A DNA stretch of 64,000 bases, taken from NCBI RefSeq assembly GCF_020193655.1, contig NZ_JADYVE010000010.1, positions 1 to 64,000 on the forward strand, in the 5' to 3' direction. This document shows positions 1-64,000 of the stretch, one piece after another (the first letter of the stretch is position 1; each line of letters begins with the position of its first letter). The notes below the pieces were generated by a model. That model made no database searches and was not told the origin of the DNA. It was given only the letters and a program-made list of their open reading frames with translations. The translations under genes were made by a program, and so were the position numbers. Source of the stretch: Ensifer sp. IC3342. GTDB lineage: Bacteria; Pseudomonadota; Alphaproteobacteria; Rhizobiales; Rhizobiaceae.

Positions 1-1
1 C

Positions 2-112
2 GACGAGCGTAGCGTCGAGGCGACATGGCGGCGCGTCGGCGACGTTCTCAAGGCGTTCAGCCCGCACGAATGCGCCGCCTATCTCAGGCATTCAGGATAC
101 GCTTCAACATAG
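2..112 (+). mobile_element. IS630-family transposase, C-terminal end (cut by window edge)
   Basis: An open frame enters from the left edge and stops at TAG 110-112. Its last residues include RSVEATWRRVGDVLKAFSP, then HECAAYLRHSGYAST. This matches the usual end of IS630-type transposases (a tryptophan helix, then a PEEC-NYF-AGY-like ending). Only about 36 residues are inside the window, so the catalytic DDE part and the left inverted repeat cannot be judged. It lies about 220 bp beyond the end of pqqE, so an insertion sequence borders the pqq operon. Assignment is from recalled family pattern. Confidence 0.6.
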
Positions 113-330
113 GTCTGACAGACTCTAGAGGCCGACCAGCACGCGTTCTACTCGCACACGCGTCAGCTTTCACCGCGGTTTCGCGTCTTTTCTCGATTGG
201 GGGGTGCAGCAGTACAGGCACTTTACGGGACGAACGCCGTGAAAGGATTCGAACTGCCGGCCCACCTGGTTTGATGACGGGGCTAGCACCGTTTGCCGGT
301 GGCAAAGCATGTGCCTATACCAGATGCGCG
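113..330. other. Gap between IS630 end and pqqE, no gene seen
   Basis: No frame here has a credible start, ribosome binding site and protein-like composition. The right end of the insertion element should lie in the first part of this stretch, but without the left end its inverted repeat cannot be recognised. No T-run terminator for the leftward pqq operon was found. Confidence 0.5.
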
Positions 331-1455
331 CTACCGTCCGCGGTAGCGCAAGGTGGCCGATGACATCGCCGTAAGCTGGTCCGTGTCCCGCGTCAGGCGT
401 TCGCGCAGCGGCGAGCGGATGCAAACCGGATCGGTTGTGCTCGCGTCGCCGGCAAGCGCCATTGCCTGGCAGCGGCAGCCGCCGAAGTCGACGTGCTTGC
501 GCTCGCAGCTGCGGCAGAGTTCCGGCATCCAGGCCTCGCCGCGATAGGCGTTGAAGGCGTCGCTCGCATACCAGATCTCGGAAAGCGCGCCGTCGCGCAC
601 GGTCTTGAAGGTGAGGCGCGGGATCGTTTCCGCGGCGTGGCACGGCAGCACCCGACCGGACGGCGTGACGTTGAGGCCGACGCGGCCCCAGCCGCCCATG
701 CAGGCCTTCGGGTATTGGGAATAATAATCGGCCGGCACATAGTCGATCACCAGAGTACCCTGATATTTTTCCCGGGCCGCGGCGACGGTGCGCGTCGCGG
801 CTTCGACCTGTTCGCGCGTCGGCAGCAGCGCCGCCTTGTTGCGCTCGGCCCAGCCGTGAAACTGCACGGTGGCGATCTCCACCCGGCGCGCCCCAAGCCG
901 GATCGCCAGCGCGATCATGGCGTCGATCTCGCCCATGTTCTGCCGGTGGCAGACCGCATTGACCGTCAGCGGGATGCCGGCGCCCACCACCCAGTTTGCG
1001 ACGGCCATCTTTCGTTGATAGCCACCCTTGTAGCCACCGATCCGGTCGGCGCTTTCGGCGGAAACACCCTGGATCGACAGCTGAACGTGGTCGAGACCGG
1101 CCGCGGTCAGGTCGTTGATCCTGGCCTCCGTCAAACCGACGCCCGAGGTGATCAGATTGGTGTAAAGCCCCAGCGCAACTGCCGCTCGCGTCAGTTCGAC
1201 GAGATCGCGTCGCGCCGCCGGCTCGCCGCCGGACAGGTGCAGATGCAGCACGCCGAGAGCGGCCGCCTGGCGGAAGACGTCGATCCATTCCTCGGTCGAC
1301 AACTCTTCCTCCCCCGGCGTCAAGGCGATCGGGTTGGAGCAATAGGGACAGGCCAACGGACAGCGATGCGTCAGCTCCGCCAGCATCGCCATCGGCGGCG
1401 GCACGCGCGCAACAGCGGCGGCGGCACGCTTTGTGGCGGCGACGGCGCTGCTCAT
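331..1455 (-). CDS. pqqE: PqqA peptide cyclase PqqE (radical SAM)
   Basis: Radical SAM enzyme that forms the C-C crosslink between the Glu and Tyr side chains of PqqA, the first chemical step of PQQ synthesis, acting with the chaperone PqqD in the cytoplasm. The protein has 374 residues, normal for PqqE. The radical SAM cluster motif CPLACPYC (C32, C36, C39) is near the N terminus, and a Cys-rich SPASM tail (CRSCERK, then GGCRCQ) holds the auxiliary clusters. The ATG at 1455 overlaps the pqqD stop in an ATGA, so translation is coupled. Last gene of the leftward pqqABCDE operon. Confidence 0.97.
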   Translation of the reverse strand: MSSAVAATKRAAAAVARVPPPMAMLAELTHRCPLACPYCSNPIALTPGEEELSTEEWIDVFRQAAALGVLHLHLSGGEPAARRDLVELTRAAVALGLYTNLITSGVGLTEARINDLTAAGLDHVQLSIQGVSAESADRIGGYKGGYQRKMAVANWVVGAGIPLTVNAVCHRQNMGEIDAMIALAIRLGARRVEIATVQFHGWAERNKAALLPTREQVEAATRTVAAAREKYQGTLVIDYVPADYYSQYPKACMGGWGRVGLNVTPSGRVLPCHAAETIPRLTFKTVRDGALSEIWYASDAFNAYRGEAWMPELCRSCERKHVDFGGCRCQAMALAGDASTTDPVCIRSPLRERLTRDTDQLTAMSSATLRYRGR

Positions 1456-1763
1456 GCGACGATCTCCAGCAGGCGGCGATTGGCGAGTTCCTCGACGAAG
1501 GCCCTGACATCGCCGGCGATCTCGGCGGCGGGGGCGTCGAACTTTTGGGCAAAATCGTCGGCGATCCGGTCGAGGCTGCGCTGGCCGTCAAGCGCCTCGA
1601 CGATGGCGACGGCGATATCGTCGAGCGCCATCGCCCGCTCCGGTGCCAACAGCACCGTCTGGCCGCGAACCGGGTCCTCGTGCAGCCGCACGCCGCGGGC
1701 CAGTCTGACGACGCTCGCCCCTGAGATCCTCACCCCTGAAGTCATCGACGCATCGGCGCTCAT
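1452..1763 (-). CDS. pqqD: PQQ synthesis chaperone PqqD
   Basis: Small RiPP-recognition protein that presents the PqqA peptide to PqqE. The 103 residues contain a typical PqqD body: RLARGVRLHEDPVRGQTVLL, a PERAMALDD turn, then helices ending in ELANRRLLEIVA. The ATG at 1763 overlaps the pqqC stop by 4 bp (ATGA), and the stop overlaps pqqE in the same way. A longer reading in this frame extends upstream across pqqC but is only a shadow. In some bacteria pqqC and pqqD are fused; here they are separate. Confidence 0.95.
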   Translation of the reverse strand: MSADASMTSGVRISGASVVRLARGVRLHEDPVRGQTVLLAPERAMALDDIAVAIVEALDGQRSLDRIADDFAQKFDAPAAEIAGDVRAFVEELANRRLLEIVA

Positions 1764-2545
1764 TCCGCCGCCTCCCGCGCCGCCGCCTCCCGCGCCGTCG
1801 GCCTGACGACGACACCTTGCTCGCCGTCCCAGACGCCCGGCGGGATCAGCCCGGGCGTCACATAGGCGCAATAAAGCGCGTCGAGCTGCGACCACAAAAC
1901 GTCGGTCTTGAAGGTGAGCGCCGCGGCGGCGGCATCCTGTTTTTCCGCCGTGTCGGCGTGATCGAGCACATAGGCAAGACCGAACTCGACGTCGCGCGGC
2001 GCCTCGGTCAGTCTCTGGCGGAAGTAAGCGAGCGCCGCGTCGTCCGCGAAGGCATAGTGCGCCAGCAGCCCGGCAATGCGCTCCGAATGGATTTTGGGCG
2101 CAAAAAGCTCGGTCAGCGACGAGGCCACCGCCTCGATCAGCGGCTTCTCGCGCACGAACGCCACATAGGCGTCGACGGCAAACCGGGTCGCCGGCAGCAC
2201 GCCGCGCGTCGAAGCGACATAGGCGGGGTCGAGGCCGACCGCTTGCGCCAGACGCAGCCAACGGCGGATGCCGCCGCCCTCGTCAAGGCCGCCGTCGTGG
2301 TCTTCGATCCGCGAGCGCCAGGCCCGGCGCAGGTCCGGGTCGTCGCAGCGCGACAGCAAGGCCGCGTCCTTCATCGGAATGCGGATCTGGTAATAATAGC
2401 GGTTGATTACCCAGGCGCGCACCTGCGTCATCGTTGCGCGGCCACCGTGGAGCAGCGTGTGGAAGGGATGCTTGTCGTGATAGCGTTCCTGACCGATCGC
2501 CAGAAGGCGCGCGTGAAACGCTTCTCTGTCCGCTGCCGTCGTCAC
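1760..2545 (-). CDS. pqqC: Pyrroloquinoline-quinone synthase PqqC
   Basis: Cofactor-less oxidase that carries out the last ring closure and eight-electron oxidation to PQQ. The 261 residues are close to the family length of about 250. Recognisable blocks are YHDKHPFH near the N terminus, WVINRYYYQ with the tyrosine-rich helix, RIEDHDG, and the C-terminal LWSQLDAL. Start ATG at 2545 overlaps the end of pqqB by 4 bp, and its stop overlaps pqqD. Third gene in the operon, coupled on both sides. Confidence 0.97.
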   Translation of the reverse strand: MTTAADREAFHARLLAIGQERYHDKHPFHTLLHGGRATMTQVRAWVINRYYYQIRIPMKDAALLSRCDDPDLRRAWRSRIEDHDGGLDEGGGIRRWLRLAQAVGLDPAYVASTRGVLPATRFAVDAYVAFVREKPLIEAVASSLTELFAPKIHSERIAGLLAHYAFADDAALAYFRQRLTEAPRDVEFGLAYVLDHADTAEKQDAAAAALTFKTDVLWSQLDALYCAYVTPGLIPPGVWDGEQGVVVRPTAREAAAREAAE

Positions 2546-3465
2546 AGGCTGACCTCCATGCCGTCGAACCCGACTTCGAAGCCGCGGCTTTCCACCGCGG
2601 CGCGCTCGGGACCAGCCCGCCAGATCGGGTTCGTGTTGTTGATGTGAATATAGACCTTTCGGCGAATGTTCAGGCCGTCGAGCGCGTCGAGGCTGCCGCC
2701 CTCGCCGGCGATCGGCATGTGGCCCATGCGCCGGCCCGTCTTGCGCCCGGTGCCGGTGGCGATCATCTCGCGGTCGCTAAAGAGCGTGCCGTCGAAGAAC
2801 AGCGCGTCGGCCTCCGCAAGGCGCGCGCCGAGGCCGGCAGTGATCACGCCGCAGCCGGGAATATAATAAACGCGCTTGCTGCCAGCTTTGAGTTCGATTC
2901 CAACCGTGTTGTCGCCCTCGACGTTGAGATCCGGTTCGTCCCCTTCGAGGAACAGCGGCACCTTGCCGGGAACGGAAAAGAGCCGCGCCTCGAGGTCGGG
3001 AAGTGGAAAGAAGACTTCCTCGATCGCGACGCTCCGCCTTAAAACCAGGTCCGGATCGAGCACGCCGAAGACCGGATTTTCGGCGATGATCGCGCCGACC
3101 GAAGCGGTGGAAAACAGCGTGAACGGCTGCTTTTCCCTGAGCACAAGCAGTCCCGCCAGATGGTCGATGTCGCCGTTGGTCAGCACCACGCTCTTGATCG
3201 GGCTGTGGCGCAGCCGGCGCGGCTGCAGCAGACGATTGTGCTCAATCTGCTGGCGGATGTCGGGCGAGGCATTGAACACGGCCCAGGCCTCGCCATCGCG
3301 GCTGACGGCCAGCGATGATTGGCTCTGTGGCTTGAGGCCGGAGCCCGGATCGCGCGCCAGCGTGCAGTTCAGGCAGCCGCAATTCCACTGCGGAAGGCCG
3401 CCGCCGGCGGCGGCCCCCAGAACGATGATGCGAAGATCGGACGATTTGTTCACAGGAATACCCAA
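2542..3465 (-). CDS. pqqB: PQQ synthesis protein PqqB
   Basis: Metallo-beta-lactamase-fold protein of PQQ synthesis; in the current model it hydroxylates the Glu-Tyr intermediate. The 307 residues begin with the hallmark LRIIVLGAAAGGGLPQWNC, followed by a CGCLNC cysteine cluster, NGDIDHLAGLL as the altered metal-binding loop, and HINNTNPI near the C terminus. It starts 33 bp after pqqA and overlaps pqqC by 4 bp. The exact start could be a few codons downstream, since many PqqB proteins begin directly at the RIIVLG strand. Confidence 0.96.
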   Translation of the reverse strand: MGIPVNKSSDLRIIVLGAAAGGGLPQWNCGCLNCTLARDPGSGLKPQSQSSLAVSRDGEAWAVFNASPDIRQQIEHNRLLQPRRLRHSPIKSVVLTNGDIDHLAGLLVLREKQPFTLFSTASVGAIIAENPVFGVLDPDLVLRRSVAIEEVFFPLPDLEARLFSVPGKVPLFLEGDEPDLNVEGDNTVGIELKAGSKRVYYIPGCGVITAGLGARLAEADALFFDGTLFSDREMIATGTGRKTGRRMGHMPIAGEGGSLDALDGLNIRRKVYIHINNTNPIWRAGPERAAVESRGFEVGFDGMEVSL

Positions 3466-3498
3466 AGAGTTGCGGGCCGATCCTCGTAAGGCCGCGTG

Positions 3499-3594
3499 TC
3501 AAAAGAGGATCGGCTCGTCCCCGTCCGCGGGAACGTAGCGGGTGATTTCCATCGCGCAGCTTACGTCGATGAATTTCGGTTTATGCCAGGACAT
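3499..3594 (-). CDS. pqqA: PQQ precursor peptide PqqA
   Basis: Ribosomal precursor of PQQ, 31 residues. The crosslinked pair is visible as E16 and Y20 in the conserved EITRY block, within AMEITRYVPADGDEPILF. A good ribosome binding site (AGAGGAG) lies about 6 nt upstream of the ATG at 3594. Longer in-frame readings to 3789 lack a sensible start. It opens the leftward pqqABCDE operon, and its promoter must lie in the 600-bp region shared with the rightward exaF gene. Confidence 0.96.
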   Translation of the reverse strand: MSWHKPKFIDVSCAMEITRYVPADGDEPILF

Positions 3595-4018
3595 GTTTTC
3601 TCCTCTGCCATGACCAGTTGGTGTGCTCGCTCCGGTATCCACATGCGCGCTTGCAGCCGGTCGAACATGAAACGAGCTTTGCCCGTAAGAGCTCTGCTCG
3701 GGTGAAGAGCCGGAACGGCCATTTGCTGCACCGGCAAGGCCCGGCGACCGCGCTATCGCAGGACTTTTCGCGAATCGTTTCCTTGCCACACACCCCGCCT
3801 GAGAGCGTGCACCGACGGAGGCCGTGAGGACGCTCGCGGCGCCGGAATATTCCTGGCGAAAGTTGCCGATCGCAGACCGTCATTGGCAGCGCTTAACGCG
3901 CTCCTCACCCGAAGCCGTAAATGAAAGCTCTTGGCTGGTCGCCTTCTGAGATCGGTCTGACGAACATCACGGAACCTCCCCTTCCGTAAACAAATGGTAA
4001 TGACCGCGCAGATCTACG

Positions 4019-4032
4019 CAATACGACCTAGG
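4019..4032 (+). promoter_or_regulatory. Putative activator site 1 upstream of exaF
   Basis: CAATACGACCTAGG is near-identical to each arm of the inverted repeat at 17427-17478 (GGAATACGACCTAGGT). The core CCTAGG is itself palindromic. It lies about 160 bp before the exaF start, a usual distance for an activator. Likely bound by the LuxR-type response regulator at 6035-6757, but that link is inference. Confidence 0.6.
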
Positions 4033-4089
4033 GACAATCGACATCGGGTCTGCCGCGGGTAACGCGCGGAGCCACGGGACCGCCGACAC

Positions 4090-4101
4090 TACGACCAAGG
4101 T
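4090..4101 (+). promoter_or_regulatory. Putative activator site 2 upstream of exaF
   Basis: TACGACCAAGGT differs from the consensus TACGACCTAGGT at one position. It is 68 bp downstream of the first site and about 90 bp before the exaF start. Two spaced copies upstream of one gene make a chance match less likely. Confidence 0.55.
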
Positions 4102-4192
4102 GCAATAGCCCGAAGCTTTGTCACAGGAGGATGATCGATGCCGCTAGACGGTTTGCGGCTGACGCGACCGATTGCGAGGGAAGGAGATCAAT

Positions 4193-5959
4193 ATGAACAG
4201 ACTGATGCTGACTGCCGTGACGGTCCTGTCACTGGCGGGACTGGCCCAGGCGGAGGTGACGGAGGAAGACCTCGCCAAGGACGCCACTACGGTCGGCGAT
4301 GTGCTGACGAACGGTATGGGGAGGGGCCTGCAGCGCTTCTCCCCACTTGAGACTCTCAACAAGAACAACGTCAAGAACCTGGTGCCCGCCTGGGCCTTCA
4401 GCCTCGGTGGCGAAAAACAGCGGGGGCAGGAAAGCCAGCCGATCGTCTACGGCGGGATCATGTATATCACGGCCTCCTACAGCCGCCTTTTCGCTATCGA
4501 TATCAAGACCGGTAAGGAGCTCTGGCAGTTCGACGCCCGGCTGCCGGAAGGCATCCTGCCCTGCTGCGACGTGGTGAACCGCGGTGCGGCGATCTATGGC
4601 GACAATATCTACTTCGGAACGCTTGACGCGCGCCTCGTCGCACTGAACCGCAAGACGGGCGATGTGGTCTGGAACAAGAAGATCGCCAATTACAAGGAGG
4701 GCTACAGCTACACCGCCGCGCCGCTGATCGTGAACGGCCTGGTAATCACCGGCAATTCCGGCGGCGAGTTCGGCGTCGTCGGCGAGGTGCAGGCGCGCGA
4801 CGCCAAGACCGGCGAGCTTGTCTGGACTCGGCCCGTCATAGAAGGGCACATGGGCACCTACAAGGGCAAGGAAAGCACCATGACCGGGACGTTGAACGCG
4901 ACCTGGCCCGGCGACCTGTGGAAGACCGGGGGCGGTGCCACCTGGCTCGGTGGTTCCTACGACGCCGATACCGACACGCTTGTCTTCGGCGCCGGCAACC
5001 CCGCCCCCTGGAACAGCCACCTGCGTGGCGCCGGCAGGCCGGTCGAAGGCAACAAGGGCGACAACCTTTATGCCGCGAGTCGACTCGGCATCAATCCCGA
5101 GAATGGCGAGATCAAGTGGCACTTCCAGACAACGCCCCGCGAAGGATGGGACTTCGACGGCGTCAACGAGGTCGTTCCCTTCATTTCCAAGGATGGCAAG
5201 AAGCGGTTCGCAACCGCCGACAGAAACGGCTTCTTCTATATTCTCGATCGCGAGGACGGGAAGTTCGTCGCTGCCTATCCTTTCGTCAAGAACATAACCT
5301 GGGCCAAGGGCATCGATAAGAACGGTCGTCCGATCTATGTGGAAGAAAACCGTCCGGGCGATCCTACCGCGGCGGCCGACGGCGGCAAGGGACAGCAGGT
5401 CTTCGCGGTACCGTCGTTCCTCGGTGGCAAGAACTGGATGCCGATGGCCTACAGCCAGAAGACCGAGCTTTTCTATGTGCCCTCGAACGAATGGGGCATG
5501 GACATCTGGAACGAGCCGATCTCCTATAAGAAGGGCGCAGCCTATCTCGGTGCCGGCTTCACCATCAAGCCGCTTTTCGAGGACTATATAGGCTCGCTGA
5601 AAGCGATCGATCCCAACAGCGGCGAGGTCAAGTGGGAATACAAGAACAGCGCTCCGCTCTGGGGCGGGGTGATGGCAACGGCGGGCGGGCTTGTTTTCGT
5701 CGGGACGCCCGAAGGTGAATTCAAGGCTCTCGACGATGAGACCGGCGAGGTTCTCTGGACGTTCCAGACCGGGTCCGGGGTCGTCGGCCAGCCCGTCACC
5801 TGGGAACAGGACGGAGAGCAATATGTGTCGGTCATTTCCGGCTGGGGCGGTGCCGTTCCGCTCTGGGGCGGCGAAGTTGCCAAGAAGGTCAATTACCTCA
5901 ACCAGGGTGGAATGGTATGGACCTTCCGTTTGCCAAAACAGTTGGCTTTGGCACAATAG
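4193..5959 (+). CDS. exaF: PQQ-dependent alcohol dehydrogenase, lanthanide type (ExaF/PedH-like)
   Basis: Periplasmic eight-bladed quinoprotein that oxidises short alcohols with PQQ and passes electrons to a soluble carrier. The 588 residues start with a signal peptide ending AGLAQA; ATG 4193 follows an AAGGAG site, better than the TTG at 4172. The vicinal disulfide pair C124-C125 (PCCDVVNRG) is present. The metal site reads GWDFDGVNE: catalytic D320 plus a second Asp at 322, the residue diagnostic of lanthanide-binding enzymes. Blocks such as [12 protein letters not shown] and [13 protein letters not shown] resemble ethanol dehydrogenase ExaA more than methanol dehydrogenase XoxF. No xoxG-like gene follows directly; pseudoazurin and PedF are candidate acceptors. 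Substrate range is inferred. Confidence 0.88.
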
Positions 5960-5966
5960 GCACAAG

Positions 5967-5991
5967 GGGCCGGGCTTTGGCAGCCCGGCCC
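5967..5991 (+). terminator. Hairpin after exaF
   Basis: GGGCCGGGCT and AGCCCGGCCC form a 10-bp GC-rich stem with a 5-nt loop, starting 8 bp after the exaF stop. No T-run follows, so it may act as a Rho-assisted terminator or an mRNA stabiliser rather than a classical intrinsic terminator. Confidence 0.6.
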
Positions 5992-6034
5992 TCGAACGCC
6001 GTGACTACGGCAGAATAATGCGGAGCGCTCGCAC

Positions 6035-6757
6035 ATGATCATCATCCGCAATTCCTTTCATGCACCGCGTCCGAACCTGGCGGTGCCACCTCTACTCAAA
6101 CCGGTCGAGTTGCGATCGGCGCTGATCGTTGACGATCACCCCTTGTTCTGCGATGCCCTAGCGATGACATTGACCGGTCTCGTCGGCATCGAGTCCATCG
6201 ATTCCGTGGGGACGCTGGATGCCGCCCTTACACGGCTGGACGGCGATACGCCGCCGGATGTCGTGGTGCTCGATCTCAATCTGCCGGACGTCAATGGACT
6301 TGACGGCGTCGTGCGGCTGAGACAGGCGGTTCCCGGGGTCCCGATCGTCGTTGTCTCTTCGCTGGACGAATTGAAGATCATCCGGGCCTTGCTCAAGGCG
6401 GGGATCAACGGCTTCGTGCCCAAGCATGCGGTTCGAGACGAGTTTCGTGCCGCCTTCGCGGCGATCGCTCGGGGCGAAATCTATGCCCCCCAGATGGCAT
6501 TGGAGCCGGGCAGCCCTTCCTTGTCCGACGAAGCAATTGCCCGGCTGGGGCTGCTGACGCGCCAACAGGCGAAGATCCTGCAACTCGTCTGCGCCGGCCT
6601 GATGAATAAGCAGATCGCCTATGAGCTTTCCATCGCCGAAACCACGGTGAAGGCGCATGTCACCGCGATCATGCGCAAACTCGGCGTCCAGACGCGGATG
6701 CAGGCAGTATTGTTCGCACAGGAGGCTCGTTTCACGGCACTGACGCCGGAGGAATGA
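6035..6757 (+). CDS. LuxR/NarL-type response regulator
   Basis: Two-component DNA-binding regulator, 240 residues. The receiver domain starts at ALIVDDHPLFCDAL, with the phosphoacceptor D80 in VVVLDLNLP and the conserved Lys in FVPKHAV. The C-terminal helix-turn-helix is typical of the NarL/LuxR group (LTRQQAKILQLVCAGLMNKQ, then ETTVKAHVTAIMRKLGV). It follows the dehydrogenase gene and precedes the FIST and hybrid kinase genes, the position of AgmR/ErbR-like activators in quinoprotein alcohol dehydrogenase clusters. Candidate activator of exaF and pedF through the TACGACCTAGGT motif. The ATG at 6035 leaves a short non-conserved lead of about 27 residues. Confidence 0.9.
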   Translation: MIIIRNSFHAPRPNLAVPPLLKPVELRSALIVDDHPLFCDALAMTLTGLVGIESIDSVGTLDAALTRLDGDTPPDVVVLDLNLPDVNGLDGVVRLRQAVPGVPIVVVSSLDELKIIRALLKAGINGFVPKHAVRDEFRAAFAAIARGEIYAPQMALEPGSPSLSDEAIARLGLLTRQQAKILQLVCAGLMNKQIAYELSIAETTVKAHVTAIMRKLGVQTRMQAVLFAQEARFTALTPEE

Positions 6758-6838
6758 CGCCCCCGGCCTGCCGCCCTCGAAAGTTCGCTGGATTCCGGAC
6801 CGATTACGGTTTTACTGTAGTTTCGGGAGGAAGAGGGA

Positions 6839-8017
6839 ATGAGGATATTCGCTGGGAGCGGCATCGCGTGCGAGGCGATCGTCCCGCGCGGCAGCGTTTC
6901 GACGCGCGATCCGAACGTCTTGGAGACATTGGCACGGCAACTGGGGCCGGGACCTTTTTCGCTGATCATGCTTTTCGTTTCGCCAGCGGCCGACCTGGAG
7001 CGTCTGCCCAGCGAAGCAGCGCGGGTCTTCGGTGACATCCCGATCGTCGGTTGCACCACCGCAGGCGAGATTTCCGACGCTGGCTACAACGAGGACTCCA
7101 TCGTCGCGATCGCCCTGCCCGCAGCGTACTTCCACGTCGATACGCTGACGATCCCCGACCTGATGCGGCTTGACCCGCCCGCTCTCGCCGCCGCCCTCGT
7201 CCGAGCGCGCACCGCGATGGCTGAGCGCCATCCCGAGCTTGCACATGAGTTCGCCATCCTCCTGGTGGATGGGCTTTCGCAGAAGGAAGACGAACTGACC
7301 TCGGCACTTGCGGCAGGCATGGGAGCAACGCCGATGCTCGGCGGTTCGGCCGGCGACGGGACGCGCTTCGCCCGGACCTTCGTGCTCGACGGCCACCGGC
7401 TGTCGGAGAACGCGGCGGTGCTGGCCTTGGTGCGCACGGAGTGTCCGGTCCGCGTCTTCAATTTCGATCACCTCGTGCCGACCGAAAGACGCATGGTGGT
7501 CACCGAGGCCGATCCCCGCCACCGCATCGTCCGCCAGATCAACGCGGAGCCCGCCGCACGAGAATATGCGCGCCTCGTCGGCATGGACCCCGAACAGCTC
7601 AGCACCTTTACGTTCGCCGCACATCCGGTCGCGGTCCGCATGGGAATGCGGCATCACGTGCGCGCCATCCGTCAGGTGATGGAAAACGGCGACCTTATTT
7701 TCTTCTCGGCGATCGACGAGGGCGTGGTGCTGACGATCACCGAGCCCGGTGACATGGTCGGCCAGCTCAACCGCGAGCTCACTCGCCTCTCTTTGCCCGA
7801 GCGCCCGACAGCGATCCTTGCCTTCGACTGCATCCTGCGCCGGTTGGAGGCTGAGGAAAAGCAGATCGTTGGCCGCGTCTCCGAGCTCTTGCGCCGACAC
7901 GGCGTAATCGGCTTCTGCACCTATGGCGAGCAGTTCGGTCCGATGCACGTGAACCAGACGATGACCGGCGTCGCCATCTATCCGCCAGGCACCGTGCTAC
8001 CCGAAAAGGCTCCGTAA
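6839..8017 (+). CDS. FIST domain sensory protein
   Basis: 392-residue soluble protein with the FIST_N and FIST_C sensory domains. Visible family features are the PIVGCTTAGEIS block near residue 70, the GGSAGDGTRFA strand near 170, and the C-terminal FCTYGEQFGPMHVNQT block. FIST domains are thought to bind small ligands, perhaps amino acids. There is no membrane segment or output domain, so it probably works with the kinase encoded next: its stop codon TAA shares one base with the kinase ATG (TAATG), which couples the two. ATG 6839 follows a GGGAGGAAGAGG site. Role in alcohol or aldehyde sensing is inferred from context. Confidence 0.88.
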   Translation: MRIFAGSGIACEAIVPRGSVSTRDPNVLETLARQLGPGPFSLIMLFVSPAADLERLPSEAARVFGDIPIVGCTTAGEISDAGYNEDSIVAIALPAAYFHVDTLTIPDLMRLDPPALAAALVRARTAMAERHPELAHEFAILLVDGLSQKEDELTSALAAGMGATPMLGGSAGDGTRFARTFVLDGHRLSENAAVLALVRTECPVRVFNFDHLVPTERRMVVTEADPRHRIVRQINAEPAAREYARLVGMDPEQLSTFTFAAHPVAVRMGMRHHVRAIRQVMENGDLIFFSAIDEGVVLTITEPGDMVGQLNRELTRLSLPERPTAILAFDCILRRLEAEEKQIVGRVSELLRRHGVIGFCTYGEQFGPMHVNQTMTGVAIYPPGTVLPEKAP

Positions 8018-10218
8018 TGGCCCGCATCTCTGACTGGCTGATTGATCCCGACGGCCATCCCGAGCGCAACACCGAGAAGCTTCTGACCATCGCCGAAGTG
8101 TTGATGCGTCAGGTCGAGCAGGCATCTGGCGAACGCGGAATCGCCTACGAGCAGTTCCAGCGCGCCGCTCAGCTGGAAGAGCGGGTGCGGCAACGCACGT
8201 CCGACCTCGAAGCGACGCTGAAGGTGCTCAACGATACGAACGCGCGGCTGGCCGAGGCCAATCATGCGACCGAGCGCGCCCGCCGCAACCTGGCCGATGC
8301 CATCGAGGCGGTGGAGGAAGGCTTCGCCCTCTTCGATGCCGGCGAAATCCTGGTGATGTACAACTCGAGATTTTGCTGCGATCTTCAGGACGTGCGAGCC
8401 GTGCTTCATCCCGGGCTGCCGTTTGCGGATTATATCGAAGCCTGTAGCCGGTCGCGCTTTCTGGCCCTGCCGGAGGGCGAGGCGCCGGCCGGCTGGATGG
8501 CAACGAGGATGCAGCGCCATCACGCGCGCAGCGTGTTCCAGGTGGCGCTTGCCGGTGACCGCTGGCTCCAGGTGAGCGAACAGCCCACGTCCGACGGCGG
8601 TACGGTCGTGCTCCAGACGGATGTCACCGAGATCATTCGCATGGAGCGAACCGAGCGCGGCAGGATGCTGGATGATCAGGCCCGGCTGATCCGCGCGACG
8701 CTGGAGCATATCAACCAGGGAATCTGCATCTTCGACGCGGCCGGCCGGTTGGTCGGCTGGAACGAGCGGCTCCGCCTGTTGCTCGATATTCCCGTAACGG
8801 TCCTGCGCACTGGCATCGGCTTCGACACGCTGCAGCGCTGGATCCGTCGCGACAGCGAACTGGTCAGCGCCATCGCTCCTTCGGCCCTTTCCGCCTGGGC
8901 AGCCCAAACGACAACGCGGCCCCCCTTGTTCCTGGAGATCCGCCGCACTTCGGGAATGATTCTCGTCGTGTTTGCAGAGGAGACGCCGGATCGAGGCTTC
9001 GTGATGTCGTTCAGCGACGTGACGCGCGAACGGCAAGCGATCCAGGCAATGCAGCGCGCCAACGCCTCTCTCGAGGCGCGGGTGGCGGCCCGCACGGAGG
9101 ACTTGCGCGCCGCGCTGGCCGATGCGGAACGGGCCAATTCCACGCGCACCCGTTTCGTCGCAGCCGCCAGCCACGATCTCTTGCAGCCGCTCTCCGCCGC
9201 AAAGCTCTTCGTAGCCTCGGCCCGCGACGAAACGCGTGACGATCACGCCGGCAGTACGCTCGACAAGGCACACAAGGCACTGGCAAGCGTCGAGGCGATC
9301 CTCGGAGCGCTGCTCGATATCTCGCGGCTGGATGAGGCGGTGGTCGAGATTTCGCCGGTGCGTCTCGCACCGCTGATCGCACAACTCACCGACGAATTTG
9401 CGCCGATGGCCGAGCGCAAGAGTCTGAAACTTGCCATCCTGCCCTGCACGCTGACGGTCTTTAGCGATCCGGCCTATCTCAGACGCATCCTGCAAAACCT
9501 CATCGGCAATGCGATCCGCTATACCCGCACCGGCCGCGTGCTCGTGGGTCCGCGGCGCATACCCGGCGGCGTACGCATCGAGGTGCATGATACCGGTCCC
9601 GGCATTCCGGCCGAGGAGCAGCAGGCGATCTTTCGTGAGTTCCATCGGCTCAATGCCACCGCTTCTGCTTCGGAGGGCTTGGGACTTGGCCTCGCCATCG
9701 TGGAGCGCGCCTGCACGCTGCTCAATCACCGACTTGCGCTGCGCTCGACGCCGGGGCGCGGCACATGCTTTGCGATCGAGCTGGAGCAGGCACCCTCGCG
9801 CAACTCTGCGAGTTACCCTGGCGCCGACGCTGCAGATGCCGACCCGTCGAACGACTGCGGCGACCGCATCGCGCTTCTCATCGAGAACGACGAGGAACTG
9901 CGGCACGCGATGAGCCTGCTCCTGGAGCGGCGCGGCATCACGGTCCTGGAAGCGGGAAGCGGCGAGGAAGCGCTGGAACTGGTCGATGAAATGGGCATCG
10001 TGCCCGATCTCTATCTGGTCGACCAGCAGCTCGGCGAGGGATTGACCGGCGTCGAGACCCTGACCGCGCTCAAGATACGCCACGGCGAGCGCCCGGCGAG
10101 GATCATCACCGCCGATCGATCACCGAGTTTGCGCGACGCCTGCGCCGCAGCCGAGATCGAGATGATCTACAAGCCCATCGACCTCGAGGTGCTCGAAGCC
10201 TTCGTTACCAGCGCATGA
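8017..10218 (+). CDS. Soluble hybrid histidine kinase with PAS domains and receiver
   Basis: 733-residue cytoplasmic sensor kinase with no membrane segment. In order: N-terminal coiled coil (about 35-95), two PAS-like domains (about 95-215 and 225-345, both with the EGFALFD/QGICIFD pattern of PAS-7), a second coiled coil, HisKA with H386 in ASHDLLQPL, HATPase with N box NLIGNAIRY, G1 DTGPGIP and G2 GLGLGLAIV, and a C-terminal receiver with D669 in LYLVDQQL. It overlaps the FIST gene by one base. Its probable output is the response regulator at 6035, with the receiver acting as a phosphate relay or brake. The stimulus is unknown. Confidence 0.92.
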   Translation: MARISDWLIDPDGHPERNTEKLLTIAEVLMRQVEQASGERGIAYEQFQRAAQLEERVRQRTSDLEATLKVLNDTNARLAEANHATERARRNLADAIEAVEEGFALFDAGEILVMYNSRFCCDLQDVRAVLHPGLPFADYIEACSRSRFLALPEGEAPAGWMATRMQRHHARSVFQVALAGDRWLQVSEQPTSDGGTVVLQTDVTEIIRMERTERGRMLDDQARLIRATLEHINQGICIFDAAGRLVGWNERLRLLLDIPVTVLRTGIGFDTLQRWIRRDSELVSAIAPSALSAWAAQTTTRPPLFLEIRRTSGMILVVFAEETPDRGFVMSFSDVTRERQAIQAMQRANASLEARVAARTEDLRAALADAERANSTRTRFVAAASHDLLQPLSAAKLFVASARDETRDDHAGSTLDKAHKALASVEAILGALLDISRLDEAVVEISPVRLAPLIAQLTDEFAPMAERKSLKLAILPCTLTVFSDPAYLRRILQNLIGNAIRYTRTGRVLVGPRRIPGGVRIEVHDTGPGIPAEEQQAIFREFHRLNATASASEGLGLGLAIVERACTLLNHRLALRSTPGRGTCFAIELEQAPSRNSASYPGADAADADPSNDCGDRIALLIENDEELRHAMSLLLERRGITVLEAGSGEEALELVDEMGIVPDLYLVDQQLGEGLTGVETLTALKIRHGERPARIITADRSPSLRDACAAAEIEMIYKPIDLEVLEAFVTSA

Positions 10219-10359
10219 CGAACGGCCGCCGTTCCTGACGTCGCTCCTCCCCGAGCTCCACCGGTACCGACCTCAGGCCTTCTCCGGGGCATGGCTCACC
10301 ATCTCCCCCTCAACTTATTGAAATCGAACACACTTATGCGGACGGTCGCTTCGACCGGC

Positions 10360-10373
10360 ACCAAGGTCGCATT
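10360..10373 (-). promoter_or_regulatory. Weak copy of the TACGACCTAGGT motif before the pseudoazurin gene
   Basis: ACCAAGGTCGCATT matches the reverse complement of the consensus (ACCTAGGTCGTATT) at 12 of 14 positions, 60 bp before the pseudoazurin start. The same A in place of T in the core is seen in exaF site 2. Weaker evidence than the other sites. Confidence 0.35.
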
Positions 10374-10432
10374 GTGTCGCCCTGCCCTTTCGATATTTGC
10401 TTTTGTCAGTTTCAAACCACAGGGAGAGATGA

Positions 10433-10867
10433 ATGCTGAGAAGAATGGGTATCATGGCCGCGACCGTGCTCGTTGCCGGCGGGGCCTTCGCCGAGGAACA
10501 CGAAGTAAAGATGTTGAACAAGGGCGTGAGCGGGGCGATGGTCTTCGACCCAGCCTTCGTGAAAGCCGCACCCGGCGACACGATCCGCTTTGTGCCGGTG
10601 GACAAAGGCCACAATGTCGAGTCGATAAGAGGGATGCTGCCCGACGGCGTGGACAAGTTCAAAAGCAAGGTTAACGAAGAATACGTGCTGACCGTCACTG
10701 TGCCGGGCCTCTACGGCGTCAAGTGCTCGCCGCACTTCTCCATGGGCATGGTGGCATTGATCCAGGTGGGCGACGTGCCGGCCAATGTCGAATTGGCAAA
10801 GGCCGCGAAGCTGCCGGCGAAGGCGGACGAACGGATGAAGGCGGCGCTTGCCGCATCTGCCCATTGA
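10433..10867 (+). CDS. Pseudoazurin (type I copper protein)
   Basis: Periplasmic blue copper electron carrier of 144 residues. A signal peptide ends at [10 protein letters not shown]. The copper ligands fit pseudoazurin spacing: H60 (DKGHNVES), C98, H101 and M106 in [10 protein letters not shown], with the His-Cys distance of 38 residues known from Alcaligenes pseudoazurin. The start ATG lies 4 nt after AGGGAGAG. Pseudoazurins often serve denitrification; none of those genes are near, and the position after exaF and its sensors suggests it carries electrons from the alcohol dehydrogenase, which is inference. Confidence 0.93.
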
Positions 10868-11239
10868 GCGAGCGACCTAAGAGGAGCCTACAGCGCCGCG
10901 GGTTTGATCAGACGCGCAGCGCTGGAGCCTTATCAATGGGTTCTGTTCGCGAAACTCTGGCGCTGCAGTGCCCAACACAAACTTCCCTTGGGTGGCGAGC
11001 GGAAGTTCGTCTTGCTCGTTGAAAGGAGTAGGTTGCGCCAGAAGCTGTCGCTGGACTAAAGCAGGCACCCTTGCGCGGAGCGCCGTTCGGCCGTCGGCCG
11101 GTAGTGAATGCGATGGACTTTGGGGCCCCGCTGATTTCAGCAGATGAGGTTTCGATACTCCCTGCTGTTGCTACTGCAGCGACCTTGGTACATCGATGAG
11201 ACGGACGGCACCGTAGCGGCCGAGCCGAACCCCCATGCG
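10868..11239. other. Intergenic gap after pseudoazurin
   Basis: 372 bp without a credible gene. It includes a degenerate copy (10888-10924) of the palindromic repeat found intact at 55924-55963, which may act as the terminator for the pseudoazurin gene. Confidence 0.5.
10888..10924. repeat. Degenerate intergenic palindrome (Sinorhizobium type)
   Basis: CTACAGCGCCGCG, then GATCAGACGCGCAGCGCTG, resembles the first half of the repeat at 55924-55963 (ACAGCGCCGCGCGT ... GACGCGC ... CGCTGT). The arms no longer pair perfectly. Confidence 0.45.
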
Positions 11240-11947
11240 TCAAGTAAGCGCTGCGAATCTTTCCACTAGTCTTGTCGGCCCTGACACGATCAGCAGATCG
11301 CCCGCCTCGACCATGGTCTCTGGCGTGGCGTAGGTAAAATCCATTTTCCTACGTTTGACACCGACGATAGTAACGCCATACTTGCTACGAAGACCGGATT
11401 CCCCCAGCGTTTTGCCGATGGCTTCTTCCGGCGCAGTCGTCTTGACGATGGCAAAGCCATCATCAAACTCTATGAAGTCGATCATCTTGCCAGTGACGAG
11501 GTGGGCGACACGCTCGCCCATGGCCGCTTCTGGATAGACGACATGATGCGCACCGGTACGCTCCAGAATGCGGCCGTGGTTAGGATTGACGGCCTTTGCC
11601 CAGATGTCGGGCACCCCGAGTTCCGAGAGCGCCAGCACTGTAAGCACGCTCGCTTCGATATCCGTCCCAATTCCGACGACGGCATGGGGGAAGTCCTGAA
11701 CGCCGAGGCGACGCAGAGCATCGGTGTTGCAACTGTCCGCCTCCACTACGTGGGTTAGACGAGTGGCCCAGCTCTGAACGAGTTCCGGGTTTTCATCGAT
11801 GGCCAGAACATCGTGACCCAGCCGAACCAGGGATTGGGCAACGGCGCTGCCGAAGCGGCCGAGACCGATGATGACGACGCCGTCGCCGCGGGGAATGCTG
11901 TTCTTAGCCAACGATTGGGCGCTCCTCTGGATATCGGAAGAGTACAT
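11240..11947 (-). CDS. ktrA: Potassium uptake regulatory subunit, KtrA/TrkA family
   Basis: Cytosolic RCK protein that gates a potassium channel subunit on nucleotide binding. With ATG 11947 it has 235 residues. The RCK-N Rossmann motif is GLGRFGSAVAQSL with an acidic end of strand 2 (LAIDENPE); the RCK-C domain ends in TYATPETMVEAGDLLIVSGP. A single RCK unit of this size fits KtrA rather than the double-length TrkA of enterics. It overlaps the 3' end of the channel gene by about 44 bp. An alternative TTG at 11977 would add ten basic residues. Confidence 0.88.
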   Translation of the reverse strand: MYSSDIQRSAQSLAKNSIPRGDGVVIIGLGRFGSAVAQSLVRLGHDVLAIDENPELVQSWATRLTHVVEADSCNTDALRRLGVQDFPHAVVGIGTDIEASVLTVLALSELGVPDIWAKAVNPNHGRILERTGAHHVVYPEAAMGERVAHLVTGKMIDFIEFDDGFAIVKTTAPEEAIGKTLGESGLRSKYGVTIVGVKRRKMDFTYATPETMVEAGDLLIVSGPTRLVERFAALT

Positions 11948-13235
11948 TGCGCTCTTGCAGCGCGAGCGCGCTTGCAATTGTGATCGTGCCGACGCGCCCG
12001 ATGAACATCAAGGCAATGATAGCGAGTTGGCCGGTGGGAGGCAGTGCTCCGGTAATGCCCGTGGACAAGCCAACGGTCCCAAATGCCGAAATCACTTCGA
12101 ACATAACATCTTCAAGCGGGAAGCTCGTGACGCTGAGGAGAATGAGTACGCCTCCTCCCACAGAGGCAACTGACAGCAATACGATTGCCAGTGCCTGGCG
12201 TTGAGCATGGGCGCCTATACGGCGTCGAAACGCGGTTGAATCGGGCTGACCTCGCACCTCGGCCCAGACGACAAATCCAAGCAGGAAAAATGTGGTGACC
12301 TTTATGCCACCAGCGGTACCGGCACTGCCGCCGCCAATAAACATCAAAGCATACGTCACTACCAGCGTCTCGATACGCATTTCTCCAATGTTGACGCTGT
12401 TGAAGCCGGCGGTTCTCGTCATGATCGAATGGGTCGCCCCGTTCAGCAGCTTTCCTGTCCATTCGTATGATCCCAGCGTTGCCGGGTTGCCCCACTCGTA
12501 GGCGGCCGTCGCAGAGAGTCCAGAGACGAACAGAAAAGCTGTTCCAAGGAGGGTAATCTTTGTGTGGATAGACCAGCGTGCCGGCTGCCGGGTCGCCTGT
12601 CGAAGTTCGTGAAGAACCGGAAAACCAAGGCCGCCGATGACGACGGCAGCCATGATCGGAACAAGGATAAGGGGGTCGAGGGCGAATCCGATAAGGCTGT
12701 CCGAATACGTGGAGAAGCCTGCATTGTTGAACGCGGAGACCGCATGAAACAGGCCATGCCACAACGCGTCGCTCCAAAGGTGATCATAGCCGTATCGCAA
12801 ACGCCAACTGAGCACTGCCGCGGTGAGCAGTTCGACTGTGACCGTTACGAAAAAGATGAGGCGAAGGACGGCAGCGATATCGCCCAGGGTGAGGCTCTTG
12901 GTCTCCGCCTGCGCGATGAGACGACTACTCAGTTTGAGTCTACGAGTAACGAGGAGACCCAGAAGCGTTGCGCCGGTCATGATTCCGAAGCCACCGACCT
13001 GGAACAACGCGAGGATCACGCTCTGGCCGAAGCCGGACCAGTAGGTGGGTGTGTCTTGGACGATAAGTCCGGTAACGCAGACTGCCGAGGTGGCGGTAAA
13101 CAACGCGGTAAGCAGTGGAGCTCCCCCCGGCTCCGTGCGAGAGATCGGCAGCATCAGCAATGCTGTGCCCGCAATAATGGCAATAAGAAACGCCAGCGGC
13201 ACAAGTCGCGCAGGGTGTTGCATGGATCGTTGCAA
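11904..13235 (-). CDS. ktrB: Potassium uptake channel subunit, KtrB/TrkH family
   Basis: Membrane subunit of a Ktr-type potassium transporter, 443 residues. All four pore loops of the superfamily can be seen: SAVCVTGL, SAFNNAGFST, TRTAGFNSV and SAFGTVGLST, with the central Gly of each filter conserved. Hydrophobic segments flank each loop. It is upstream of and overlaps the KtrA gene, so the two form one leftward operon. It sits between the pseudoazurin gene and the PQQ-associated ABC genes with no obvious functional link to alcohol oxidation, which suggests insertion into the island. Confidence 0.92.
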   Translation of the reverse strand: MQRSMQHPARLVPLAFLIAIIAGTALLMLPISRTEPGGAPLLTALFTATSAVCVTGLIVQDTPTYWSGFGQSVILALFQVGGFGIMTGATLLGLLVTRRLKLSSRLIAQAETKSLTLGDIAAVLRLIFFVTVTVELLTAAVLSWRLRYGYDHLWSDALWHGLFHAVSAFNNAGFSTYSDSLIGFALDPLILVPIMAAVVIGGLGFPVLHELRQATRQPARWSIHTKITLLGTAFLFVSGLSATAAYEWGNPATLGSYEWTGKLLNGATHSIMTRTAGFNSVNIGEMRIETLVVTYALMFIGGGSAGTAGGIKVTTFFLLGFVVWAEVRGQPDSTAFRRRIGAHAQRQALAIVLLSVASVGGGVLILLSVTSFPLEDVMFEVISAFGTVGLSTGITGALPPTGQLAIIALMFIGRVGTITIASALALQERNVLFRYPEERPIVG

Positions 13236-13577
13236 GTCCCACCTTTTCGTTGAACGCAGCTATCGCAAATCAACCGGCCGAAGGCAGCGGCATATTCGGA
13301 GAGGGGCAACCTTGGCGCAAGTCGCGGTTCACCGTCAATTCCGATGACGGTGGCAGATGCTGTGTATCTCTGCGGTGACACTGCGTGTCATTTGTAGTTC
13401 GTGCAATAGGCGGCAGACCCAAAGGAGGGGTTCCGGCCAGTCTGCGACAGCGGGGAACAAGTCCGCCTTAGGGGCAACTTGTGACGTAGCGCGAGCAAGC
13501 GCGGATGACAGCATTGGGTCGAAACGGGTATTTCGCAAATCGCCCCCGGGGGGAGTCCGGCACTCAGAGGCGCGGCG
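13236..13577. other. Gap between ktrB and ABC permease
   Basis: 342 bp upstream of ktrB and downstream of the leftward ABC operon. No gene is supported. A CCCCCGGGGGG palindromic run near 13548 could be part of a terminator, but no T-run accompanies it. Confidence 0.45.
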
Positions 13578-14480
13578 TCAGACTTTGCGGCCGGCCAGTC
13601 CACGCGCCGGGTCGTAGCCCCATATCGCCGCGGCGCCGAAGACCGCAAGCGCGGCGATCGTGACTGCAAGAGCGGACGGGTCGAGTTTCGTATAGAGGGC
13701 GAAGCGGATCAACTCGACCGCATGCGTGAACGGATTGACGGCGCAGATGTCGCGCAGCCGCGGCGACGCTTCCGCCATCTTCCACAGCGGATAGAGGGCG
13801 GACGAGAAAAAGAACACGGGGAAGATGACGAAGTTCATCACGCCAGCGAAGTTTTCCAACTGCCGGATGAACGAGGAAAGAACAAGCCCGAGCGCTCCCA
13901 CCATCAGCGCGCCGAGCATGATGGCAGGAAGAGCGGCAAGGTAGCCGCCTGGCGTGAAGCGGACGCCCCAGGCCGCTGCGACAGCGAGAAAGACATAGGC
14001 CTGCAGCACCGACATCAGGCTGCCGGCGACGAGCTTGCACGTCAGCAGCCACCAACGCGGCAGCGGGGCCGTCAGCAAAAGGCGCATCGAGCCCATCTCG
14101 CGGTCGTAGACAAGGCTCAGCGACGACTGCATGCCGTTGAACAGAAGGATCATGCCGACGAGGCCAGGGGTGATGTATATCTCGTAGGTGATATAGGTCT
14201 GGTAGGGCGGCGTGATCGAAAGGCCGAGCGCGGCGCGAAAACCGGCGGCGAAGACGATCAGCCATACGAGCGGGCGCACAAGCGCCGCGAGAAGCCGACC
14301 GCGCTGGCCGAGAAAGCGCAGCGCTTCCCGCTGCAAGATGGCGCTGAGGGCGACAATGGCGCAATAAAAAAAAGCGTGCGCAGTTCTCCCCTGCGCATCC
14401 CGATCGAGCCCGTCGGTATCGACGTTCAGAGTCTTTGGCGGGTTCGGCGCGAAAGCATCCCGATCTGGCACAGCGTTCAT
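13578..14480 (-). CDS. ABC-2 type permease, PQQ-alcohol dehydrogenase associated (PedC-like)
   Basis: Inner-membrane permease of 300 residues with about six hydrophobic helices of the ABC-2 type. The first cytoplasmic part ends in ILQREALRFLGQRGRLLAALV, and the family block NGMQSSLSLVYDREMGSMRLLL is present, followed by FPVFFFSSALYP before the last helices. The start overlaps the end of the ATPase gene in ATGA. Permeases of this kind (PedC in the Pseudomonas phenylethanol cluster) accompany quinoprotein alcohol dehydrogenases; the transported compound is not established. Confidence 0.85.
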   Translation of the reverse strand: MNAVPDRDAFAPNPPKTLNVDTDGLDRDAQGRTAHAFFYCAIVALSAILQREALRFLGQRGRLLAALVRPLVWLIVFAAGFRAALGLSITPPYQTYITYEIYITPGLVGMILLFNGMQSSLSLVYDREMGSMRLLLTAPLPRWWLLTCKLVAGSLMSVLQAYVFLAVAAAWGVRFTPGGYLAALPAIMLGALMVGALGLVLSSFIRQLENFAGVMNFVIFPVFFFSSALYPLWKMAEASPRLRDICAVNPFTHAVELIRFALYTKLDPSALAVTIAALAVFGAAAIWGYDPARGLAGRKV

Positions 14481-15193
14481 GACACAGCTCCGGTTAAGGC
14501 AATGAACCGCCCGCTGAGATCTGCACCGCCGATCTCAGCTGCTTCGCCGGCGGCAAGCACGCGGCCGCGGTGAAGAATGACGAGTTGGTCCTGCGGGCGG
14601 ATCTCATCGACGAGGTGAGTAGCCCAAAGCACGGTCAGGCCATCGTCCGCAGCAAGCCGGTGCACGTAGTCGACGATGGCGACGCGAGCGGCGGCATCGA
14701 GGCCGACCGTAGGCTCGTCGAGGAGCAGGACCGAAGGACAGTGCATCAGGGCACGGGCGATCTCCATCCGTCGCCGATGGCCGCCGTTGAGCGCTCCGGC
14801 CCTTTCGCCGGAACGGTCCGCCATTCCAAGCCGCTCAAGCACTGCCATCGCCCGCATCTCGGCTCGGCGGCCGAAAAGGCCGTGCAGGGCGGCGAAATAA
14901 AGAAGATTGCGCCGGACGGTGAGGTCGAGGTCGACGGTCGGCTGCTGGAAGACGATGCCGATGTGCCGAAGGGCGCCGTGCGGTTCGCGCGCGAGATCAT
15001 GACCGGCGATCGAAATGGCTCCGGCTCGCGCTGTGAAAAGCCGCGTCATCAGGCCGAACAGCGTCGACTTGCCGGCGCCGTTCGGCCCGAGGAGCGCGCA
15101 GAACTCACCGCGGCCGACGGAGAAGCTTACGTCTTCGAGTGCCCGCTTCGCTCCCCACATGTGGGTTATCGAGTCGATCACCAGTCCACTCAT
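14477..15193 (-). CDS. ABC transporter ATP-binding protein, PQQ-associated
   Basis: ATPase partner of the adjacent permease, 238 residues from ATG 15193 (MSGLVIDSITHMWG). Walker A is GPNGAGKST and Walker B is VLLLDEPTVGLD. The signature reads LNGGHRRRMEIARAL instead of LSGGQ, a change seen in some ABC-2 ATPases. The H-loop is ATHLVDE. Upstream in-frame codons to 15298 are not needed. Second-to-last gene of the leftward operon 17382-13578. Confidence 0.9.
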   Translation of the reverse strand: MSGLVIDSITHMWGAKRALEDVSFSVGRGEFCALLGPNGAGKSTLFGLMTRLFTARAGAISIAGHDLAREPHGALRHIGIVFQQPTVDLDLTVRRNLLYFAALHGLFGRRAEMRAMAVLERLGMADRSGERAGALNGGHRRRMEIARALMHCPSVLLLDEPTVGLDAAARVAIVDYVHRLAADDGLTVLWATHLVDEIRPQDQLVILHRGRVLAAGEAAEIGGADLSGRFIALTGAVS

Positions 15194-15224
15194 GTCCGCC
15201 CCCTGTCCGATGGTTTCCTGTCCG

Positions 15225-16193
15225 TCACGGGCGGGCAGCAGCCCCCCAGGGAAAGCGGCCGACCTTGATCGACTTGACCGGTTCGCGCGCTGCCACATCG
15301 ATCACCGTGACGTCGCCGGAAACGCCATTCGTGGTGAAAAGCTGTTTGTGATCGGGCGAGAAGGCCATGTGCCAGACGCGTCGGCCGACGAGAATGTATT
15401 CCTCGACCGCCAATGTCTTCATGTCGATCACGGCCACGTGGTTCGATGGGCCGAGCGCGACGAAAGCCGTTTTGCCGTCGGGCGCGAATTCAAAGCCGAC
15501 GGGCTGGATGAGGTCTCCATTGATCCCGGCGATGCCGAAAGCGATCTTGCCCTTCTCCGCCTGAGTTGCGACGTCGAAGACGGTGACCGTGCCACCGATC
15601 TCGGAGGATACCCAAAGCTCGCTTCCGTCCGCCGTGAACTCCGCATGGCGGGGCCGGCTATCGACCAGCGTATTGGCGAAAATCGTCATCGTCGCCGTAT
15701 CAATCCAATGCGCCATGTTTGTCGTCTCGGAAGTCGTTACGACGATCTTTCCGTCCGGCGAAACAGCCATGCCCTCGGGCTCGATGCCGACATTGATCTG
15801 GGCAACGACGTTGCGGGTATCGACGTCGACCACTGTCGTCACCGCGTCGTCTTCGTTTGCGATCCACAGGTGCTTGTCGTCGGGTGCAAGCACGAACTGC
15901 TCCGGATCCTCGCCCGAAGGAAGCTCATGAAGGATTTCGCCTGTCCGGGCGTCCATTACCTCGACCGCGTCGCTGTCGGATGCGCAGATATAGGCGCGCG
16001 AATGGTCGGAATTGAACGTGATGCCGCGTGGGCGTTCGCCCGTGGCGATGGTGCGCACGACTTCGAGCGTCGCGGTGTCTATCACCGAGATGTTGTCGTC
16101 CTTCTCGTTGGTGACCCAGATTTCGCCGGCTGCCGCGGCGACCGGACACGCGGCAAAGGGAAGTGCCGCCAGGAAGACAAAGATCCGTCTCAT
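15225..16193 (-). CDS. PQQ-dependent catabolism-associated beta-propeller protein (YVTN repeats)
   Basis: Periplasmic seven-bladed propeller of 322 residues with a signal peptide (FLAALPFAACPVAAAAG). Repeats follow the YVTN pattern: EIWVTNEKDDNISVIDTAT, HLWIANEDDAVTTVVDVDT, ELWVSSEIGGTVTVFDVAT, TAFVALGPSNHVAVIDMKT, QLFTTNGVSGDVTVIDVAA. No PQQ-binding motif is apparent. The family is known mainly from genome neighbourhoods of PQQ alcohol dehydrogenases, and its biochemical role is unknown. It lies 1 bp after the substrate-binding gene and before the ATPase gene. Confidence 0.85.
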   Translation of the reverse strand: MRRIFVFLAALPFAACPVAAAAGEIWVTNEKDDNISVIDTATLEVVRTIATGERPRGITFNSDHSRAYICASDSDAVEVMDARTGEILHELPSGEDPEQFVLAPDDKHLWIANEDDAVTTVVDVDTRNVVAQINVGIEPEGMAVSPDGKIVVTTSETTNMAHWIDTATMTIFANTLVDSRPRHAEFTADGSELWVSSEIGGTVTVFDVATQAEKGKIAFGIAGINGDLIQPVGFEFAPDGKTAFVALGPSNHVAVIDMKTLAVEEYILVGRRVWHMAFSPDHKQLFTTNGVSGDVTVIDVAAREPVKSIKVGRFPWGAAARP

Positions 16194-16194
16194 C

Positions 16195-17382
16195 TCATCC
16201 CCCGAACGCCTCGCAGGCGCTTTCCGCGCGGTCGAGGCCTAGTGTGTCCATGTTGTTTTCCTGGTGCAGATAACCATCGAGCGGCGCGAGCTCGACGAGC
16301 GCGCGGGCGTTTACCACCGGCATCGGCTGACGCAATTGCCCGTTCCAGTCGCGGTAGCTGAGTGGACGGCCCTTGAAGCCATCGAGGGCAAAGGCATCCG
16401 ACAGAATGTAATTCCGCAGCTTTATCGGATCGGCCGAGTTCATCCGTGTCACCGCTTCGCCGACCGTGCGCAGTGCCGTCCAGGCGGCGTAATCGCGCGG
16501 CCGCATCTCCCGCTTTGCCGCAGCTTCGAAGCGGTTCTGCAGCTGCACGGCCCCCCATTGTTCCAGAACGGGCGCCCATCCCTCGCCGCTAAGGCCGTCG
16601 GAGCCGGCAACCGGACGCGGCAGCCAGGTGTTGTCGGCAACATAGCGAGCGAAATCGTCGGCCTTGTCGGCAATCAGCAGCACGTCGTGGTTAGGAAGAT
16701 CCTGCGTGAATAGCGGCACCTCCTTGCTTGCTGCGCGCCTCAGGTCAGTGTCGAAGGTCCAGGCCTTTTCGGCGAGGATTTCGACGCCGAACTTCGCCGC
16801 CGCGGCCCGCAAGGTTGCTGCGAAGTCCTCATCCTCTGGTCTAGGGCCGACGATCAGGACCGTGCGCGTCCAGCGGCGTGCCCTCAACACCTGCATCAAC
16901 GCGTCGGCGCGCATCGCGTCCTCCGCGATCGTGTGCAGGAGATTGGCGCGGCACTCCCCGTCGCGCAGGCGGCGTTCGCCGGATGCGACATTGAAGAGCA
17001 GTGCGTCCCTCGCCTCGGGCAGGTCGGCGACGGTCAGGATGGCTTCGACGGGCGCATCGAGGAGAAGAACCGGCGAGGCAGCGAGCGCGGTTTTCGCCGC
17101 CGCCGCAAGATCGCCTCCCGGCTCAACGGAGACGACCTGCAGTCTGTAGCGATGGCCGAGGAAACTGCCGGTCGTCTCGCTATCGGCCAGAGCGACCCTC
17201 GCTCCTGCGATCCCCAGGTCCGCCGGGATCGGATCGAGATTGGAAAGCACCGGCGGCGCTTTCTGCTCCTGGCGCAGATAAGTCACGGCGACGCTGATTT
17301 CCGCCCGGGCCGGCCCGGCAGCGCCAAGAAGCGCGGCCAGGAGGCATGCGGATACTGTCCGTCTGATGCGGATCTCCGGCAT
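16195..17382 (-). CDS. Periplasmic substrate-binding protein of the PQQ-associated ABC system
   Basis: 395-residue secreted protein with a signal peptide (ACLLAALLGAAGPARAEI), related to branched-chain amino acid type periplasmic binding proteins: VLLLDAPVEAI, TVLIVGPRPEDEDFA, GSDGLSGEGWAPVLEQWGA. Members next to PQQ alcohol dehydrogenases form a separate family. The coupling to ABC-2 export-like permease and ATPase genes is odd, because import ABC systems normally use such binding proteins. First gene of the leftward operon; its promoter region is shared with pedF and holds the inverted repeat 17427-17478. Confidence 0.85.
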   Translation of the reverse strand: MPEIRIRRTVSACLLAALLGAAGPARAEISVAVTYLRQEQKAPPVLSNLDPIPADLGIAGARVALADSETTGSFLGHRYRLQVVSVEPGGDLAAAAKTALAASPVLLLDAPVEAILTVADLPEARDALLFNVASGERRLRDGECRANLLHTIAEDAMRADALMQVLRARRWTRTVLIVGPRPEDEDFAATLRAAAAKFGVEILAEKAWTFDTDLRRAASKEVPLFTQDLPNHDVLLIADKADDFARYVADNTWLPRPVAGSDGLSGEGWAPVLEQWGAVQLQNRFEAAAKREMRPRDYAAWTALRTVGEAVTRMNSADPIKLRNYILSDAFALDGFKGRPLSYRDWNGQLRQPMPVVNARALVELAPLDGYLHQENNMDTLGLDRAESACEAFGG

Positions 17383-17426
17383 TGGATGCTCCTCCCACCG
17401 AAGACGTTAAGGCGGGGCCGCGGAGG

Positions 17427-17478
17427 GCGGAATACGACCTAGGTACCATGCCGGGGCGCGACCTAGGTCGTATTCCGC
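17427..17478. promoter_or_regulatory. 18-bp inverted repeat between the ABC operon and pedF, putative regulator site
   Basis: GCGGAATACGACCTAGGT (17427-17444) is repeated perfectly in inverse at 17461-17478 with a 16-bp spacer. Each arm contains the small palindrome ACCTAGGT, with core centres 24 bp apart. It lies in the 150-bp divergent promoter region. The same motif is upstream of exaF, so a common activator such as the response regulator at 6035 is likely. Confidence 0.7.
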
Positions 17479-17532
17479 GGCACTCGCGACGGGCGCTACA
17501 AAAAACCTCAGCGAGATCGTGGAGGAGGAAAG

Positions 17533-18219
17533 ATGTCCAGGAACCGTATCCGAGCCGGGCTTGCGGGGCTCGCACTGTTGGCAACAGCAACGATGGTCGT
17601 CGCGCATGGCGACGTCGCGCCCCAGCCCGTCAACACCGACGCGTTGCCGGAAATAGGCGAGGAATGGCTGACGGAGAACCCCTATCGGGAGGCTAAGGTC
17701 GGGCACGATGTCTGGCTGAAGGCCGTCGAGATCGGCGCATCCGGCTTCAACCAGAACTGTGCCCGTTGCCACGGGCTCGGCGCCGTATCGGGAGGGCTTG
17801 CCCCCGACCTTCGCTTTCTGGAAGCAGAGGAGTACGGCGACGAATGGTTCATAGAGCGCTTCCGCCACGGTTACACCCAGGACGGCACGACCAAGATGCC
17901 GGCCTTCGGCGATATTCTCGGCCAGAAGGCTGCCTGGGCGATCCGCACCTATATCGAGACACGACCCGCAGATGGGGCGCTCGATGCTCACTCGGACCGG
18001 CTTCATGAAATGCGGAATGAGCTTGCTTCGTCCAAGGTCGAGGATCCCAAGGCGTTGAAGAGCGAACTCGAAAAGATCGCTGCCGAGGTAGAAACGGCTT
18101 CCGGCGCACCGGTTGCCGACAGCGTCGCCTACGAGGCGGCCCGGATTCTCGGCGAGACACCGGAAAGCTGGAAGAAAGCGAGCGAAGTCCTGACCGTCGG
18201 GCTTTCGGCGACGGAGTGA
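17533..18219 (+). CDS. pedF: Cytochrome c-550 PedF
   Basis: Periplasmic c-type cytochrome of 228 residues that takes electrons from quinoprotein alcohol dehydrogenases. A signal peptide ends near MVVAHGDV. The single heme site is CARCHG (C76, C79, H80) and the likely axial ligand is M122 in TKMPAFGD. A long C-terminal helical tail (about 160-228, EKIAAEVETASGAPVADSVAYEAA) is characteristic of this family. GTGGAGGAGG precedes the ATG. It is followed after 3 bp by the binding-protein gene. Confidence 0.88.
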   Translation: MSRNRIRAGLAGLALLATATMVVAHGDVAPQPVNTDALPEIGEEWLTENPYREAKVGHDVWLKAVEIGASGFNQNCARCHGLGAVSGGLAPDLRFLEAEEYGDEWFIERFRHGYTQDGTTKMPAFGDILGQKAAWAIRTYIETRPADGALDAHSDRLHEMRNELASSKVEDPKALKSELEKIAAEVETASGAPVADSVAYEAARILGETPESWKKASEVLTVGLSATE

Positions 18220-18222
18220 GCC

Positions 18223-19125
18223 ATGCATCCTCCCAGGGCCATGGCAATCGCAGTATTGGTCTGCGCCGTCGTGCCGGCCGTGGCCTTCGCACGATGCGAA
18301 GGCCACGTGCCTCAGCCCAAACCGCAGAACACCTTTCCACAGGACGTCGGGCGATCTTTGGATCGGGTGCTCGAGGACGGCTGGATCGAGTTTGCGATCT
18401 ATGATGATTTCCCGCCGTGGTCCTATGAAGAGAACGGCCAAGCACGCGGGATCGATGTGGATATCGGCCAATCGATTGCTGAAGCACTTGGTGTCGAGGC
18501 TCGGTTCCGGCTGGTCCAGGCGGCGGAGACGCTCGACGCAGACCTCCTAAACTACGTCTGGAAAGGCGCGGCGATCGGTGGCCACGTTAGCGACGTGATG
18601 CTGCACGTGCCCTATGACAGCGAATATGCGTGCCGGATTGAGCAGGTGACCTTCACCGGCCAATACGCGACCGAGGCCATCGCGATCGCCTACGAGAAGA
18701 AGGACTATCCCGAAAAAGGACCAACGCCGCCCTTCTTCCGCTACGACACGGTGGCCGTGGAAAACGACTCCATTGCCGACTTCTACCTGACCTCTTTCCT
18801 CGGCTCGATCGACACGATTCGCCGCTACCGCAGTACCGCGCTTGCCATGGAGGGCCTGGCATCCGGCGAAACCATGGCCGCTATGGCCCCGCGCGCGGAG
18901 CTTGAGGCGGGCATCGCCTCGCATCCCGAGGCGAGCCTCGCGGTGCACGAGCCGGCACTTGTGGGCTTCGCCCGCGGGACATGGACTGTCGGGGTCGGCC
19001 TGAATTCTCAGCACAAGGATCTCGCCTATGCTGTCGACGACGCCATCGCGGCGGCGCTGTCCAAAGGAAGGATAGCTGCGATCTTCAAGAACTGGGGCGT
19101 GACCTTCGAGCCGCCGACGAGATGA
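18223..19125 (+). CDS. Quinoprotein dehydrogenase-associated periplasmic binding protein (MoxJ/XoxJ-like)
   Basis: 300-residue exported protein of the family 3 solute-binding fold: FAIYDDFPPWSYEENGQARG near the N terminus is the ligand-entry block, followed by VDIGQSIAEAL and the family-specific MLHVPYDSEYACRIEQV. Such proteins accompany methanol and ethanol quinoprotein dehydrogenases; XoxJ is proposed to help activate the enzyme rather than import a solute. It is co-transcribed with pedF (3 bp gap), like xoxGJ pairs. No permease is encoded beside it. Confidence 0.85.
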   Translation: MHPPRAMAIAVLVCAVVPAVAFARCEGHVPQPKPQNTFPQDVGRSLDRVLEDGWIEFAIYDDFPPWSYEENGQARGIDVDIGQSIAEALGVEARFRLVQAAETLDADLLNYVWKGAAIGGHVSDVMLHVPYDSEYACRIEQVTFTGQYATEAIAIAYEKKDYPEKGPTPPFFRYDTVAVENDSIADFYLTSFLGSIDTIRRYRSTALAMEGLASGETMAAMAPRAELEAGIASHPEASLAVHEPALVGFARGTWTVGVGLNSQHKDLAYAVDDAIAAALSKGRIAAIFKNWGVTFEPPTR

Positions 19126-19186
19126 CGCCCAGCACGCAATCCAGGTTTGGCGAAGAGCGCGGTTCCCGTCCAAGCGATTCCGCCTT

Positions 19187-19537
19187 GTGAGCCTCATACG
19201 CGGCGCCGATCGTGTCGAAGGTCCGAGCGGCCGTCAGAATTTCATCGGTGCGGCTACATCACTAGCAGCCATTCTCTCGGTCGATGTTGCCGGCTTCAGC
19301 CGCCTTGCTGGGTTGGACGAGGAGGGCACGCTACGTGCACTCGAGCTGTGCCGCGGTCGGCTGCTGGCTGCCTGGTCGGCAATGAGCTGCGACCTGAGGA
19401 CGGCCCGATGGGCCGCGCAGAGGCTATTGGCAGCCGAGCCCGGCTTTACGATCGAGCGCTGCCCTGTTTCAAAACATACCGCAGTGGCAAGATCAAATAG
19501 CCGAGGGTTTGCGGGAAGCAGGATTGCCCGAACGCTG
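19187..19537 (+). pseudogene. Remnant of a class III adenylate/guanylate cyclase gene
   Basis: The reading from 19187 has LAAILSVDVAGFSRLAGLDEEGTLRAL, the standard start of rhizobial cyclases with C-terminal TPR domains. It then jumps to WAAQRLLAAEPGFTIER, a piece from the very end of such proteins. After a +1 frameshift near 19460 the sequence continues as PQWQDQIAEGLREAGLPER and a stop (19535-19537), again the typical C terminus. So the catalytic core has been deleted and the rest is frameshifted. Confidence 0.7.
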
Positions 19538-19986
19538 ATTGCTATTCAAAGACATACGAGATCCGCTCTCGGCCAAGGAGCCGCCAGCCAATGTCTTGGC
19601 GGGTCGAAACGAGCCGTGCGCCCGCCGACCTGCTAATGACGGCATAGCAAGTTCCGGACGAGGGCCGACGACGGCTAATGCGCAAGGCTGCAATTAAGCG
19701 GCATTAGATTTCATGAACCACCAGACCCAAGTTGGCATCCCAGTTTTCAACCTTCCATTTCGGTCATGGGAGCCACCTCAAGCGTGACAGTGGGCCTTTC
19801 TCCCACTGGACGCGTGCTAAGCTGTTCGCTCCTACTGCTGCTCGTACATCGGGACCGAAGATTGTTTCTCAGTCCGGTCGAACGCGGTATTAATGAGCAC
19901 GATGCAGATCCTGTCGAGCATAGTGGTATGGGCCGTCGTCTCAACACACCCTGAACATTGGACTGGAGCTAGCCTGGGGGGATGAT
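19538..19986. other. Gap between cyclase remnant and Crp/Fnr gene
   Basis: About 450 bp with no gene I can support. Short readings on both strands around 19750-19950 have no recognisable family pattern. It is probably further decayed sequence. Confidence 0.45.
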
Positions 19987-20742
19987 ATGCAGGAAAGGGT
20001 CTCTCCTTCCTCTCGTGCCCCGGTCGGCGCGGATGTGCGCACGGCGATTGCGGCCTCGCATCTCCGTTCGCTTCCTCCGGAGGTGATCGCCGGGCTCACC
20101 ACCGACGCTTCGCGTCTGCGTGTCCCAGCCGGCTCAATCTTGCACCGGGAAGGCGACACCTCTGCGCACGTCGAGCTAGTGGTGTCGGGACTCGTCCGCG
20201 TCTATGTGACAGCGTCCGACGGGAGGTCAATGACCGTCCGCTACTGTCGGCCCGGCGCGCTTATTGGCGCTGTTTCGCTGTTTGCCTCGCCGTTTTCGTT
20301 GCCTGCGACGATCCAGGCGGTGACGGATGCCGATCTCCTGGCTCTGCGTGCCTCGGTCGTGAAGCGGGCGGCCGAGAGTGATCTGCGGGTGGCACGAGCG
20401 CTGCTCGATGAGCTCAGCGAGCGCGTTCTGTCGTTCATGACCGAGATTCCCGGTGCCTTCGCGACGGTGCGGCAGCGCGTCGCCCGTCACCTCCTCGACC
20501 TCGCTTCCGAGCGCCAGAAAGGCTCCGAACTGGTCGCGGCGATCGGACAGCAGGAGCTCGCCGATGCCGTGGGAACGGTGCGCGAGGTGGTCGTGCGGAC
20601 CCTGCGCGAGCTTCGCGCGCAAGATTTGCTGCGGACGGGGCGCGAGGGCATCGTGCTCCTCGAGCCAGACCGGCTCGCCGCCGAGGCGTATAGCGGCCCA
20701 ATTGGAACGAATGTCACCGGCGACTGGAACTCAGGTCGCTGA
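19987..20742 (+). CDS. Crp/Fnr family transcriptional regulator
   Basis: 251-residue regulator. The cyclic-nucleotide-binding-like barrel spans about 40-130 (LRVPAGSILHREGDTSAHVELVVSGLVRVYV, then GRSMTVRYCRPGALIGAV), followed by the dimer helix and a winged helix with IGQQELADAVGTVREVVVRTL as the recognition region. No N-terminal cysteine cluster is present, so it is not an oxygen-sensing FNR. Its target is unknown. The tautomerase gene follows after 74 bp and may be co-transcribed. Confidence 0.88.
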   Translation: MQERVSPSSRAPVGADVRTAIAASHLRSLPPEVIAGLTTDASRLRVPAGSILHREGDTSAHVELVVSGLVRVYVTASDGRSMTVRYCRPGALIGAVSLFASPFSLPATIQAVTDADLLALRASVVKRAAESDLRVARALLDELSERVLSFMTEIPGAFATVRQRVARHLLDLASERQKGSELVAAIGQQELADAVGTVREVVVRTLRELRAQDLLRTGREGIVLLEPDRLAAEAYSGPIGTNVTGDWNSGR

Positions 20743-20816
20743 CACGCGAAGGCATTCGGGCAAAACTGCTCCCACGCAGGTCCTATCGGCGAAAGAATTA
20801 ATTGGAGTCAGAAGCC

Positions 20817-21062
20817 ATGCCATTCGTAGAAGTCAAGGTCTTCAAAGACGAACTGAGCTCCGATCAGACACGTGCACTCATTGAGAAGATTACCGACGCG
20901 GTTATCGCGGTGACAAGCGAGAAACTGAAGGAGGTAACCTGGGTGATCGTGAGCGAAATTCCAAGCGGACACTGGGGCGTCGGCGGGGCGGTCTTAGGCC
21001 TTGATGATGTCAGGAAGCTCGTAACGGCCCCGGTACATTATTTGGATACGGATATGCGGTAG
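20817..21062 (+). CDS. 4-oxalocrotonate tautomerase family protein
   Basis: Small 81-residue tautomerase. ATG 20817 is chosen because it gives MPFVEVKVF, leaving the catalytic N-terminal Pro after Met removal; the TTG at 20802 would bury it. The rest fits the family: DQTRALIEKITDAVIAVTSE, then VTWVIVSEIPSGHWGVGG. The substrate is unknown. It follows the Crp/Fnr-type regulator on the same strand. Confidence 0.85.
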   Translation: MPFVEVKVFKDELSSDQTRALIEKITDAVIAVTSEKLKEVTWVIVSEIPSGHWGVGGAVLGLDDVRKLVTAPVHYLDTDMR

Positions 21063-21501
21063 CGGCGAAAGTCTCACGCTTGGTCCCGAGGATCAGATTG
21101 CCGCTTTGGCTCGTGAGCGGAAACGGGGGGTCTCCAGGATAACTTCTGCTCATGCGCATCTCGCACCTCCCAGCGCTCGAAACGAACGGCGGACTTCCAC
21201 CTACTCCCGCCCCAGGGAACGGGCAAAATCGACTTGCAGCCACCCGGATTTTGCTCCCACTGACCGGCCATTCCCAAGTCGAATTCGCTTTTGAATATGG
21301 GCTGCGTGCAAGATCTGCGGCGACGCGGCGACCCGAGGGGGTCTCTTCGACCTTGAGCGGTACGCCGGACGTTTCTCGCCGCCCCTTCCTGTCCCGTAAA
21401 TTGACTCTGCGCATGCCGCTGCGCGCGTGGATGGTTCTATTTCTGTATCGGGAAATCGCGACGATCTCGCGCCCAAGCCGCATAATCTCAATCCGTTATA
21501 A
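21063..21501. other. Gap between tautomerase and methyltransferase genes
   Basis: 439 bp between convergent genes. Both strands are open for long stretches (for example 21010-21483 minus), but composition and lack of start signals do not support a gene. Could be remnant mobile DNA; I cannot name a source. Confidence 0.45.
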
Positions 21502-22350
21502 CTAGCCTGGTCGAGCACCCGATCCTATGATGAGCTCGAGTTCGGTCTCAAATCTTCCGGCGGCTTCAAACTGCGTCAGGCATTCATGAACCTCGTCCCA
21601 GGCCTTGGATTTCGCTTCATCACCGAGGCCCGCCACCATCGCGCGGTAGGCCCCAGCGGCTTCTTGCAGCAGCCGCAGAGCGTCGGATGCGCTCGGCAGT
21701 GCAAGCCGAGCCGACACGGTTTTCGTCTCCACCCCTGCGAAGCCATTGTCCTTCATCAGATTTTCCAAGATTCCGGTCTCACCCAACGCGAATATTCCGG
21801 GTTGGCCGGGCGCAGGCGGCGACCTGCCAGCATGGCGCAGCAGGACTGCCATCGGCTGTGCCATGAAGGGATTGTTGGCCGGAGTCGTAAAGACCAGTGC
21901 CGCGAAACGCGCGCCGGGTTTCAATACACGTCGGACAGCCTCCAGGGCCTTGGGCGGCGATGGAAAAAGCATCAATCCCAATCGGCACATCGACGCGTCG
22001 AACGGCGCTTGCGTCTCATCTAACTCGTCTGCCGCACATTCAAGCGTTTCGATATTCTGAAGACCTTCACGAGCGGCGTTTCGGCGCACATGTTCCAGCA
22101 TAGTCCCCGAGATATCGCTGGCCACTACCTTGCCGTTCGGACCCACGCGCTTCGCCGCTTGGATGCTCTGGCTACCGGCACCGCAGGCAAGATCAAGAAT
22201 TCGCATCCCAGGCCGGATACCGGCCATATCGATGAGCACATCGGTAGCGCTGGAGAGACTCGCGGTGAACACGTGTTCCCACTTCGCCCAGCCTGGTGCT
22301 GCCGACTCCCACGTGCTGCGCAGTTCGGATTTCACGGTGTCGTCGGTCAT
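21502..22350 (-). CDS. Class I SAM-dependent methyltransferase
   Basis: 282-residue UbiE/ArsM-like methyltransferase. Motif I is ILDLACGAGSQSIQAA, motif II VVASDISGTMLEHVR, followed by FDASMCRLGLMLFPSPPKALEAVRRVLKPGARFA, the standard post-I and motif III region. The C-terminal lid (about 180-282) is not diagnostic, so the substrate stays open. It stands alone on the minus strand, divergent from the AraC remnant. Confidence 0.85.
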   Translation of the reverse strand: MTDDTVKSELRSTWESAAPGWAKWEHVFTASLSSATDVLIDMAGIRPGMRILDLACGAGSQSIQAAKRVGPNGKVVASDISGTMLEHVRRNAAREGLQNIETLECAADELDETQAPFDASMCRLGLMLFPSPPKALEAVRRVLKPGARFAALVFTTPANNPFMAQPMAVLLRHAGRSPPAPGQPGIFALGETGILENLMKDNGFAGVETKTVSARLALPSASDALRLLQEAAGAYRAMVAGLGDEAKSKAWDEVHECLTQFEAAGRFETELELIIGSGARPG

Positions 22351-22571
22351 TAGCAGCCCTCACAAAGCCTGCCGCCTCTGTAGAATCAGTATATCGCAGT
22401 GATGATGGGCATGGAATTTCGATCCTGACTTATGTCCAACGGATGTACTGCCGGCGTCCATCGGAAGGTTGTTTCCGGCGCAAACCAGTCGCAGGGAACC
22501 GAAAAGATCGACCTGTCGACGACATTCCTTGGCGATTTGATCGACAGCAATGCCTGAATAGAGGTTTCTCC

Positions 22572-22958
22572 GTGGGCTGTGGGCCCGGCGAAAGCGGCGC
22601 GAGCGCAATCGTGGCCACGCGTGTTGAGGCCGCCCTCGACCAGACCGGCGCAAGCCTCCAGGAGCCGGCACTTAGCGTGGAGATCGTAGCGCGCCGCCTG
22701 AACATCTCACCGCGCTATTTGCAGCGCCTCTTGGAGATGTCGGGAATGTCGTTCACCCAGAGCGTGAACGAGCTGCGGCTCCGGAAGGCTTTGGCACTAC
22801 TGACCGAGGTGGGCGACGGCCCACGCCGGATCTCCGACATCGCCTTGCAGGCCGGCTTCTCCGATATTTCACACTTCAACCGTCTATTTCGTTCCCGCTT
22901 CGGTGATACGCCGAGCGCAGTCGGAGGACTGCGACCTCGGACTGGAGAAGGTGCGTAG
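22572..22958 (+). pseudogene. Truncated AraC-family regulator (DNA-binding domain only)
   Basis: About 128 residues in frame from GTG 22572. They contain both helix-turn-helix units of AraC proteins: LSVEIVARRLNISPRYLQRL and RISDIALQAGFSDISHFNRL, then FRSRFGDTPSAV. The normal N-terminal effector domain is absent. The frame continues upstream to 22296 without protein-like sequence, and a different frame before it reads EKIDLSTTFLGDLIDSNA and stops, which suggests a decayed upstream part. A stand-alone DNA-binding protein is possible but less likely. Confidence 0.6.
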
Positions 22959-23155
22959 CGTCGCACCTGACAGGCTTTCGCGTGCCCGAACGTCCGCGTA
23001 AAGTCACCATTCCGCTCTTTGCGGCGCATGAGTGAACGGCACCCCCACCCTTCTGCGACATCTGAGGAACGTGAAGGGACCGTTTTTCACGTTGCATGGA
23101 ACTGTGCAAAGGGAAGCTGGCCATCGCATGGGCACTCGTGACGGGCATTGCTGGA

Positions 23156-23374
23156 TCATGGTTCGCGACATGGTGCTGGTCGGCTCAACTTGAACACGGT
23201 GATCGCAGAGATCACACCGATGAACTGTAAGACGGCCCCGATCGCCTCCGCTGAGGTGGGCCGCCGCCCTTCGAAGACGAAACCGTAGGCAAGACCGAAC
23301 ACTGTTTCGGCCACGACCAAGCAAGCCGTCAGAATCAGTCGGGTTGCCGCAAGCATCGTCTGTGGAGATTTCAA
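23156..23374 (-). pseudogene. C-terminal fragment of an EamA/DMT transporter
   Basis: About 72 residues: LILTACLVVAETVFGLAYGF, then FEGRRPTSAEAIGAVLQFIGVISAITVFK. This resembles the last two helices of EamA drug/metabolite transporters, where an acidic residue precedes helix 9 and a GE/EGR-P-T turn precedes the final helix. The eight preceding helices are missing. It lies immediately downstream of the LacI fragment on the same strand. Confidence 0.5.
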
Positions 23375-23430
23375 CCTTGGGCACCTTGAACGGGATCGAA
23401 CCGCGGGATCCCTTTTGTCGATGCGTATCG

Positions 23431-24036
23431 TCAGGCTACATTGGTGGCGAAGAACAGACGCAGCTCTCCCCGGCTCGCCGATCTCGGCAATTGATGAATG
23501 ATTTCGTTCCGAAAGAGCACATGCTGGAGCGCCGCCGAGGCTTGGCGCTCCGGATCCTGATCGATGGCCAGTTCCAGCCAGCCTTCCTGCAGATAGCTTC
23601 GGTGATCCGGCGAAATTTCGTGCGTGATCCAGATGATCTGGCCCGGTTTCGTCTCGGCCCGGAGTGCACGCAGCACACCTTCCGAGCCGGCGCCGGTATT
23701 GTAAATGCCCCGCAGTGGCTTCTCGCGCCTCAACGACGAGGAAACCGCCCGGAAACAGCGCTCGGGATCGTCATGGGTGTCGGTGTCGCCGATCTCGAGC
23801 ACGAGATTTGGGAACTGTAGGATCGTGGCGGCAAAGCCTGCCCGCCTGTCCTGATGACCCTGATAGTCGCTGCGTGATCCAATCACCAGCACGCGACCCT
23901 CGCCGCGCGCCATTCGCCCCATAACATAAGCGGCGGTGGCGCCGGCCTCGAACTGGTTGATGCCGCAATATTGGACTCCCTCAATTCCGGGAAGATCCGT
24001 TGCAACAGTCGCAACCGGCTCACCTCGACCGATCAC
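23431..24036 (-). pseudogene. LacI-family regulator fragment lacking its DNA-binding domain
   Basis: About 200 residues matching the second half of a LacI/periplasmic-binding-like effector domain: GIEGVQYCGINQFEAGATAAYVMGR, then VLVIGSRSDYQGHQDRRAGF and GIYNTGAGSEGVLRAL. These correspond to the typical D-N-GA, G-R--GF and N--A-G blocks. The N-terminal helix-turn-helix and the first part of the effector domain are missing; an in-frame stop (TAA) lies just upstream near 24060. Most likely a truncated gene. Confidence 0.65.
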
Positions 24037-24254
24037 CAGTTCGGCTGATTTGTAACTTTAATAATGCCGTGCTTTTGCACATCTCCGTCGAGCCTCGGCG
24101 GAATGGACGCTGATTTCGCTAAGACGGCTTGTGAGTAAGAGCGCTTTCACCTCAGCCTGCCGGCCGTCAAGACTGATGCGAGGATAAGAAGATCGTTGCC
24201 GCTGGTGCGGTAGAGAGAGTACCCTCCCGATGCCCGGGCACGTAGGAGGAAGCC

Positions 24255-25070
24255 ATGCAACCGGAGCAAGTCCGCCTCACCGGCGCAAGGGAAACCCTGC
24301 TGATCACGCTCCGAGCCAAGGCGGCCGAAAGCGCCATGCCGGATTCGCTGCTTCGCGACCGCTTCGCCGCAGATGCGTTGGACCGTATCGATCAGGATAG
24401 CGGGCACCTTAAGGTCGGCCACGACATGACCATCGGCATTGCGCTGCGCGCCTACATGCTTGATCGCTGGACCGAGGCATTCCTGCAGCGCTGCCCGGAG
24501 GCGACTGTTGTCCATCTCGGCTGTGGCCTCGACAGTCGCATCTTCCGGATAGATCCTGGGCCGGGCGTTCGCTGGTTCGAACTGGATTTCCCCGACGTCA
24601 TCTCCTTGCGTCAGCGGACCTACCCCGAGCGTGCGGGCTGCGCGATGATTGCATGCTCGGTCGTTGAGCACGGGTGGCTTGCGAAACTTCCCGCCGACAG
24701 GCCGGCCATGATCGTCGCCGAGGGCGTTCTGCCCTATCTGAAGGGATACCAGGTTGCGCAGGTTCTGCGGCGGATTGCCGGCCACTTTCCCTCGGGCGAG
24801 ATAGCCTTCGATGCCTATGGCAGTTTCGCAATCCGACTGCTGCGCTTCAATCCGGCGATCCGCTCCACCGGTGCCTGCCTCCATTGGGCGCTCGACGACC
24901 CGACAGAGATGGAGCGCCAGGTACCGGGGCTAAAGCTCATCGAAGATCGTTCGGATTGGGACACCGGACAGGTGGCGCGGATGTCGCCGCCCGCCCAGGT
25001 CGCGCTACAGCTCTTCAGCACCATCCTGACCCCATATCCTATGGGACGCCTGGTTCGATACGCCTTCTGA
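24255..25070 (+). CDS. Class I methyltransferase, leucine carboxyl methyltransferase (LCM/PPM1) family
   Basis: 271-residue protein with a strong AGGAGG site before ATG 24255. The SAM site is VVHLGCGLDSRIFRID, followed by VRWFELDFPDVISLRQRTYPE, the hallmark of the bacterial LCM-like family (DLP/DFPDVI--R). MIVAEGVLPYLK is the next family block. Bacterial members mostly methylate unknown small molecules or polyketide intermediates; no pathway genes are adjacent, so the substrate is unknown. Confidence 0.88.
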   Translation: MQPEQVRLTGARETLLITLRAKAAESAMPDSLLRDRFAADALDRIDQDSGHLKVGHDMTIGIALRAYMLDRWTEAFLQRCPEATVVHLGCGLDSRIFRIDPGPGVRWFELDFPDVISLRQRTYPERAGCAMIACSVVEHGWLAKLPADRPAMIVAEGVLPYLKGYQVAQVLRRIAGHFPSGEIAFDAYGSFAIRLLRFNPAIRSTGACLHWALDDPTEMERQVPGLKLIEDRSDWDTGQVARMSPPAQVALQLFSTILTPYPMGRLVRYAF

Positions 25071-25412
25071 GACATTCGCACCATAGCCAGACGGCGCCGT
25101 GCGCCTCCCGAACACTGACGCTCTTCTGTGCAAGTTGATGTGCCCGCCCCACCGGGCAAGGCGGCCCGAACCTGGCCTTCGAGGCGCACTTAAAAGGAGT
25201 CCCGAAAGGCTGACTTGCACAGACCTGAGAAGCAGCGCACCATCATAAATAGTAAAGCTTCCATCTACTGTTCGGATCAAGGACACTTCGTTATTCGCCG
25301 CAGGGATCGGACATTGATCAGCGTCAACGACTTTCGGTTGTAAGGAGCGGATAGATCTCATGGCACCGCTTGTGGTTAGAACGCAGCGGCAAGGGCTGAA
25401 TGGAGTTTCGCG
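25071..25412. other. Intergenic region upstream of phaC
   Basis: 342 bp with no gene. It must contain the phaC promoter, but I see no clear sigma-54 or other recognisable site. GGAG lies 7 nt before the phaC ATG. Confidence 0.5.
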
Positions 25413-27251
25413 ATGGAGAGATTGACGCGTGACACACCAGTCTTGGTTACAGACCGCCCGGCGCAAGCAGGGTCGGCCGTCTCGGTAGCGGCTCAATCGG
25501 TATTGCCGCACGAGGACAAGGACTTGGGGAGCGAAGCATTCCGGGCGATCGATCGGATGCGTGAAGCTCTGAGTGCAATGGCGACGGGAGGTCTTTCACC
25601 TGCCGCATTGGCGCTCGCCTTCTTCGACTGGTCGATCCACCTCGCATCGGCTCCGGGCAAGCGCATGGAACTTGCCGACAAGGCAGCGCGGAATTGGGGC
25701 CTGCTGCTGACTTACATGGCTGCGGCGGCCACGCGTTCGGACGCGCCGCCCTGCATTGAGGCGCTGCCAGGAGACAACCGGTTTCGCGCGGAGGGCTGGC
25801 AACAGCAACCCTACACGGTCTGGGCTCAGGCGTTCTTGCTCTGTCAGCAATGGTGGCACAATGTCACGCGCAACGTCCCCGGCATGACACCGCACCACGA
25901 GGACGTTGTCTCCTTCACGGCGCGTCAACTGCTGGACATGTTCTCGCCGTCCAACATTCCCTTCGCCAACCCGGAAGTGATCCACAAGGCGATAGAGACG
26001 GGCGGGGCGAACTTCGCGCAGGGATTCCGCAATTGGTTCGAAGACGCCAGCCGGCTGGCCATGAAGCAGCCTCCGGTCGGGACGGAAGCGTTCCGCGTAG
26101 GGCGGGAGATCGCGGTGACGCCCGGAAAGGTCGTCTACCGAAACCACCTGATCGAGTTGATCCAGTACGCGTCCGCGACCGAGAACGTCCTGGCCGAGCC
26201 GATCCTGATCGTGCCGGCCTGGATCATGAAATACTACATCCTCGACCTTTCACCGCATAATTCGCTCGTCCGCTATCTCGTGTCGCGGGGCCACACGGTT
26301 TTTTGCGTTTCCTGGCGCAATCCGACCGCGAAGGACCGCGACCTCACTCTCGACGATTATCGGCGGCTGGGAATCATGGCCGCGCTCGATGCCGTCAGCG
26401 CCATCGTTCCTGAAAGCAAGATCCACGCGACGGGCTACTGCCTGGGAGGGACGCTTTTAGCGATCGCGGCGGCCGCGATGGCGCGCGCCGAAGACAAGCG
26501 ATTGGCATCCGTTACGCTGTTTGCCGCCCAGACGGACTTCTCCGAACCTGGCGAACTGGCGCGCTTCATCGACCATAGCCAGATGCACTATCTCGAGAGC
26601 ATGATGTGGAACAGCGGCTATCTTTCCGCCGATCAGATGGCGGGCGCATTTCAACTGCTGCGCACCAACGATCTCGTGTGGTCGCGCCTCGTCCACGATT
26701 ACCTGATCGGTGGGCGCACCCCCATGAGCGATATCATGGCATGGAATGCGGACTCGACGCACATGCCCTACAGGATGCATGCGGAATATCTGCAGCGCCT
26801 CTATCTCGACAACGAACTTGCCTCCGGCCGTTTCATCGTTGACGGACGCCCGGCTCACCTCCAGAACATCCGCGTTCCCATGTTCGTCGTCGGGACGGAG
26901 CGAGACCATGTCGCACCGTGGCATTCGGTCTACAAGATACATTATCTCACCGATACCGACGTCACCTTTGTGCTGACAAGCGGGGGCCACAACGCCGGCA
27001 TCGTCTCCGAACCAGACCATCCCGGCAGACGTTTTCGCATCGCATTGACGCGTGCGATCGATTCTGGCGTCAGCGCGGAGGAGTGGGCCGCGGCAGCCTT
27101 GTCGAAGGACGGCTCATGGTGGCCGGATTGGGTCGACTGGCTCGCCTCCCATTCTGCGCCGGAACGGGTGCCGCCGCCGGTCATCGGCGCCCGCAAGAAA
27201 GGCTACCCTCCGATCGGGGATGCGCCCGGCACGTATGTCCATCAGCGATAA
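25413..27251 (+). CDS. phaC: Class I poly(3-hydroxyalkanoate) synthase PhaC
   Basis: Polymerises (R)-3-hydroxyacyl-CoA into PHB/PHA at the granule surface. 612 residues, normal for class I. The N-terminal PhaC domain includes NPEVIHKAIETGGANFAQGF. The lipase-like box is GYCLGGT with nucleophile C343; the catalytic Asp is in GTERDHVAPW and the catalytic His in SGGHNAG. The gene is alone, with no phaA, phaB or phasin beside it, so it may be a second synthase. The 3-hydroxybutyrate dehydrogenase gene is 8 kb away. Confidence 0.95.
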   Translation: MERLTRDTPVLVTDRPAQAGSAVSVAAQSVLPHEDKDLGSEAFRAIDRMREALSAMATGGLSPAALALAFFDWSIHLASAPGKRMELADKAARNWGLLLTYMAAAATRSDAPPCIEALPGDNRFRAEGWQQQPYTVWAQAFLLCQQWWHNVTRNVPGMTPHHEDVVSFTARQLLDMFSPSNIPFANPEVIHKAIETGGANFAQGFRNWFEDASRLAMKQPPVGTEAFRVGREIAVTPGKVVYRNHLIELIQYASATENVLAEPILIVPAWIMKYYILDLSPHNSLVRYLVSRGHTVFCVSWRNPTAKDRDLTLDDYRRLGIMAALDAVSAIVPESKIHATGYCLGGTLLAIAAAAMARAEDKRLASVTLFAAQTDFSEPGELARFIDHSQMHYLESMMWNSGYLSADQMAGAFQLLRTNDLVWSRLVHDYLIGGRTPMSDIMAWNADSTHMPYRMHAEYLQRLYLDNELASGRFIVDGRPAHLQNIRVPMFVVGTERDHVAPWHSVYKIHYLTDTDVTFVLTSGGHNAGIVSEPDHPGRRFRIALTRAIDSGVSAEEWAAAALSKDGSWWPDWVDWLASHSAPERVPPPVIGARKKGYPPIGDAPGTYVHQR

Positions 27252-27765
27252 AGCTACTTTTCGGGCAGTGGTGGACCGGCAACGCTAAAGGCTCAAAACC
27301 AGCAGCTAATCGCGCTGCATTTAGTTATGATGCGGATCGGCGGATGGTCGAGGAGACCTGTTGAGCGCCGAAGCTTCTTCTATAGGACCGTGCAACGATG
27401 CACTCTTTGCACCGCATGCTTGCTGTCGCGCGACGGTCGCAGGGCCGCACGTGCAGGGATCCTCCTCAAGGCGTCGACGGTGCGGGAATGTTGCCGTTTC
27501 GGCAATCAGCGATGCGGGGCGTTGTCAAAGCAGCCACCGGGCGATGCCGTGGCCGGGTGTTCGTTTATCGCGCACACATGGACATTCTCAGCGACGGCGC
27601 GGCCAGCTAAAGTTGCGCCTGCTTAAAGCTGGTGGCGTTTCAATCGATACATTATGCGATCTTTTCAGCACAGAACGAGAACAAGCTGGGGTTCTTCGTC
27701 GTATACGCCATCGCAAACAACGCCCGTTCCTGCCAGTCGCATGTTTAGCGCCGAGACGAAAGCAC
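27252..27765. other. Gap after phaC, no gene supported
   Basis: 514 bp. Readings in several frames are rich in Arg, Cys and Ser and lack ribosome binding sites. No repeat, tRNA or insertion-sequence feature was recognised. Confidence 0.5.
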
Positions 27766-28143
27766 CTACAGCAGCGTGGCAAGGATCAGCGCCGCGTAGG
27801 TGAGTTGGTGCAGCAGTTGATCGGCTCCGTGCATGGCCCAGTAGGCCCGGGTCGTAGCATCGGCGCGGCTATGCTGTGACAGCAATGCCTTACCGTAATC
27901 TATGAGATAGTGAGCCAGGAATTCCGCGAGCACAAGAATGGCGACGCGCGTCATGCCAGCGCTGGCGAGCATCAGCGCCGGCACGGTTCCGAGCGCGTGC
28001 CCGCCCGCATGCACGTAGCCGCCGATCATGCGGAAATTGCCCTTGCCGCGCAGGATCCAGGCTGGCTGCAGCACATAATCAACGACGAAGTGCTTGAGCT
28101 GCAGGCACGCGAGCATCGCCACCGTCGTAATCGCCATTTCCAT
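27766..28143 (-). CDS. DUF3307-like small membrane protein
   Basis: 125 residues from ATG 28143 (MEMAITTVAMLACLQLKHFVV). Four hydrophobic segments, with the DUF3307-like pattern LQLKHFVVDYVLQPAWI, then GGYVHAGGHALGT and LAEFLAHYLIDYGKA; the repeated His/Asp near helix ends are typical. Function is unknown. Its start lies inside the 3' end of the cyclase gene (about 65 bp overlap), so it looks like the last gene of the bufferin-ndh-cyclase operon. Confidence 0.7.
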   Translation of the reverse strand: MEMAITTVAMLACLQLKHFVVDYVLQPAWILRGKGNFRMIGGYVHAGGHALGTVPALMLASAGMTRVAILVLAEFLAHYLIDYGKALLSQHSRADATTRAYWAMHGADQLLHQLTYAALILATLL

Positions 28144-30013
28144 CGCTTCCTCCCGCGGACCGAACTCTTGGCTGGTCAATCGTATGTATGCCTACGGGCT
28201 TGGCCTTGCCGCGCACCGTCGCAAGCCCGAGCGGTCTCGTCATCGGCTCGGCCCCGAGCTCCCGCATGGTCGCGTCGCTGAGCACGATTTCGACGCCGCG
28301 CTCCTTGGCCACATTCACCAGTCGGCTCGCGAGATTGACCGTGTCGCCGATGGCGGTGTAGCTCAGCCGCTCGGCGGAACCGATATTGCCGATCAGCGCC
28401 GTGCCGCTGTTGATGCCGATGCGCACGCGGATCGCGTTCTCGCCGGTCGCGATTGGCGGGTCGTCATGCATTGCCGTCCGGATCGCGACAGCCGCGCGGC
28501 AGGCGCGGGCGGCATGATCCGCCTGCTTGCCCGGCGCATTCCAGATCGCCATAACCGCATCCCCGATGAACTTGTCGACCGTACCGCCCTCCGCATGGAC
28601 AGCGGCGACCGCAATAGTCAGGAAGCGCGTCAGATGCGGCTCGACGCCGGGTCCGAGCTTCTCCGTCAGCTCGGTGAAACCGGGCAGGTCGGCGAACATG
28701 ACGGTCACCTCGCAGACCTCGCCGCCCGGCTTCGGCTCGATGCTGCCCTCGACCAGCGGTCGCACGACATCGAGCGGCATGTAGCGAGCGAAGGCCGAAA
28801 GGCCGACGGCCATGCGCTTCAATGCCTGGGAGAAATCGTTGAGCTCGGCGAGGAAGGTCGGGTGATGGCGGACGCTCTCCAGCGAGAAGCGCTCGACCGC
28901 ACGCAATTGCGCTGCCAGCCGGGCGAGCGGGCGGGCGAAGAGGAAATTTGCAAGGGCGACCGCAGTCGCTGCGGCAAGGGCGGCCATAGCGAGCACGACG
29001 AAGGCTATGCGCCGGATATTCTTGTCAATACCGCTTGCGAAGGTCGAGCGTGGCGTGGCGGCAACAAGGCGCCAATTCTCGAACGGCAGGCGCGACGACG
29101 ACACGAAGATAGGTCCGAGCAAAGCGCTCGGCACAACGATGCGGAAGGCGTCGATTTTGCTGGCCGCGACCGCCTCGGCGGCGGCCGACGCCAGCGCATC
29201 GGAAGCAGGAAAGTCGGAAAAATGCGCCGCCATGACGCCGTCGGAGGGTTGCGACGTCGCAAGGACCCGCCCGCTCTCGTCAAGAACGAAGGCTTTGCTG
29301 AGCGCTGGTAGTTCGAGCGCCTGCAGCGCCTCGGAAAGGCGTCGGAGGCTCACGGCCACCATCACCACACCGGTAAACTTCCCGAAGGTCTCGACGCGCT
29401 TCGACAGGACCATGGCGGGCTCGAAACCATTCGGCAGCACGTTGGTCACCGTCCAGACGGGCTCTCCATTTTCCTTGCCCAATCGATACCAGGGAGCGCC
29501 GAGAGCCACATAGGCACTCTCCGCCTTGATCCGCTCCTCGAAAAAGATGTCGCCCGGGATCGGTCGATAAAGATCGCGCCGCAGCGAACGGAGTTCGCCG
29601 GCTCTCGCAGTGCCGATCTCCACCATCTCGATCCGGCCGTCGGCGGTCGCATGAGACCCGAAAAAACGCCCATCCGGAAAACCGAAGCCGATCCAGGCGA
29701 TTGACGGCTGCTCGCGCAGCAGCGACAGGAACAGGAATTCGCGCTTGACCTCGTCATCGGCGCTGATCGCACCCTGGAACAAGATGGAGCGGACAATTTC
29801 AGCCGTGCTCGACACGAGCGCCAGCGTCCGGGACAGATCGTTCCTAACGGACCCCGCCGTCTGGGCATCGAGACTCGCCACGATCTCCTCGATGCTCTCG
29901 CCGGCTGCCCGCTGCCAGATAAGATGGATCAGCGCGGCGGTGGAGAGCACCGATAGCATGACGAGAACGACGACGACCTGGGCGAGCTTCGGGCGATACA
30001 TACTAGGCCTCAT
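28079..30013 (-). CDS. Membrane class III adenylate/guanylate cyclase with extracytoplasmic sensor and HAMP
   Basis: 644-residue sensor cyclase. Helix 1 is at about 10-30, a periplasmic Cache-like sensor region at about 40-335, helix 2 at about 337-358, a HAMP linker follows, then the cyclase domain from about 425. Catalytic features look intact: metal-binding Asp in VMFADLPGFT and in KFIGDAVMAIW, the Lys before it, and the TAIGDTVNLASR block with Asp, Asn and Arg for substrate and transition state. It is therefore probably active. ATG 30013 overlaps the ndh stop region by 11 bp. The signal it senses is unknown. Confidence 0.9.
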   Translation of the reverse strand: MRPSMYRPKLAQVVVVLVMLSVLSTAALIHLIWQRAAGESIEEIVASLDAQTAGSVRNDLSRTLALVSSTAEIVRSILFQGAISADDEVKREFLFLSLLREQPSIAWIGFGFPDGRFFGSHATADGRIEMVEIGTARAGELRSLRRDLYRPIPGDIFFEERIKAESAYVALGAPWYRLGKENGEPVWTVTNVLPNGFEPAMVLSKRVETFGKFTGVVMVAVSLRRLSEALQALELPALSKAFVLDESGRVLATSQPSDGVMAAHFSDFPASDALASAAAEAVAASKIDAFRIVVPSALLGPIFVSSSRLPFENWRLVAATPRSTFASGIDKNIRRIAFVVLAMAALAAATAVALANFLFARPLARLAAQLRAVERFSLESVRHHPTFLAELNDFSQALKRMAVGLSAFARYMPLDVVRPLVEGSIEPKPGGEVCEVTVMFADLPGFTELTEKLGPGVEPHLTRFLTIAVAAVHAEGGTVDKFIGDAVMAIWNAPGKQADHAARACRAAVAIRTAMHDDPPIATGENAIRVRIGINSGTALIGNIGSAERLSYTAIGDTVNLASRLVNVAKERGVEIVLSDATMRELGAEPMTRPLGLATVRGKAKPVGIHTIDQPRVRSAGGSDGNGDYDGGDARVPAAQALRR

Positions 30014-31319
30014 GGTGACCGGTAATCAGCCGCGCGGCGCGATCATTGCGCACATAGGCCAGCGCCCAGTCGAGAAAGACGACGAGGCGATTACGGAAGC
30101 CGACGAGGAACCAGAGATGGGCGAAGTTCCAGACGAGCCATGCGGCATAGCCAGAAAGCCTGGCCCGGCCGAAATCCGCAACGGCTGCCTTGCGGCCGAT
30201 TGTGGCGAGATTGCCGTAGTCACGATAACGAAAGGGTGCCGATTGCTGTCCCGCGATGTCGCCCAGAATGGCGCGAGCCGCGTAGCGCCCCATCTGTTTG
30301 GCTGCCGGCGCCACGCCCGGTACGGGACGTCCGTCAGCATCGGTCACCGAAGCCGTGTCACCGATGACGAATATTTCGCTGTGGCCTGGCGGATTAAGGC
30401 GCTCGTCGACGATGACTCGCCCGGCGCGGTCGGCCGCCGCACCGATCCACTTGCCGGCACGTGAAGCCATGACGCCGGCGGCCCAGAGAATGCAGGCGGA
30501 ACCGATTTCAGTTCCGTCGGAGAGCCGCACGCCGTTGTCGTCGCAGGAGGCGACGGCATTGCCGAGCACGACCTCGACACCAAGCCTTTCCAGTTGTCTC
30601 TGGGCCTTTCTCGAAAGGCAGGGCGGCATCGCCGGCAGAATCCGCTCACCCGCCTCGACGAGCACGACCTGAGCGGAGGATGAATCGATGCGCCGAAAAT
30701 CGCGAACGATCGTCCTCCGGGAGAGCTCGGCGATCGCACCGGCGAGTTCGACGCCGGTCGGCCCGCCGCCGACGACGACGAAGGTCAACAACTTCTTCCG
30801 CAGACACGGGTCATCGGTCACTTCCGCCCGCTCGAATGCGGAGAGGATGCGCGCGCGGATCGCCGTCGCATCCGCGATTGTCTTCAGGCCGGGGGCGTGG
30901 TCCGCCCAGGTGTCGTTGCCGAAATAAGCGTGGCGGGCGCCAGTGGCGACAATCAGATAGTCGTAGGGGATGCGCCGGCTGCCGGTTACGACGCACCGCG
31001 CAGCGGTATCGACCGCCTCGACCTTATCCATCAGGACCGTGGCATTCGACTGCCGCGAAAGAATGCGGCGGATCGGCATGGCAATCTGCGCCGGCGAAAG
31101 CCCTGCAGTCGCTACCTGGTAGAGCAAAGGTTGAAACAGGTGATAGTTTCGCCGGTCGATAACTGTGACTTCGACCGGCGCGCGGCTCAGCGCCATCGCC
31201 GCGTTCAAGCCGCCGAAGCCGGCACCGAGAATGACGACGCGCGACCGGTGCTTTGCCTGGTCCGTGCCGGTCGCGATCTCGCCCGGCACGGAGGCGCTCT
31301 GAACAGGCGTCCCCAACAT
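30003..31319 (-). CDS. ndh: Type II NADH dehydrogenase (NDH-2)
   Basis: Single-subunit, non-proton-pumping NADH:quinone oxidoreductase, 438 residues. The FAD site is VVILGAGFGGLNAA, followed by FQPLLYQVATAGLSP, the quinone-site signature of NDH-2. The NADH site is FVVVGGGPTGVELAGAIAEL, and the second FAD block is IFVIGDTAS. A C-terminal amphipathic stretch (AWLVWNFAHLWFLVGFRNRLVV) attaches it to the membrane. The start directly follows the doxX stop (TGA GTG ATG), so GTG 31322 is an alternative. Clearly part of the buf operon. Confidence 0.92.
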   Translation of the reverse strand: MLGTPVQSASVPGEIATGTDQAKHRSRVVILGAGFGGLNAAMALSRAPVEVTVIDRRNYHLFQPLLYQVATAGLSPAQIAMPIRRILSRQSNATVLMDKVEAVDTAARCVVTGSRRIPYDYLIVATGARHAYFGNDTWADHAPGLKTIADATAIRARILSAFERAEVTDDPCLRKKLLTFVVVGGGPTGVELAGAIAELSRRTIVRDFRRIDSSSAQVVLVEAGERILPAMPPCLSRKAQRQLERLGVEVVLGNAVASCDDNGVRLSDGTEIGSACILWAAGVMASRAGKWIGAAADRAGRVIVDERLNPPGHSEIFVIGDTASVTDADGRPVPGVAPAAKQMGRYAARAILGDIAGQQSAPFRYRDYGNLATIGRKAAVADFGRARLSGYAAWLVWNFAHLWFLVGFRNRLVVFLDWALAYVRNDRAARLITGHHEA

Positions 31320-31322
31320 CAC

Positions 31323-31796
31323 TCAGCCTCCGGCACGGATACGGCGGGCGACCAGATGGTCGACGGAAAGGACTCCGGGGCCCCGCGAGAGGATGAGCAA
31401 GAGCAGGCTCGTCCACATCAGATGCTCAGCCCAATGATCCGGGTAAACGAAGATCTGGATGGTGGCGACGACGCCAAGCAGCATCAGTGAGGCGAGCCGC
31501 GCGAGCAGCCCCAAGGCGAGCATCGTCGCGCCACTAAGTTCTGTCGTCGTCGCCATGATGGCCGCCAGTCCGGGATCGAGCAGCGGCAAGTGGTATTCGA
31601 AGGCGAACAGCTGGAGCGTGACCGGCCAGGAGGCGAGCTTTGTCTGTGCGGACTGCCAGAAAACCTCTGCGATGGCAATGCGGGACGCCAATTGCACGAT
31701 CGATAGCGGCAGGGCGGCCGACCACTCCACGAACGCCTCGTGAAGCCTGTATATCGTTCTGGAAAAACTCATCGGTGTTGCGCGCATTGTGATCAT
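31323..31796 (-). CDS. DoxX family membrane protein (bufferin operon, GigD/BufD-like)
   Basis: 157 residues with four transmembrane segments of the DoxX type (ASRIAIAEVFWQSAQTKLAS, ELSGATMLALGLLARLASLM, HWAEHLMWTSLLLLILSRGP). ATG 31796 overlaps the bufC stop in ATGA. DoxX proteins occupy this place in the Caulobacter gig/buf operons, and a role in redox or quinone chemistry is proposed. Longer in-frame upstream sequence (to 32243) is a shadow of bufC. Confidence 0.85.
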   Translation of the reverse strand: MITMRATPMSFSRTIYRLHEAFVEWSAALPLSIVQLASRIAIAEVFWQSAQTKLASWPVTLQLFAFEYHLPLLDPGLAAIMATTTELSGATMLALGLLARLASLMLLGVVATIQIFVYPDHWAEHLMWTSLLLLILSRGPGVLSVDHLVARRIRAGG

Positions 31797-32593
31797 GACA
31801 CTCTCTCCTGCTGGTTGGAAGACTCCTTCATGCGATGGATGCCGATGACGAGCTCGCTGACGAAGAGGCCCGTCAGCGCTCGCGCGATATCGAACTCTGG
31901 CGAATGGCGGCAGGCGCGGGCGACCGCAGCCTCGAGTCCCCTGCCCCGCATCAACATGTGCCAGAACGCAAGCTCCGCGGCGTCGAGGCGCAGGAAGCGA
32001 ACGGTGTCGCCATGTCGCCAGAGCGCGATCCGCTCCGGTTCGCGGTTGAGATCTGCGAGCCCGTCGGCATCGCCTCCCTGCTGGTGCGCCGCCCAGATGC
32101 TGAGCGCGGGCCAGCGGCAGAAAAGGAGTCGCAGCGAAGGCTGTAGGAAGAGGGCGAAGGACGCGCTCGCGAGACCCTCGTAAAGCTCGATTAGTGTGCT
32201 TGGCCGTTGCAAGGGCGCGTCGAGCGCTTCGGCGATCTTCCACTCGATGCGCGCCACCTCAGAGACGAAGGGCATGTGAGCGGTCCCCTCGAAACGCGCG
32301 AGAAACGCGGCAAATCCTGCGCCGTAACGGGAAAGGCGTGGCTCTTGTGGCGGGCTGCTCCGGATGAAGCAGTTGGCCACGTAACTAAAGTAGCGTTCGT
32401 CGAGCAGCCGCACCGTCACGGGGAAGACGGCCTTCAAGGTCGTCGTGAGCGAGACCAGCGTATTGTTGCGGTAGATGTTGAGCCGCCTTGCCGGATCGAA
32501 ACGACCCCGCGCGAGCAGTGGCAGGATATCTGCCGGCCCGGTCGTCAGAACCGCACGCGCAACGACGCTCTGCAGAGTTTCAATGGAAGACAT
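31793..32593 (-). CDS. bufC: BufC, DUF2063 partner of the MNIO maturase
   Basis: 266 residues from ATG 32593 (MSSIETLQSVVARAVLTTG). The N-terminal DUF2063 domain shows RRLNIYRNNTLVSLTTTLKAVFPV, then FSYVANCFIRSSPPQEPRLSRYGAGFAAFL. The C-terminal domain is typical of RiPP recognition partners of MNIO enzymes, and includes FWHMLMRGRGLEAAVARA. It binds the precursor and delivers it to BufB. It overlaps bufB by 14 bp and doxX by 4 bp. Older annotations call it a DNA-binding protein. Confidence 0.88.
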   Translation of the reverse strand: MSSIETLQSVVARAVLTTGPADILPLLARGRFDPARRLNIYRNNTLVSLTTTLKAVFPVTVRLLDERYFSYVANCFIRSSPPQEPRLSRYGAGFAAFLARFEGTAHMPFVSEVARIEWKIAEALDAPLQRPSTLIELYEGLASASFALFLQPSLRLLFCRWPALSIWAAHQQGGDADGLADLNREPERIALWRHGDTVRFLRLDAAELAFWHMLMRGRGLEAAVARACRHSPEFDIARALTGLFVSELVIGIHRMKESSNQQERVS

Positions 32594-33611
32594 GCCCGTC
32601 CCTCCTGCAGTGATCCGATGCGCACTTGCCGCAAGCGGCTTTGACTGCCGCAATTGCGGCAAGCGCTGGGAAACGGATGCCTGTTGCGTCGTCTCGGCCA
32701 GGCAACCTCATGGTCTCGAAACGGCTGTCCCGCACCGTGGCAGCAGGCTCCTCAAGGCGTTCATCGAAGGCGATCCGCCGAGCGAGCATGTCGGCCCACA
32801 TCGCTTCGCCCAACAACACCTCGAGCGGCGGCACATCCGTGTCCCATTCGATTAATGTGGGTCGCGGGCCGATCGTGCGGAGAGCGTGGGCATAGAGCGA
32901 CCAGACGGCCGGTGGCACGCGCGACCCATGATCGTCGATGAGAATGACGTCCCCGTCCACTTCGTTGACTGCGTGGCCGGCAAGATGGATCTCACCGATG
33001 GCATCGGCAGGCAGAGCATCGATGAATGCCAAGGCATCGAAATCGAGATTGCTTGCGGAGACATGGACGTTGTTGACGTCCAGCAGCAAGCCGCAACCGG
33101 TCCGGCTGACGAGCTCGGCCAAAAACTCGGCCTCGGTCATGCTCGATTCCGCGAAGGCCAGATAGGCGGACAGGTTTTCGATGAACACTTGGCGCTTAAG
33201 CGTGTCCTGCAGTCGGCCGACGTTCCCGGACACGATAGTGAGCGCCTCCTCGTCGTAGCGGAGCGGCAGGAGGTCGTTCAGGTAGGCACCGTCGGCGACG
33301 CTCCAGGCAAGGTGCTCGGAGACGATCGCTGGCTGAAAGCGTTCGCAAACGCCATGCAGCCGCTCCAGATGCGTCCGGTCGAGACCTGAGGCGCTGCCAA
33401 GCGACAGTCCGACGCCGTGCACCGAAAGCGGATAAACCTCGCGCAGCTTCTCGAGCGCATCCACGGCCGCTGATTGGCCCATGTAGTTTTCGGCATGGAC
33501 TTCCAGCCAGCCCGCGGCGGGCTTGCGGGAGAGCATCTCGGCGATGTGTATGGAACGGAGGCCGATGCCCGCAGCGCACGGCACCGGGTGAGATGGAAAC
33601 GTCTTGGGCAT
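32580..33611 (-). CDS. bufB: BufB, MNIO (DUF692) multinuclear iron oxidative maturase
   Basis: Enzyme that converts Cys of the bufferin precursor into 5-thiooxazole copper ligands. The TIM-barrel core shows metal-binding blocks GWLEVHAENYMG, YPLSVHGVGLSLGSA, SEHLAWS, VFIENLSAYL, LLDVNNVHVSA, IGEIHLAGH and PTLIEWDTDVP. With 343 residues it is about 60 longer than the core; the tail ends in KAACGKCASDHCRRDGHVFH, with three Cys, and overlaps the start of bufC. Second gene of the operon, 35 bp after bufA. Confidence 0.9.
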   Translation of the reverse strand: MPKTFPSHPVPCAAGIGLRSIHIAEMLSRKPAAGWLEVHAENYMGQSAAVDALEKLREVYPLSVHGVGLSLGSASGLDRTHLERLHGVCERFQPAIVSEHLAWSVADGAYLNDLLPLRYDEEALTIVSGNVGRLQDTLKRQVFIENLSAYLAFAESSMTEAEFLAELVSRTGCGLLLDVNNVHVSASNLDFDALAFIDALPADAIGEIHLAGHAVNEVDGDVILIDDHGSRVPPAVWSLYAHALRTIGPRPTLIEWDTDVPPLEVLLGEAMWADMLARRIAFDERLEEPAATVRDSRFETMRLPGRDDATGIRFPALAAIAAVKAACGKCASDHCRRDGHVFH

Positions 33612-33646
33612 CGGTCTACTCCCTTTGCTTGGTTGTCTAGAGGCCG

Positions 33647-33916
33647 TCAGGCCTTAGGGGCGTTGCTGCCGCCGGCGATCTTTCCGCAAGTGCCGGCAGG
33701 CACGTAGATCCAGGCGTCGGCCTGGTCGTCCATCGTCGAGGTGCCCGCGCAGGAATGGGTTGCCGTCTGGCAGTCGTTCTGGCCAGCCTTGACGATGCCG
33801 TAGCACTTCTCGAACGAGAAATCGGGCTGGGCGGCCGGTCCTGCCGAAGCCGTGGAAGCCGTGACGGAAGCGATCGCCGCAAGCGCGGAACCGATGAGCG
33901 TACGCGTGTTGACCAT
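33647..33916 (-). CDS. bufA: Bufferin precursor peptide (DUF2282), copper-binding RiPP
   Basis: 89-residue exported precursor. ATG 33916 follows CCAGGAGATG. A long Sec-type signal ([18 protein letters not shown]) precedes the core with four conserved Cys: FEKCYG, QNDCQT, HSCAGT and AGTCGK. In bufferins the central cysteines become thiooxazoles, and the peptide binds copper in the periplasm and protects the cell. It heads the operon bufA-bufB-bufC-doxX-ndh-cyclase. A longer reading up to 34015 adds a non-conserved part. Confidence 0.9.
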
Positions 33917-34229
33917 TGAACATCTCCTGGATCTGACGTTATTCAGACCGGACATCGGCCTGATACCAGGAAGCTTGGCAGACCCTTCTCGCTCTTTGAA
34001 ATGCTGTTCAGGCATGGTTTCAATAGCCGAACCGTCCGCCTGACTACGGGCAGCTGCAGACGAAAAAAGCCCCCCGGATCGGGGGGCAAGACTGCCATCG
34101 GGAGGCAGATGGCAAGGAGGGTGCGCACCCAGTGGCGGCGCGCTGCGATTGGTCGGGAAGCGTCGAACGCCCCTAGAGGTTTGAGCGGGATGCGGGCGAA
34201 AACCGCTTCACACCTTTCCTCATCCCGCT
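33917..34229. other. Region between bufA and the patatin gene
   Basis: 313 bp holding the bufA promoter on its left side, a T-tailed terminator for the patatin-bdhA operon at 34063-34087, and most of a palindromic repeat at 34180-34235. No gene seen. I could not identify an extracytoplasmic sigma factor or copper regulator box before bufA. Confidence 0.55.
34063..34087 (-). terminator. Intrinsic terminator of the bdhA-patatin operon
   Basis: On the minus strand a 7-bp stem GCCCCCC / GGGGGGC with a 5-nt loop is followed by six T residues. It lies about 145 bp after the patatin stop codon and prevents read-through into the buf operon. Confidence 0.85.
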
Positions 34230-34235
34230 CTAAAG
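34180..34235. repeat. Intergenic palindromic repeat
   Basis: TTTGAGCGGGATG at the left and CATCCCGCTCTAAAG at the right are inverted, with GCGAAAACCGCTTCACACC between them. From memory, this sequence type is very frequent between genes of Sinorhizobium and related rhizobia. The right arm runs into the last codons and the stop of the patatin gene. Confidence 0.6.
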
Positions 34236-35315
34236 GTAACGCGCACTGATATCGACGCTCGAACGCTTCCCTATCGCGTCGTAGTTCGCCATCAGCCAGT
34301 CCTCCGCGCATTGTCGGCCGCGGTCACGGAGGTCTACAAGGGCTCCCCACTCGGCATTGAGCTTGCTCGAGACGCTGAGGTTTCTCATCGTCTCGTCGTC
34401 GGATATGCCGTGCACGAAGATGCGCTTGAGATCGAGGCCGGTGCTAGCCTTGGAATCGATCAGTTGCGTTACGAAGGCGATTGCTCGCATCTCCCTGAGC
34501 AGCGACGAATTGAAGCTGATTTCGTTGATCCTGTTCAGGATTTCGCCGGCAGTGCGCGGCAGTTCCGTTCGCTCGAGCGGATTGATGTGCACCACCAACA
34601 CATCCGGCGTATCGCAGCCGTAGATCAGCGGGAAAATGGCGGGATTTCCCATGTAGCCTCCGTCCCAATAGGCCTCTCCGTCGATCTCGACGGCTTGAAA
34701 CAGGAACGGCAGACAGGCCGAAGCCATCACGGCGTCGATCGTTATCTCGTCATTGGAAAACACCTTGACCTTGCCGGAGCGCACGTTCGTCGCGCAGATG
34801 TTGAGCTTCACCGGACAACGGGACATGCGGATCGCGTCAAGGTCGATCGATTGCTCGAGGACCTGGCGTAACGGATTATAGTTCAGCGGATTGAACTGAT
34901 AGGGCGAGAGCAGCCGCGTCACCATATCGAAAATGACAAAGGCCGGCGAAAACTCCAATGACTTCGATCCGGTAACGCGGTCCAGCAAGCTCGGCTGCAG
35001 CGGGCTGAAGGCTGCTGCATGGCTGATGCGGCGCCAGAAATTGGCGAGCGCCTTCTGCGCGCCGCTGCGCCCGCCTTCCGCAAGCCCATAGGCCAAGACG
35101 GCAGCGTTCATCGCGCCCGCACTGGTGGCGACAATGCCTTCGAAGGAGAGGTTCGGCTCGTCTAGCAGCCTGTCAAGCACGCCCCAGGTGAAGGCGCCGT
35201 GCGCACCACCGCCCTGAAGGGCAAGGTTTATCGTTCGTGCCGTACGCACATCGGCCATGGTAGGTCTTTCCTGATCGACGGGCGCTGGCAGGTCCACTTT
35301 AGCGTGCTCGTTCAT
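34230..35315 (-). CDS. Patatin-like phospholipase
   Basis: 361 residues from ATG 35315, which follows AAGAGGAGGAG. The oxyanion loop is LALQGGGAHGAFTWGVLD, the nucleophile Ser is in VATSAGAMNA, and the catalytic Asp is in the DGG motif YWDGGYMGNP, so the Ser-Asp dyad is complete. It lies 28 bp after the 3-hydroxybutyrate dehydrogenase gene. In rhizobia this pairing suggests a link to PHB turnover, where patatin-type hydrolases may act on granules, but phospholipid hydrolysis is equally possible. No signal peptide seen. Confidence 0.85.
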   Translation of the reverse strand: MNEHAKVDLPAPVDQERPTMADVRTARTINLALQGGGAHGAFTWGVLDRLLDEPNLSFEGIVATSAGAMNAAVLAYGLAEGGRSGAQKALANFWRRISHAAAFSPLQPSLLDRVTGSKSLEFSPAFVIFDMVTRLLSPYQFNPLNYNPLRQVLEQSIDLDAIRMSRCPVKLNICATNVRSGKVKVFSNDEITIDAVMASACLPFLFQAVEIDGEAYWDGGYMGNPAIFPLIYGCDTPDVLVVHINPLERTELPRTAGEILNRINEISFNSSLLREMRAIAFVTQLIDSKASTGLDLKRIFVHGISDDETMRNLSVSSKLNAEWGALVDLRDRGRQCAEDWLMANYDAIGKRSSVDISARYL

Positions 35316-35343
35316 GGTTCTCCTCCTCTTTCGCTGCGGCAAA

Positions 35344-36180
35344 TCAATGGGCCGTCCATCCGCCGTCGACGGGGATCGCCGTGCCGGTGATGGAGGCGGC
35401 CGCGTTGCTGCACAGGAAGACGCTAAGCGCCCCCATCTCTTCCACCGTAGCAAAGCGCTTGGTCGGCTGGTTCTTCAGGAACACATCGCGGATTACGGCA
35501 TCACGCCCGATACGGTGCGACTTTGCCTGATCGTCGATCTGCTGTTCGACGAGCGGCGTCCAGACATAGCCCGGGCAGATCGCGTTGGCCGTGATGCCGA
35601 ATTCCGCGCCTTCGAGGGCCACGACCTTGGTGAGCCCGACGAGACCATGCTTGGCGGCCACGTAAGCTGACTTGTAGGGCGAGGCGACGAGCCCATGGGC
35701 CGAGGCGATGTTGATGATGCGTCCGTACCCGCGAGCGCACATTTGCCCGTAGGTCGCCTGCACGAGATGAAAGGCCGCGGACAGGTTGATCGAGAGGATT
35801 GCGTCCCACTTTTCCGCAGGAAATTCGACAATGGGAGCGACATACTGGATGCCGGCATTGTTCACCACGATGTCGACCTGCCCGAAGCGCGCGCTAGCGC
35901 GCTCGACCATCATCCGGATCGCCTGCGGGTTCGACATGTCGGCGCTGTCATAGGCGACGTCGACGTCGTTCTCCTCGGCTATATCGGCACGCTGCCGATC
36001 AATCTCACCCGGATCGCCAAAGCCATTGAGCATCACCGCCGCGCCCGCCCTGGCAAGCGCCTGCGCAATGCCGAGTCCAATGCCGCTGGTCGAGCCGGTC
36101 ACGATAGCGCTGCGGCCCTCAAGCGCCCTTCGCCCGAATATTGCGTCCAATTCTGCGTCGGTACTTTTGAGCATATCCAC
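35344..36180 (-). CDS. bdhA: 3-hydroxybutyrate dehydrogenase (SDR family)
   Basis: NAD-dependent oxidation of 3-hydroxybutyrate to acetoacetate. 278 residues: cofactor site TGSTSGIGLGIA, VNNAGIQYV, catalytic block IASAHGLVASPYKSAYVAAK with the Ser-Tyr-Lys triad, then PGYVWTPLVEQQI, which is characteristic of bacterial 3-hydroxybutyrate dehydrogenases. About 20 residues longer at the N terminus than usual (MDMLKSTDAELDAIFG); a shorter start is possible. First gene of the operon with the patatin gene; divergent from the LysR gene. Confidence 0.9.
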   Translation of the reverse strand: MDMLKSTDAELDAIFGRRALEGRSAIVTGSTSGIGLGIAQALARAGAAVMLNGFGDPGEIDRQRADIAEENDVDVAYDSADMSNPQAIRMMVERASARFGQVDIVVNNAGIQYVAPIVEFPAEKWDAILSINLSAAFHLVQATYGQMCARGYGRIINIASAHGLVASPYKSAYVAAKHGLVGLTKVVALEGAEFGITANAICPGYVWTPLVEQQIDDQAKSHRIGRDAVIRDVFLKNQPTKRFATVEEMGALSVFLCSNAAASITGTAIPVDGGWTAH

Positions 36181-36443
36181 ATCTCCTCGCGTTTGGGCCT
36201 AAGAGCCTTTCTCGGAAGAGAATGCCGTTCAATTCATTCCAACTGAAATGCCACTGTGCTATGAATTCGATAGGTGAATTGCATTGGCGAAGGCGGCGCG
36301 CACGTATGAAATTTTCATCGCCTCAACTTCGGCGCTTCGCGTCGTTCAAGACGCAGATGTCACCTGTAGCGCTTTGAAATAGGTATTTTCAGATCGGATC
36401 CGATCCGAAGAACTGCGTCGTTGAAGCCTTCCGGGGGGCAGGT

Positions 36444-37364
36444 ATGGACATTCACCATGTTCGCTATTTCCTAGCGGTCTGCGATACGCGCAACTTCACG
36501 CGCGCCGCCGAGAAATGCCATGTAACGCAGCCGGCACTGAGCCGCGCCATTCAGCAGCTTGAGGACGAGGTCGGCGGACTTTTATTCCGACGCGAGCGCA
36601 ACCTCACCCATCTGACCGACCTCGGAAACCTGCTGAGGCCACGCTTTCAATTGATCGTCGATGAGTTGTCGGGGGTGCGACAGGAAGCGTCGCGCTTTCT
36701 CTGTCTCGAAGACGCGCATGTAAAGGTCGGCATCATGTGCACGATCGGGCCGCGTCGATTCACCGGCCTTCTGACAGATTTCAACATGCGCCACCGCGGC
36801 ATTCAGCTGCAGCTCGTCGAAGGCGTGCCGACCGGGCTTTCCGAATTGCTCGAAAGCGGCGAGATCGATGTTGCCGTTATGGCGAGCAGCGACCGCTTCC
36901 CGGAGCGTTTCGATGTGACGCCGCTGTTTCGAGAAAGGTTCATGTTAGCCTTTCCCGCCGGACATCGCCTTGGCCAATACGACAAGATCCCGGTTTCGGC
37001 GATCGATGGCGAAGTCTATCTCAAGCGGGTGAACTGTGAATACAACGACTACCTTTCCGACATTTGCGACGCCTGCGGTGTGCACACGCAGGATTCCTAC
37101 TCGAGCGAGCGCGAGGATTGGATCCAGAACATGGTCGCCGGCGGCCTCGGGATCTGCTTCCTTCCCGAATACAGCGCTGTCATACCGGGGCTCCAGGTCC
37201 GCCCCGTGACCGACCCCGAGGTTAGCCGAGAGGTCTGCCTCGTCACTGTGGCAGGCCGGCGCTTCTCCCCCGCCATGGCGACCTTCGTCAGCGCCGTGAA
37301 GTCCTATGGCTGGGCCACGCATTCCGGCATAGACATGCGACGGACGGACCTGCTGGAAGCCTAA
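36444..37364 (+). CDS. LysR-family transcriptional regulator
   Basis: 306 residues. The N-terminal winged helix is MDIHHVRYFLAVCDTRNFTR, then AAEKCHVTQPALSRAIQQLE, and the effector-binding domain covers about 90-295 (IDVAVMASSDRFPERF, MVAGGLGICFLPEYS). It is transcribed divergently from bdhA (263 bp apart) and lies upstream of the cupin-MFS-DUF302 genes, so it could control either. The effector is unknown. Confidence 0.92.
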   Translation: MDIHHVRYFLAVCDTRNFTRAAEKCHVTQPALSRAIQQLEDEVGGLLFRRERNLTHLTDLGNLLRPRFQLIVDELSGVRQEASRFLCLEDAHVKVGIMCTIGPRRFTGLLTDFNMRHRGIQLQLVEGVPTGLSELLESGEIDVAVMASSDRFPERFDVTPLFRERFMLAFPAGHRLGQYDKIPVSAIDGEVYLKRVNCEYNDYLSDICDACGVHTQDSYSSEREDWIQNMVAGGLGICFLPEYSAVIPGLQVRPVTDPEVSREVCLVTVAGRRFSPAMATFVSAVKSYGWATHSGIDMRRTDLLEA

Positions 37365-37394
37365 TGGGACAACGACATGCATAAAAACAAGGAC

Positions 37395-37438
37395 CTAAAG
37401 CGCGTCGCATGAGTCCGATTGAACGCGACGCGCTTTAG
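37395..37438. repeat. Perfect 14-bp inverted repeat, intergenic
   Basis: CTAAAGCGCGTCGC (37395-37408) and its exact inverse (37425-37438) with a 16-bp spacer lie 30 bp after the LysR stop. It is one of the short palindromes I associate with Rhizobiaceae intergenic regions and may serve as a transcription terminator. Confidence 0.65.
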
Positions 37439-37596
37439 TCGGCAGTTCTATGCGGGGCCGTGGGGCGCCTCCCGCCTGCAATAGCTCCAAGCTATGGAAT
37501 TCAAAAACAGGCGGCATTTCAGTGTCGCTCGAATGTCCCGCAATCTTCTTGCGCCGCCGGAATTTCTCCGGTCGGACCGAACAAGGAGATCCGGAC

Positions 37597-38091
37597 ATGC
37601 CTCAGAAGTTTATTGCAGGCCGCCTGCCCTTGACCGTGGCTGCTACATTCGGCCTCGTTGCTACGACCCTTGCCGCCCCGCCGGCCATGGCGGGCGAATG
37701 CCCCAAAGATCAAGTGACAACAGACGCCATGGCACCGGGCGCAACCGCACCGGACGGCGTCACCGACAACGTCCTCGCCTCGATCGATCTCTCCTCCAAG
37801 GGCGGCGACTGGAAGGGAAGTGCGCTGCGTCTGCGCAAGCTCGTCGTGCAGCCAGGCGGCGTTGTGCCGTGGCATTCGCATGAGGCACGTCCCGCCAATA
37901 TCCTGATCGTCGAAGGAGCGATCACCGAATATCGCAGCAGCTGCAAGGTTCCGATCGAGCACAAGGCGGGCGAAGTCACCGCCGAATTCGGCGAGCTTGC
38001 CCATTGGTGGAAGAACAACGGCTCAAAACCGGCCGTGCTTTATTCGGCCGATATCCTGCCGCCGATGCAGGATGACGACCACGTCATGTGA
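37597..38091 (+). CDS. Exported cupin-domain protein
   Basis: 164 residues from ATG 37597 (AAGGAG upstream). A signal peptide runs to APPAMAGECP. A single cupin barrel follows: VVPWHSHEARPANILIVEGAITEY has the His metal ligands of cupin motif 1, and FGELAHWWKNNGSKPAVLYSADI is motif 2. The catalytic activity cannot be told. It precedes the MFS gene by 82 bp and probably shares an operon with it. Confidence 0.82.
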   Translation: MPQKFIAGRLPLTVAATFGLVATTLAAPPAMAGECPKDQVTTDAMAPGATAPDGVTDNVLASIDLSSKGGDWKGSALRLRKLVVQPGGVVPWHSHEARPANILIVEGAITEYRSSCKVPIEHKAGEVTAEFGELAHWWKNNGSKPAVLYSADILPPMQDDDHVM

Positions 38092-38173
38092 GCCGCCACG
38101 CTGTAGCACCGCAACATCGCGGACGTTTCCGGCCGCTGGCGGGAGGCGTCCGCATTTTAAGGAGGATCAAGCG

Positions 38174-39433
38174 ATGGCGAATCTCGATCGCGCCACGTTG
38201 CCGGCGTCCGTGTCGCTTCTTGCAAGCCCGGCGGCCGACCGCTGGCATTTCGGCATCATCGCACTCATCGCATTCCTGACCCTGGTCGACCTCTTCGCCG
38301 CTCAGGCGATCCTGCCGTCGCTGCAGCGAGAGTTCGGAGTCAGCCGCGCTGTCATGGGTCTCGCAGTCAATGCCAGCACCTTCGGCATGGCGGCCGCCGG
38401 CCTCGCCGTCGGAATTTTTGGGCGCAACCTGGATCGGCGGAACGGCATCTGGATCAGTCTCACACTGCTTGCCGTACCGACCGTGTTGCTCTCTACAACC
38501 AGGGACATTGCGATCTTTGCCGGCCTGCGCGTGGCGCAGGGCCTGTGCATGGCGACCGCATTCACCCTCACCATGGCTTACCTGGCTGAGCACTTCCCGG
38601 CTGAGCGGGCAACGAGTGCGCTTGCGGCCTACGTCACCGGCAATGTCGCCAGCAACCTGTTTGGCCGCATTCTCTCGGCCGCAGTTGCGGATCTCGGCGG
38701 ACTGGCGATCAACTTCCAAACCTTCGCGCTTCTCAACCTGGCGGGTGCGGCCCTCGTCTGGACCACATTGAGGCGCACAGAGCACATGATGCCGGACCGG
38801 CAAATGCGAAGGAACGGGAGCTGGCGCTCGGTACTCGGCAGTCGGCGCCTGCTGAGCGTGCTCGCCATCGGCTTCCTGATCCTCTTCGTATTCATAGGGA
38901 CGTACACCTATGTCAACTTCCGGCTCGTCGAACTCGGGCTTTCACCAATGCAGCTCGGCCTCGTCTATTTCGTTTTCCTACCCTCGCTGTTCACCACGCC
39001 GCTGGGCGGGCTGATCTCGCGTCGTCTCGGCGCCGGAGCCGGCATTCTGCTCACGCTCTTCTTCGCTGCGCTCGGCCTTATCATCCTTATGAGCAGCAGC
39101 CTCGCCGTGGTGCTTGCAGGCCTCGCTATGGTGGCCGTCGGCACTTTTCTCGCGCAAGCGCTTGCGACCAGTCAGGTTGGCCGCATCGCCGACACGGAGA
39201 AGGCGGCAGCAAGCGGCGCCTATCTCGCCTCCTATTACACGGGTGGACTCTTCGGCAGCCTGGTGGTCGGTCAGATCTACGATCGTTTCGGATGGAATCC
39301 GTCAGTCTTGGTGCTCGTAGCGATGCTTGTGCTTGCCATGCTTTTCGCCGTACCGCTGCGCGCCATGAGGTCCGGTTATCGAAATGGACAAGAGACGGCA
39401 TTATCAAATCGCAGCAAGCAGCCGCATCCTTGA
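38174..39433 (+). CDS. MFS transporter
   Basis: 419-residue major facilitator with about twelve helices from ATG 38174 (GGAGGATCAAGCG upstream). Helix 1 is IALIAFLTLVDLFAAQAILP. The conserved loop 2-3 region reads GIFGRNLDRRNG, and MAYLAEHFPAERATSALAAYVTGN is the helix 5 antiporter-like block (motif C pattern is weak). The family resembles YnfM/bicyclomycin-type exporters. Substrate unknown. The reading upstream of 38174 overlaps the cupin gene and is not real. Confidence 0.88.
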   Translation: MANLDRATLPASVSLLASPAADRWHFGIIALIAFLTLVDLFAAQAILPSLQREFGVSRAVMGLAVNASTFGMAAAGLAVGIFGRNLDRRNGIWISLTLLAVPTVLLSTTRDIAIFAGLRVAQGLCMATAFTLTMAYLAEHFPAERATSALAAYVTGNVASNLFGRILSAAVADLGGLAINFQTFALLNLAGAALVWTTLRRTEHMMPDRQMRRNGSWRSVLGSRRLLSVLAIGFLILFVFIGTYTYVNFRLVELGLSPMQLGLVYFVFLPSLFTTPLGGLISRRLGAGAGILLTLFFAALGLIILMSSSLAVVLAGLAMVAVGTFLAQALATSQVGRIADTEKAAASGAYLASYYTGGLFGSLVVGQIYDRFGWNPSVLVLVAMLVLAMLFAVPLRAMRSGYRNGQETALSNRSKQPHP

Positions 39434-39471
39434 ATAAGCCCATTGGGGGCTAGAGAGAGAGGAGCTTTGAA

Positions 39472-39951
39472 ATGATGAAGATCGGCAATGCGATACTGTC
39501 GGCCGCCTTGATCGCAGCAACCACGGCATTGGCTCAAGTTTCGACGGCAGAGGGCGCGGACGGCGACGGCATCGTCACGGTCAAAAGCCGTTATTCGGTC
39601 AGCGAGACAGTGAACCGCATCAAGCGAAGCGTCGAGGAAAAGGGCATCACCCTCTTCGGCGTCATCGACCAGGCCAAACTCGGCAACGCCTCCGGTAACG
39701 ACGTGCTTCCGTCGCGCCTGGTGATGTTCGGCAATCCTGCACTCGGCACGACTTTCATCACCGCCAATCCCCTCGCCGGACTCGACTGGCCAGTCCGGGT
39801 CCTCGTCTATCAGGCGAAGGACGGATCCGTCTACGCGGCCTACACAGACTTCGACTGGATCGCAAAGCGCCATCGAATTTCGAGTCGGGACCGAGAGTTC
39901 GCGATGGCGTCGCAGGTGATCGAAACTGTCACAGCAATTGTGAAACAGTAA
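39472..39951 (+). CDS. Exported DUF302 protein
   Basis: 159 residues with a signal peptide (ILSAALIAATTALAQVSTAEG). The DUF302 core has SVSETVNRIKRSVEEKGITLFGVIDQAKL, then LVMFGNPALGTTFITANPLAGLDWPVRVLVY, a very conserved pattern of this family. Function unknown. It starts 38 bp after the MFS gene with a GAGAGGAG site, so it ends the three-gene group. Confidence 0.88.
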   Translation: MMKIGNAILSAALIAATTALAQVSTAEGADGDGIVTVKSRYSVSETVNRIKRSVEEKGITLFGVIDQAKLGNASGNDVLPSRLVMFGNPALGTTFITANPLAGLDWPVRVLVYQAKDGSVYAAYTDFDWIAKRHRISSRDREFAMASQVIETVTAIVKQ

Positions 39952-39962
39952 AGGCGCGGCCA

Positions 39963-40006
39963 AAGCGCTCGCCATCGTCTCCTTCTCCAGGAGCCGGCGA
40001 GCGCTT
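39963..40006. terminator. Bidirectional hairpin between DUF302 gene and rfbB
   Basis: AAGCGCTCGCC (39963-39973) pairs with GGCGAGCGCTT (39996-40006). The two flanking genes converge here, so the hairpin may end both transcripts. No long T-run is present on either side. Confidence 0.6.
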
Positions 40007-40207
40007 CTGCACTACTCTATCATCAGGCGTGAAGGCCCCCAATGGGAGGGCTGCAGCCATTACGTGCTCGCCCTGAGCGGTATCGAACCTGAGACCGCGA
40101 GACAGTAGCGTCGATCTAAATCTGACCTTGGTCGCGCGCAGGCAGGATCCACGCGCCCGTTCTAGGATGCTTCTGCCCGCTGCCCCTTGCAGCCAGTCAC
40201 ACAATTC

Positions 40208-41278
40208 TCACGCAACGCTGCGATGGCGTCCGCCGAGACGTGCGCCGGCGTAGCGCTCGCGCCGGATCGGTTCCCACCACCAACCGTTGGCGAGATACCA
40301 ATCGACAGTGTCGCTCAAGCCCTTCTCGAAACTCCGCTTCGGCCTCCAGCCGAGCTCACGCTCGATCTTCGAGGGATCGATCGCATAGCGACGGTCGTGA
40401 CCCGGCCGGTCGGCGACAAGGGTGATGAGATCGCGATAGCTTTCGCCGCCCTTGCGTGGCAGGCGGATGTCGAGCAGATCGCAGATGCTCTCCATCACCG
40501 ACAGATTGTTGCGCGCGGCCCGGGCGCCGATGTTGTAGCTCTCCCCTGGCTTTCCCGCCTTCATCACCAGCTCCAGCGCGCGAGCATGGTCGTCGACGTG
40601 GAGCCAGTCGCGAACATTTGCTCCCGCCCCATAGAGCGGTAGCGGCTTCTCCTCGATCGCATTGATGATCGTCAGGGGGATAAGCTTCTCAGGAAAATGA
40701 AACGGCCCGTAATTGTTGGACGAGTTCGAGAGCACCACCGGCAGCCCGTAAGTTTGATGCCAGGCACGAACGAAATGATCTGCCGCCGCCTTGGAGGCCG
40801 CATAGGGCGACGAAGGCGCGTAACGCGTCTCTTCGACGAAAACGCCGCCGGAGAAAGGGAGGTCCCCGAACACTTCGTCGGTGGAGACATGGTGAAAGCG
40901 GAACCGATCGCGAGCTGTTGGGCCGAGCTCCAACCAGTAGGTCAGCGCTGCGCTAAGCAGACGGACCGTGCCGAGGACGTTCGTTTCCGCAAATGCGCCG
41001 GGCCCATCGATCGATCGATCGACGTGGCTCTCGGCGGCGAGATGCATGACAGCGTCGACGCGCTCGAGACGCATGATGTCCAGGAGCGATTGCTCGTTGC
41101 GGATATCCGCCCGGTAGAAAACATAGCCCGGGTGATTGTCCACCGCTCGCAAGGACTGGAGATTGCCGGCATAGGTGAGCTTGTCGACGTTGACCACCCG
41201 CTCGGCGCCATTCGCAACCAGATGCCGGCAGACCGCAGAGCCGATGAAGCCGGCGCCACCGGTGATGAGAACACGCAT
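40208..41278 (-). CDS. rfbB: dTDP-glucose 4,6-dehydratase
   Basis: 356 residues from ATG 41278 (MRVLITGGAGFIGSAV). The NAD site is GGAGFIG, then HLAAESHVDRSIDGP and STDEVFGDL. The catalytic Tyr-Lys are in SSPYAASKAAADH, followed by SNNYGPFHFPEKLIP. Makes dTDP-4-keto-6-deoxyglucose. It is the last gene of the leftward wga operon, 10 bp after rfbC. The corresponding reductase gene rfbD does not follow; beyond the hairpin at 39963 is an unrelated convergent gene. Confidence 0.93.
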   Translation of the reverse strand: MRVLITGGAGFIGSAVCRHLVANGAERVVNVDKLTYAGNLQSLRAVDNHPGYVFYRADIRNEQSLLDIMRLERVDAVMHLAAESHVDRSIDGPGAFAETNVLGTVRLLSAALTYWLELGPTARDRFRFHHVSTDEVFGDLPFSGGVFVEETRYAPSSPYAASKAAADHFVRAWHQTYGLPVVLSNSSNNYGPFHFPEKLIPLTIINAIEEKPLPLYGAGANVRDWLHVDDHARALELVMKAGKPGESYNIGARAARNNLSVMESICDLLDIRLPRKGGESYRDLITLVADRPGHDRRYAIDPSKIERELGWRPKRSFEKGLSDTVDWYLANGWWWEPIRRERYAGARLGGRHRSVA

Positions 41279-41288
41279 GGCTGCCCCC

Positions 41289-41852
41289 TCACCGGCCAAA
41301 ATCGAACAGGCTGGCATCGGCCAGCAGCGATGCGTCCCGATCCTTTGCGGATAGTCGCGAACGATCAGGGGCCACGGGCCATCTTATCCCGATTTGCGGA
41401 TCGTCGAAGCGGATCGTGCGGTCGTGTTCTGCGGAATAGTGCTCGCTCACCTTGTAAAGGACCTCCGTCTCCGGTTCGAGTGTGACCAGGCCGTGGGCGA
41501 ACCCCACGGGCACCAGGATCTGGTTCCATTTTTCGGCCGAGAGTTCGACCGCGACCCACCGCGCGAACGTCGGCGATCCCTTGCGGATATCGACGACCAC
41601 GTCGAACGCCCTCCCCCGAACGACCCGCACGAGCTTGGCCTGGGCGCGCGGCGGAAGCTGGTAGTGCAGGCCGCGCAACGTGCCCGCCATTGCGGAATAG
41701 GAGTGGTTGTCCTGCACGAAGGTCAACGCGATGCCATGCGCAGAAAAAGTCTCGGCATTGTAAGTCTCTGAAAAGAAGCCCCGCTCGTCGCTGAACCTGC
41801 GCGGCACGATCTCCAGGACGCCGTCGAGGGCGAGGCGCTTGATCTCAAGCAT
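41289..41852 (-). CDS. rfbC: dTDP-4-dehydrorhamnose 3,5-epimerase
   Basis: 187 residues from ATG 41852 ([20 protein letters not shown]). The RmlC cupin shows [21 protein letters not shown] with the catalytic His, [19 protein letters not shown], and [22 protein letters not shown] with the conserved Tyr. Start overlaps the end of rfbA by 8 bp. Provides the dTDP-4-keto-L-rhamnose intermediate of the wga operon. Confidence 0.93.
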
Positions 41853-42726
41853 CGGCAAGCTCCCTGATGCGTCGCTGGAGGTAGGTCGCGTACTCATTCC
41901 TGCCGAGCATGGCGGCACGTTCGAGCACCTGTTCGGCCGAGACGTAACCGAGCTCGAAGGCGATCTCTTCCGGGCACATGATCTTCACACCCTGGCGGTG
42001 CTCGATCGTGCGCACGAAGGAAGCGGCATCATGCAGGCTGTCATGGGTGCCGGTATCGAGCCAGGCATAGCCCCGGCCCAGGCGGCAGACATGAAGGTCC
42101 CCCCGGTCGAGATAGGCGCGATTGACGTCGGTGATTTCCAGTTCGCCGCGAGCCGACGGTTTGATCGAGGCAGCAACGTCGAGCACGCTGTTCTCGTAAA
42201 AGTAGAGGCCGGTCACGGCCCAGCTCGAGTTCGGCCGTTGCGGCTTTTCCTCGATGATCTCAGCGCGCCCGTTGCGGCTATTGAAGCTCACGACACCATA
42301 ACGCTCCGGGTCGTCCACCCGATAGGCGAAGATAGTGGCGCCGCTCTTGCGGGCCGCGGCCTCGCGGCAGAGTTCAGGAAGGCCTGCGCCGTAGAAGATG
42401 TTATCTCCGAGGATCAGCGCGACCGGACTGTCCCCGACAAATTCGCGGCCGATGATGAAGGCTTCCGCGAGGCCGTTCGGCTCGGACTGCTCCGCATAGG
42501 AGATCGAAAGACCGAGTTGACTTCCGTCGCCAAGCAGCTCTTCGAAGAGCGGCCTGTCCCTCGGCACGGTGATCACCAGAATGTCGCGAATTCCCGCCAG
42601 CATGAGCGTGCCGAGTGGGTAATAGATCATCGGCTTGTCGTGGACCGGGAGCAATTGCTTCGAGACCGAGATCGTCACCGGGTAGAGCCTGGTCCCCCTG
42701 CCGCCTGCAAGAATGATGCCCTTCAT
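41845..42726 (-). CDS. rfbA: Glucose-1-phosphate thymidylyltransferase
   Basis: 293 residues from ATG 42726 ([18 protein letters not shown]), the nucleotide-binding signature. [29 protein letters not shown] and the TGLYFYE block are all conserved RmlA features. It makes dTDP-glucose. It corresponds in position to wgaG (expA7) of the S. meliloti EPS II locus. 52 bp after wgaF. Confidence 0.95.
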
Positions 42727-42778
42727 GCGGGATCTCCCGGCGCCGTTAAATTCCGCTTGCGGCTGGTGACCGTTCCCG

Positions 42779-43912
42779 TCATCTCGCCCGCGCTCCTTCG
42801 ATTTCGGCCGGTAGGATCGCCGCCGCACCGGCGGGGCTCAATTTGCCGCAGCGCCAGAGGCTGTAGGACGGCTCCGTGTCCCAATCGTAGTAATAGGCGG
42901 CCGCCAGTCGCCCCTCCTTCATCAGTTCGCCGAACGCTATGCGCATGGCACGCACCGGCCCCTCTCGCGTCCGATCGTCGACGGGGCAGGAACGCGCGAG
43001 ATTGGCAATACCCCATTCCGTCACCCAGCACGGTTTGCCCTGATCGATCGCCCGGCAGAAGTCGAGGAGGCCGTCCACACGGGTCGCCAGCGCTTCCGGC
43101 GCTCTCCGTCCCGGATAGATGTGGATCCCGTAGGCATCGATGAAGCTGTCGCCCCCCCGATGGCGAAGAGCCGCGACGAACACGCGCGGATCGAGCCGTT
43201 CCACGCCGCGCTTGTCCGCCTCCTCGGCGCTCATGTCGGAAAGGCCGGCGGAAACGATGATTGCGTTTCGGCTGTGCACCGTGGCGCGCACTTCGTCGCG
43301 GCTGATCTCGAGAACGCGGACGTAATTTTCCAGACCCCGCTCGAACGCCAGCCGGTCCTTGAGATCGACGATGCTGCGCGGCGTCGGAGCGCCCGGTTTC
43401 CGGTAGACGGCAAGGTCTCCGTTGTAGCCGGCGTTATTGATCTCGTTTCCGGGTTCTATCGCCTCCAGGCGAATGCCCAGCGCGTCGATGCGCCGGAGCG
43501 CCTCGCGCAAACCATTGCGATAGCGATCGAGCTCGAGATCGGAGAGCCGATAGACGTCCCATTGACGGCCGAAGCCTGTCCGCGGGTGGGCGCTTTCGTG
43601 GTAGTAGCTCTTGTTCGCAAGCTGGATTTCGAGAAGGATCCTGAGGCCGAGCCGACTGGCGATGGCCAGCGCCTCGATGCTCCTGTCCACGGGGCGCGAC
43701 AGGGAGAGGCGCACGTCGGTTGCTCCACTCGCGGCAATGTCCTTGAGTATCCTTTCCTGCTCGCCATGGGACAGCCAGCCGAGATTCACGCGGTTTATCC
43801 CGACGCGAGCAGCTGGGGCGTCATCTGCATAGGCAGGCTGGAGCGCAAGCCATCCGCTCAACACGGTCGCTGCCAGCCGCGCCGGCCCCTTCCACAGCCT
43901 AGAGGCCAACAT
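42779..43912 (-). CDS. wgaF: Exported glycoside hydrolase-like protein (clan A type), EPS II locus
   Basis: 377 residues from ATG 43912 with a signal peptide ([20 protein letters not shown]). It is a TIM-barrel glycosidase-like protein: the acid/base region reads [14 protein letters not shown] (Asn-Glu pair) and the likely nucleophile Glu is in [10 protein letters not shown], with GIHIYPG between. It resembles GH39/GH5-type enzymes, but the exact family is uncertain. Position after two pyruvyltransferase-like genes and before rfbA matches expA6/wgaF. May trim or release galactoglucan in the periplasm; that is inference. Overlaps wgaE by 14 bp. Confidence 0.75.
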
Positions 43913-45071
43913 GCGCGAGAGCAGTGCGGAAGTTGGCCTCACAAGCCGAATACCGGTCGATAACGGCCTGCGAGTCGATCTTCGAAAGGAAATTCGCCAG
44001 ATAGGCCTTCCTGTCCGTCTCGCGGTTCCAGATCGCGGCCTCCATGTAGGGGAAGCCGATGAACTCCAGCATCTCCCGCATGCGATCGTCAACCGCGATC
44101 ATGAGCGAGGGCACGCCGGCCTGCATGCCGATGATGCAGCCATGGAACCGGCGGCCGAAGCAGAGATCACGGGAACTAACCCAGCTTCGCCACTGGTTGG
44201 TGTCGAAGAATACCAGCAGCTCGTGCTTCCTCTGCCACTTCTCGGAATGCTTGTATTCGGTCTGTCCCGTAATGCGTCCGCTTGCCCGGTCGTAGACATG
44301 CACGTCGTCCTCGCCGGGCAGTGAGAGGTTGTAGGCAACCACTTCGTCCTGGACGACGTAGCTTGCAACGCTGTCGGGCTTCAGGAGCGCATGGGCATCG
44401 ACGATCGTATCGGCCACACTGCCGAGATAGCCGCCGAAGGCGATCTTCTGGGCCGTCGCCAGCTCCGGATTGGCGATGGTCGTAAGCGAGCGTTTCATCT
44501 CGTTCGGGGCAAAGAAGAGCGACGGACAGCCCGTGGGCCTCACGGATTTCATGCCTTGCTCCCGGAGGAACTCGGCGGTGAAATAACCTCGTGTCAGGAA
44601 GAAGCTCTCTTTCTTTCTGAGCACTTCCAGAAATTTGAGCGTGCCGGCCGGCAGATTTTCCTTGAGCCCCTCCCTGCGCTGAATGCCGATCCCCATCACC
44701 ACCACGGGCATCTTCAGCTTGTCGAACACTTCCGCTTCGAGATCCGCGGAGTAACCAGGCCGCAAGAGATTGGCCGAGGCGAAGACACAGATGTCGAACT
44801 CCTCGTTGAAGCGCGCATAGACCTCATCGGAGTTGCGGCTGTTGGCGAGGTGCCAGAACGGCACATAGGTGACATCATGCCCACGCAGGGCGCTGGCCGC
44901 GCCCTCGCCGATCAGATAATTGCCCGTATTGGCGATTTTCCGCACTTGGTCGATGAGGTCCTTCTTTGTCCTGACCTCATCGAAATAGGGCCTGTGGCGG
45001 ACCTCCGACCCGGACACGCCCGCTACGGTGCGCTGCAGATATGACGGGATTCCTGTAAGCAAGATACGCAT
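43899..45071 (-). CDS. wgaE: Polysaccharide pyruvyl transferase family protein (paralog 2)
   Basis: 390 residues from ATG 45071. The family core is RKIANTGNYLIGEGAASALRG at the N terminus, FDICVFASANLLRPG, MGIGIQRREGL, and LCFGRRFHGCIIGMQAGVPS, the G-R-HG-I-A-----P motif of pyruvyl transferases. EPS II is a pyruvylated galactoglucan, so the two paralogs here probably add pyruvyl ketals. Very similar along its length to the upstream gene, as a tandem duplicate. Longer upstream in-frame sequence overlaps that gene and is not used. Confidence 0.82.
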   Translation of the reverse strand: MRILLTGIPSYLQRTVAGVSGSEVRHRPYFDEVRTKKDLIDQVRKIANTGNYLIGEGAASALRGHDVTYVPFWHLANSRNSDEVYARFNEEFDICVFASANLLRPGYSADLEAEVFDKLKMPVVVMGIGIQRREGLKENLPAGTLKFLEVLRKKESFFLTRGYFTAEFLREQGMKSVRPTGCPSLFFAPNEMKRSLTTIANPELATAQKIAFGGYLGSVADTIVDAHALLKPDSVASYVVQDEVVAYNLSLPGEDDVHVYDRASGRITGQTEYKHSEKWQRKHELLVFFDTNQWRSWVSSRDLCFGRRFHGCIIGMQAGVPSLMIAVDDRMREMLEFIGFPYMEAAIWNRETDRKAYLANFLSKIDSQAVIDRYSACEANFRTALAHVGL

Positions 45072-45115
45072 CGAAACACCTGATTTCTGAAGTCCAAGAC
45101 CGCGCCCGCGGAGGA

Positions 45116-46294
45116 TTATTGCCCGATGCCGATTTCGCGCAGCGCCGAGCGGAACGTGCGCTCGCGATCGGAATATCTGTCGACCATTTCGGACGCATTC
45201 AGCCCGGCCAGATGGTCGGCAACGAACTCGGCCCGGTTTTCCGCCTTGTCCACATCGATGGCATCCACGGCAGGCAGGCCTGTATAGCCGAGCATTTCGC
45301 GCATCCGGTCGTCCACCGCCACCATCAGGCTTGGTACGCCCGCCTGCATGGCGATGATCGAGCCGTGGAAGCGCCGCCCGAAATTGAAGTCCATCGACGA
45401 GGCCCATGCACGCCACTGGTTCGTATCGAAGAAGGTGCGGATGTCGAAGGCTGTTTTCAGCCGGTCGGTGCCCGGATAGTTGAGTTCGCCGAGCATCGAA
45501 CCGGAGGCGGAATCATAGACACGCCCGTCGCCATTCGCCTCCACCTTCATGTCGAAGTGCAGAAACTCGTCCTGGATCACGTATTGGGGGCGCGAGCCCT
45601 CAGGCGCCAGCGCATCGGCATCGACGATCGTGTCGTGATTGGCGCCGAGATAGCCGGAAAAGATTGTCCGCGCCTTGCCGACTTTCACATGCGGCAGCTT
45701 CTTCAGCGACGCGCGCATGTTGTGCGGCATGAAATAGACGGAGGGGCAGCCCGTCGGCTGGACGTAGGAAAAGCCCTGGTCCTTCAGAAAGCCTGCCGTC
45801 TCGAATCCGCGCGTGAGGAAATAGTGCTCCCGCTCCTTGAGAACGTTCAGGAGCCGCTTCGTGCCCTCAGGCAGGCTGTTCTCGAGATCCCGGCGGTTCT
45901 GAAGACCGATGCCGAGCATGACGATCGGCATCTTGAGCTTGCTCAGCACTTCGGCTTCCGCGTCAGCGGAGAGGCCCTTGCGCAGGAGGTTCGCGCAGGT
46001 GAACACGCAGATGTCGAAATTGGCGTTGAACTCCTCCAGACCAACGCCATTCTTGCTGCAATTGTAGAGATGCCAGAACGGCACCTGCTTCGCGTGGGGC
46101 GCGATCGCGCGAAGCGCCCCTTCGCCGATCAGGTAGTTACCGGTGTTGCTGATATTGCGAAGCTCCTGAAGAAACTCCTCTTTCGTCTCCGGCTGCTTCT
46201 GCCGCTCCGAATAGGACACCGACAGGCCGTGTGCACCGTTGGCAAGGCGCGTGTAGTGGCCAGGAATTCCCGTCACGAGGATTCTTGGACGCAT
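45116..46294 (-). CDS. wgaD: Polysaccharide pyruvyl transferase family protein (paralog 1)
   Basis: 392 residues from ATG 46294 (MRPRILVTGIPGHYTRLANG). The same blocks as the next gene: NISNTGNYLIGEGALRAI, FDICVFTCANLLRKGLSAD, PTGCPSVYF, FFDTNQWRAWASSMDFNFG, RRFHGSIIAMQAGVPSLMVAV. Gap of 37 bp to wgaB and 44 bp to wgaE. The position fits expA4/wgaD. Which sugar each paralog pyruvylates cannot be told from the sequence. Confidence 0.82.
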   Translation of the reverse strand: MRPRILVTGIPGHYTRLANGAHGLSVSYSERQKQPETKEEFLQELRNISNTGNYLIGEGALRAIAPHAKQVPFWHLYNCSKNGVGLEEFNANFDICVFTCANLLRKGLSADAEAEVLSKLKMPIVMLGIGLQNRRDLENSLPEGTKRLLNVLKEREHYFLTRGFETAGFLKDQGFSYVQPTGCPSVYFMPHNMRASLKKLPHVKVGKARTIFSGYLGANHDTIVDADALAPEGSRPQYVIQDEFLHFDMKVEANGDGRVYDSASGSMLGELNYPGTDRLKTAFDIRTFFDTNQWRAWASSMDFNFGRRFHGSIIAMQAGVPSLMVAVDDRMREMLGYTGLPAVDAIDVDKAENRAEFVADHLAGLNASEMVDRYSDRERTFRSALREIGIGQ

Positions 46295-46331
46295 GCAATA
46301 GACCCTTCTTCTTGAAACTGGCGCGGGCTTG

Positions 46332-49010
46332 TCAGCCCACCGCCGCAACTTCGGGATTGGATGCCTCGCGCTGACGCATGATCGTCGAGCGTGAAAGCGA
46401 TGAATTGTTCACTGAGCGGTCGCACCAGCCGAGGAACTCGGAAAAGGAGGATGCCCACGAGCGACGCGCAGCGGTTCTGAGGCACCCCTCCATGAGAGGC
46501 GCGAGCTTCTCGCGATCGCGGGCCACCTCCGCGATGACCATCGCCATATCCCGCACCACCTGCGGGTCGGCGGCGGCGTCGATCAGGATGCCGTCCTCCC
46601 CATCCGTTATGAGCTCGTCGACGGCGCCGACGGCGGTCGCGATCGGAACGCAGCCGAGTTGCTGCGCTTCGGCGATCATCAATGGCGCCCCTTCCCAACG
46701 CGATGGCATCAGGAGGACATCTGCCCACCCCAGGGCTTTGACGAGGTCCTTGCTCGCAAAGACCGGCGGGCGCACTTCAACGCCGAGGTCCTTCAGCCGA
46801 TCCGTCCACGATATAGTGGCGTCCGCAAGGATCTCGCCGCCAATCGCCCGGGCATCGAAAGGTACACGCGAGGCCCTAAGTTCCGCGATCGCGGCAGCAA
46901 GGCGATCGATTCCCTTTTGCTGGTCGAGTCGGCCCATATAGAGGACGCGGAGCCGGTCGTCCTTGCGCTCAATCCGCCTGACCGACAGAACCTCGGCCAA
47001 GACTTTGGGCGGCACGGAGAAGCTCGCGCCATTAGGGACCGCAAAGGTTTTTTCGTGCGGCACGCCGAAGCTGTGCAGATAGATTTTGAGCTGCTCCGAG
47101 CAGGTCAGAAACGCGTCATAGCAATGCTCGTGGGCAATTGCCGCGAACGGCTGTCCGGCAGGTCTTTTGAAGCCCGTATTGTCGACGACGTGAAGATAGC
47201 AGGCCGTGCGGGTTCCTTCGGAGCGCAGGCGTGCGATGAGCGGGTGCACCGCCATGACATGATTGTTGATTATGAGGTCGAAGCCGGAGAGCTGTCCTTT
47301 GAGTGCCGACCAATCGACCTCATGCCCCTCGGCTATGAAGTCCTGCCCCAGGAAGGAGCCGGAGCCGCCCCAGGCGGGAATGCCCTGGTCCCAGAAGTGG
47401 ATATAGTCGAAGCTCGCGTCGAACTCGTCGATTACGTCCATCCTGGAGGTGCCGAGCACGAACAGGTGGGTCTCGTAGCCGTTGGCCTTCAATTCACGCG
47501 CGGCCGCGTAGACGACCTTTTCGGCGCCACCAAACGAGGCGTTCGGAACGAGCAATGCCGCGGTTCGCTTGCCTGCTTCGCTATGCCCGAGCGGCAGGAC
47601 GGGCGAGCCGCCGAGCTCGTGGCGAAGCGCCTTGTGGAGTTCCGCATAGGGCACGAGCCGCGCGGGGCGCCAAGTCCAGCGGCGGCCGGCTGTCCGGCGC
47701 AACGGGCTGGTCGCGATGGCGTTGACGCAATTGATCATCACCTGCTGCGGCGTGATCAGGGAACGGCGCGGCAAGGTTCTCGGGAAGGGAAAGCGCACCT
47801 TCAGGACCGCCGACGTGGGCCATACCTGCTGGTTGCCGATCGACGCGAACCAGTCGAGCGCATTGTTCTGGATCACGTCGCGGACGAGCGAGGTCGACAA
47901 GAAGATGAGGTCGGCATGCCCCACATGCGCTCCGGCCTCATGGAAGACCGGCTCGATCTTGCGTTGCGCGGCATCGTTGCCGAGTTGGACGAAGACGACA
48001 TTGGCCTTCTCACTCAACCGTTCGAGATGCGAAAGCACGTTCGGTAGCATGCGCGAGCGCAGCAGGAGATCGAGGGTGGCGCCGCTTCCGGCGATCAGGA
48101 ACGGCGGGAAATGCACGTTGTCCGGCTCCCCGACGCTCGCCCAAAAGGCCGGGATGATGTCGTCGAGACGAAGCCTCTGCGGTGTCTTTGTCGGATCAGT
48201 GAAGAAGGAAATCGCGGCATCTTCCGTCCGCGCAAAGAAATAGCGCGGGCATTCCTCATGTTCGAAATCGACGAGCATCGGACGCTGGAAGAGTGCCCTA
48301 TGGCGTTTTCTCAGGAAGCTCACCGAGGCGGCACGGTCCCGGTTGGCTTCCTTGAAGCGGCTTTCCGCGCGGAGCCGATATTCGAACGTCGTATCGTGGC
48401 ACGGCGTTCCGACGAAGCCGTTTTCGATGCAGGACAGCCAGAATTCCCAGTCTTCGAAACCGTTCTGCTTGTCATCACTGAAGCGCACGCCGGCACGGAA
48501 TACGTCGATCGAGATCATCGAGCCCGTGTCGCAGATATTGTCGGTGATGCAGTGGACAAGCCGCGAGTAGCGGTTGCCATAATGGGCCCGCCAGCTCACC
48601 GAGAAAGTGTCGATATTGGTGTAGACCCAGCCGCAGCCGCTTGAGGCGAGCTGACGGTAGAGGGTCTCGATCGTGCCCGGCAGGACGCGGTTATCGGCGT
48701 CGAGGAGGTAGACGGCTCGCGCTTCCGGCAGGTTTTCGAGCACATAGTCGATCGCGCGGTTGCGCGCCCCGCCCGGCCCCGCATTCGCTCCGAATAGGAC
48801 ATGAACCGTCGAATGTACTGCAGCATAGAGGAGCAACTGATCGAAGGTCTCCTGCCGAGGATCGCCGTCGACCGATACGACCACCGCAATCCTGCATTCG
48901 GAAACGGTCGATGCGAGCACCGATTCGATCGCCTCCAGGACGAGCGCCGCGTGGCCGTAGAGCGGCATGGCGACTACGATCAGGTCCGAAACGTCCTTAT
49001 TGCCGGACAT
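46332..49010 (-). CDS. wgaB: Two-domain glycosyltransferase (GT2 + GT4)
   Basis: 892-residue bifunctional enzyme. The N-terminal GT2-like domain has VVAMPLYGHAALVLEAIESV, GPGGARNRAID and the metal-binding AVYLLDADNRVLPGTI, followed by EDWEFWL. The C-terminal half from about 490 is a GT4 domain: NASFGGAEKVVYAAARELK, LYMGRLDQQKGIDRLAAAI, and MPSRWEGAPLMIAEAQQLGCVPI with the EX7E-like pair. Two activities in one chain fit a polymer with two alternating linkages, glucose and galactose. Matches expA23/wgaB by position. The start overlaps wgaA by 14 bp. Confidence 0.88.
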   Translation of the reverse strand: MSGNKDVSDLIVVAMPLYGHAALVLEAIESVLASTVSECRIAVVVSVDGDPRQETFDQLLLYAAVHSTVHVLFGANAGPGGARNRAIDYVLENLPEARAVYLLDADNRVLPGTIETLYRQLASSGCGWVYTNIDTFSVSWRAHYGNRYSRLVHCITDNICDTGSMISIDVFRAGVRFSDDKQNGFEDWEFWLSCIENGFVGTPCHDTTFEYRLRAESRFKEANRDRAASVSFLRKRHRALFQRPMLVDFEHEECPRYFFARTEDAAISFFTDPTKTPQRLRLDDIIPAFWASVGEPDNVHFPPFLIAGSGATLDLLLRSRMLPNVLSHLERLSEKANVVFVQLGNDAAQRKIEPVFHEAGAHVGHADLIFLSTSLVRDVIQNNALDWFASIGNQQVWPTSAVLKVRFPFPRTLPRRSLITPQQVMINCVNAIATSPLRRTAGRRWTWRPARLVPYAELHKALRHELGGSPVLPLGHSEAGKRTAALLVPNASFGGAEKVVYAAARELKANGYETHLFVLGTSRMDVIDEFDASFDYIHFWDQGIPAWGGSGSFLGQDFIAEGHEVDWSALKGQLSGFDLIINNHVMAVHPLIARLRSEGTRTACYLHVVDNTGFKRPAGQPFAAIAHEHCYDAFLTCSEQLKIYLHSFGVPHEKTFAVPNGASFSVPPKVLAEVLSVRRIERKDDRLRVLYMGRLDQQKGIDRLAAAIAELRASRVPFDARAIGGEILADATISWTDRLKDLGVEVRPPVFASKDLVKALGWADVLLMPSRWEGAPLMIAEAQQLGCVPIATAVGAVDELITDGEDGILIDAAADPQVVRDMAMVIAEVARDREKLAPLMEGCLRTAARRSWASSFSEFLGWCDRSVNNSSLSRSTIMRQREASNPEVAAVG

Positions 49011-50481
49011 GTGACGCCCCTGCGGACTGCTTGACCAACCGGAAGCCCGACACCTTGAGCCACGAAAAATCGACCGTGTCCGTCACGGCACGGCTGAGGA
49101 TCATGAGATCCATGGGCTCGCGCACGGGTTTATCCAGTTGAAAGTTGATGTTGATCGCCTGCTGGGCGGTGACTTCACGCCAGCCGCTGAAGAATGCAGA
49201 AGGCTTGGCCGCTCCTTTGCGCGCCAGTTCCGCCACCTCGGACCGCGCATTCGAATTGGCGGGTGCGAGCAGAAAGCTCACCGCCGCAGGGGCGCCCTGC
49301 GGATGGTCGATGACGGCGCTCGCCGAGAAGGAAATCGTGCCGGGCTCGACGGCGCGACCGATGGTCCCGGCCGAAATTCCGCTCGGCAGCGGGTGACACA
49401 CCACGGCATGCTCGTGCTCGAGGAAGCGGACGGTCTGGAACTCCGGAACCACAGGCGTGACGGACACGTCGACAATCTGGCTCAAAAGCTCGACAGCCAA
49501 ACGATAGTCTTCGATGAAGTGCCCTTCGAGCAAGGCGGTCGGAGCGATCATGTTGGGCATGCGCGCCGGTCTGACGCCGGCCAGCCCCGTGAACACCCGG
49601 AATGCAAGCGGCCGGAGGTCGAGATCGGCATGCGCGGCGTCGGACCGGGCGGTATAACGCTCGCTTGCGATCGGATAGCCGAGCGAGAGCCCTACCATTT
49701 CCGCACCGGTTGTGGAGACCCTGAGCCGCAGCGTCCTTGCCCCGCCTCCGCAAGCCCGCGGCAGCGCGAAGAAATTCCAGCCTGCGACGACCTGCGCGTA
49801 AGGCACGGTCCACTCGGCCACGCCCTCCCCGCTCTCGACATAGCCGAGCATCACGACCAGCTCGCCACCATCCTTCGGGACGGAGTGGAGATGCAGCGCG
49901 ACGCCCGCCACGCCAAGACTGGAGACCGGCAGGAGTTGCTCGACATACCCGGTCGAAAGCAGCTGCCCGATGCCCTCATCCTTCGGATCGACATAAGGAT
50001 CGTGCGCGAAGATCTCGGTCACCGGTTCCCAGTTGCGAGCCTGAAACGCGTCCTCGAGCGCGCGGTAGTTCTCAAGCAGCGCCTCGCGCTCGCGCCTAAG
50101 AATGGCCAGCTCGGACGTTACGGAGGCGGCGAAGCCGGCAAGCCGCCCCACCCCGCCTTCGACCAGCGCACGAACGAGCGCCAGGCTCTCCGTCTTACTC
50201 CTCGCATCGATCCGCTGAAGCGGTATCTCGGGGATCGTTCCCAGGGCGCGGAGGGCCGCAAGTCCCTCGTTTAGGTCAGCCGCCGCCTCGTCAGAGAAAG
50301 CGAGCGCTATCAGTGGGAATGCGTTCTGCAGAGGAACGCGGGAGTCTGTTCCCGTTTTGAGGAAGTGGACCAGATGCTCGATGTCGCTTCCTTCGACATG
50401 TGCCCGGTCCCGATCGGATGCTACAACCAGCCTTCGCTTCGCCGGCGATTGCCTCACGCTAGAAGACATCAACTCTTGCAC
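48997..50481 (-). CDS. wgaA: DUF6212-like protein of the EPS II locus
   Basis: 494 residues of unknown function; I recall the family as DUF6212. An N-terminal helical part (1-150, with ILRREREALLENYRALEDAFQARN as a coiled coil) leads into beta-rich regions with LHLHSVPKDGGELVVMLGYVESG and a C-terminal WLKVSGFRLV. No signal peptide or catalytic motif is seen. It is the first gene of the wga operon, directly behind the WggR palindrome at 50629, matching expA1/wgaA. The start at 50481 is GTG with GGGG upstream; ATG 50469 is an alternative. Confidence 0.72.
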   Translation of the reverse strand: MQELMSSSVRQSPAKRRLVVASDRDRAHVEGSDIEHLVHFLKTGTDSRVPLQNAFPLIALAFSDEAAADLNEGLAALRALGTIPEIPLQRIDARSKTESLALVRALVEGGVGRLAGFAASVTSELAILRREREALLENYRALEDAFQARNWEPVTEIFAHDPYVDPKDEGIGQLLSTGYVEQLLPVSSLGVAGVALHLHSVPKDGGELVVMLGYVESGEGVAEWTVPYAQVVAGWNFFALPRACGGGARTLRLRVSTTGAEMVGLSLGYPIASERYTARSDAAHADLDLRPLAFRVFTGLAGVRPARMPNMIAPTALLEGHFIEDYRLAVELLSQIVDVSVTPVVPEFQTVRFLEHEHAVVCHPLPSGISAGTIGRAVEPGTISFSASAVIDHPQGAPAAVSFLLAPANSNARSEVAELARKGAAKPSAFFSGWREVTAQQAININFQLDKPVREPMDLMILSRAVTDTVDFSWLKVSGFRLVKQSAGASHVRQ

Positions 50482-50628
50482 ACAGTGGCCCCAGAAGAAA
50501 TCGGTTATGTTGAGGATGAATCTTGCTCAGCGAATGAATAAATTCGCTCCGAAAATCATCGCTCAAAACCTACCGAGGCTTTTCGCAGTGCACAATAGTA
50601 AAATCTTGGGGTTTTGCTAGAATTTATA

Positions 50629-50643
50629 CTTCAAAACTTGAAG
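50629..50643. promoter_or_regulatory. Putative WggR operator upstream of wgaA
   Basis: CTTCAAAACTTGAAG, preceded by A and followed by C as in the other two sites. It lies about 150 bp before wgaA, in an AT-rich gap of 168 bp between wgcA and wgaA. In S. meliloti ExpG (WggR) is reported to bind expA1, expG/expD1 and expE1 promoters, the same three places seen here. Confidence 0.8.
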
Positions 50644-50649
50644 CAATAT

Positions 50650-51897
50650 TCAAGCAATGTGCATTTCGTTAGAAATGGCTATTGTCTTTCTGGTAGCGTT
50701 GCCGATCAACATCAACTGCCGCGCGAGGCAATCATCCTGTCGGAAGCGCTGCTCGACCGTCCTGCGTGCGGCAGCGCGCAGCGCACGGAAATCGCTCGGG
50801 CGTTCGAGCACACCGAGTATTGCCTCGGCGAGCGCATCTGTGTCGAAGAACGGGACAAGAAGGCCGTTGCGGCCCGACCGGATGACCTCCTGAACCGGGG
50901 TGGTGTCCGATCCGATAACAAGCGCACCGCACGCCATGGCCTCGAGCACCGACCAGGACAGGACGAAGGGGTAGGTCAGGTAAAGGTGGGCCGCGGAGAT
51001 CTGAAAAAGCTGGCGGAGTACGGAATGTGCCACGACGCCCGGGAAAATGGCCCTCTCGGGCGGAAGATCCAGTGACGCAAGGAGGTGTTCCTTCCACGAT
51101 CCTCCACCGGGAGGCGGCGCTCCATAGCTCACACCGTCGCCGCCGACAAAAACGAACAGTGCATCCGGATGCCGCCGGACGACCTTTTGGGCCGCCTCGA
51201 GCACCTGTGGAAAACCCCGATAAGGCTCGAGGTCGCGTGCGACGAAGGTGATGACGGGGTCACCGGCTTTGAGCACGCGCCCATCGGGAAGCCTCAGCGA
51301 AGCTGCGGGATCCGGACGGAAGCGTCGCGTGTCTATGCCTTCATGGCAGACTTCGATGCGTTGCTGCGCGTCGGCCGGATAAAGGCTTCTCTGCCAATTG
51401 GTCGGGCTGATGCCGCCGTCGATTGCCTCCAGCGAAAGGAGTTGCGCGATGTTACGCAGACGCAATCTCTTGCGGGTTTCCGAATCGGGCTTGTCGTCCG
51501 GCGCGAAGCCGACATCCGCCCCTTCGGCACGATAAAAGAACTCGCAATATCCAAGTGCGGCTACGCGCGGCAGCACATCCTTCACGAACATCATGCTGCC
51601 CCAGCCTATGTGGCCGAGAACGACGTCGGGGATCTGGCCGAGGCCAGCCATCGCGTCGAAGGTCTCCGCGACCCGATGGCCGATCCGCACATGATGGTCG
51701 GGTGCGCTGAGGTGCCGGGCCATTTGGGCGTGCACGCGTGGACCGGGTTCCGCCCGATGCCGGACCACTCGGACCGAGGGGATCCTTTGATCCACAGTTT
51801 CGGTCACGAGGGTCACTTCGTTGCCCGCCTGCACGAGATGGTGAGCGAGGGCCGCGAACTGGCCAAAGCCGCGCCGGTGCACAAATGCTACATGCAT
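50650..51897 (-). CDS. wgcA: Glycosyltransferase family 4, EPS II assembly
   Basis: 415-residue GT4 enzyme: GQFAALAHHLVQAGNEVTLV at the N terminus, VTFVARDLEPYRGFPQVLEAA and AHLYLTYPFVLSWSVLEAMACGALVIGSDTTPV with the conserved Glu pair region in the C-terminal domain. It lies 45 bp after wggR on the same strand, and a new promoter follows it for wgaA. This matches expC/wgcA of S. meliloti, essential for galactoglucan there. Confidence 0.9.
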   Translation of the reverse strand: MHVAFVHRRGFGQFAALAHHLVQAGNEVTLVTETVDQRIPSVRVVRHRAEPGPRVHAQMARHLSAPDHHVRIGHRVAETFDAMAGLGQIPDVVLGHIGWGSMMFVKDVLPRVAALGYCEFFYRAEGADVGFAPDDKPDSETRKRLRLRNIAQLLSLEAIDGGISPTNWQRSLYPADAQQRIEVCHEGIDTRRFRPDPAASLRLPDGRVLKAGDPVITFVARDLEPYRGFPQVLEAAQKVVRRHPDALFVFVGGDGVSYGAPPPGGGSWKEHLLASLDLPPERAIFPGVVAHSVLRQLFQISAAHLYLTYPFVLSWSVLEAMACGALVIGSDTTPVQEVIRSGRNGLLVPFFDTDALAEAILGVLERPSDFRALRAAARRTVEQRFRQDDCLARQLMLIGNATRKTIAISNEMHIA

Positions 51898-51942
51898 GTT
51901 CTCAAGCCCGCCACAAAACAGGGATCACTCTTCGAAGGCGCA

Positions 51943-52527
51943 TCAAATGCCGTAGCGAGCGGCATTGCCCCAGACCAGTTCGAGACGGTGCAGGGTCTGG
52001 AAGGCGGTCTCGAGGTTTCGCCGGTCCTGCTCGCCATGGGTCAGCGCGCGTTCATAGGACTTCGCCGCTTCGCGCAGGCTGGCGCAAAGCTTTCTGCCTT
52101 TTTCCGAAAGCCGGATCCGGGCCGATCGCTTGTCGCGCTGCGAAGCGATTCGGTCGATGTAATCGCCGTCGCCGAGCTGCTTCAGATAATAGGAGATGTT
52201 GGAGCCCATATAGTAGCCACGGTCCAGGAGCTCCCCCACAGAGAGCTCCGCCTCTCCGATAGCCAAAAGTACCATCGCCTGGGCGGGCCCGATGTCGTCG
52301 ACACCGAGCTTGGAAAGTTCCGTGCGCAACAGGCCGGAGAACCGTCGGCTGGCGCGCTCCATGACCCGAGCCAGCTCGAAATATGTGATCAGAGGACCGT
52401 CTCCATCGCGATCGGTCTCCGGATTGTCGGGCATCTTCCTCATCGTGTCACTGGCGGGCAGGACAGCCACCGTGTCTGCGAAATCTGCGAACGGATAGTG
52501 AATCCTATGATTCATCCCTCTCTCCAT
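51943..52527 (-). CDS. wggR: MarR-type activator of galactoglucan synthesis WggR (ExpG)
   Basis: 194-residue MarR-family regulator. The winged helix includes AELSVGELLDRGYYMGSNISYYLKQL and the wing YIDRIASQRDKRSARIRLSEKG. In S. meliloti ExpG/WggR activates wga, wge and wgd/wgg promoters and links EPS II to quorum sensing and phosphate supply. Here the gene is divergent from wgdA, and three matching palindromes are found where it should act. An internal ATG at residue 5 is an alternative start. Confidence 0.9.
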   Translation of the reverse strand: MERGMNHRIHYPFADFADTVAVLPASDTMRKMPDNPETDRDGDGPLITYFELARVMERASRRFSGLLRTELSKLGVDDIGPAQAMVLLAIGEAELSVGELLDRGYYMGSNISYYLKQLGDGDYIDRIASQRDKRSARIRLSEKGRKLCASLREAAKSYERALTHGEQDRRNLETAFQTLHRLELVWGNAARYGI

Positions 52528-52538
52528 TGGGGAAGTTA

Positions 52539-52573
52539 CTTCAAAGTTCTGGAATTTACTTCAAAAATTGAAG
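52539..52573. promoter_or_regulatory. Putative WggR operator between wggR and wgdA
   Basis: The full palindrome CTTCAAAAATTGAAG is at 52559-52573. A half-site CTTCAAA at 52539-52545 starts exactly 20 bp before it, about two helix turns, so a second dimer may bind. The 191-bp gap separates wggR and wgdA, and the site could control both. Confidence 0.8.
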
Positions 52574-52718
52574 CAAATTTCGTGACGCCCCCGCCCGAAA
52601 TTCCTCATCTTGAGCAAGCGATCTTTATTGTGCCACACTGATCGCAGCAATACTGTGATTTGAGTGAATCTGACCCAAATCGCGACCTCACATACACCTC
52701 CTAGCCGGAAAATCGCCG

Positions 52719-54485
52719 ATGCGTAATACTGTTCCGAATCAAATGATTAGCAAGGGCCAAATCAGTGCAAATCCGGCGCAAAACGGAACAATCAACCCAA
52801 GGCTGCTAGTCTTGCGGGCCCGTCGCGTCTTCGTTGTGACACTTCTTTATGCAGCTTTGCTAAGCGCCTGTATCAACCTCCTGCAACTCACCATGCCGCT
52901 CTACATGATGCAGGTACATGACAGGGTGTTGAATAGCCAGAGCATGGACTCGCTCGTGATGCTGACGATCCTGGCACTCGGCGCGCTTGTCATTCTCGGC
53001 GTACTCGACTTCATCCGCGCCCTCACCTTTCAGGCCATGGGCAGCGCCGTGGTGCGCTGGCTGAACCTGCCGGTCCTCACCGCTGCAGTGCAAGCCTCGG
53101 CCGATCAAGGGCTTGCCCGCGCGACGCAGTCGCTCAGGGACCTGACCGAGCTGCGCGGTTTTCTGACCTCGTCAGCAGTCAGCGCTCCCCTGGACGCTGC
53201 CTGGTCACCCATCTTTCTGGGCGTTCTTTTTCTGCTGCACCCGCTCTTCGGGGTGATCGGCGCGATTTCCGTCACGGTGCTTGTCTGCTGCGGTCTCCTG
53301 AACGACCTTTTGACCCGACAGCTCATGAAAGAGGCAAGTCAGGCTAATATTGAGGCAGTCTCGAAAATAGGTGCGACATTACGTCACGCCGAGGCCATTG
53401 AGGCTATGGGGATGTTGCCTGCACTCGCGAAGAAGTGGCGAATCGCGCAGTTGCACGCCCTCAGCGTGCTGGAGGCCAGCGGAATCAGAAGCAGGGCGAT
53501 GGCCTCGATTACCCGCAGCCTACGCTTTTCCATTCAGATGATATCGCTCGCTGCCGGCGCCCTGCTCGTGATGAAACAGGAGATCTCCCCCGGCGCGATG
53601 ATGGCGACGACCATTCTTGTCGGGCGCCTTCTCCTACCCTTCGATTCCGTCATCGAAAACTGGCGGCAATGGGTCTTGGCGATCGCCGGCTGGCGCCGGA
53701 TCGAGGCAGCACTCAGCGAAGACCTCGCCATCCGCCAGACCATGCCGACCCCGCGCTCTGAAGGCGACCTCGTGGTGGATAAGTTGGTCTATGCCGCACC
53801 CGGCATCGATGTGCCGATCATCAAGGGCATCTCCTTCTCGCTCTCACCCGGGGAGGTCCTGGGAATCGTCGGCCCCTCTGCCGCCGGCAAGTCCACCCTG
53901 GCGCGGCTGCTCGTCGGCATCCTGAAGCCCACGGCGGGTGGCGTCTTCCTGGACGGCAATAATGTCTATCTCTGGGAGCGCAGTTCATTCGGAAGGGTGG
54001 CAGGCTATCTCCCCCAGTCCGTTTCCCTCCTCGAGGGAACGATCCGCGAAAACATCTCCCGCATGGAAGAAAGCGACCCCTACAAGGTGCTCGAGGCGTC
54101 GCGGCTCGCCGACGTCCACGACATGATCGGGCGCCTGCCGCTCGGCTATGATACGCCGGTGGGCGAAGGGCAATTGACCCTTTCCGGCGGCCAAAGGCAG
54201 CGCATCGCGCTCGCCCGCTGCCTTTACGGCCGCCCGCGTCTCATCGTCCTCGATGAGCCCAACGCCAATCTTGATGCGATCGGCGAGCGGGCCCTCATCC
54301 GCGCGGTCGAAGACGCACGCGGCGACGGCGCCATTGTCATCCTCATTGCCCACAGGCCGGCCATCATGCAGGTCGCCGACAAATTGCTCGTGCTGGAAGG
54401 CGGCCGCATCACCCAATTCGGACCCCGCACGGACGTTGTCGCTTCCATGATGCCGGGCGAAACACGACGCGAAGGCACCGCCTGA
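52719..54485 (+). CDS. wgdA: Type I secretion ABC transporter, EPS II locus
   Basis: 588-residue permease-ATPase fusion of the PrtD/HlyB group without a peptidase domain. The membrane part covers about 30-320 (VVTLLYAALLSACINLLQL, LTMPLYMMQVHDRVL, the latter typical of PrtD types). Walker A is GPSAAGKST, signature LSGGQRQRIALAR, Walker B RLIVLDEPNANLD, H-loop AHRP. Its stop overlaps the wgdB start by one base. Matches expD1. Likely substrate is the RTX protein WgeA rather than the polysaccharide. Confidence 0.92.
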   Translation: MRNTVPNQMISKGQISANPAQNGTINPRLLVLRARRVFVVTLLYAALLSACINLLQLTMPLYMMQVHDRVLNSQSMDSLVMLTILALGALVILGVLDFIRALTFQAMGSAVVRWLNLPVLTAAVQASADQGLARATQSLRDLTELRGFLTSSAVSAPLDAAWSPIFLGVLFLLHPLFGVIGAISVTVLVCCGLLNDLLTRQLMKEASQANIEAVSKIGATLRHAEAIEAMGMLPALAKKWRIAQLHALSVLEASGIRSRAMASITRSLRFSIQMISLAAGALLVMKQEISPGAMMATTILVGRLLLPFDSVIENWRQWVLAIAGWRRIEAALSEDLAIRQTMPTPRSEGDLVVDKLVYAAPGIDVPIIKGISFSLSPGEVLGIVGPSAAGKSTLARLLVGILKPTAGGVFLDGNNVYLWERSSFGRVAGYLPQSVSLLEGTIRENISRMEESDPYKVLEASRLADVHDMIGRLPLGYDTPVGEGQLTLSGGQRQRIALARCLYGRPRLIVLDEPNANLDAIGERALIRAVEDARGDGAIVILIAHRPAIMQVADKLLVLEGGRITQFGPRTDVVASMMPGETRREGTA

Positions 54486-55909
54486 TGATGAAAGAACCGA
54501 TCCTGCCCGTTCGCCTGGAAGCCCAGCCCCCCGTCAAGACCGACAATCCGGAACGCCGCCTGCCGGTCCGCGCAGCCACGCCGCTTTCCACGGTCGCGCC
54601 TGAACACGACCTCCCGGAGGACCATACCCATTCGCCCATTCGGCGCCTCGTCATTGCAGGACTGACGACGATCCTGGTCGCTTTCGGCGGATTTTTCGGC
54701 TGGGCGTTCTCGACGGACCTCAGCAGCGCCTCGGTGAGCAGTGGCACTATCGTCGTCGATTCCAAGCGCAAGACGATCAGCCATTTCGAAGGCGGTGTCC
54801 TGAGCCGGGTCCTGGTTCAGGAGGGCGATCACGTCGTCGCCGGCCAACCAGTCATCAAGCTCGAGGACACGCGTGCCCGCTCCGACCTCCAGGCACTGCA
54901 AAGCCGGCGCGTCGGCCTCATCGCAAAGCTCGCCCGTCTCCGGTCCGAGCAGGCGGGAGCGGTTGAGATCGACTTCCCCGTCGATCTCGCCGGGACGGGC
55001 GACACGGCCGCTCGTGACGCCGTCATGGCGGAGACTGCGTTTTTCGAGAAGCGCCGCGAAGCCAAGAAGGGGAAGCTAGAGATCCAGCGCAAGACCATCG
55101 AGGAATATTCCGAGAAAGCCAAGTCACTCGCCGCGCAGCTTCAGGCGACCGAGCGCCAGATCGAGCTCATGAACGAGCAGCGAGCGGCAATTGCAACCTT
55201 GGTCGACAAGGCATTTGCCCAGCGCTCGAAGCTCATCGAGATCGACGCCAGACTCAGCGAACTTGCCGCAACGCGCGGCGAAGTCGCCGGCGACAAGGCC
55301 CAGGCAGAAAAAGCGATGGCCGGCGCCGAGCTGGCGCTGACCGGAATAGAAAGCGACTTCCAGTCGGAGATCGCCGGAGAGATCACCACGGCGCGCCTCG
55401 AGCTCGCGGACGTCGAAGAGCGGATGATCGCTGCGGAGGACGTCCTGCGCCGCCTCGAAATCCGCTCTCCCCAGGCAGGTGTCATTGCCAATATCCAGCT
55501 GCGGACGCCCGGCAGCGCGGTCACCCCCGGCCAGCCACTGCTCGACATCGTCCCCGAGGACGAGCCGCTGCTCGTGGAAATGCATGTCAGCACGCGCGAC
55601 ATCGACAGCATTACTATCGGGTCCAAGACGCAGATCCGCCTGACGGCTTATAATCAGCGCACTCATCTGCCGCTCGACGGTAAGATCACCTATATCGCGG
55701 CCGACCAATCGGTGGATGAGAAATCCAACGTCTCTTATTTCGTTGCGCGTGCCGAGCTCGCACCGGAATCCCTCGCCGCCAATCCCGATATCCGCCTCTA
55801 TCCCGGCATGCCCGCCGAGGTGCTGATCGTGCACAAACCCCGTTCGGCAATCGACTATCTCGTTTCCCCGGTCACCGACAGCTTCAACCGGGCATTCCGG
55901 GAAGATTGA
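54485..55909 (+). CDS. wgdB: Type I secretion membrane fusion protein (HlyD family)
   Basis: 474-residue periplasmic adaptor. One N-terminal membrane helix (about 57-77, LVIAGLTTILVAFGGFFGWA) is followed by the lipoyl halves: GTIVVDSKRKTISHFEGGVL and RSPQAGVIANIQLRTPGSAVTPG, with a long coiled coil between (about 120-310). The C-terminal LYPGMPAEVLIVHKPRSAIDYL is the HlyD family signature. Coupled to wgdA by TGATG. Matches expD2. An outer membrane TolC partner is not encoded here. Confidence 0.92.
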   Translation: MMKEPILPVRLEAQPPVKTDNPERRLPVRAATPLSTVAPEHDLPEDHTHSPIRRLVIAGLTTILVAFGGFFGWAFSTDLSSASVSSGTIVVDSKRKTISHFEGGVLSRVLVQEGDHVVAGQPVIKLEDTRARSDLQALQSRRVGLIAKLARLRSEQAGAVEIDFPVDLAGTGDTAARDAVMAETAFFEKRREAKKGKLEIQRKTIEEYSEKAKSLAAQLQATERQIELMNEQRAAIATLVDKAFAQRSKLIEIDARLSELAATRGEVAGDKAQAEKAMAGAELALTGIESDFQSEIAGEITTARLELADVEERMIAAEDVLRRLEIRSPQAGVIANIQLRTPGSAVTPGQPLLDIVPEDEPLLVEMHVSTRDIDSITIGSKTQIRLTAYNQRTHLPLDGKITYIAADQSVDEKSNVSYFVARAELAPESLAANPDIRLYPGMPAEVLIVHKPRSAIDYLVSPVTDSFNRAFRED

Positions 55910-55923
55910 CGGAAATTCCACTA

Positions 55924-56025
55924 ACAGCGCCGCGCGTCCAATCGGACGCGCAAAGGTCGCTGTAGCACTTTGAATGGCTGCATGATTTTATCCTTGAATC
56001 GATTCCGATTTAAGGAATCATGCAG
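55924..56025. repeat. Composite intergenic palindromic repeat (Sinorhizobium type)
   Basis: First hairpin: ACAGCG and GCGCGTCC pair with GGACGCGC and CGCTGT (55924-55963). Second hairpin: CTGCATGATT (55978-55987) pairs with AATCATGCAG (56016-56025) with further pairing inside (AATCG/CGATT). I remember this two-part element as abundant between genes in Sinorhizobium. It lies directly after wgdB and may end its transcript. Confidence 0.7.
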
Positions 56026-56052
56026 TAGACGGCGATCGCATTGCACAAATTA

Positions 56053-56067
56053 CTTCGAATTTTGAAG
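56053..56067. promoter_or_regulatory. Putative WggR operator upstream of wgeA
   Basis: CTTCGAATTTTGAAG with the same flanking A and C as the other two sites; one imperfect pair in the palindrome. It is 223 bp before the wgeA start, followed by an AT-rich stretch. Confidence 0.75.
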
Positions 56068-56289
56068 CGATTTATGGGTATTGCGAGAATAATAACTCCT
56101 AAAAATATATTGTGCCAATATTGGCACATATTCCGACTCTTCGTAAAAATACGAAAATAATGTCGAAACTACACGGGTTTATTCCTGTTCTGGATGTTGC
56201 TTTCCCGTTTTTTGCGATGCACACTCCGGCACGCAATCTCGGCTCCCTGCCGATGATGCATGCATCAAACGACGAAGAGGAGTAAGCAG

Positions 56290-56949
56290 ATGGCCACTTT
56301 GGAAGGCGGCGCATACGACGACGCCCTGTTTGGCTCTCGCTTTGACGATTTCATCCGCGCCCACGGGGGTGATGATTTCGTCAACGGAGGCAAAGGGCAC
56401 GACATCATCTTCGGTGACGGAGGTGACGACCTGCTGTTCGGCGGCGACGGAAACGACACCGCATTCGGCGGCGAAGGCACAGATATTCTCTATGGTGAGA
56501 AGGGCAACGACAACCTGATCGGCGGAGCGGGCGACGACCTGCTCGACGGCGACAAGGGTAACGACATCCTTCTTGGCGGCGACGGCAACGACTTCCTCGT
56601 CGGCGGCAAGGGCAGCGACCTGCTCTACGGTGGTGCCGGCAACGACATCATCAATGGCGGCGAAGGCAACGATCTGATGGTCGGCGGCCAGGGCAGCGAT
56701 GTCTTCGTTTTCGATGGTGGTGGCGGCAACGACGTCATCCTCGACTTCACTCCCGGTGAAGACGTTCTGCAGATCGCCAAGGGCATCAATGGCCTGGACG
56801 TCACCGCGCCTGAGGATCTGGCTTCGCGCATCACCCAGGTCGGCGGCAATGTCGTGATCGACCTCGGCCACGGCGACACCCTGACGCTGGTGAACGCGGA
56901 CGCCGAAGACATGCAGGCTCACCCCGAGAACTATTTCACCATCCACTGA
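56290..56949 (+). CDS. wgeA: RTX calcium-binding secreted protein
   Basis: 219 residues from ATG 56290. About twelve tandem nonapeptides of the type GGxGxDxUx fill residues 33-145 (GGKGHDIIF, GGDGNDTAF, GGAGNDIIN and so on), forming a calcium beta-roll. The C terminus (DVFVFDGGGGNDVILDFTPGEDVLQI and a final beta-rich tail) is the uncleaved type I secretion signal. No N-terminal signal peptide. The adjacent wgdAB pair is the obvious exporter. Matches expE1, an essential component of EPS II in S. meliloti. Confidence 0.93.
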   Translation: MATLEGGAYDDALFGSRFDDFIRAHGGDDFVNGGKGHDIIFGDGGDDLLFGGDGNDTAFGGEGTDILYGEKGNDNLIGGAGDDLLDGDKGNDILLGGDGNDFLVGGKGSDLLYGGAGNDIINGGEGNDLMVGGQGSDVFVFDGGGGNDVILDFTPGEDVLQIAKGINGLDVTAPEDLASRITQVGGNVVIDLGHGDTLTLVNADAEDMQAHPENYFTIH

Positions 56950-57021
56950 GTTTGAACGGGCGCGCCCTGCCTCCTCCCGCGGGGCGTGCCATCTCCTGCA
57001 ATCCGTCCAGAGGAGTGGCGT

Positions 57022-59265
57022 GTGACGTTCGACGACCGTACGAGGGGCGCCAGCGTTGTTTTCGACCGCGCGAAGGCCTTTCGGCTCGGCTCCGATGTAG
57101 CCGTATTGATCCTTGATGTTCCCGCCAGGCTGCCGTCCGCGGCCAAGTGCACACTCGTCATGCCTGAGCAACCGGTCCCGCTAGTCAGCACCATCCTTTC
57201 ACTCGCCGCCGGCGGTCATCGCATCCTCTGGGCCATGCGTCCCGGCAAGCAACCGGCCCCCGCGCGGATCTCGACCGAAAGCGGCAGCCTTCAAACGGTT
57301 ACCCTGCAGCCCATCGGTGAACTGCCCCCCTTCGATGTCGAGACGCTCTTTGCCGACCTTGCGCCGGAGGGCTGCATCAAGTTCCTGAGCAATATGCTGA
57401 CGGCTTGGCGAAGCGCGTTCCGACTCTCCCGGGACCCGCTTTTCGTCGGTGTCGTCGAGGACGCGCTTCACGCGCTGACCTCGCGGCCGGGGCCCGCCAA
57501 GCTCGCCTGCCCCGTCGCTGAGGGACGATACATAGTCGAGACCGCCATCAGTGCTGATTTCGGCGAAGTCAGTGCGGTCTACGCACTCAGCGCAAATGCC
57601 GTCCTGCCACTCGCTTCACAGTCTCGCGTCGGCACCCAGGGGGAGAAGAACCTGCGGCCGTGCCACTTGATCGTCGAATGTTCGAGGCTCCCTCAGTCTT
57701 TGGTCCTGCAGGGCAAAAGGGGCATAGCGGTCCGGGATCTGGCCCCCGGCAATCCCCGTTACCCGAGCCTTCGAGCCTGGTGGACCGAACGCGGCCGCGC
57801 ACCCGAGCTGCGCGAACTTGTCGTGCGGTCACTGTCTGGCGTGCCGGAAGGTGGCGCGGCGATGGCCGTCGACCTGCAGCTCCGCGCCCCGTTGCCTGCG
57901 CGTCACATCGGCAAATCCCCGATGCACCCTGCCGCAGAGGTCGACCTTGCTCTCGCCCTTTCGGGCGGCCTGCTGACGGGCGGCTGGTCGCACGATCCCG
58001 CAGATATTCTCGCCGGAATCGACTACCTGAAAGAGGACGGCACGGCGGTGCCGCTCGATGGCAACTGGTACGAGTTTCCCGCCTGGGCGCGCGGAGCAAA
58101 TGAGGACTCCAGAACGGACGTGACCGGCTTTGTTGCCTGGCTGCCGCTCAATGAGCCAGTGGGCACCCTCCTCCAGCCGCGCTTCCAGATGCGGCTCGCC
58201 TCGGGCGCAGTGAAGCCGCTGGTGCCGAAGCCACAGCCGTTCGAGCCCACGGCACAGCGCAACCGCATCCTGCGCGCAGTCCCGCCGCAGCACGCCATCG
58301 ACCAGGCCTTCCGCACAATACTTGCGCCCGCTCTGCAGGACGTGGAACGGCGACTGGGCAGGATGATAGAGGTCGACTACACGAAGGACTTCGGCCTGCC
58401 GCAGGCGGCGCCGATCGTCTCGATCGTTGTACCGCTTTACCGGGTTCTTGATTTCCTCCGCTTCCAGCTCTCCGGCATGGCGACGGATCCCTGGCTCGCC
58501 CACAACGCGGAGATCATCTATGTGCTGGATTCTCCCGAAATTCAGGACGAGACGGAACATCTGCTTGGCGGCTTCCATCTGCTCCACGGCCTGCCGATGA
58601 AGCTCGTGGTCATGAACCGCAATGGCGGCTATGCACGGGCCTGCAACGCCGGTGCGCGCTTCGCGCGGGGCACCGTGCTCGTGATGCTCAACTCCGACGT
58701 CGTACCCACGGCAACCGGCTGGTTGCAGGCGCTCATACGGCCTCTCATGGAACAGAAGAGGCTCGGCGCCATCGGTCCGAAGCTCATCTTCGAGGACGGG
58801 TCGCTGCAGCATGCCGGACTGTATTTCGCGCGCGACCGGCACGGCGTGTGGCTTAACCACCACTTCCACAAGGGCATGCCGGGCGACTATGCGCCGGCGC
58901 AGGTCCCTCGCTCCGTTCCGGGCGTTACCGGAGCATGCCTGGTCACGCGGCGGGATATCTATGAACTCGTTGGCGGATACACGGAGGACTATGTCATCGG
59001 CGACTACGAAGACAGCGATCTGTGCCTCAAGATCCGCCGGTGCGGGTACGACATCGGCTATGAGCCATCGGCGTGCCTTTATCATTTCGAGCGCCGATCG
59101 ATCCGCCGCAGCGAAGACTACATGCGCGGCGTCGCCAGCCAATACAATTCATGGCTGCACACCGAGCGCTGGAACAACGACATCACCGACCTGATGGCCG
59201 CCGGCAGCGTCAGTGAAATAATCGCGTCCTTCGGCGGCGAAGCGGAAGCAAGGAGTGCCGCATGA
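57022..59265 (+). CDS. wgeB: Large glycosyltransferase (GT2) with N-terminal extension
   Basis: 747 residues from GTG 57022, chosen because GAGGAG precedes it by 6 nt; a GTG at 56986 lacks such a site. The first 460 residues are not a known enzyme domain and include a small module ALSGGLLTGGWSHDPADILA that recurs in wgeE and wgeF. The GT2 domain starts at VSIVVPLYRVLDFLRFQL, with NGGYARACNAGARFARGTVL, MLNSDVVPTATGW (DxD-like) and IGDYEDSDLCLKIRRCGYDI. Matches expE2. Ends in an ATGA overlap with wgeC. Confidence 0.85.
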   Translation: MTFDDRTRGASVVFDRAKAFRLGSDVAVLILDVPARLPSAAKCTLVMPEQPVPLVSTILSLAAGGHRILWAMRPGKQPAPARISTESGSLQTVTLQPIGELPPFDVETLFADLAPEGCIKFLSNMLTAWRSAFRLSRDPLFVGVVEDALHALTSRPGPAKLACPVAEGRYIVETAISADFGEVSAVYALSANAVLPLASQSRVGTQGEKNLRPCHLIVECSRLPQSLVLQGKRGIAVRDLAPGNPRYPSLRAWWTERGRAPELRELVVRSLSGVPEGGAAMAVDLQLRAPLPARHIGKSPMHPAAEVDLALALSGGLLTGGWSHDPADILAGIDYLKEDGTAVPLDGNWYEFPAWARGANEDSRTDVTGFVAWLPLNEPVGTLLQPRFQMRLASGAVKPLVPKPQPFEPTAQRNRILRAVPPQHAIDQAFRTILAPALQDVERRLGRMIEVDYTKDFGLPQAAPIVSIVVPLYRVLDFLRFQLSGMATDPWLAHNAEIIYVLDSPEIQDETEHLLGGFHLLHGLPMKLVVMNRNGGYARACNAGARFARGTVLVMLNSDVVPTATGWLQALIRPLMEQKRLGAIGPKLIFEDGSLQHAGLYFARDRHGVWLNHHFHKGMPGDYAPAQVPRSVPGVTGACLVTRRDIYELVGGYTEDYVIGDYEDSDLCLKIRRCGYDIGYEPSACLYHFERRSIRRSEDYMRGVASQYNSWLHTERWNNDITDLMAAGSVSEIIASFGGEAEARSAA

Positions 59266-60107
59266 GCGAGATCGCGCTGCGTCAAGAGAGCGTGCCGGCA
59301 ACGGCGCTTCCCGCCGGTGAGGACCGGGTTCAGTGGCTACTGACTAGCGTCCTGCGCAACCGCTTCCTGCCGCAACCGGCCCCCGACAGCGTTTTCGTCG
59401 GCGATGGCGACTTCAAGGCGGTGGGTGCCGAATTCCTCGGCCACTTCATCCGGATGGGCGGATTGCAGCCGGAAAGCCGCGTGCTCGACATCGGTTGCGG
59501 TATCGGCCGGATGGCGGTTCCGCTCACCCAATACCTGGACTTCGAGAAGGGACGCTACAGCGGCATCGACCCGGTCGAAGGCGGCATCGCCTGGTGCCGG
59601 CGCTTCATCGCCCCCGCCTATCCGAACTTCGCGTTTCAGCGGGTCGACATCGCGCACGACCTCTACAATCCGCAGGGCAAGATCAGCGGCAAGGCACTGA
59701 AACTTCCCTATGCCGATCGCCACTTCGATTTCGTCATCATGACATCGATCGTCACTCACCTGCCGCCGGACGAGGTCCTCGTCTACCTGAGCGAAATCGG
59801 CCGACTCCTTCGGCCGGGCGGGCGCCTGTTCATGACCGCCTTCGTCGTCGACTCCGTTGCCGCGGCGAATGAAACGGGCCGGCGCGACCCGCGCCTGTCG
59901 TTTCAGCGCGATGGCGACGGGCCCTGCTGGTTCGTCCCCGACCTGCCCCGGCTTGCCGCGGTTGGCTTCGACGACGGCTTCTTGGACGGTGCTCTCGGCC
60001 GAGCCGGCCTTGCTGCCGTCACAAAGTCCCTCGGCTCCTGGCGCGGGCAGGCGGCAGATCATTATCAGGACGTCTTCGTTGCCGAGCAGCGGGGGAGCAA
60101 CGCTTGA
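59262..60107 (+). CDS. wgeC: SAM-dependent methyltransferase, EPS II locus
   Basis: 281 residues. Motif I is VLDIGCGIGRMAVPL, motif II YSGIDPVEGGIAWC, and FDFVIMTSIVTHLPPDEVLVYLSEIGRLLRPGGRLFMTAFV follows in the normal order. It starts in an ATGA overlap with wgeB and its stop overlaps the next gene. Matches expE3 by position. Galactoglucan carries acetyl and pyruvyl groups rather than methyl groups as far as I know, so its substrate is open. Confidence 0.85.
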   Translation: MSEIALRQESVPATALPAGEDRVQWLLTSVLRNRFLPQPAPDSVFVGDGDFKAVGAEFLGHFIRMGGLQPESRVLDIGCGIGRMAVPLTQYLDFEKGRYSGIDPVEGGIAWCRRFIAPAYPNFAFQRVDIAHDLYNPQGKISGKALKLPYADRHFDFVIMTSIVTHLPPDEVLVYLSEIGRLLRPGGRLFMTAFVVDSVAAANETGRRDPRLSFQRDGDGPCWFVPDLPRLAAVGFDDGFLDGALGRAGLAAVTKSLGSWRGQAADHYQDVFVAEQRGSNA

Positions 60108-61366
60108 GCATGCGCATTCTCGTTGCCGCCCACAATCATCCGGCACTCCATCCCGGAGGCACCGAGATCTTCGCGCACGACCTGTTCCGCGCCTATCGGC
60201 GGGCCGGCTGCGAAACGTTTTTTCTCGGCGCCACGAACCAGATCCATCGCCAGGCACGGCCCGGGACGAGCTTTCAGGGGATCGGCCCCGCAGGCGATGA
60301 AGTGTTGTTATGGTCCGGTCACTTCGATCGGTTCTTCATGAGCCAGATCGATCTCTACGGCGTCGTTCCCGATCTCGAGGAACTGTTGCGCGAGTTCAGG
60401 CCAGATGTGGTGCACATCCATCATCTGCTCCTGCTCGGCGCAGAGTTTCCGCATATCGTCCGCCGCACATTGCCTGAGTGCCGGATCGTCATGACGCTGC
60501 ACGACTATTATCCCATCTGTCATCACGACGGGCTGATGGTGCGCACGAGCGGCAAGGAACTCTGCTACAAAGCGACCCCCGACCGCTGCCACGCCTGCTT
60601 CAAGGACATAGCCCTTGACCGATTCGTGTTGCGCGAAAGTCATTTGAAGGCCCTGCTTCGCGAGGTGGACCACTTCGTTGCACCGAGCCGTTTCCTCCGG
60701 CAGCGCTTCATCGAGTGGGGGCTCGATGAAGATGCGATCAGCGTCATTCCGAACGGATTGCCACGCAGAAGCGCACCCGCCGGCGCGCATCGTGTCGGCG
60801 GAGATCGGCCGGTTTTCGGCTACTTCGGCAACCTCAATCCGTGGAAGGGCGTGCCGGTGTTGCTCGAGGCAGCGAGACAGCTCATTGCCGAGGGCGTACC
60901 GTTCGAGCTGCGCGTTCACGGCGGGGCCCCCTTCCAGAGCGAAAGTTTCAGGGAAGAGATTGCTCGCCTGTTCGGCGAAACGGCTCCCGTGGTCCAACAG
61001 CGCGGCCCTTATCGCCGCGAAGACGTCACCGACCTCATTGCGGCGGTCGACTGCACCATCGTTCCCTCGATCTGGTGGGAGAACGCGCCACTGGTCATCC
61101 AGGAGGCGCAGGCGCTCGGTCGGCCGGTCATCGTGAGCAACATCGGCGGCATGGCCGAGATGATCGAGGACGGCGTCAACGGTCTCACAGTCGCGCCCAA
61201 CGATCTGCGTGCGCTGGCGTCCGCCATGCGCCGCTTCGTGGAGGATCCGACTTTGGGTCAGCGCCTTTCCGCAAACGCCCGCGAGCCCGACGACATCGAC
61301 ACGACCGCGCGACGCTATCTCGAGTTGATCGACGCGATCGAGCCGGCGCGTATCGAAGCGGCATAG
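60104..61366 (+). CDS. wgeD: Glycosyltransferase family 4
   Basis: 420 residues. GT4 features: HPGGTEIFAHDLFRAYRRAG, VVHIHHLLLLG, VFGYFGNLNPWKGVPVLLEA, VDCTIVPSIWWENAPLVIQEA with the Glu pair, and MAEMIEDGVNGLTV. A cysteine-rich loop (CHACFKD) is present, as in some GT4 enzymes. Start: TTG 60104 sits 6 nt after GGGGGAG and overlaps the wgeC stop in TTGA; ATG 60110 two codons on is the alternative. Matches expE4. Confidence 0.88.
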   Translation: MSMRILVAAHNHPALHPGGTEIFAHDLFRAYRRAGCETFFLGATNQIHRQARPGTSFQGIGPAGDEVLLWSGHFDRFFMSQIDLYGVVPDLEELLREFRPDVVHIHHLLLLGAEFPHIVRRTLPECRIVMTLHDYYPICHHDGLMVRTSGKELCYKATPDRCHACFKDIALDRFVLRESHLKALLREVDHFVAPSRFLRQRFIEWGLDEDAISVIPNGLPRRSAPAGAHRVGGDRPVFGYFGNLNPWKGVPVLLEAARQLIAEGVPFELRVHGGAPFQSESFREEIARLFGETAPVVQQRGPYRREDVTDLIAAVDCTIVPSIWWENAPLVIQEAQALGRPVIVSNIGGMAEMIEDGVNGLTVAPNDLRALASAMRRFVEDPTLGQRLSANAREPDDIDTTARRYLELIDAIEPARIEAA

Positions 61367-61377
61367 GGGGAAAATCG

Positions 61378-62109
61378 ATGTCTGTTGCTGCCGAAAAATC
61401 AACTGCCGCCCCGGAACAGGACAATGCGAGGCCCATGAATGGCCGGGTGGATGCGATCGATCAGGGGCGCGTCTTCGGCTGGGCATTCGATCCGGCGACA
61501 CCCAACAAGCGACTCACTATCCGTGTGCTTCTGGATGGCAACGTGATCGCCGAGGCGGTCGCCGATCGCAATCGTCCCGACCTCAAACGCAATGGCATCG
61601 GGGACGGCAGCCACGCATTCGAGATCGCGCTGCCGGAGGCGGCAGCCGTGCGTGCGGCCGAGCTCGTCGTGACGGCCCTGGATGGACGAGGCACCGAGCA
61701 GAGGCTGCGTGTCCCCCGCCCCGACGAGCAGGCGGCCGAAGCCCTCATTGCCGCACCGTTGACGAAGGTTCTCGACAAGCTCGACGTCCTGATGGCGGCG
61801 CAGCGGCAATTGCAGGTGTCACAGCGCTCTCTACTGCGCACGCAGAACGATGAGAGCGGCGAGACCGAGACACAAGGATTGGCCGCGATCGGCGACGCCG
61901 TTGCAACCCTTCGCTCCGAAGTCGCGCAGCGGCTGGACGACCTCGATGTCCACCTCATGCGCCTCGATGGCGTCGTGGCGGCAATGGAGAAGAACCTGGG
62001 CGGCTTGCAGAAGCGTTCGAACGCGGAATTGAAGCCGTTGCTGCTGTTGCTTTTCGTTCTCGTGGGCTTCGTCGCCGGCGCTGCCCTCGCGCTTTTCACG
62101 GGCGCGTAA
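61378..62109 (+). CDS. wgeE: Tail-anchored protein of the EPS II locus
   Basis: 243 residues from ATG 61378. The N-terminal module (about 20-95) reads GRVDAIDQGRVFGWAFDPAT, then GIGDGSHAFEIALPE, a small beta domain of the GWxxDP type. It is followed by a helical coiled-coil region (about 115-205) and one C-terminal hydrophobic helix LLLLLFVLVGFVAGAALALF. So it is anchored by its C terminus with the module on the cytoplasmic side, or the reverse. No enzyme motif. Matches expE5 by position. 11 bp after wgeD. Confidence 0.75.
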   Translation: MSVAAEKSTAAPEQDNARPMNGRVDAIDQGRVFGWAFDPATPNKRLTIRVLLDGNVIAEAVADRNRPDLKRNGIGDGSHAFEIALPEAAAVRAAELVVTALDGRGTEQRLRVPRPDEQAAEALIAAPLTKVLDKLDVLMAAQRQLQVSQRSLLRTQNDESGETETQGLAAIGDAVATLRSEVAQRLDDLDVHLMRLDGVVAAMEKNLGGLQKRSNAELKPLLLLLFVLVGFVAGAALALFTGA

Positions 62110-62119
62110 GGGGCTCGAC

Positions 62120-64000
62120 ATGGTCGCTGTGGAACAAGCACTTCGTTCGGCCTCGCAGCTTGCCGCCAGGATCATGAGGGGTGGACGAGTCCTCGCCTGC
62201 CCCGTCGACGAGGGACTTCTGCTCGTCATCGGTACGGGTGAACCAATGGCCGGGACACTGGTGGCTGAGATCAACGACGACGTCGCCACCCGGGTGACTG
62301 CCTCCATCGGTGGCTGGCGCTTGGCCTTGTCTTCGACATCGGCCACGCATGGGTTCGCGGCGTTGCTGCAGATGAAAGACACTGATCGCCCCCTCACGAC
62401 GCTTCGCCTCGGCGAGGAGGAGGCGGGCAAGCGATACATCTTCGCTCCGCGGTCAATCCCGGTGAGCGATGCCGCCGCGCTCCTGGCGGAGCTCGCCGGG
62501 GAGCAACTCGGCGGCGTGCTGGATTCGCTGGTCGATGGGCTGATGCAGGGCGCCATCGGGCCGCGAAGGCTCGCCGCGATAACCGCTCTGTTGCAGTCCA
62601 GAAAGGGGAGCGACGGTTTCATCGAACTCCTTGGCGAAACCCACGACGAAGTAGTTTTCGTCAAGGGATGGGGCCGCGTCATCGAACCCGGCAGCTGCCG
62701 CGTCGTTGTGAATAGCAGCAAGCCCGTCGTTTGCGATTGTGGGATTGCCACCTTTCTTCGTCAGGACGTTCCGGCGGGAGGCTCGGGTTTCGTCGGACTG
62801 CTTTCGACAAAAGAACCATTCCGGGTCCGTGACATCGAGGGGCTCGTCTATCGCGGGCGTGGAGGCTGGCGGTACGCGCCGGTTCATGAGCACCGCCAGA
62901 TCGCCGGGCCCTCGGAGACACCCGGGCATATTCGCTCCGTGCTGCTTCAAACCCGCAGTTCGCCGCAGGTTCTCTTGCAATTGCGCTCAGCCGCAAACAG
63001 CTTCGAGGGCCGCGAGACGGTCTCCACCCTCCCTCTTCCCGTGCGGATGGGAATCGACATCGCCTTTGAGGCAATCGGGGGCGCTTTCCTGATCTCCGGC
63101 TGGCTGCTTGACCCCGAAACCCACGTCCAAAGCGTCAAGCTCTGTGGTCAGCGGGTGGAAGCGCGGCTCGACGATCGTTGGACCCGGCTCGAGCGCTCCG
63201 ACGTGACGGACGCCTTCGCCGAAGAGCCGGCGTTCCGGAGCGCATTCGGCCATGGAATCCACTCCCACGGTTTCATCGTCTTTGCGAGCGGCCTCGGTGG
63301 GGATTCGGCGGCACCCTTCCATCTGGAGCTGACGCTCAAGGATTCCCGTCGCGCCTTCTTGCCGCTGTCACCGATCCGCGCTCCGGCCCGCTTGGCCGCA
63401 CTTCGTCAGATTAGTTCCATCGATCCGGCAAGCTGGGGGCTCGCGGAAATCGTCGATCGCCAGGTCGTTCCCTTTCTCTGTGCCTCGGAGGCTCCCGCGC
63501 CGCGCGTTGGCACCATCCTTGAGGCCGGTGCGTTCGAGCAAGCCGGAGGCCCGCCGATCGTCATAGCCGCTGAGGACTCTGAAGAAGGAGACATGGCCTC
63601 CTTCCTCGGACTCCTGGCGCTCGATCCCGAGACCCGGCGCGCACCCATCGCCCTCGTCCTGCCCGCGGAACGCTTTCGCCGGCACGCCGGCCGCATCAAG
63701 GACCTGGCGCAATTCTACCGGCTGCCGCTCAGGCTGATCTCGGCCGAGGAGGGCGGCGATCTCTACGACCTTCTGGAAACAGGAATTCGGGCGATCTCCC
63801 ATGAGACGGTGGTTCTGCTTGCCGGCTCGCTGTTGCCAAACCGAGCCGGCTGGTACGGCAAGCTCGTCGCTGCCCACGAGGCGAACGGGGGCATCATTTC
63901 TCCTACGCTTGCCTATGAGGACCATTCTGTTCGCTGGGCCGGAACCTGGTCGGCCGGCCCATCCGAATATCCGGCCGCGGGGCGCTATGCGGGCTACCCG
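62120..64000 (+). CDS. wgeF: Large EPS II protein with GT-A-like region, runs off the right edge
   Basis: Open from ATG 62120 (AAGGGG upstream) to the window end, at least 627 residues. Start: MVAVEQALRSASQLAARIMR. A GW-module like that in wgeB and wgeE is at about 315-400 (ISGWLLDPETHV, then HSHGFIVFASG). The last part resembles a GT2 fold (VVLLAGSLLPNRAGWYGKLV, then SPTLAYEDHSVRWAGTW), but where WgeB has MLNSDV this protein has LLAGSL, so the metal-binding Asp is missing. It may be non-catalytic or use another site further on. Matches expE6 by position; the C terminus is outside the window. Confidence 0.75.
   Translation, partial: MVAVEQALRSASQLAARIMRGGRVLACPVDEGLLLVIGTGEPMAGTLVAEINDDVATRVTASIGGWRLALSSTSATHGFAALLQMKDTDRPLTTLRLGEEEAGKRYIFAPRSIPVSDAAALLAELAGEQLGGVLDSLVDGLMQGAIGPRRLAAITALLQSRKGSDGFIELLGETHDEVVFVKGWGRVIEPGSCRVVVNSSKPVVCDCGIATFLRQDVPAGGSGFVGLLSTKEPFRVRDIEGLVYRGRGGWRYAPVHEHRQIAGPSETPGHIRSVLLQTRSSPQVLLQLRSAANSFEGRETVSTLPLPVRMGIDIAFEAIGGAFLISGWLLDPETHVQSVKLCGQRVEARLDDRWTRLERSDVTDAFAEEPAFRSAFGHGIHSHGFIVFASGLGGDSAAPFHLELTLKDSRRAFLPLSPIRAPARLAALRQISSIDPASWGLAEIVDRQVVPFLCASEAPAPRVGTILEAGAFEQAGGPPIVIAAEDSEEGDMASFLGLLALDPETRRAPIALVLPAERFRRHAGRIKDLAQFYRLPLRLISAEEGGDLYDLLETGIRAISHETVVLLAGSLLPNRAGWYGKLVAAHEANGGIISPTLAYEDHSVRWAGTWSAGPSEYPAAGRYAGYP

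Follow-up and report, generated by a model that had tools for sequence, protein, structure and literature searches.

What reads the palindromic sequence that recurs before genes of PQQ-dependent alcohol oxidation in this Ensifer locus, and does it mark a regulon? An earlier note on the window (the whole 64-kb stretch of DNA analysed here) had described a perfect 18-bp inverted repeat between the PQQ-associated ABC operon and pedF, with related copies before exaF and the pseudoazurin gene, and had proposed that these mark a PQQ-alcohol-oxidation regulon. We find that the motif does mark such a set of genes, which here comprises exaF, pedF, the PQQ-ABC operon and pseudoazurin. It is quite probably the operator of the response regulator encoded at 6035-6757, a dimer of which would bind the 16-bp palindrome and activate the genes of PQQ-alcohol oxidation.

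Palindromic boxes in the window

The two arms of the inverted repeat are exact reverse complements, as had been claimed, but they are not a single element: two 16-bp palindromic boxes lie there 24 bp apart, and their outer halves make up the repeat (Table 1). With up to two mismatches allowed, TACGACCTAGGT is found at seven places in the window compared to 1.33 expected, and at five or fewer in each of 100 shuffles. The places at 4022 and 4090 (one mismatch each) agree with the report of two copies upstream of exaF, and that at 10360 on the minus strand (two mismatches) with the report of a weaker copy before pseudoazurin. The others are 17433 (no mismatch), 17461 on the minus strand (no mismatch), 17457 (two mismatches), which is the box of 17461 in the opposite-strand reading, and 35620 (two mismatches). 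Given this last place, and weaker ones at 11306, 18027, 40121 and 55192, the assertion that the 64 kb contain no other close copies was slightly overstated. The core ACCTAGGT occurs at two places only in the 64 kb, and exact ACGACCTAGGT at two places in the 7.42-Mb genome, all within the inverted repeat. The core is palindromic as described, but the true unit is the 16-bp palindrome with an AT-type centre and not a 12-mer, and ACCTAGGT is one version of ACCwwGGT rather than a fixed sequence.

Scanning the window with a later-derived matrix gave sites of at least 14 bits only at 4090, 10356, 17433 and 17457 (200 permuted matrices gave a mean of 0.405 and a maximum of six), and every one of these four strongest sites is located in a promoter of the PQQ-alcohol cluster. 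The 4090 box, centred about 95 bp before exaF, contains TACGACCAAGGT and CAAT, which are invariant in all nine Rhizobiaceae exaF upstream regions. The copy at 4022 also stands, but as a conserved half-box and not as a full site, TACGACCTA being invariant in 9/9 of these upstream regions while the second half of the site is not conserved. In this genome the exaF boxes are about 430-500 bp from pqqA. The 10356 box is centred about 69 bp before pseudoazurin. For the double box between pedF and the ABC operon, the spacing is 24 in eight of nine Rhizobiaceae loci (the window locus counted) and 25 in the ninth, and relatives keep this spacing while losing the perfect symmetry. No match to the sigma-70 consensus is present at 17380-17540.

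The regulator is encoded within the PQQ-alcohol cluster beside a NosP-like protein and a NahK-like kinase, both of which score below curated cut-offs (379.1 bits against 450 for NosP model NF041558, and 375.9 bits against 1500 for NF041831, the top match of the kinase). The regulator itself scores 158.8 bits with the ErdR model NF041830, below the cut-off of 390, a match that indicates kinship only. The ABC operon encodes a permease, an ATPase, a YVTN propeller and a substrate-binding protein.

Table 1. Coordinates of the boxes and genes of the locus within the window
Feature	Position	Strand	Basis
Half-box TACGACCTA (4022-4030), conserved, far upstream of exaF	4022..4037	+	12.3 bits
Full box TACGACCAAGGTGCAA	4090..4105	+	18.4 bits
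exaF-type PQQ methanol/ethanol dehydrogenase	4193..5959	+	TIGR03075, 773.8 bits
NarL/LuxR-type response regulator, ErdR/AgmR family, clade A, proposed binder	6035..6757	+	Response_reg and GerE
NosP-like FIST protein	6839..8017	+	FIST N and C domains
NahK/ErcS'-like hybrid histidine kinase (PAS, HisKA, HATPase, REC)	8017..10218	+	Domain matches
Box CGGCACCAAGGTCGCA	10356..10371	+	15.8 bits
Pseudoazurin	10433..10867	+	TIGR02375, 175.3 bits
PQQ-associated ABC operon	13578..17382	-	TIGR03861, TIGR03864, TIGR03866, TIGR03863, each above cut-off
Left arm, perfect 18-bp inverted repeat	17427..17444	+	Read from sequence
Box 1, divergent pedF/ABC promoter region	17433..17448	+	18.2 bits
Box 2, divergent pedF/ABC promoter region, 24 bp from box 1	17457..17472	+	20.9 bits
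Right arm, perfect 18-bp inverted repeat	17461..17478	-	Read from sequence
pedF cytochrome c-550	17533..18219	+	TIGR04494, 194.9 bits (cut-off 122)

Frequency and conservation of the box

Applied de novo to 140 upstream regions, palindromic EM returned ATncGACCatGGTCgnAT with a log-likelihood of 779 compared to 33 in shuffled sequence (10 starts for the shuffled runs, 25 for the real one), set A including the plasmid loci L065, L132 and L133, which have no regulator in the stretch; the de novo consensus is ATncGACCwwGGTCgnAT. Genome-wide counts of the bare 11-mer are uninformative: with at most one mismatch it has 65 matches, and its reversed pattern has 117. The 16-bp palindrome, allowed two mismatches or fewer, shows a mild excess (87 sites against 52). 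Since the frequency of the bare motif is unremarkable, the case rests on position and conservation. The other 15/16 palindromes of the genome, C27:1155861 and C104:113144, were considered as regulon sites but lie inside long open frames, and we therefore claim no regulon member beyond the cluster.

In 19 annotated plasmid loci, TDCGACCWWGGTCGHA at 14 or more of 16 positions has 28 matches, 26 of which are in cluster-gene promoters (15.3 of 558 kb, by gene lists completed after these matches were known), two inside genes and none before other genes. Sixty permuted palindromes gave a mean of 0.23 cluster-promoter matches, and the best of them, with eight, nearly reproduces the real core. At 13/16, 51 cluster matches are accompanied by 44 genic ones, six others and three before other genes. 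Among the earlier loci with a clade-A regulator, the box precedes the genes for PedF (19/21), ExaF (17/20), SBP (17/18) and the NosR-like protein (14/15), the first pattern having been shaped after inspection of L031-L041 and L061-L066. It precedes none of 68 unrelated genes in 23 earlier loci, and two of 22 in three other loci, both in one shared region of L065. The corrected count is 91 of 124 cluster genes, with a mean of 0.41 for permuted palindromes (best 45, next best five). Start codons obtained with tblastn are estimates, and distances at L117, L173, L175, L182 and L203, where genes are cut by the locus end, are spurious.

A matrix fixed beforehand was then applied to 76 further loci (the best 80 of 567 relatives, minus four on contigs taken as already used because their lengths were equal), several of which are closely related to one another or to earlier loci. 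The box is found before 99 of 128 cluster genes and in 76 of 105 separate regions (permuted matrices: mean 0.32, maximum four), gene counts exceeding region counts because divergent genes share regions. Of the 66 further loci that have any cluster gene, 48 carry the box and 18 have no box of 13 bits. Pseudoazurin genes carry it in 7/7 cases in these loci and in 3/5 in the earlier ones, and in relatives it also precedes a NosR-like gene followed by ApbE, an ABC permease gene, pqqA and a CoxG-like gene. Moreover, the columns of the box rank with the most conserved promoter blocks of the Rhizobiaceae alignment, and the box is conserved from Rhizobiaceae to Rhodobacterales. The earlier note had made the motif depend on conservation before orthologous exaF and pedF genes, and the outcome favours the motif.

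Regulator clades and box types

The CGACC-type box tracks the NarL-type response regulator whose gene stands with those for NosP and NahK, and loci with an AgmR/CrbR-like regulator have a sister box, STACC-ww-GGTAS. Box type and regulator clade agree in all 51 loci that give a call among 64 scored, using sites chosen with matrices trained on all loci, some of which are near-copies, and counting calls near the limit of 3 at L126, L142, L173, L174, L181, L197 and L199. Clade-A loci without a clear call are L140, L141, L194, L200 and L203. The agreement also held in six of seven cases for which a prediction had been written down in advance. The window locus is of the CGACC type with a score difference of 13.0, and not of the STACC-ww-GGTAS type of AgmR-type loci; its regulator and the AgmR-like regulators of Pseudomonas-type ped clusters (identified in the tree by gene order) are on opposite sides of a 100/100 branch. 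Because box type tracks regulator clade, the LuxR-type regulator at 6035-6757, which had been put forward as the best candidate binder, keeps that place.

The regulator is usually linked to its targets, so this co-distribution is partly linkage. The pedF gene of L143 has a CGACC box although the regulator of that locus belongs to the other clade, G095 (93% complete, 180 contigs) has a perfect 16/16 box with a CrbR orthologue as the sole regulator found, and a search of box-bearing plasmids of Gemmobacter, Phaeobacter and Thioclava found no clade-A regulator on them. The contig of the window has a second response regulator-NosP-NahK set (C11, about 140.6-144.7 kb), which might have been the partner of the boxes, but its surrounding 20 kb are boxless at up to three mismatches.

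Residue 210 is threonine in 29/29 clade-A regulators and serine in 34/35 others (paralogues and outliers left out); the CrbR orthologue of this genome has serine. The position aligns with a lysine of NarL, counted as Lys192; NarL Lys188, Val189 and Lys192 contact bases. Given a single split in the tree, other residue differences, and CGACC-like CrbR sites even though the orthologue has serine, we regard Thr210 as a correlate of the box difference and not as its cause.

Known sites, alternative binders and meaning

The Pseudomonas-type ped gene order differs from the window in having regulators of the other clade and promoters with STACC-ww-GGTAS. A DAP-seq survey of P. aeruginosa regulators reportedly exists. 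The Pseudomonas AgmR/PedR1/ErbR ped/exa system resembles this locus in its PQQ dehydrogenase and ABC genes and in the NosP homologue and NahK/PedS1 that adjoin the regulator, and AgmR activates the ped core genes and the pqq operon (review PMC12997753). In P. aeruginosa, ErbR acts through EraSR on exaA (PMC4686015). A word search of the text of four AgmR/ErbR/PedR papers (PMC12997753, PMC13390443, PMC4686015, PMC6115532), together with literature searches, a partial cover of the literature, returned no AgmR binding site. RpuR of Sinorhizobium fredii NGR234 is a LuxR-type response regulator from the same genus, but its site before mctP is described as an imperfect direct repeat, unlike the palindrome of the window (PMC9100948). 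The EmaR motif of Acinetobacter baumannii ethanol metabolism, printed as CTTAT...ATxAT, is likewise a predicted response-regulator site for ethanol genes, with a sequence unlike the window box (PMC9603970).

The claim that no such site had been published went too far. The ACTU motif of CrbR/ErdR (Sepulveda and Lupas 2017, PMC5715377) is the same kind of site: an imperfect inverted repeat with TAC(G/T)AC(C/T) half-sites and an AT-type centre, placed between -52 and -36 relative to a sigma-70 start and required for CrbR activation. Like the window box, it lies upstream of metabolic genes, and its reader is a LuxR-type response regulator from the wider family to which the proposed reader of the window box also belongs. 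ACTU, however, is found at the acetate genes acs and actP in Gammaproteobacteria, whereas the window box stands before PQQ-alcohol genes, and the window regulator is in a clade apart from this genome's CrbR (100/100). The box matrix gives all 23 ACTU sites of Table 4 in that paper, most of which are motif-search predictions, between 9.3 and 17.9 bits, random 17-mers reaching 6.2 at the 99.9th percentile. Given the resemblance to this proven motif, the site is not wholly unpublished; the PQQ-alcohol regulon, the box variant and the link to the NosP-NahK operon are new. The C-terminus of this genome's CrbS-like kinase is of the NahK/ErcS type.

One possible reading, which overlaps with our own and which we hold to be somewhat unlikely, has two binders: the local regulator is the main activator, and CrbR has a modulating role, at the mixed exaF boxes if not more widely. 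With the sister matrix the 4090 and 17433 boxes still score 15.7 and 15.8, and for exaF in L113 and L114 the boxes reach 18.3 and 18.6 with the two matrices. These dual high scores, together with the fit of literature CrbR sites to the CGACC box, suggest that the CrbR of this genome could bind here, but matrix scores are not binding, and most columns are common to both matrices. It is improbable that CrbR, the acetate-type ErdR orthologue, is the main reader, coupling alcohol oxidation to its product acetate and leaving the local regulator with some other target. In favour of this, CrbS/CrbR-like genes are present at C27 (about 957-962 kb), 20 of the 23 published sites score better on the box matrix than on the sister matrix, the exaF boxes combine both half-site types, and G095 carries the box with CrbR alone found. 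CrbR orthologues also occur, however, in G021, G123 and G056, where promoters have the other box type, so that box type follows the other regulator and not CrbR. Moreover, upstream of the two acs-like genes above the family cut-off no box is found, nothing exceeding 11/16.

That the inverted repeat is a hairpin, either a terminator or an RNA element, and no protein-binding site is very unlikely: the repeat could fold into a perfect stem of 18 bp with a loop of 16 bases, but it lies between divergent genes, a scan covering loops of 3-8 found no terminator-like site in its region, relatives lose the perfect symmetry while keeping box spacing and sequence, and single copies occur at other promoters. 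Chance, or common promoter ancestry without function, is negligible even though many compared loci are closely related and the genome-wide frequency is not unusual, as the box is kept from Rhizobiaceae to Rhodobacterales, much flanking promoter sequence is not kept within Rhizobiaceae, and unrelated genes in the 23 earlier loci are without it.

We thus favour the regulator at 6035-6757, a dimer of which would bind TnCGACC-ww-GGTCGnA, in most cases 45-110 bp upstream of the start codon of a gene for PQQ-alcohol oxidation. By analogy with CrbR at ACTU, it would most likely activate transcription from a position immediately upstream of the -35 region. Of the boxes, one, together with the extra half-box further upstream, would serve exaF and another pseudoazurin, and the divergent pedF and ABC operons would share the pair spaced by 24 bp. 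Because the regulator gene lies downstream of exaF with those for NosP and the NahK-type hybrid kinase, the exaF box probably drives its own regulator too, via readthrough from exaF. The NahK-like kinase would phosphorylate the regulator, and NosP may provide an input whose signal, NO or haem, we guess from family names.

More tentatively, the ErdR/AgmR family may have split into two clades that govern the same genes of alcohol oxidation in the dialects CGACC-ww-GGTCG and STACC-ww-GGTAS, CrbR having kept an older, looser site. In rhizobia and rhodobacters the CGACC clade would then be joined with NosP and NahK in a single operon, and NO or haem status may gate PQQ-dependent (possibly lanthanide-dependent) alcohol oxidation, with a regulon including pseudoazurin, the NosR-like gene and a molybdenum hydroxylase operon. 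Scoring all the Table 4 CrbR sites slightly lowered our confidence in the local regulator as binder, made this two-dialect reading a little more doubtful and raised the standing of the two-binder alternative.

For rhizobia and rhodobacters, the genes of PQQ-alcohol oxidation gain a defined, predicted operator and a candidate regulator, and members of the regulon become readable from sequence. The sister box is a candidate site for Pseudomonas AgmR, and the CGACC and STACC boxes form a specificity pair. In addition, the link to the NosP-NahK operon makes the input of NO or haem into alcohol oxidation a testable idea.

Palindromic boxes in the window

Every motif site listed in the earlier note is found in the window, and the motif proposed there stands, although its 12-mer is not the unit but one palindrome half, the centre and the start of the second half. 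Upstream regions, 140 in all, were taken from the window, from 16 of the 20 plasmid loci with annotation and from those tblastn-annotated loci whose regulator is like the window's, and were searched de novo for a single palindromic motif. The result was ATncGACCatGGTCgnAT (mixing weight 0.8). Its log-likelihood was 779, against 33 for shuffled sequence, and nothing comparable emerged from the shuffles.

Features of the window locus
Feature	Position	Strand	Remark
pqqB, pqqE	left side of locus	minus	
pqqA-like peptide	about 3499-3594		readable frame; ~430-500 bp from exaF boxes
exaF-type PQQ dehydrogenase	4193-5959		
NarL-type response regulator	6035-6757		
NosP-like FIST protein	6839-8017		
NahK-like hybrid kinase	8017-10218		
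pseudoazurin	10433-10867		
PQQ-associated ABC operon	13578-17382	minus	
pedF	17533-18219		

The perfect 18-bp inverted repeat described between pedF and the ABC operon is also present, as two boxes (17433 and 17457) rather than a single element; the stretch resembles one long inverted repeat because the better halves of the two boxes face outwards. Across nine Rhizobiaceae loci the spacing is kept, at 24 bp in eight, including the window, and 25 bp in the ninth, while the relatives lack the perfect symmetry. Among the remaining 17 loci of this comparison, ten have just one site, six have a pair separated by 28-32 bp, and L124 has a pair separated by 17 bp. Upstream of exaF, the half-box TACGACCTA (window 4022) and the full box TACGACCAAGGT-CAAT (window 4090) are invariant in nine of nine loci, as are a GATGATC block and stretches by the start codon. 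Box centres lie ~95 bp from the start codon of exaF, ~69 bp from that of pseudoazurin, ~69 and 93 bp from that of pedF, and ~59 and 83 bp from that of the ABC operon.

Downstream of the exaF box, a 21-codon open frame (4131-4196, ATG at 4131) has a good ribosome-binding sequence (AGGAGG) and a stop that overlaps the exaF start codon; the GATGATC block, unchanged in nine Rhizobiaceae, lies where the frame begins. This frame is possibly a coupled leader peptide.

Enrichment before cluster genes

Motif counts across the window's own genome (7.42 Mb, 115 contigs) are weak evidence. Across the 19 annotated plasmid loci that remain when Shinella L063 is excluded, TDCGACCWWGGTCGHA at 14/16 or better gives 28 matches, 26 in cluster promoters and 2 intragenic, with none before non-cluster genes; at 13/16 there are 51 in cluster promoters, 44 intragenic, 3 before other genes and 6 elsewhere. 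The conservation before orthologous exaF and pedF genes that the earlier note had proposed as a check is found when genes are counted with the box matrix at a cut-off of 13 bits: in 23 loci with a window-like regulator, the box precedes ExaF in 17/20 and PedF in 19/21 cases, together with the ABC binding protein (17/18), the adjoining ABC permease (9/10), NosR-like (14/15), pqqA (5/7), CoxG-like (CODHG, 3/3), pseudoazurin (3/5), aldehyde dehydrogenase (1/2) and the regulator gene itself (3/23), and none of 68 unrelated genes. Five loci without such a regulator in the stretch have it before PedF (5/5), the ABC binding protein (5/5), ExaF (2/3) and 2/22 unrelated genes, both in one shared region of L065. 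The Sphingobium, two Azospirillum and Variovorax loci have a box before PedF in one of four cases (L143), and none at other cluster genes or at 49 unrelated genes.

With the matrix set beforehand, 76 previously unused loci from genome_contigs (the best 80 of 567 relatives minus 4 repeats) yielded a box at 99/128 genes, or 76/105 separate regions, and permuted matrices a mean of 0.32 genes (maximum 4). The box precedes ExaF (17/21), PedF (18/24), the ABC binding protein (22/26), ABC permease (5/8), NosR-like (6/6), pqqA (2/5), pseudoazurin (7/7), CODHG (22/31), aldehyde dehydrogenase (1/1) and the regulator gene itself (10/76), and neither SoxYZ (0/4) nor rhodanese (0/6). Boxes occur in 48 of the 66 further loci holding any cluster gene, and the sister matrix outscored the box matrix at 14/128 genes. 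Boxed CODHG genes occur in many Rhodobacterales (L250, L252, L257, L260, L271 and others), often with no recognised exaF in the fetched stretch; in three annotated loci (L130, L131, L136) CODHG heads a molybdenum hydroxylase operon.

Box type and regulator clade

The CGACC box is usual where the gene of a window-like regulator stands in line with those of NosP and NahK. Where the regulator is closer to CrbR, as in the Pseudomonas ped-cluster gene order, target genes of the same kinds are often preceded by TnSTACCwwGGTASnA, a sister palindrome recovered de novo from 89 regions (mixing weight 0.72). In many of loci L164-L183 this sister box precedes aldehyde dehydrogenase genes and genes of ped/exa type, as it does and in L121, L125, L126, L186, L189, L190 and L193. 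It may be the AgmR site, for which the part of the AgmR literature searched gave no binding site.

The two regulator clades split at 100/100 support, and residue 210 (Thr versus Ser) tracks the split as a correlate only. When box type was called with matrices lacking each locus's own sites, 13 of the 64 loci remained uncalled, and the other 51 (24 + 27) agreed without exception with the regulator clade. The clade was also predicted in advance for seven genomes with the regulator outside the fetched stretch, a NosP gene near the locus being already known in G402 and G652. In each of the five genomes predicted to hold the other clade, the top two regulators recovered belong to it, weaker matches (26-38% identical) being left unplaced. 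For the window's clade, G402 has such a regulator and G095 is a miss, only a CrbR orthologue being found; in G388, an eighth genome without a prediction, no regulator was found. In the Variovorax boronicumulans plasmid (L145), neither box type occurs in the promoters of the alcohol-oxidation cluster, and the sole 14/16 match lies inside pqqC/pqqD. That cluster, similar to the window's, adjoins a sigma-54-dependent Fis-type regulator instead.

Relation to CrbR and predicted regulation

Published work places the ACTU motif of CrbR at -52 to -36 and finds it necessary for activation (PMC5715377). All 23 sites in Table 4 of that paper score 9.3-17.9 bits on the box matrix, 20 of them above their sister-matrix score, which places the box in this known operator family; the two are alike in kind of site, but targets and regulator clade differ. 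CrbR, judged by its orthologue in the window's genome, sits across the regulator tree from the window's clade, and because it reads CGACC-like halves, the clade rule holds for alcohol-cluster regulators only and not for the whole family. To judge from sequence, CrbR may itself bind mixed boxes such as 4090. Upstream of two acs-like genes checked in the window's genome (L184, L185) there is no box or clear ACTU-like site. That genome encodes a CrbS/CrbR-like pair on contig C27 (about 957-962 kb, L128).

By analogy with CrbR, the response regulator of the window would bind the box as a dimer directly upstream of the promoter and activate transcription. Its closest relatives among the matches listed, at 85-90% identity, are from Sinorhizobium fredii and S. 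saheli. The exaF box would also drive the regulator gene by readthrough, and hence positive feedback; this is likely, since the gene starts 75 bp past the exaF end and rarely has its own box, and since in L137, where exaF is not adjacent, it does have one. NosP and NahK owe their names to NO signalling in Pseudomonas; the NosP-like and NahK-like proteins of the window score below curated cut-offs. A second response regulator-NosP-NahK set (L127) lies outside the window on the same contig (C11, about 140.6-144.7 kb); its regulator is a long side branch of the window's clade, and no box copy occurs in the 20 kb around it.

Taken together, the box is real, conserved, functional-looking and, on comparative grounds, well assigned to the regulator whose binding is predicted. 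Its regulon may reach beyond alcohol oxidation, and what is new is a variant of an already known operator type, not a new operator type.
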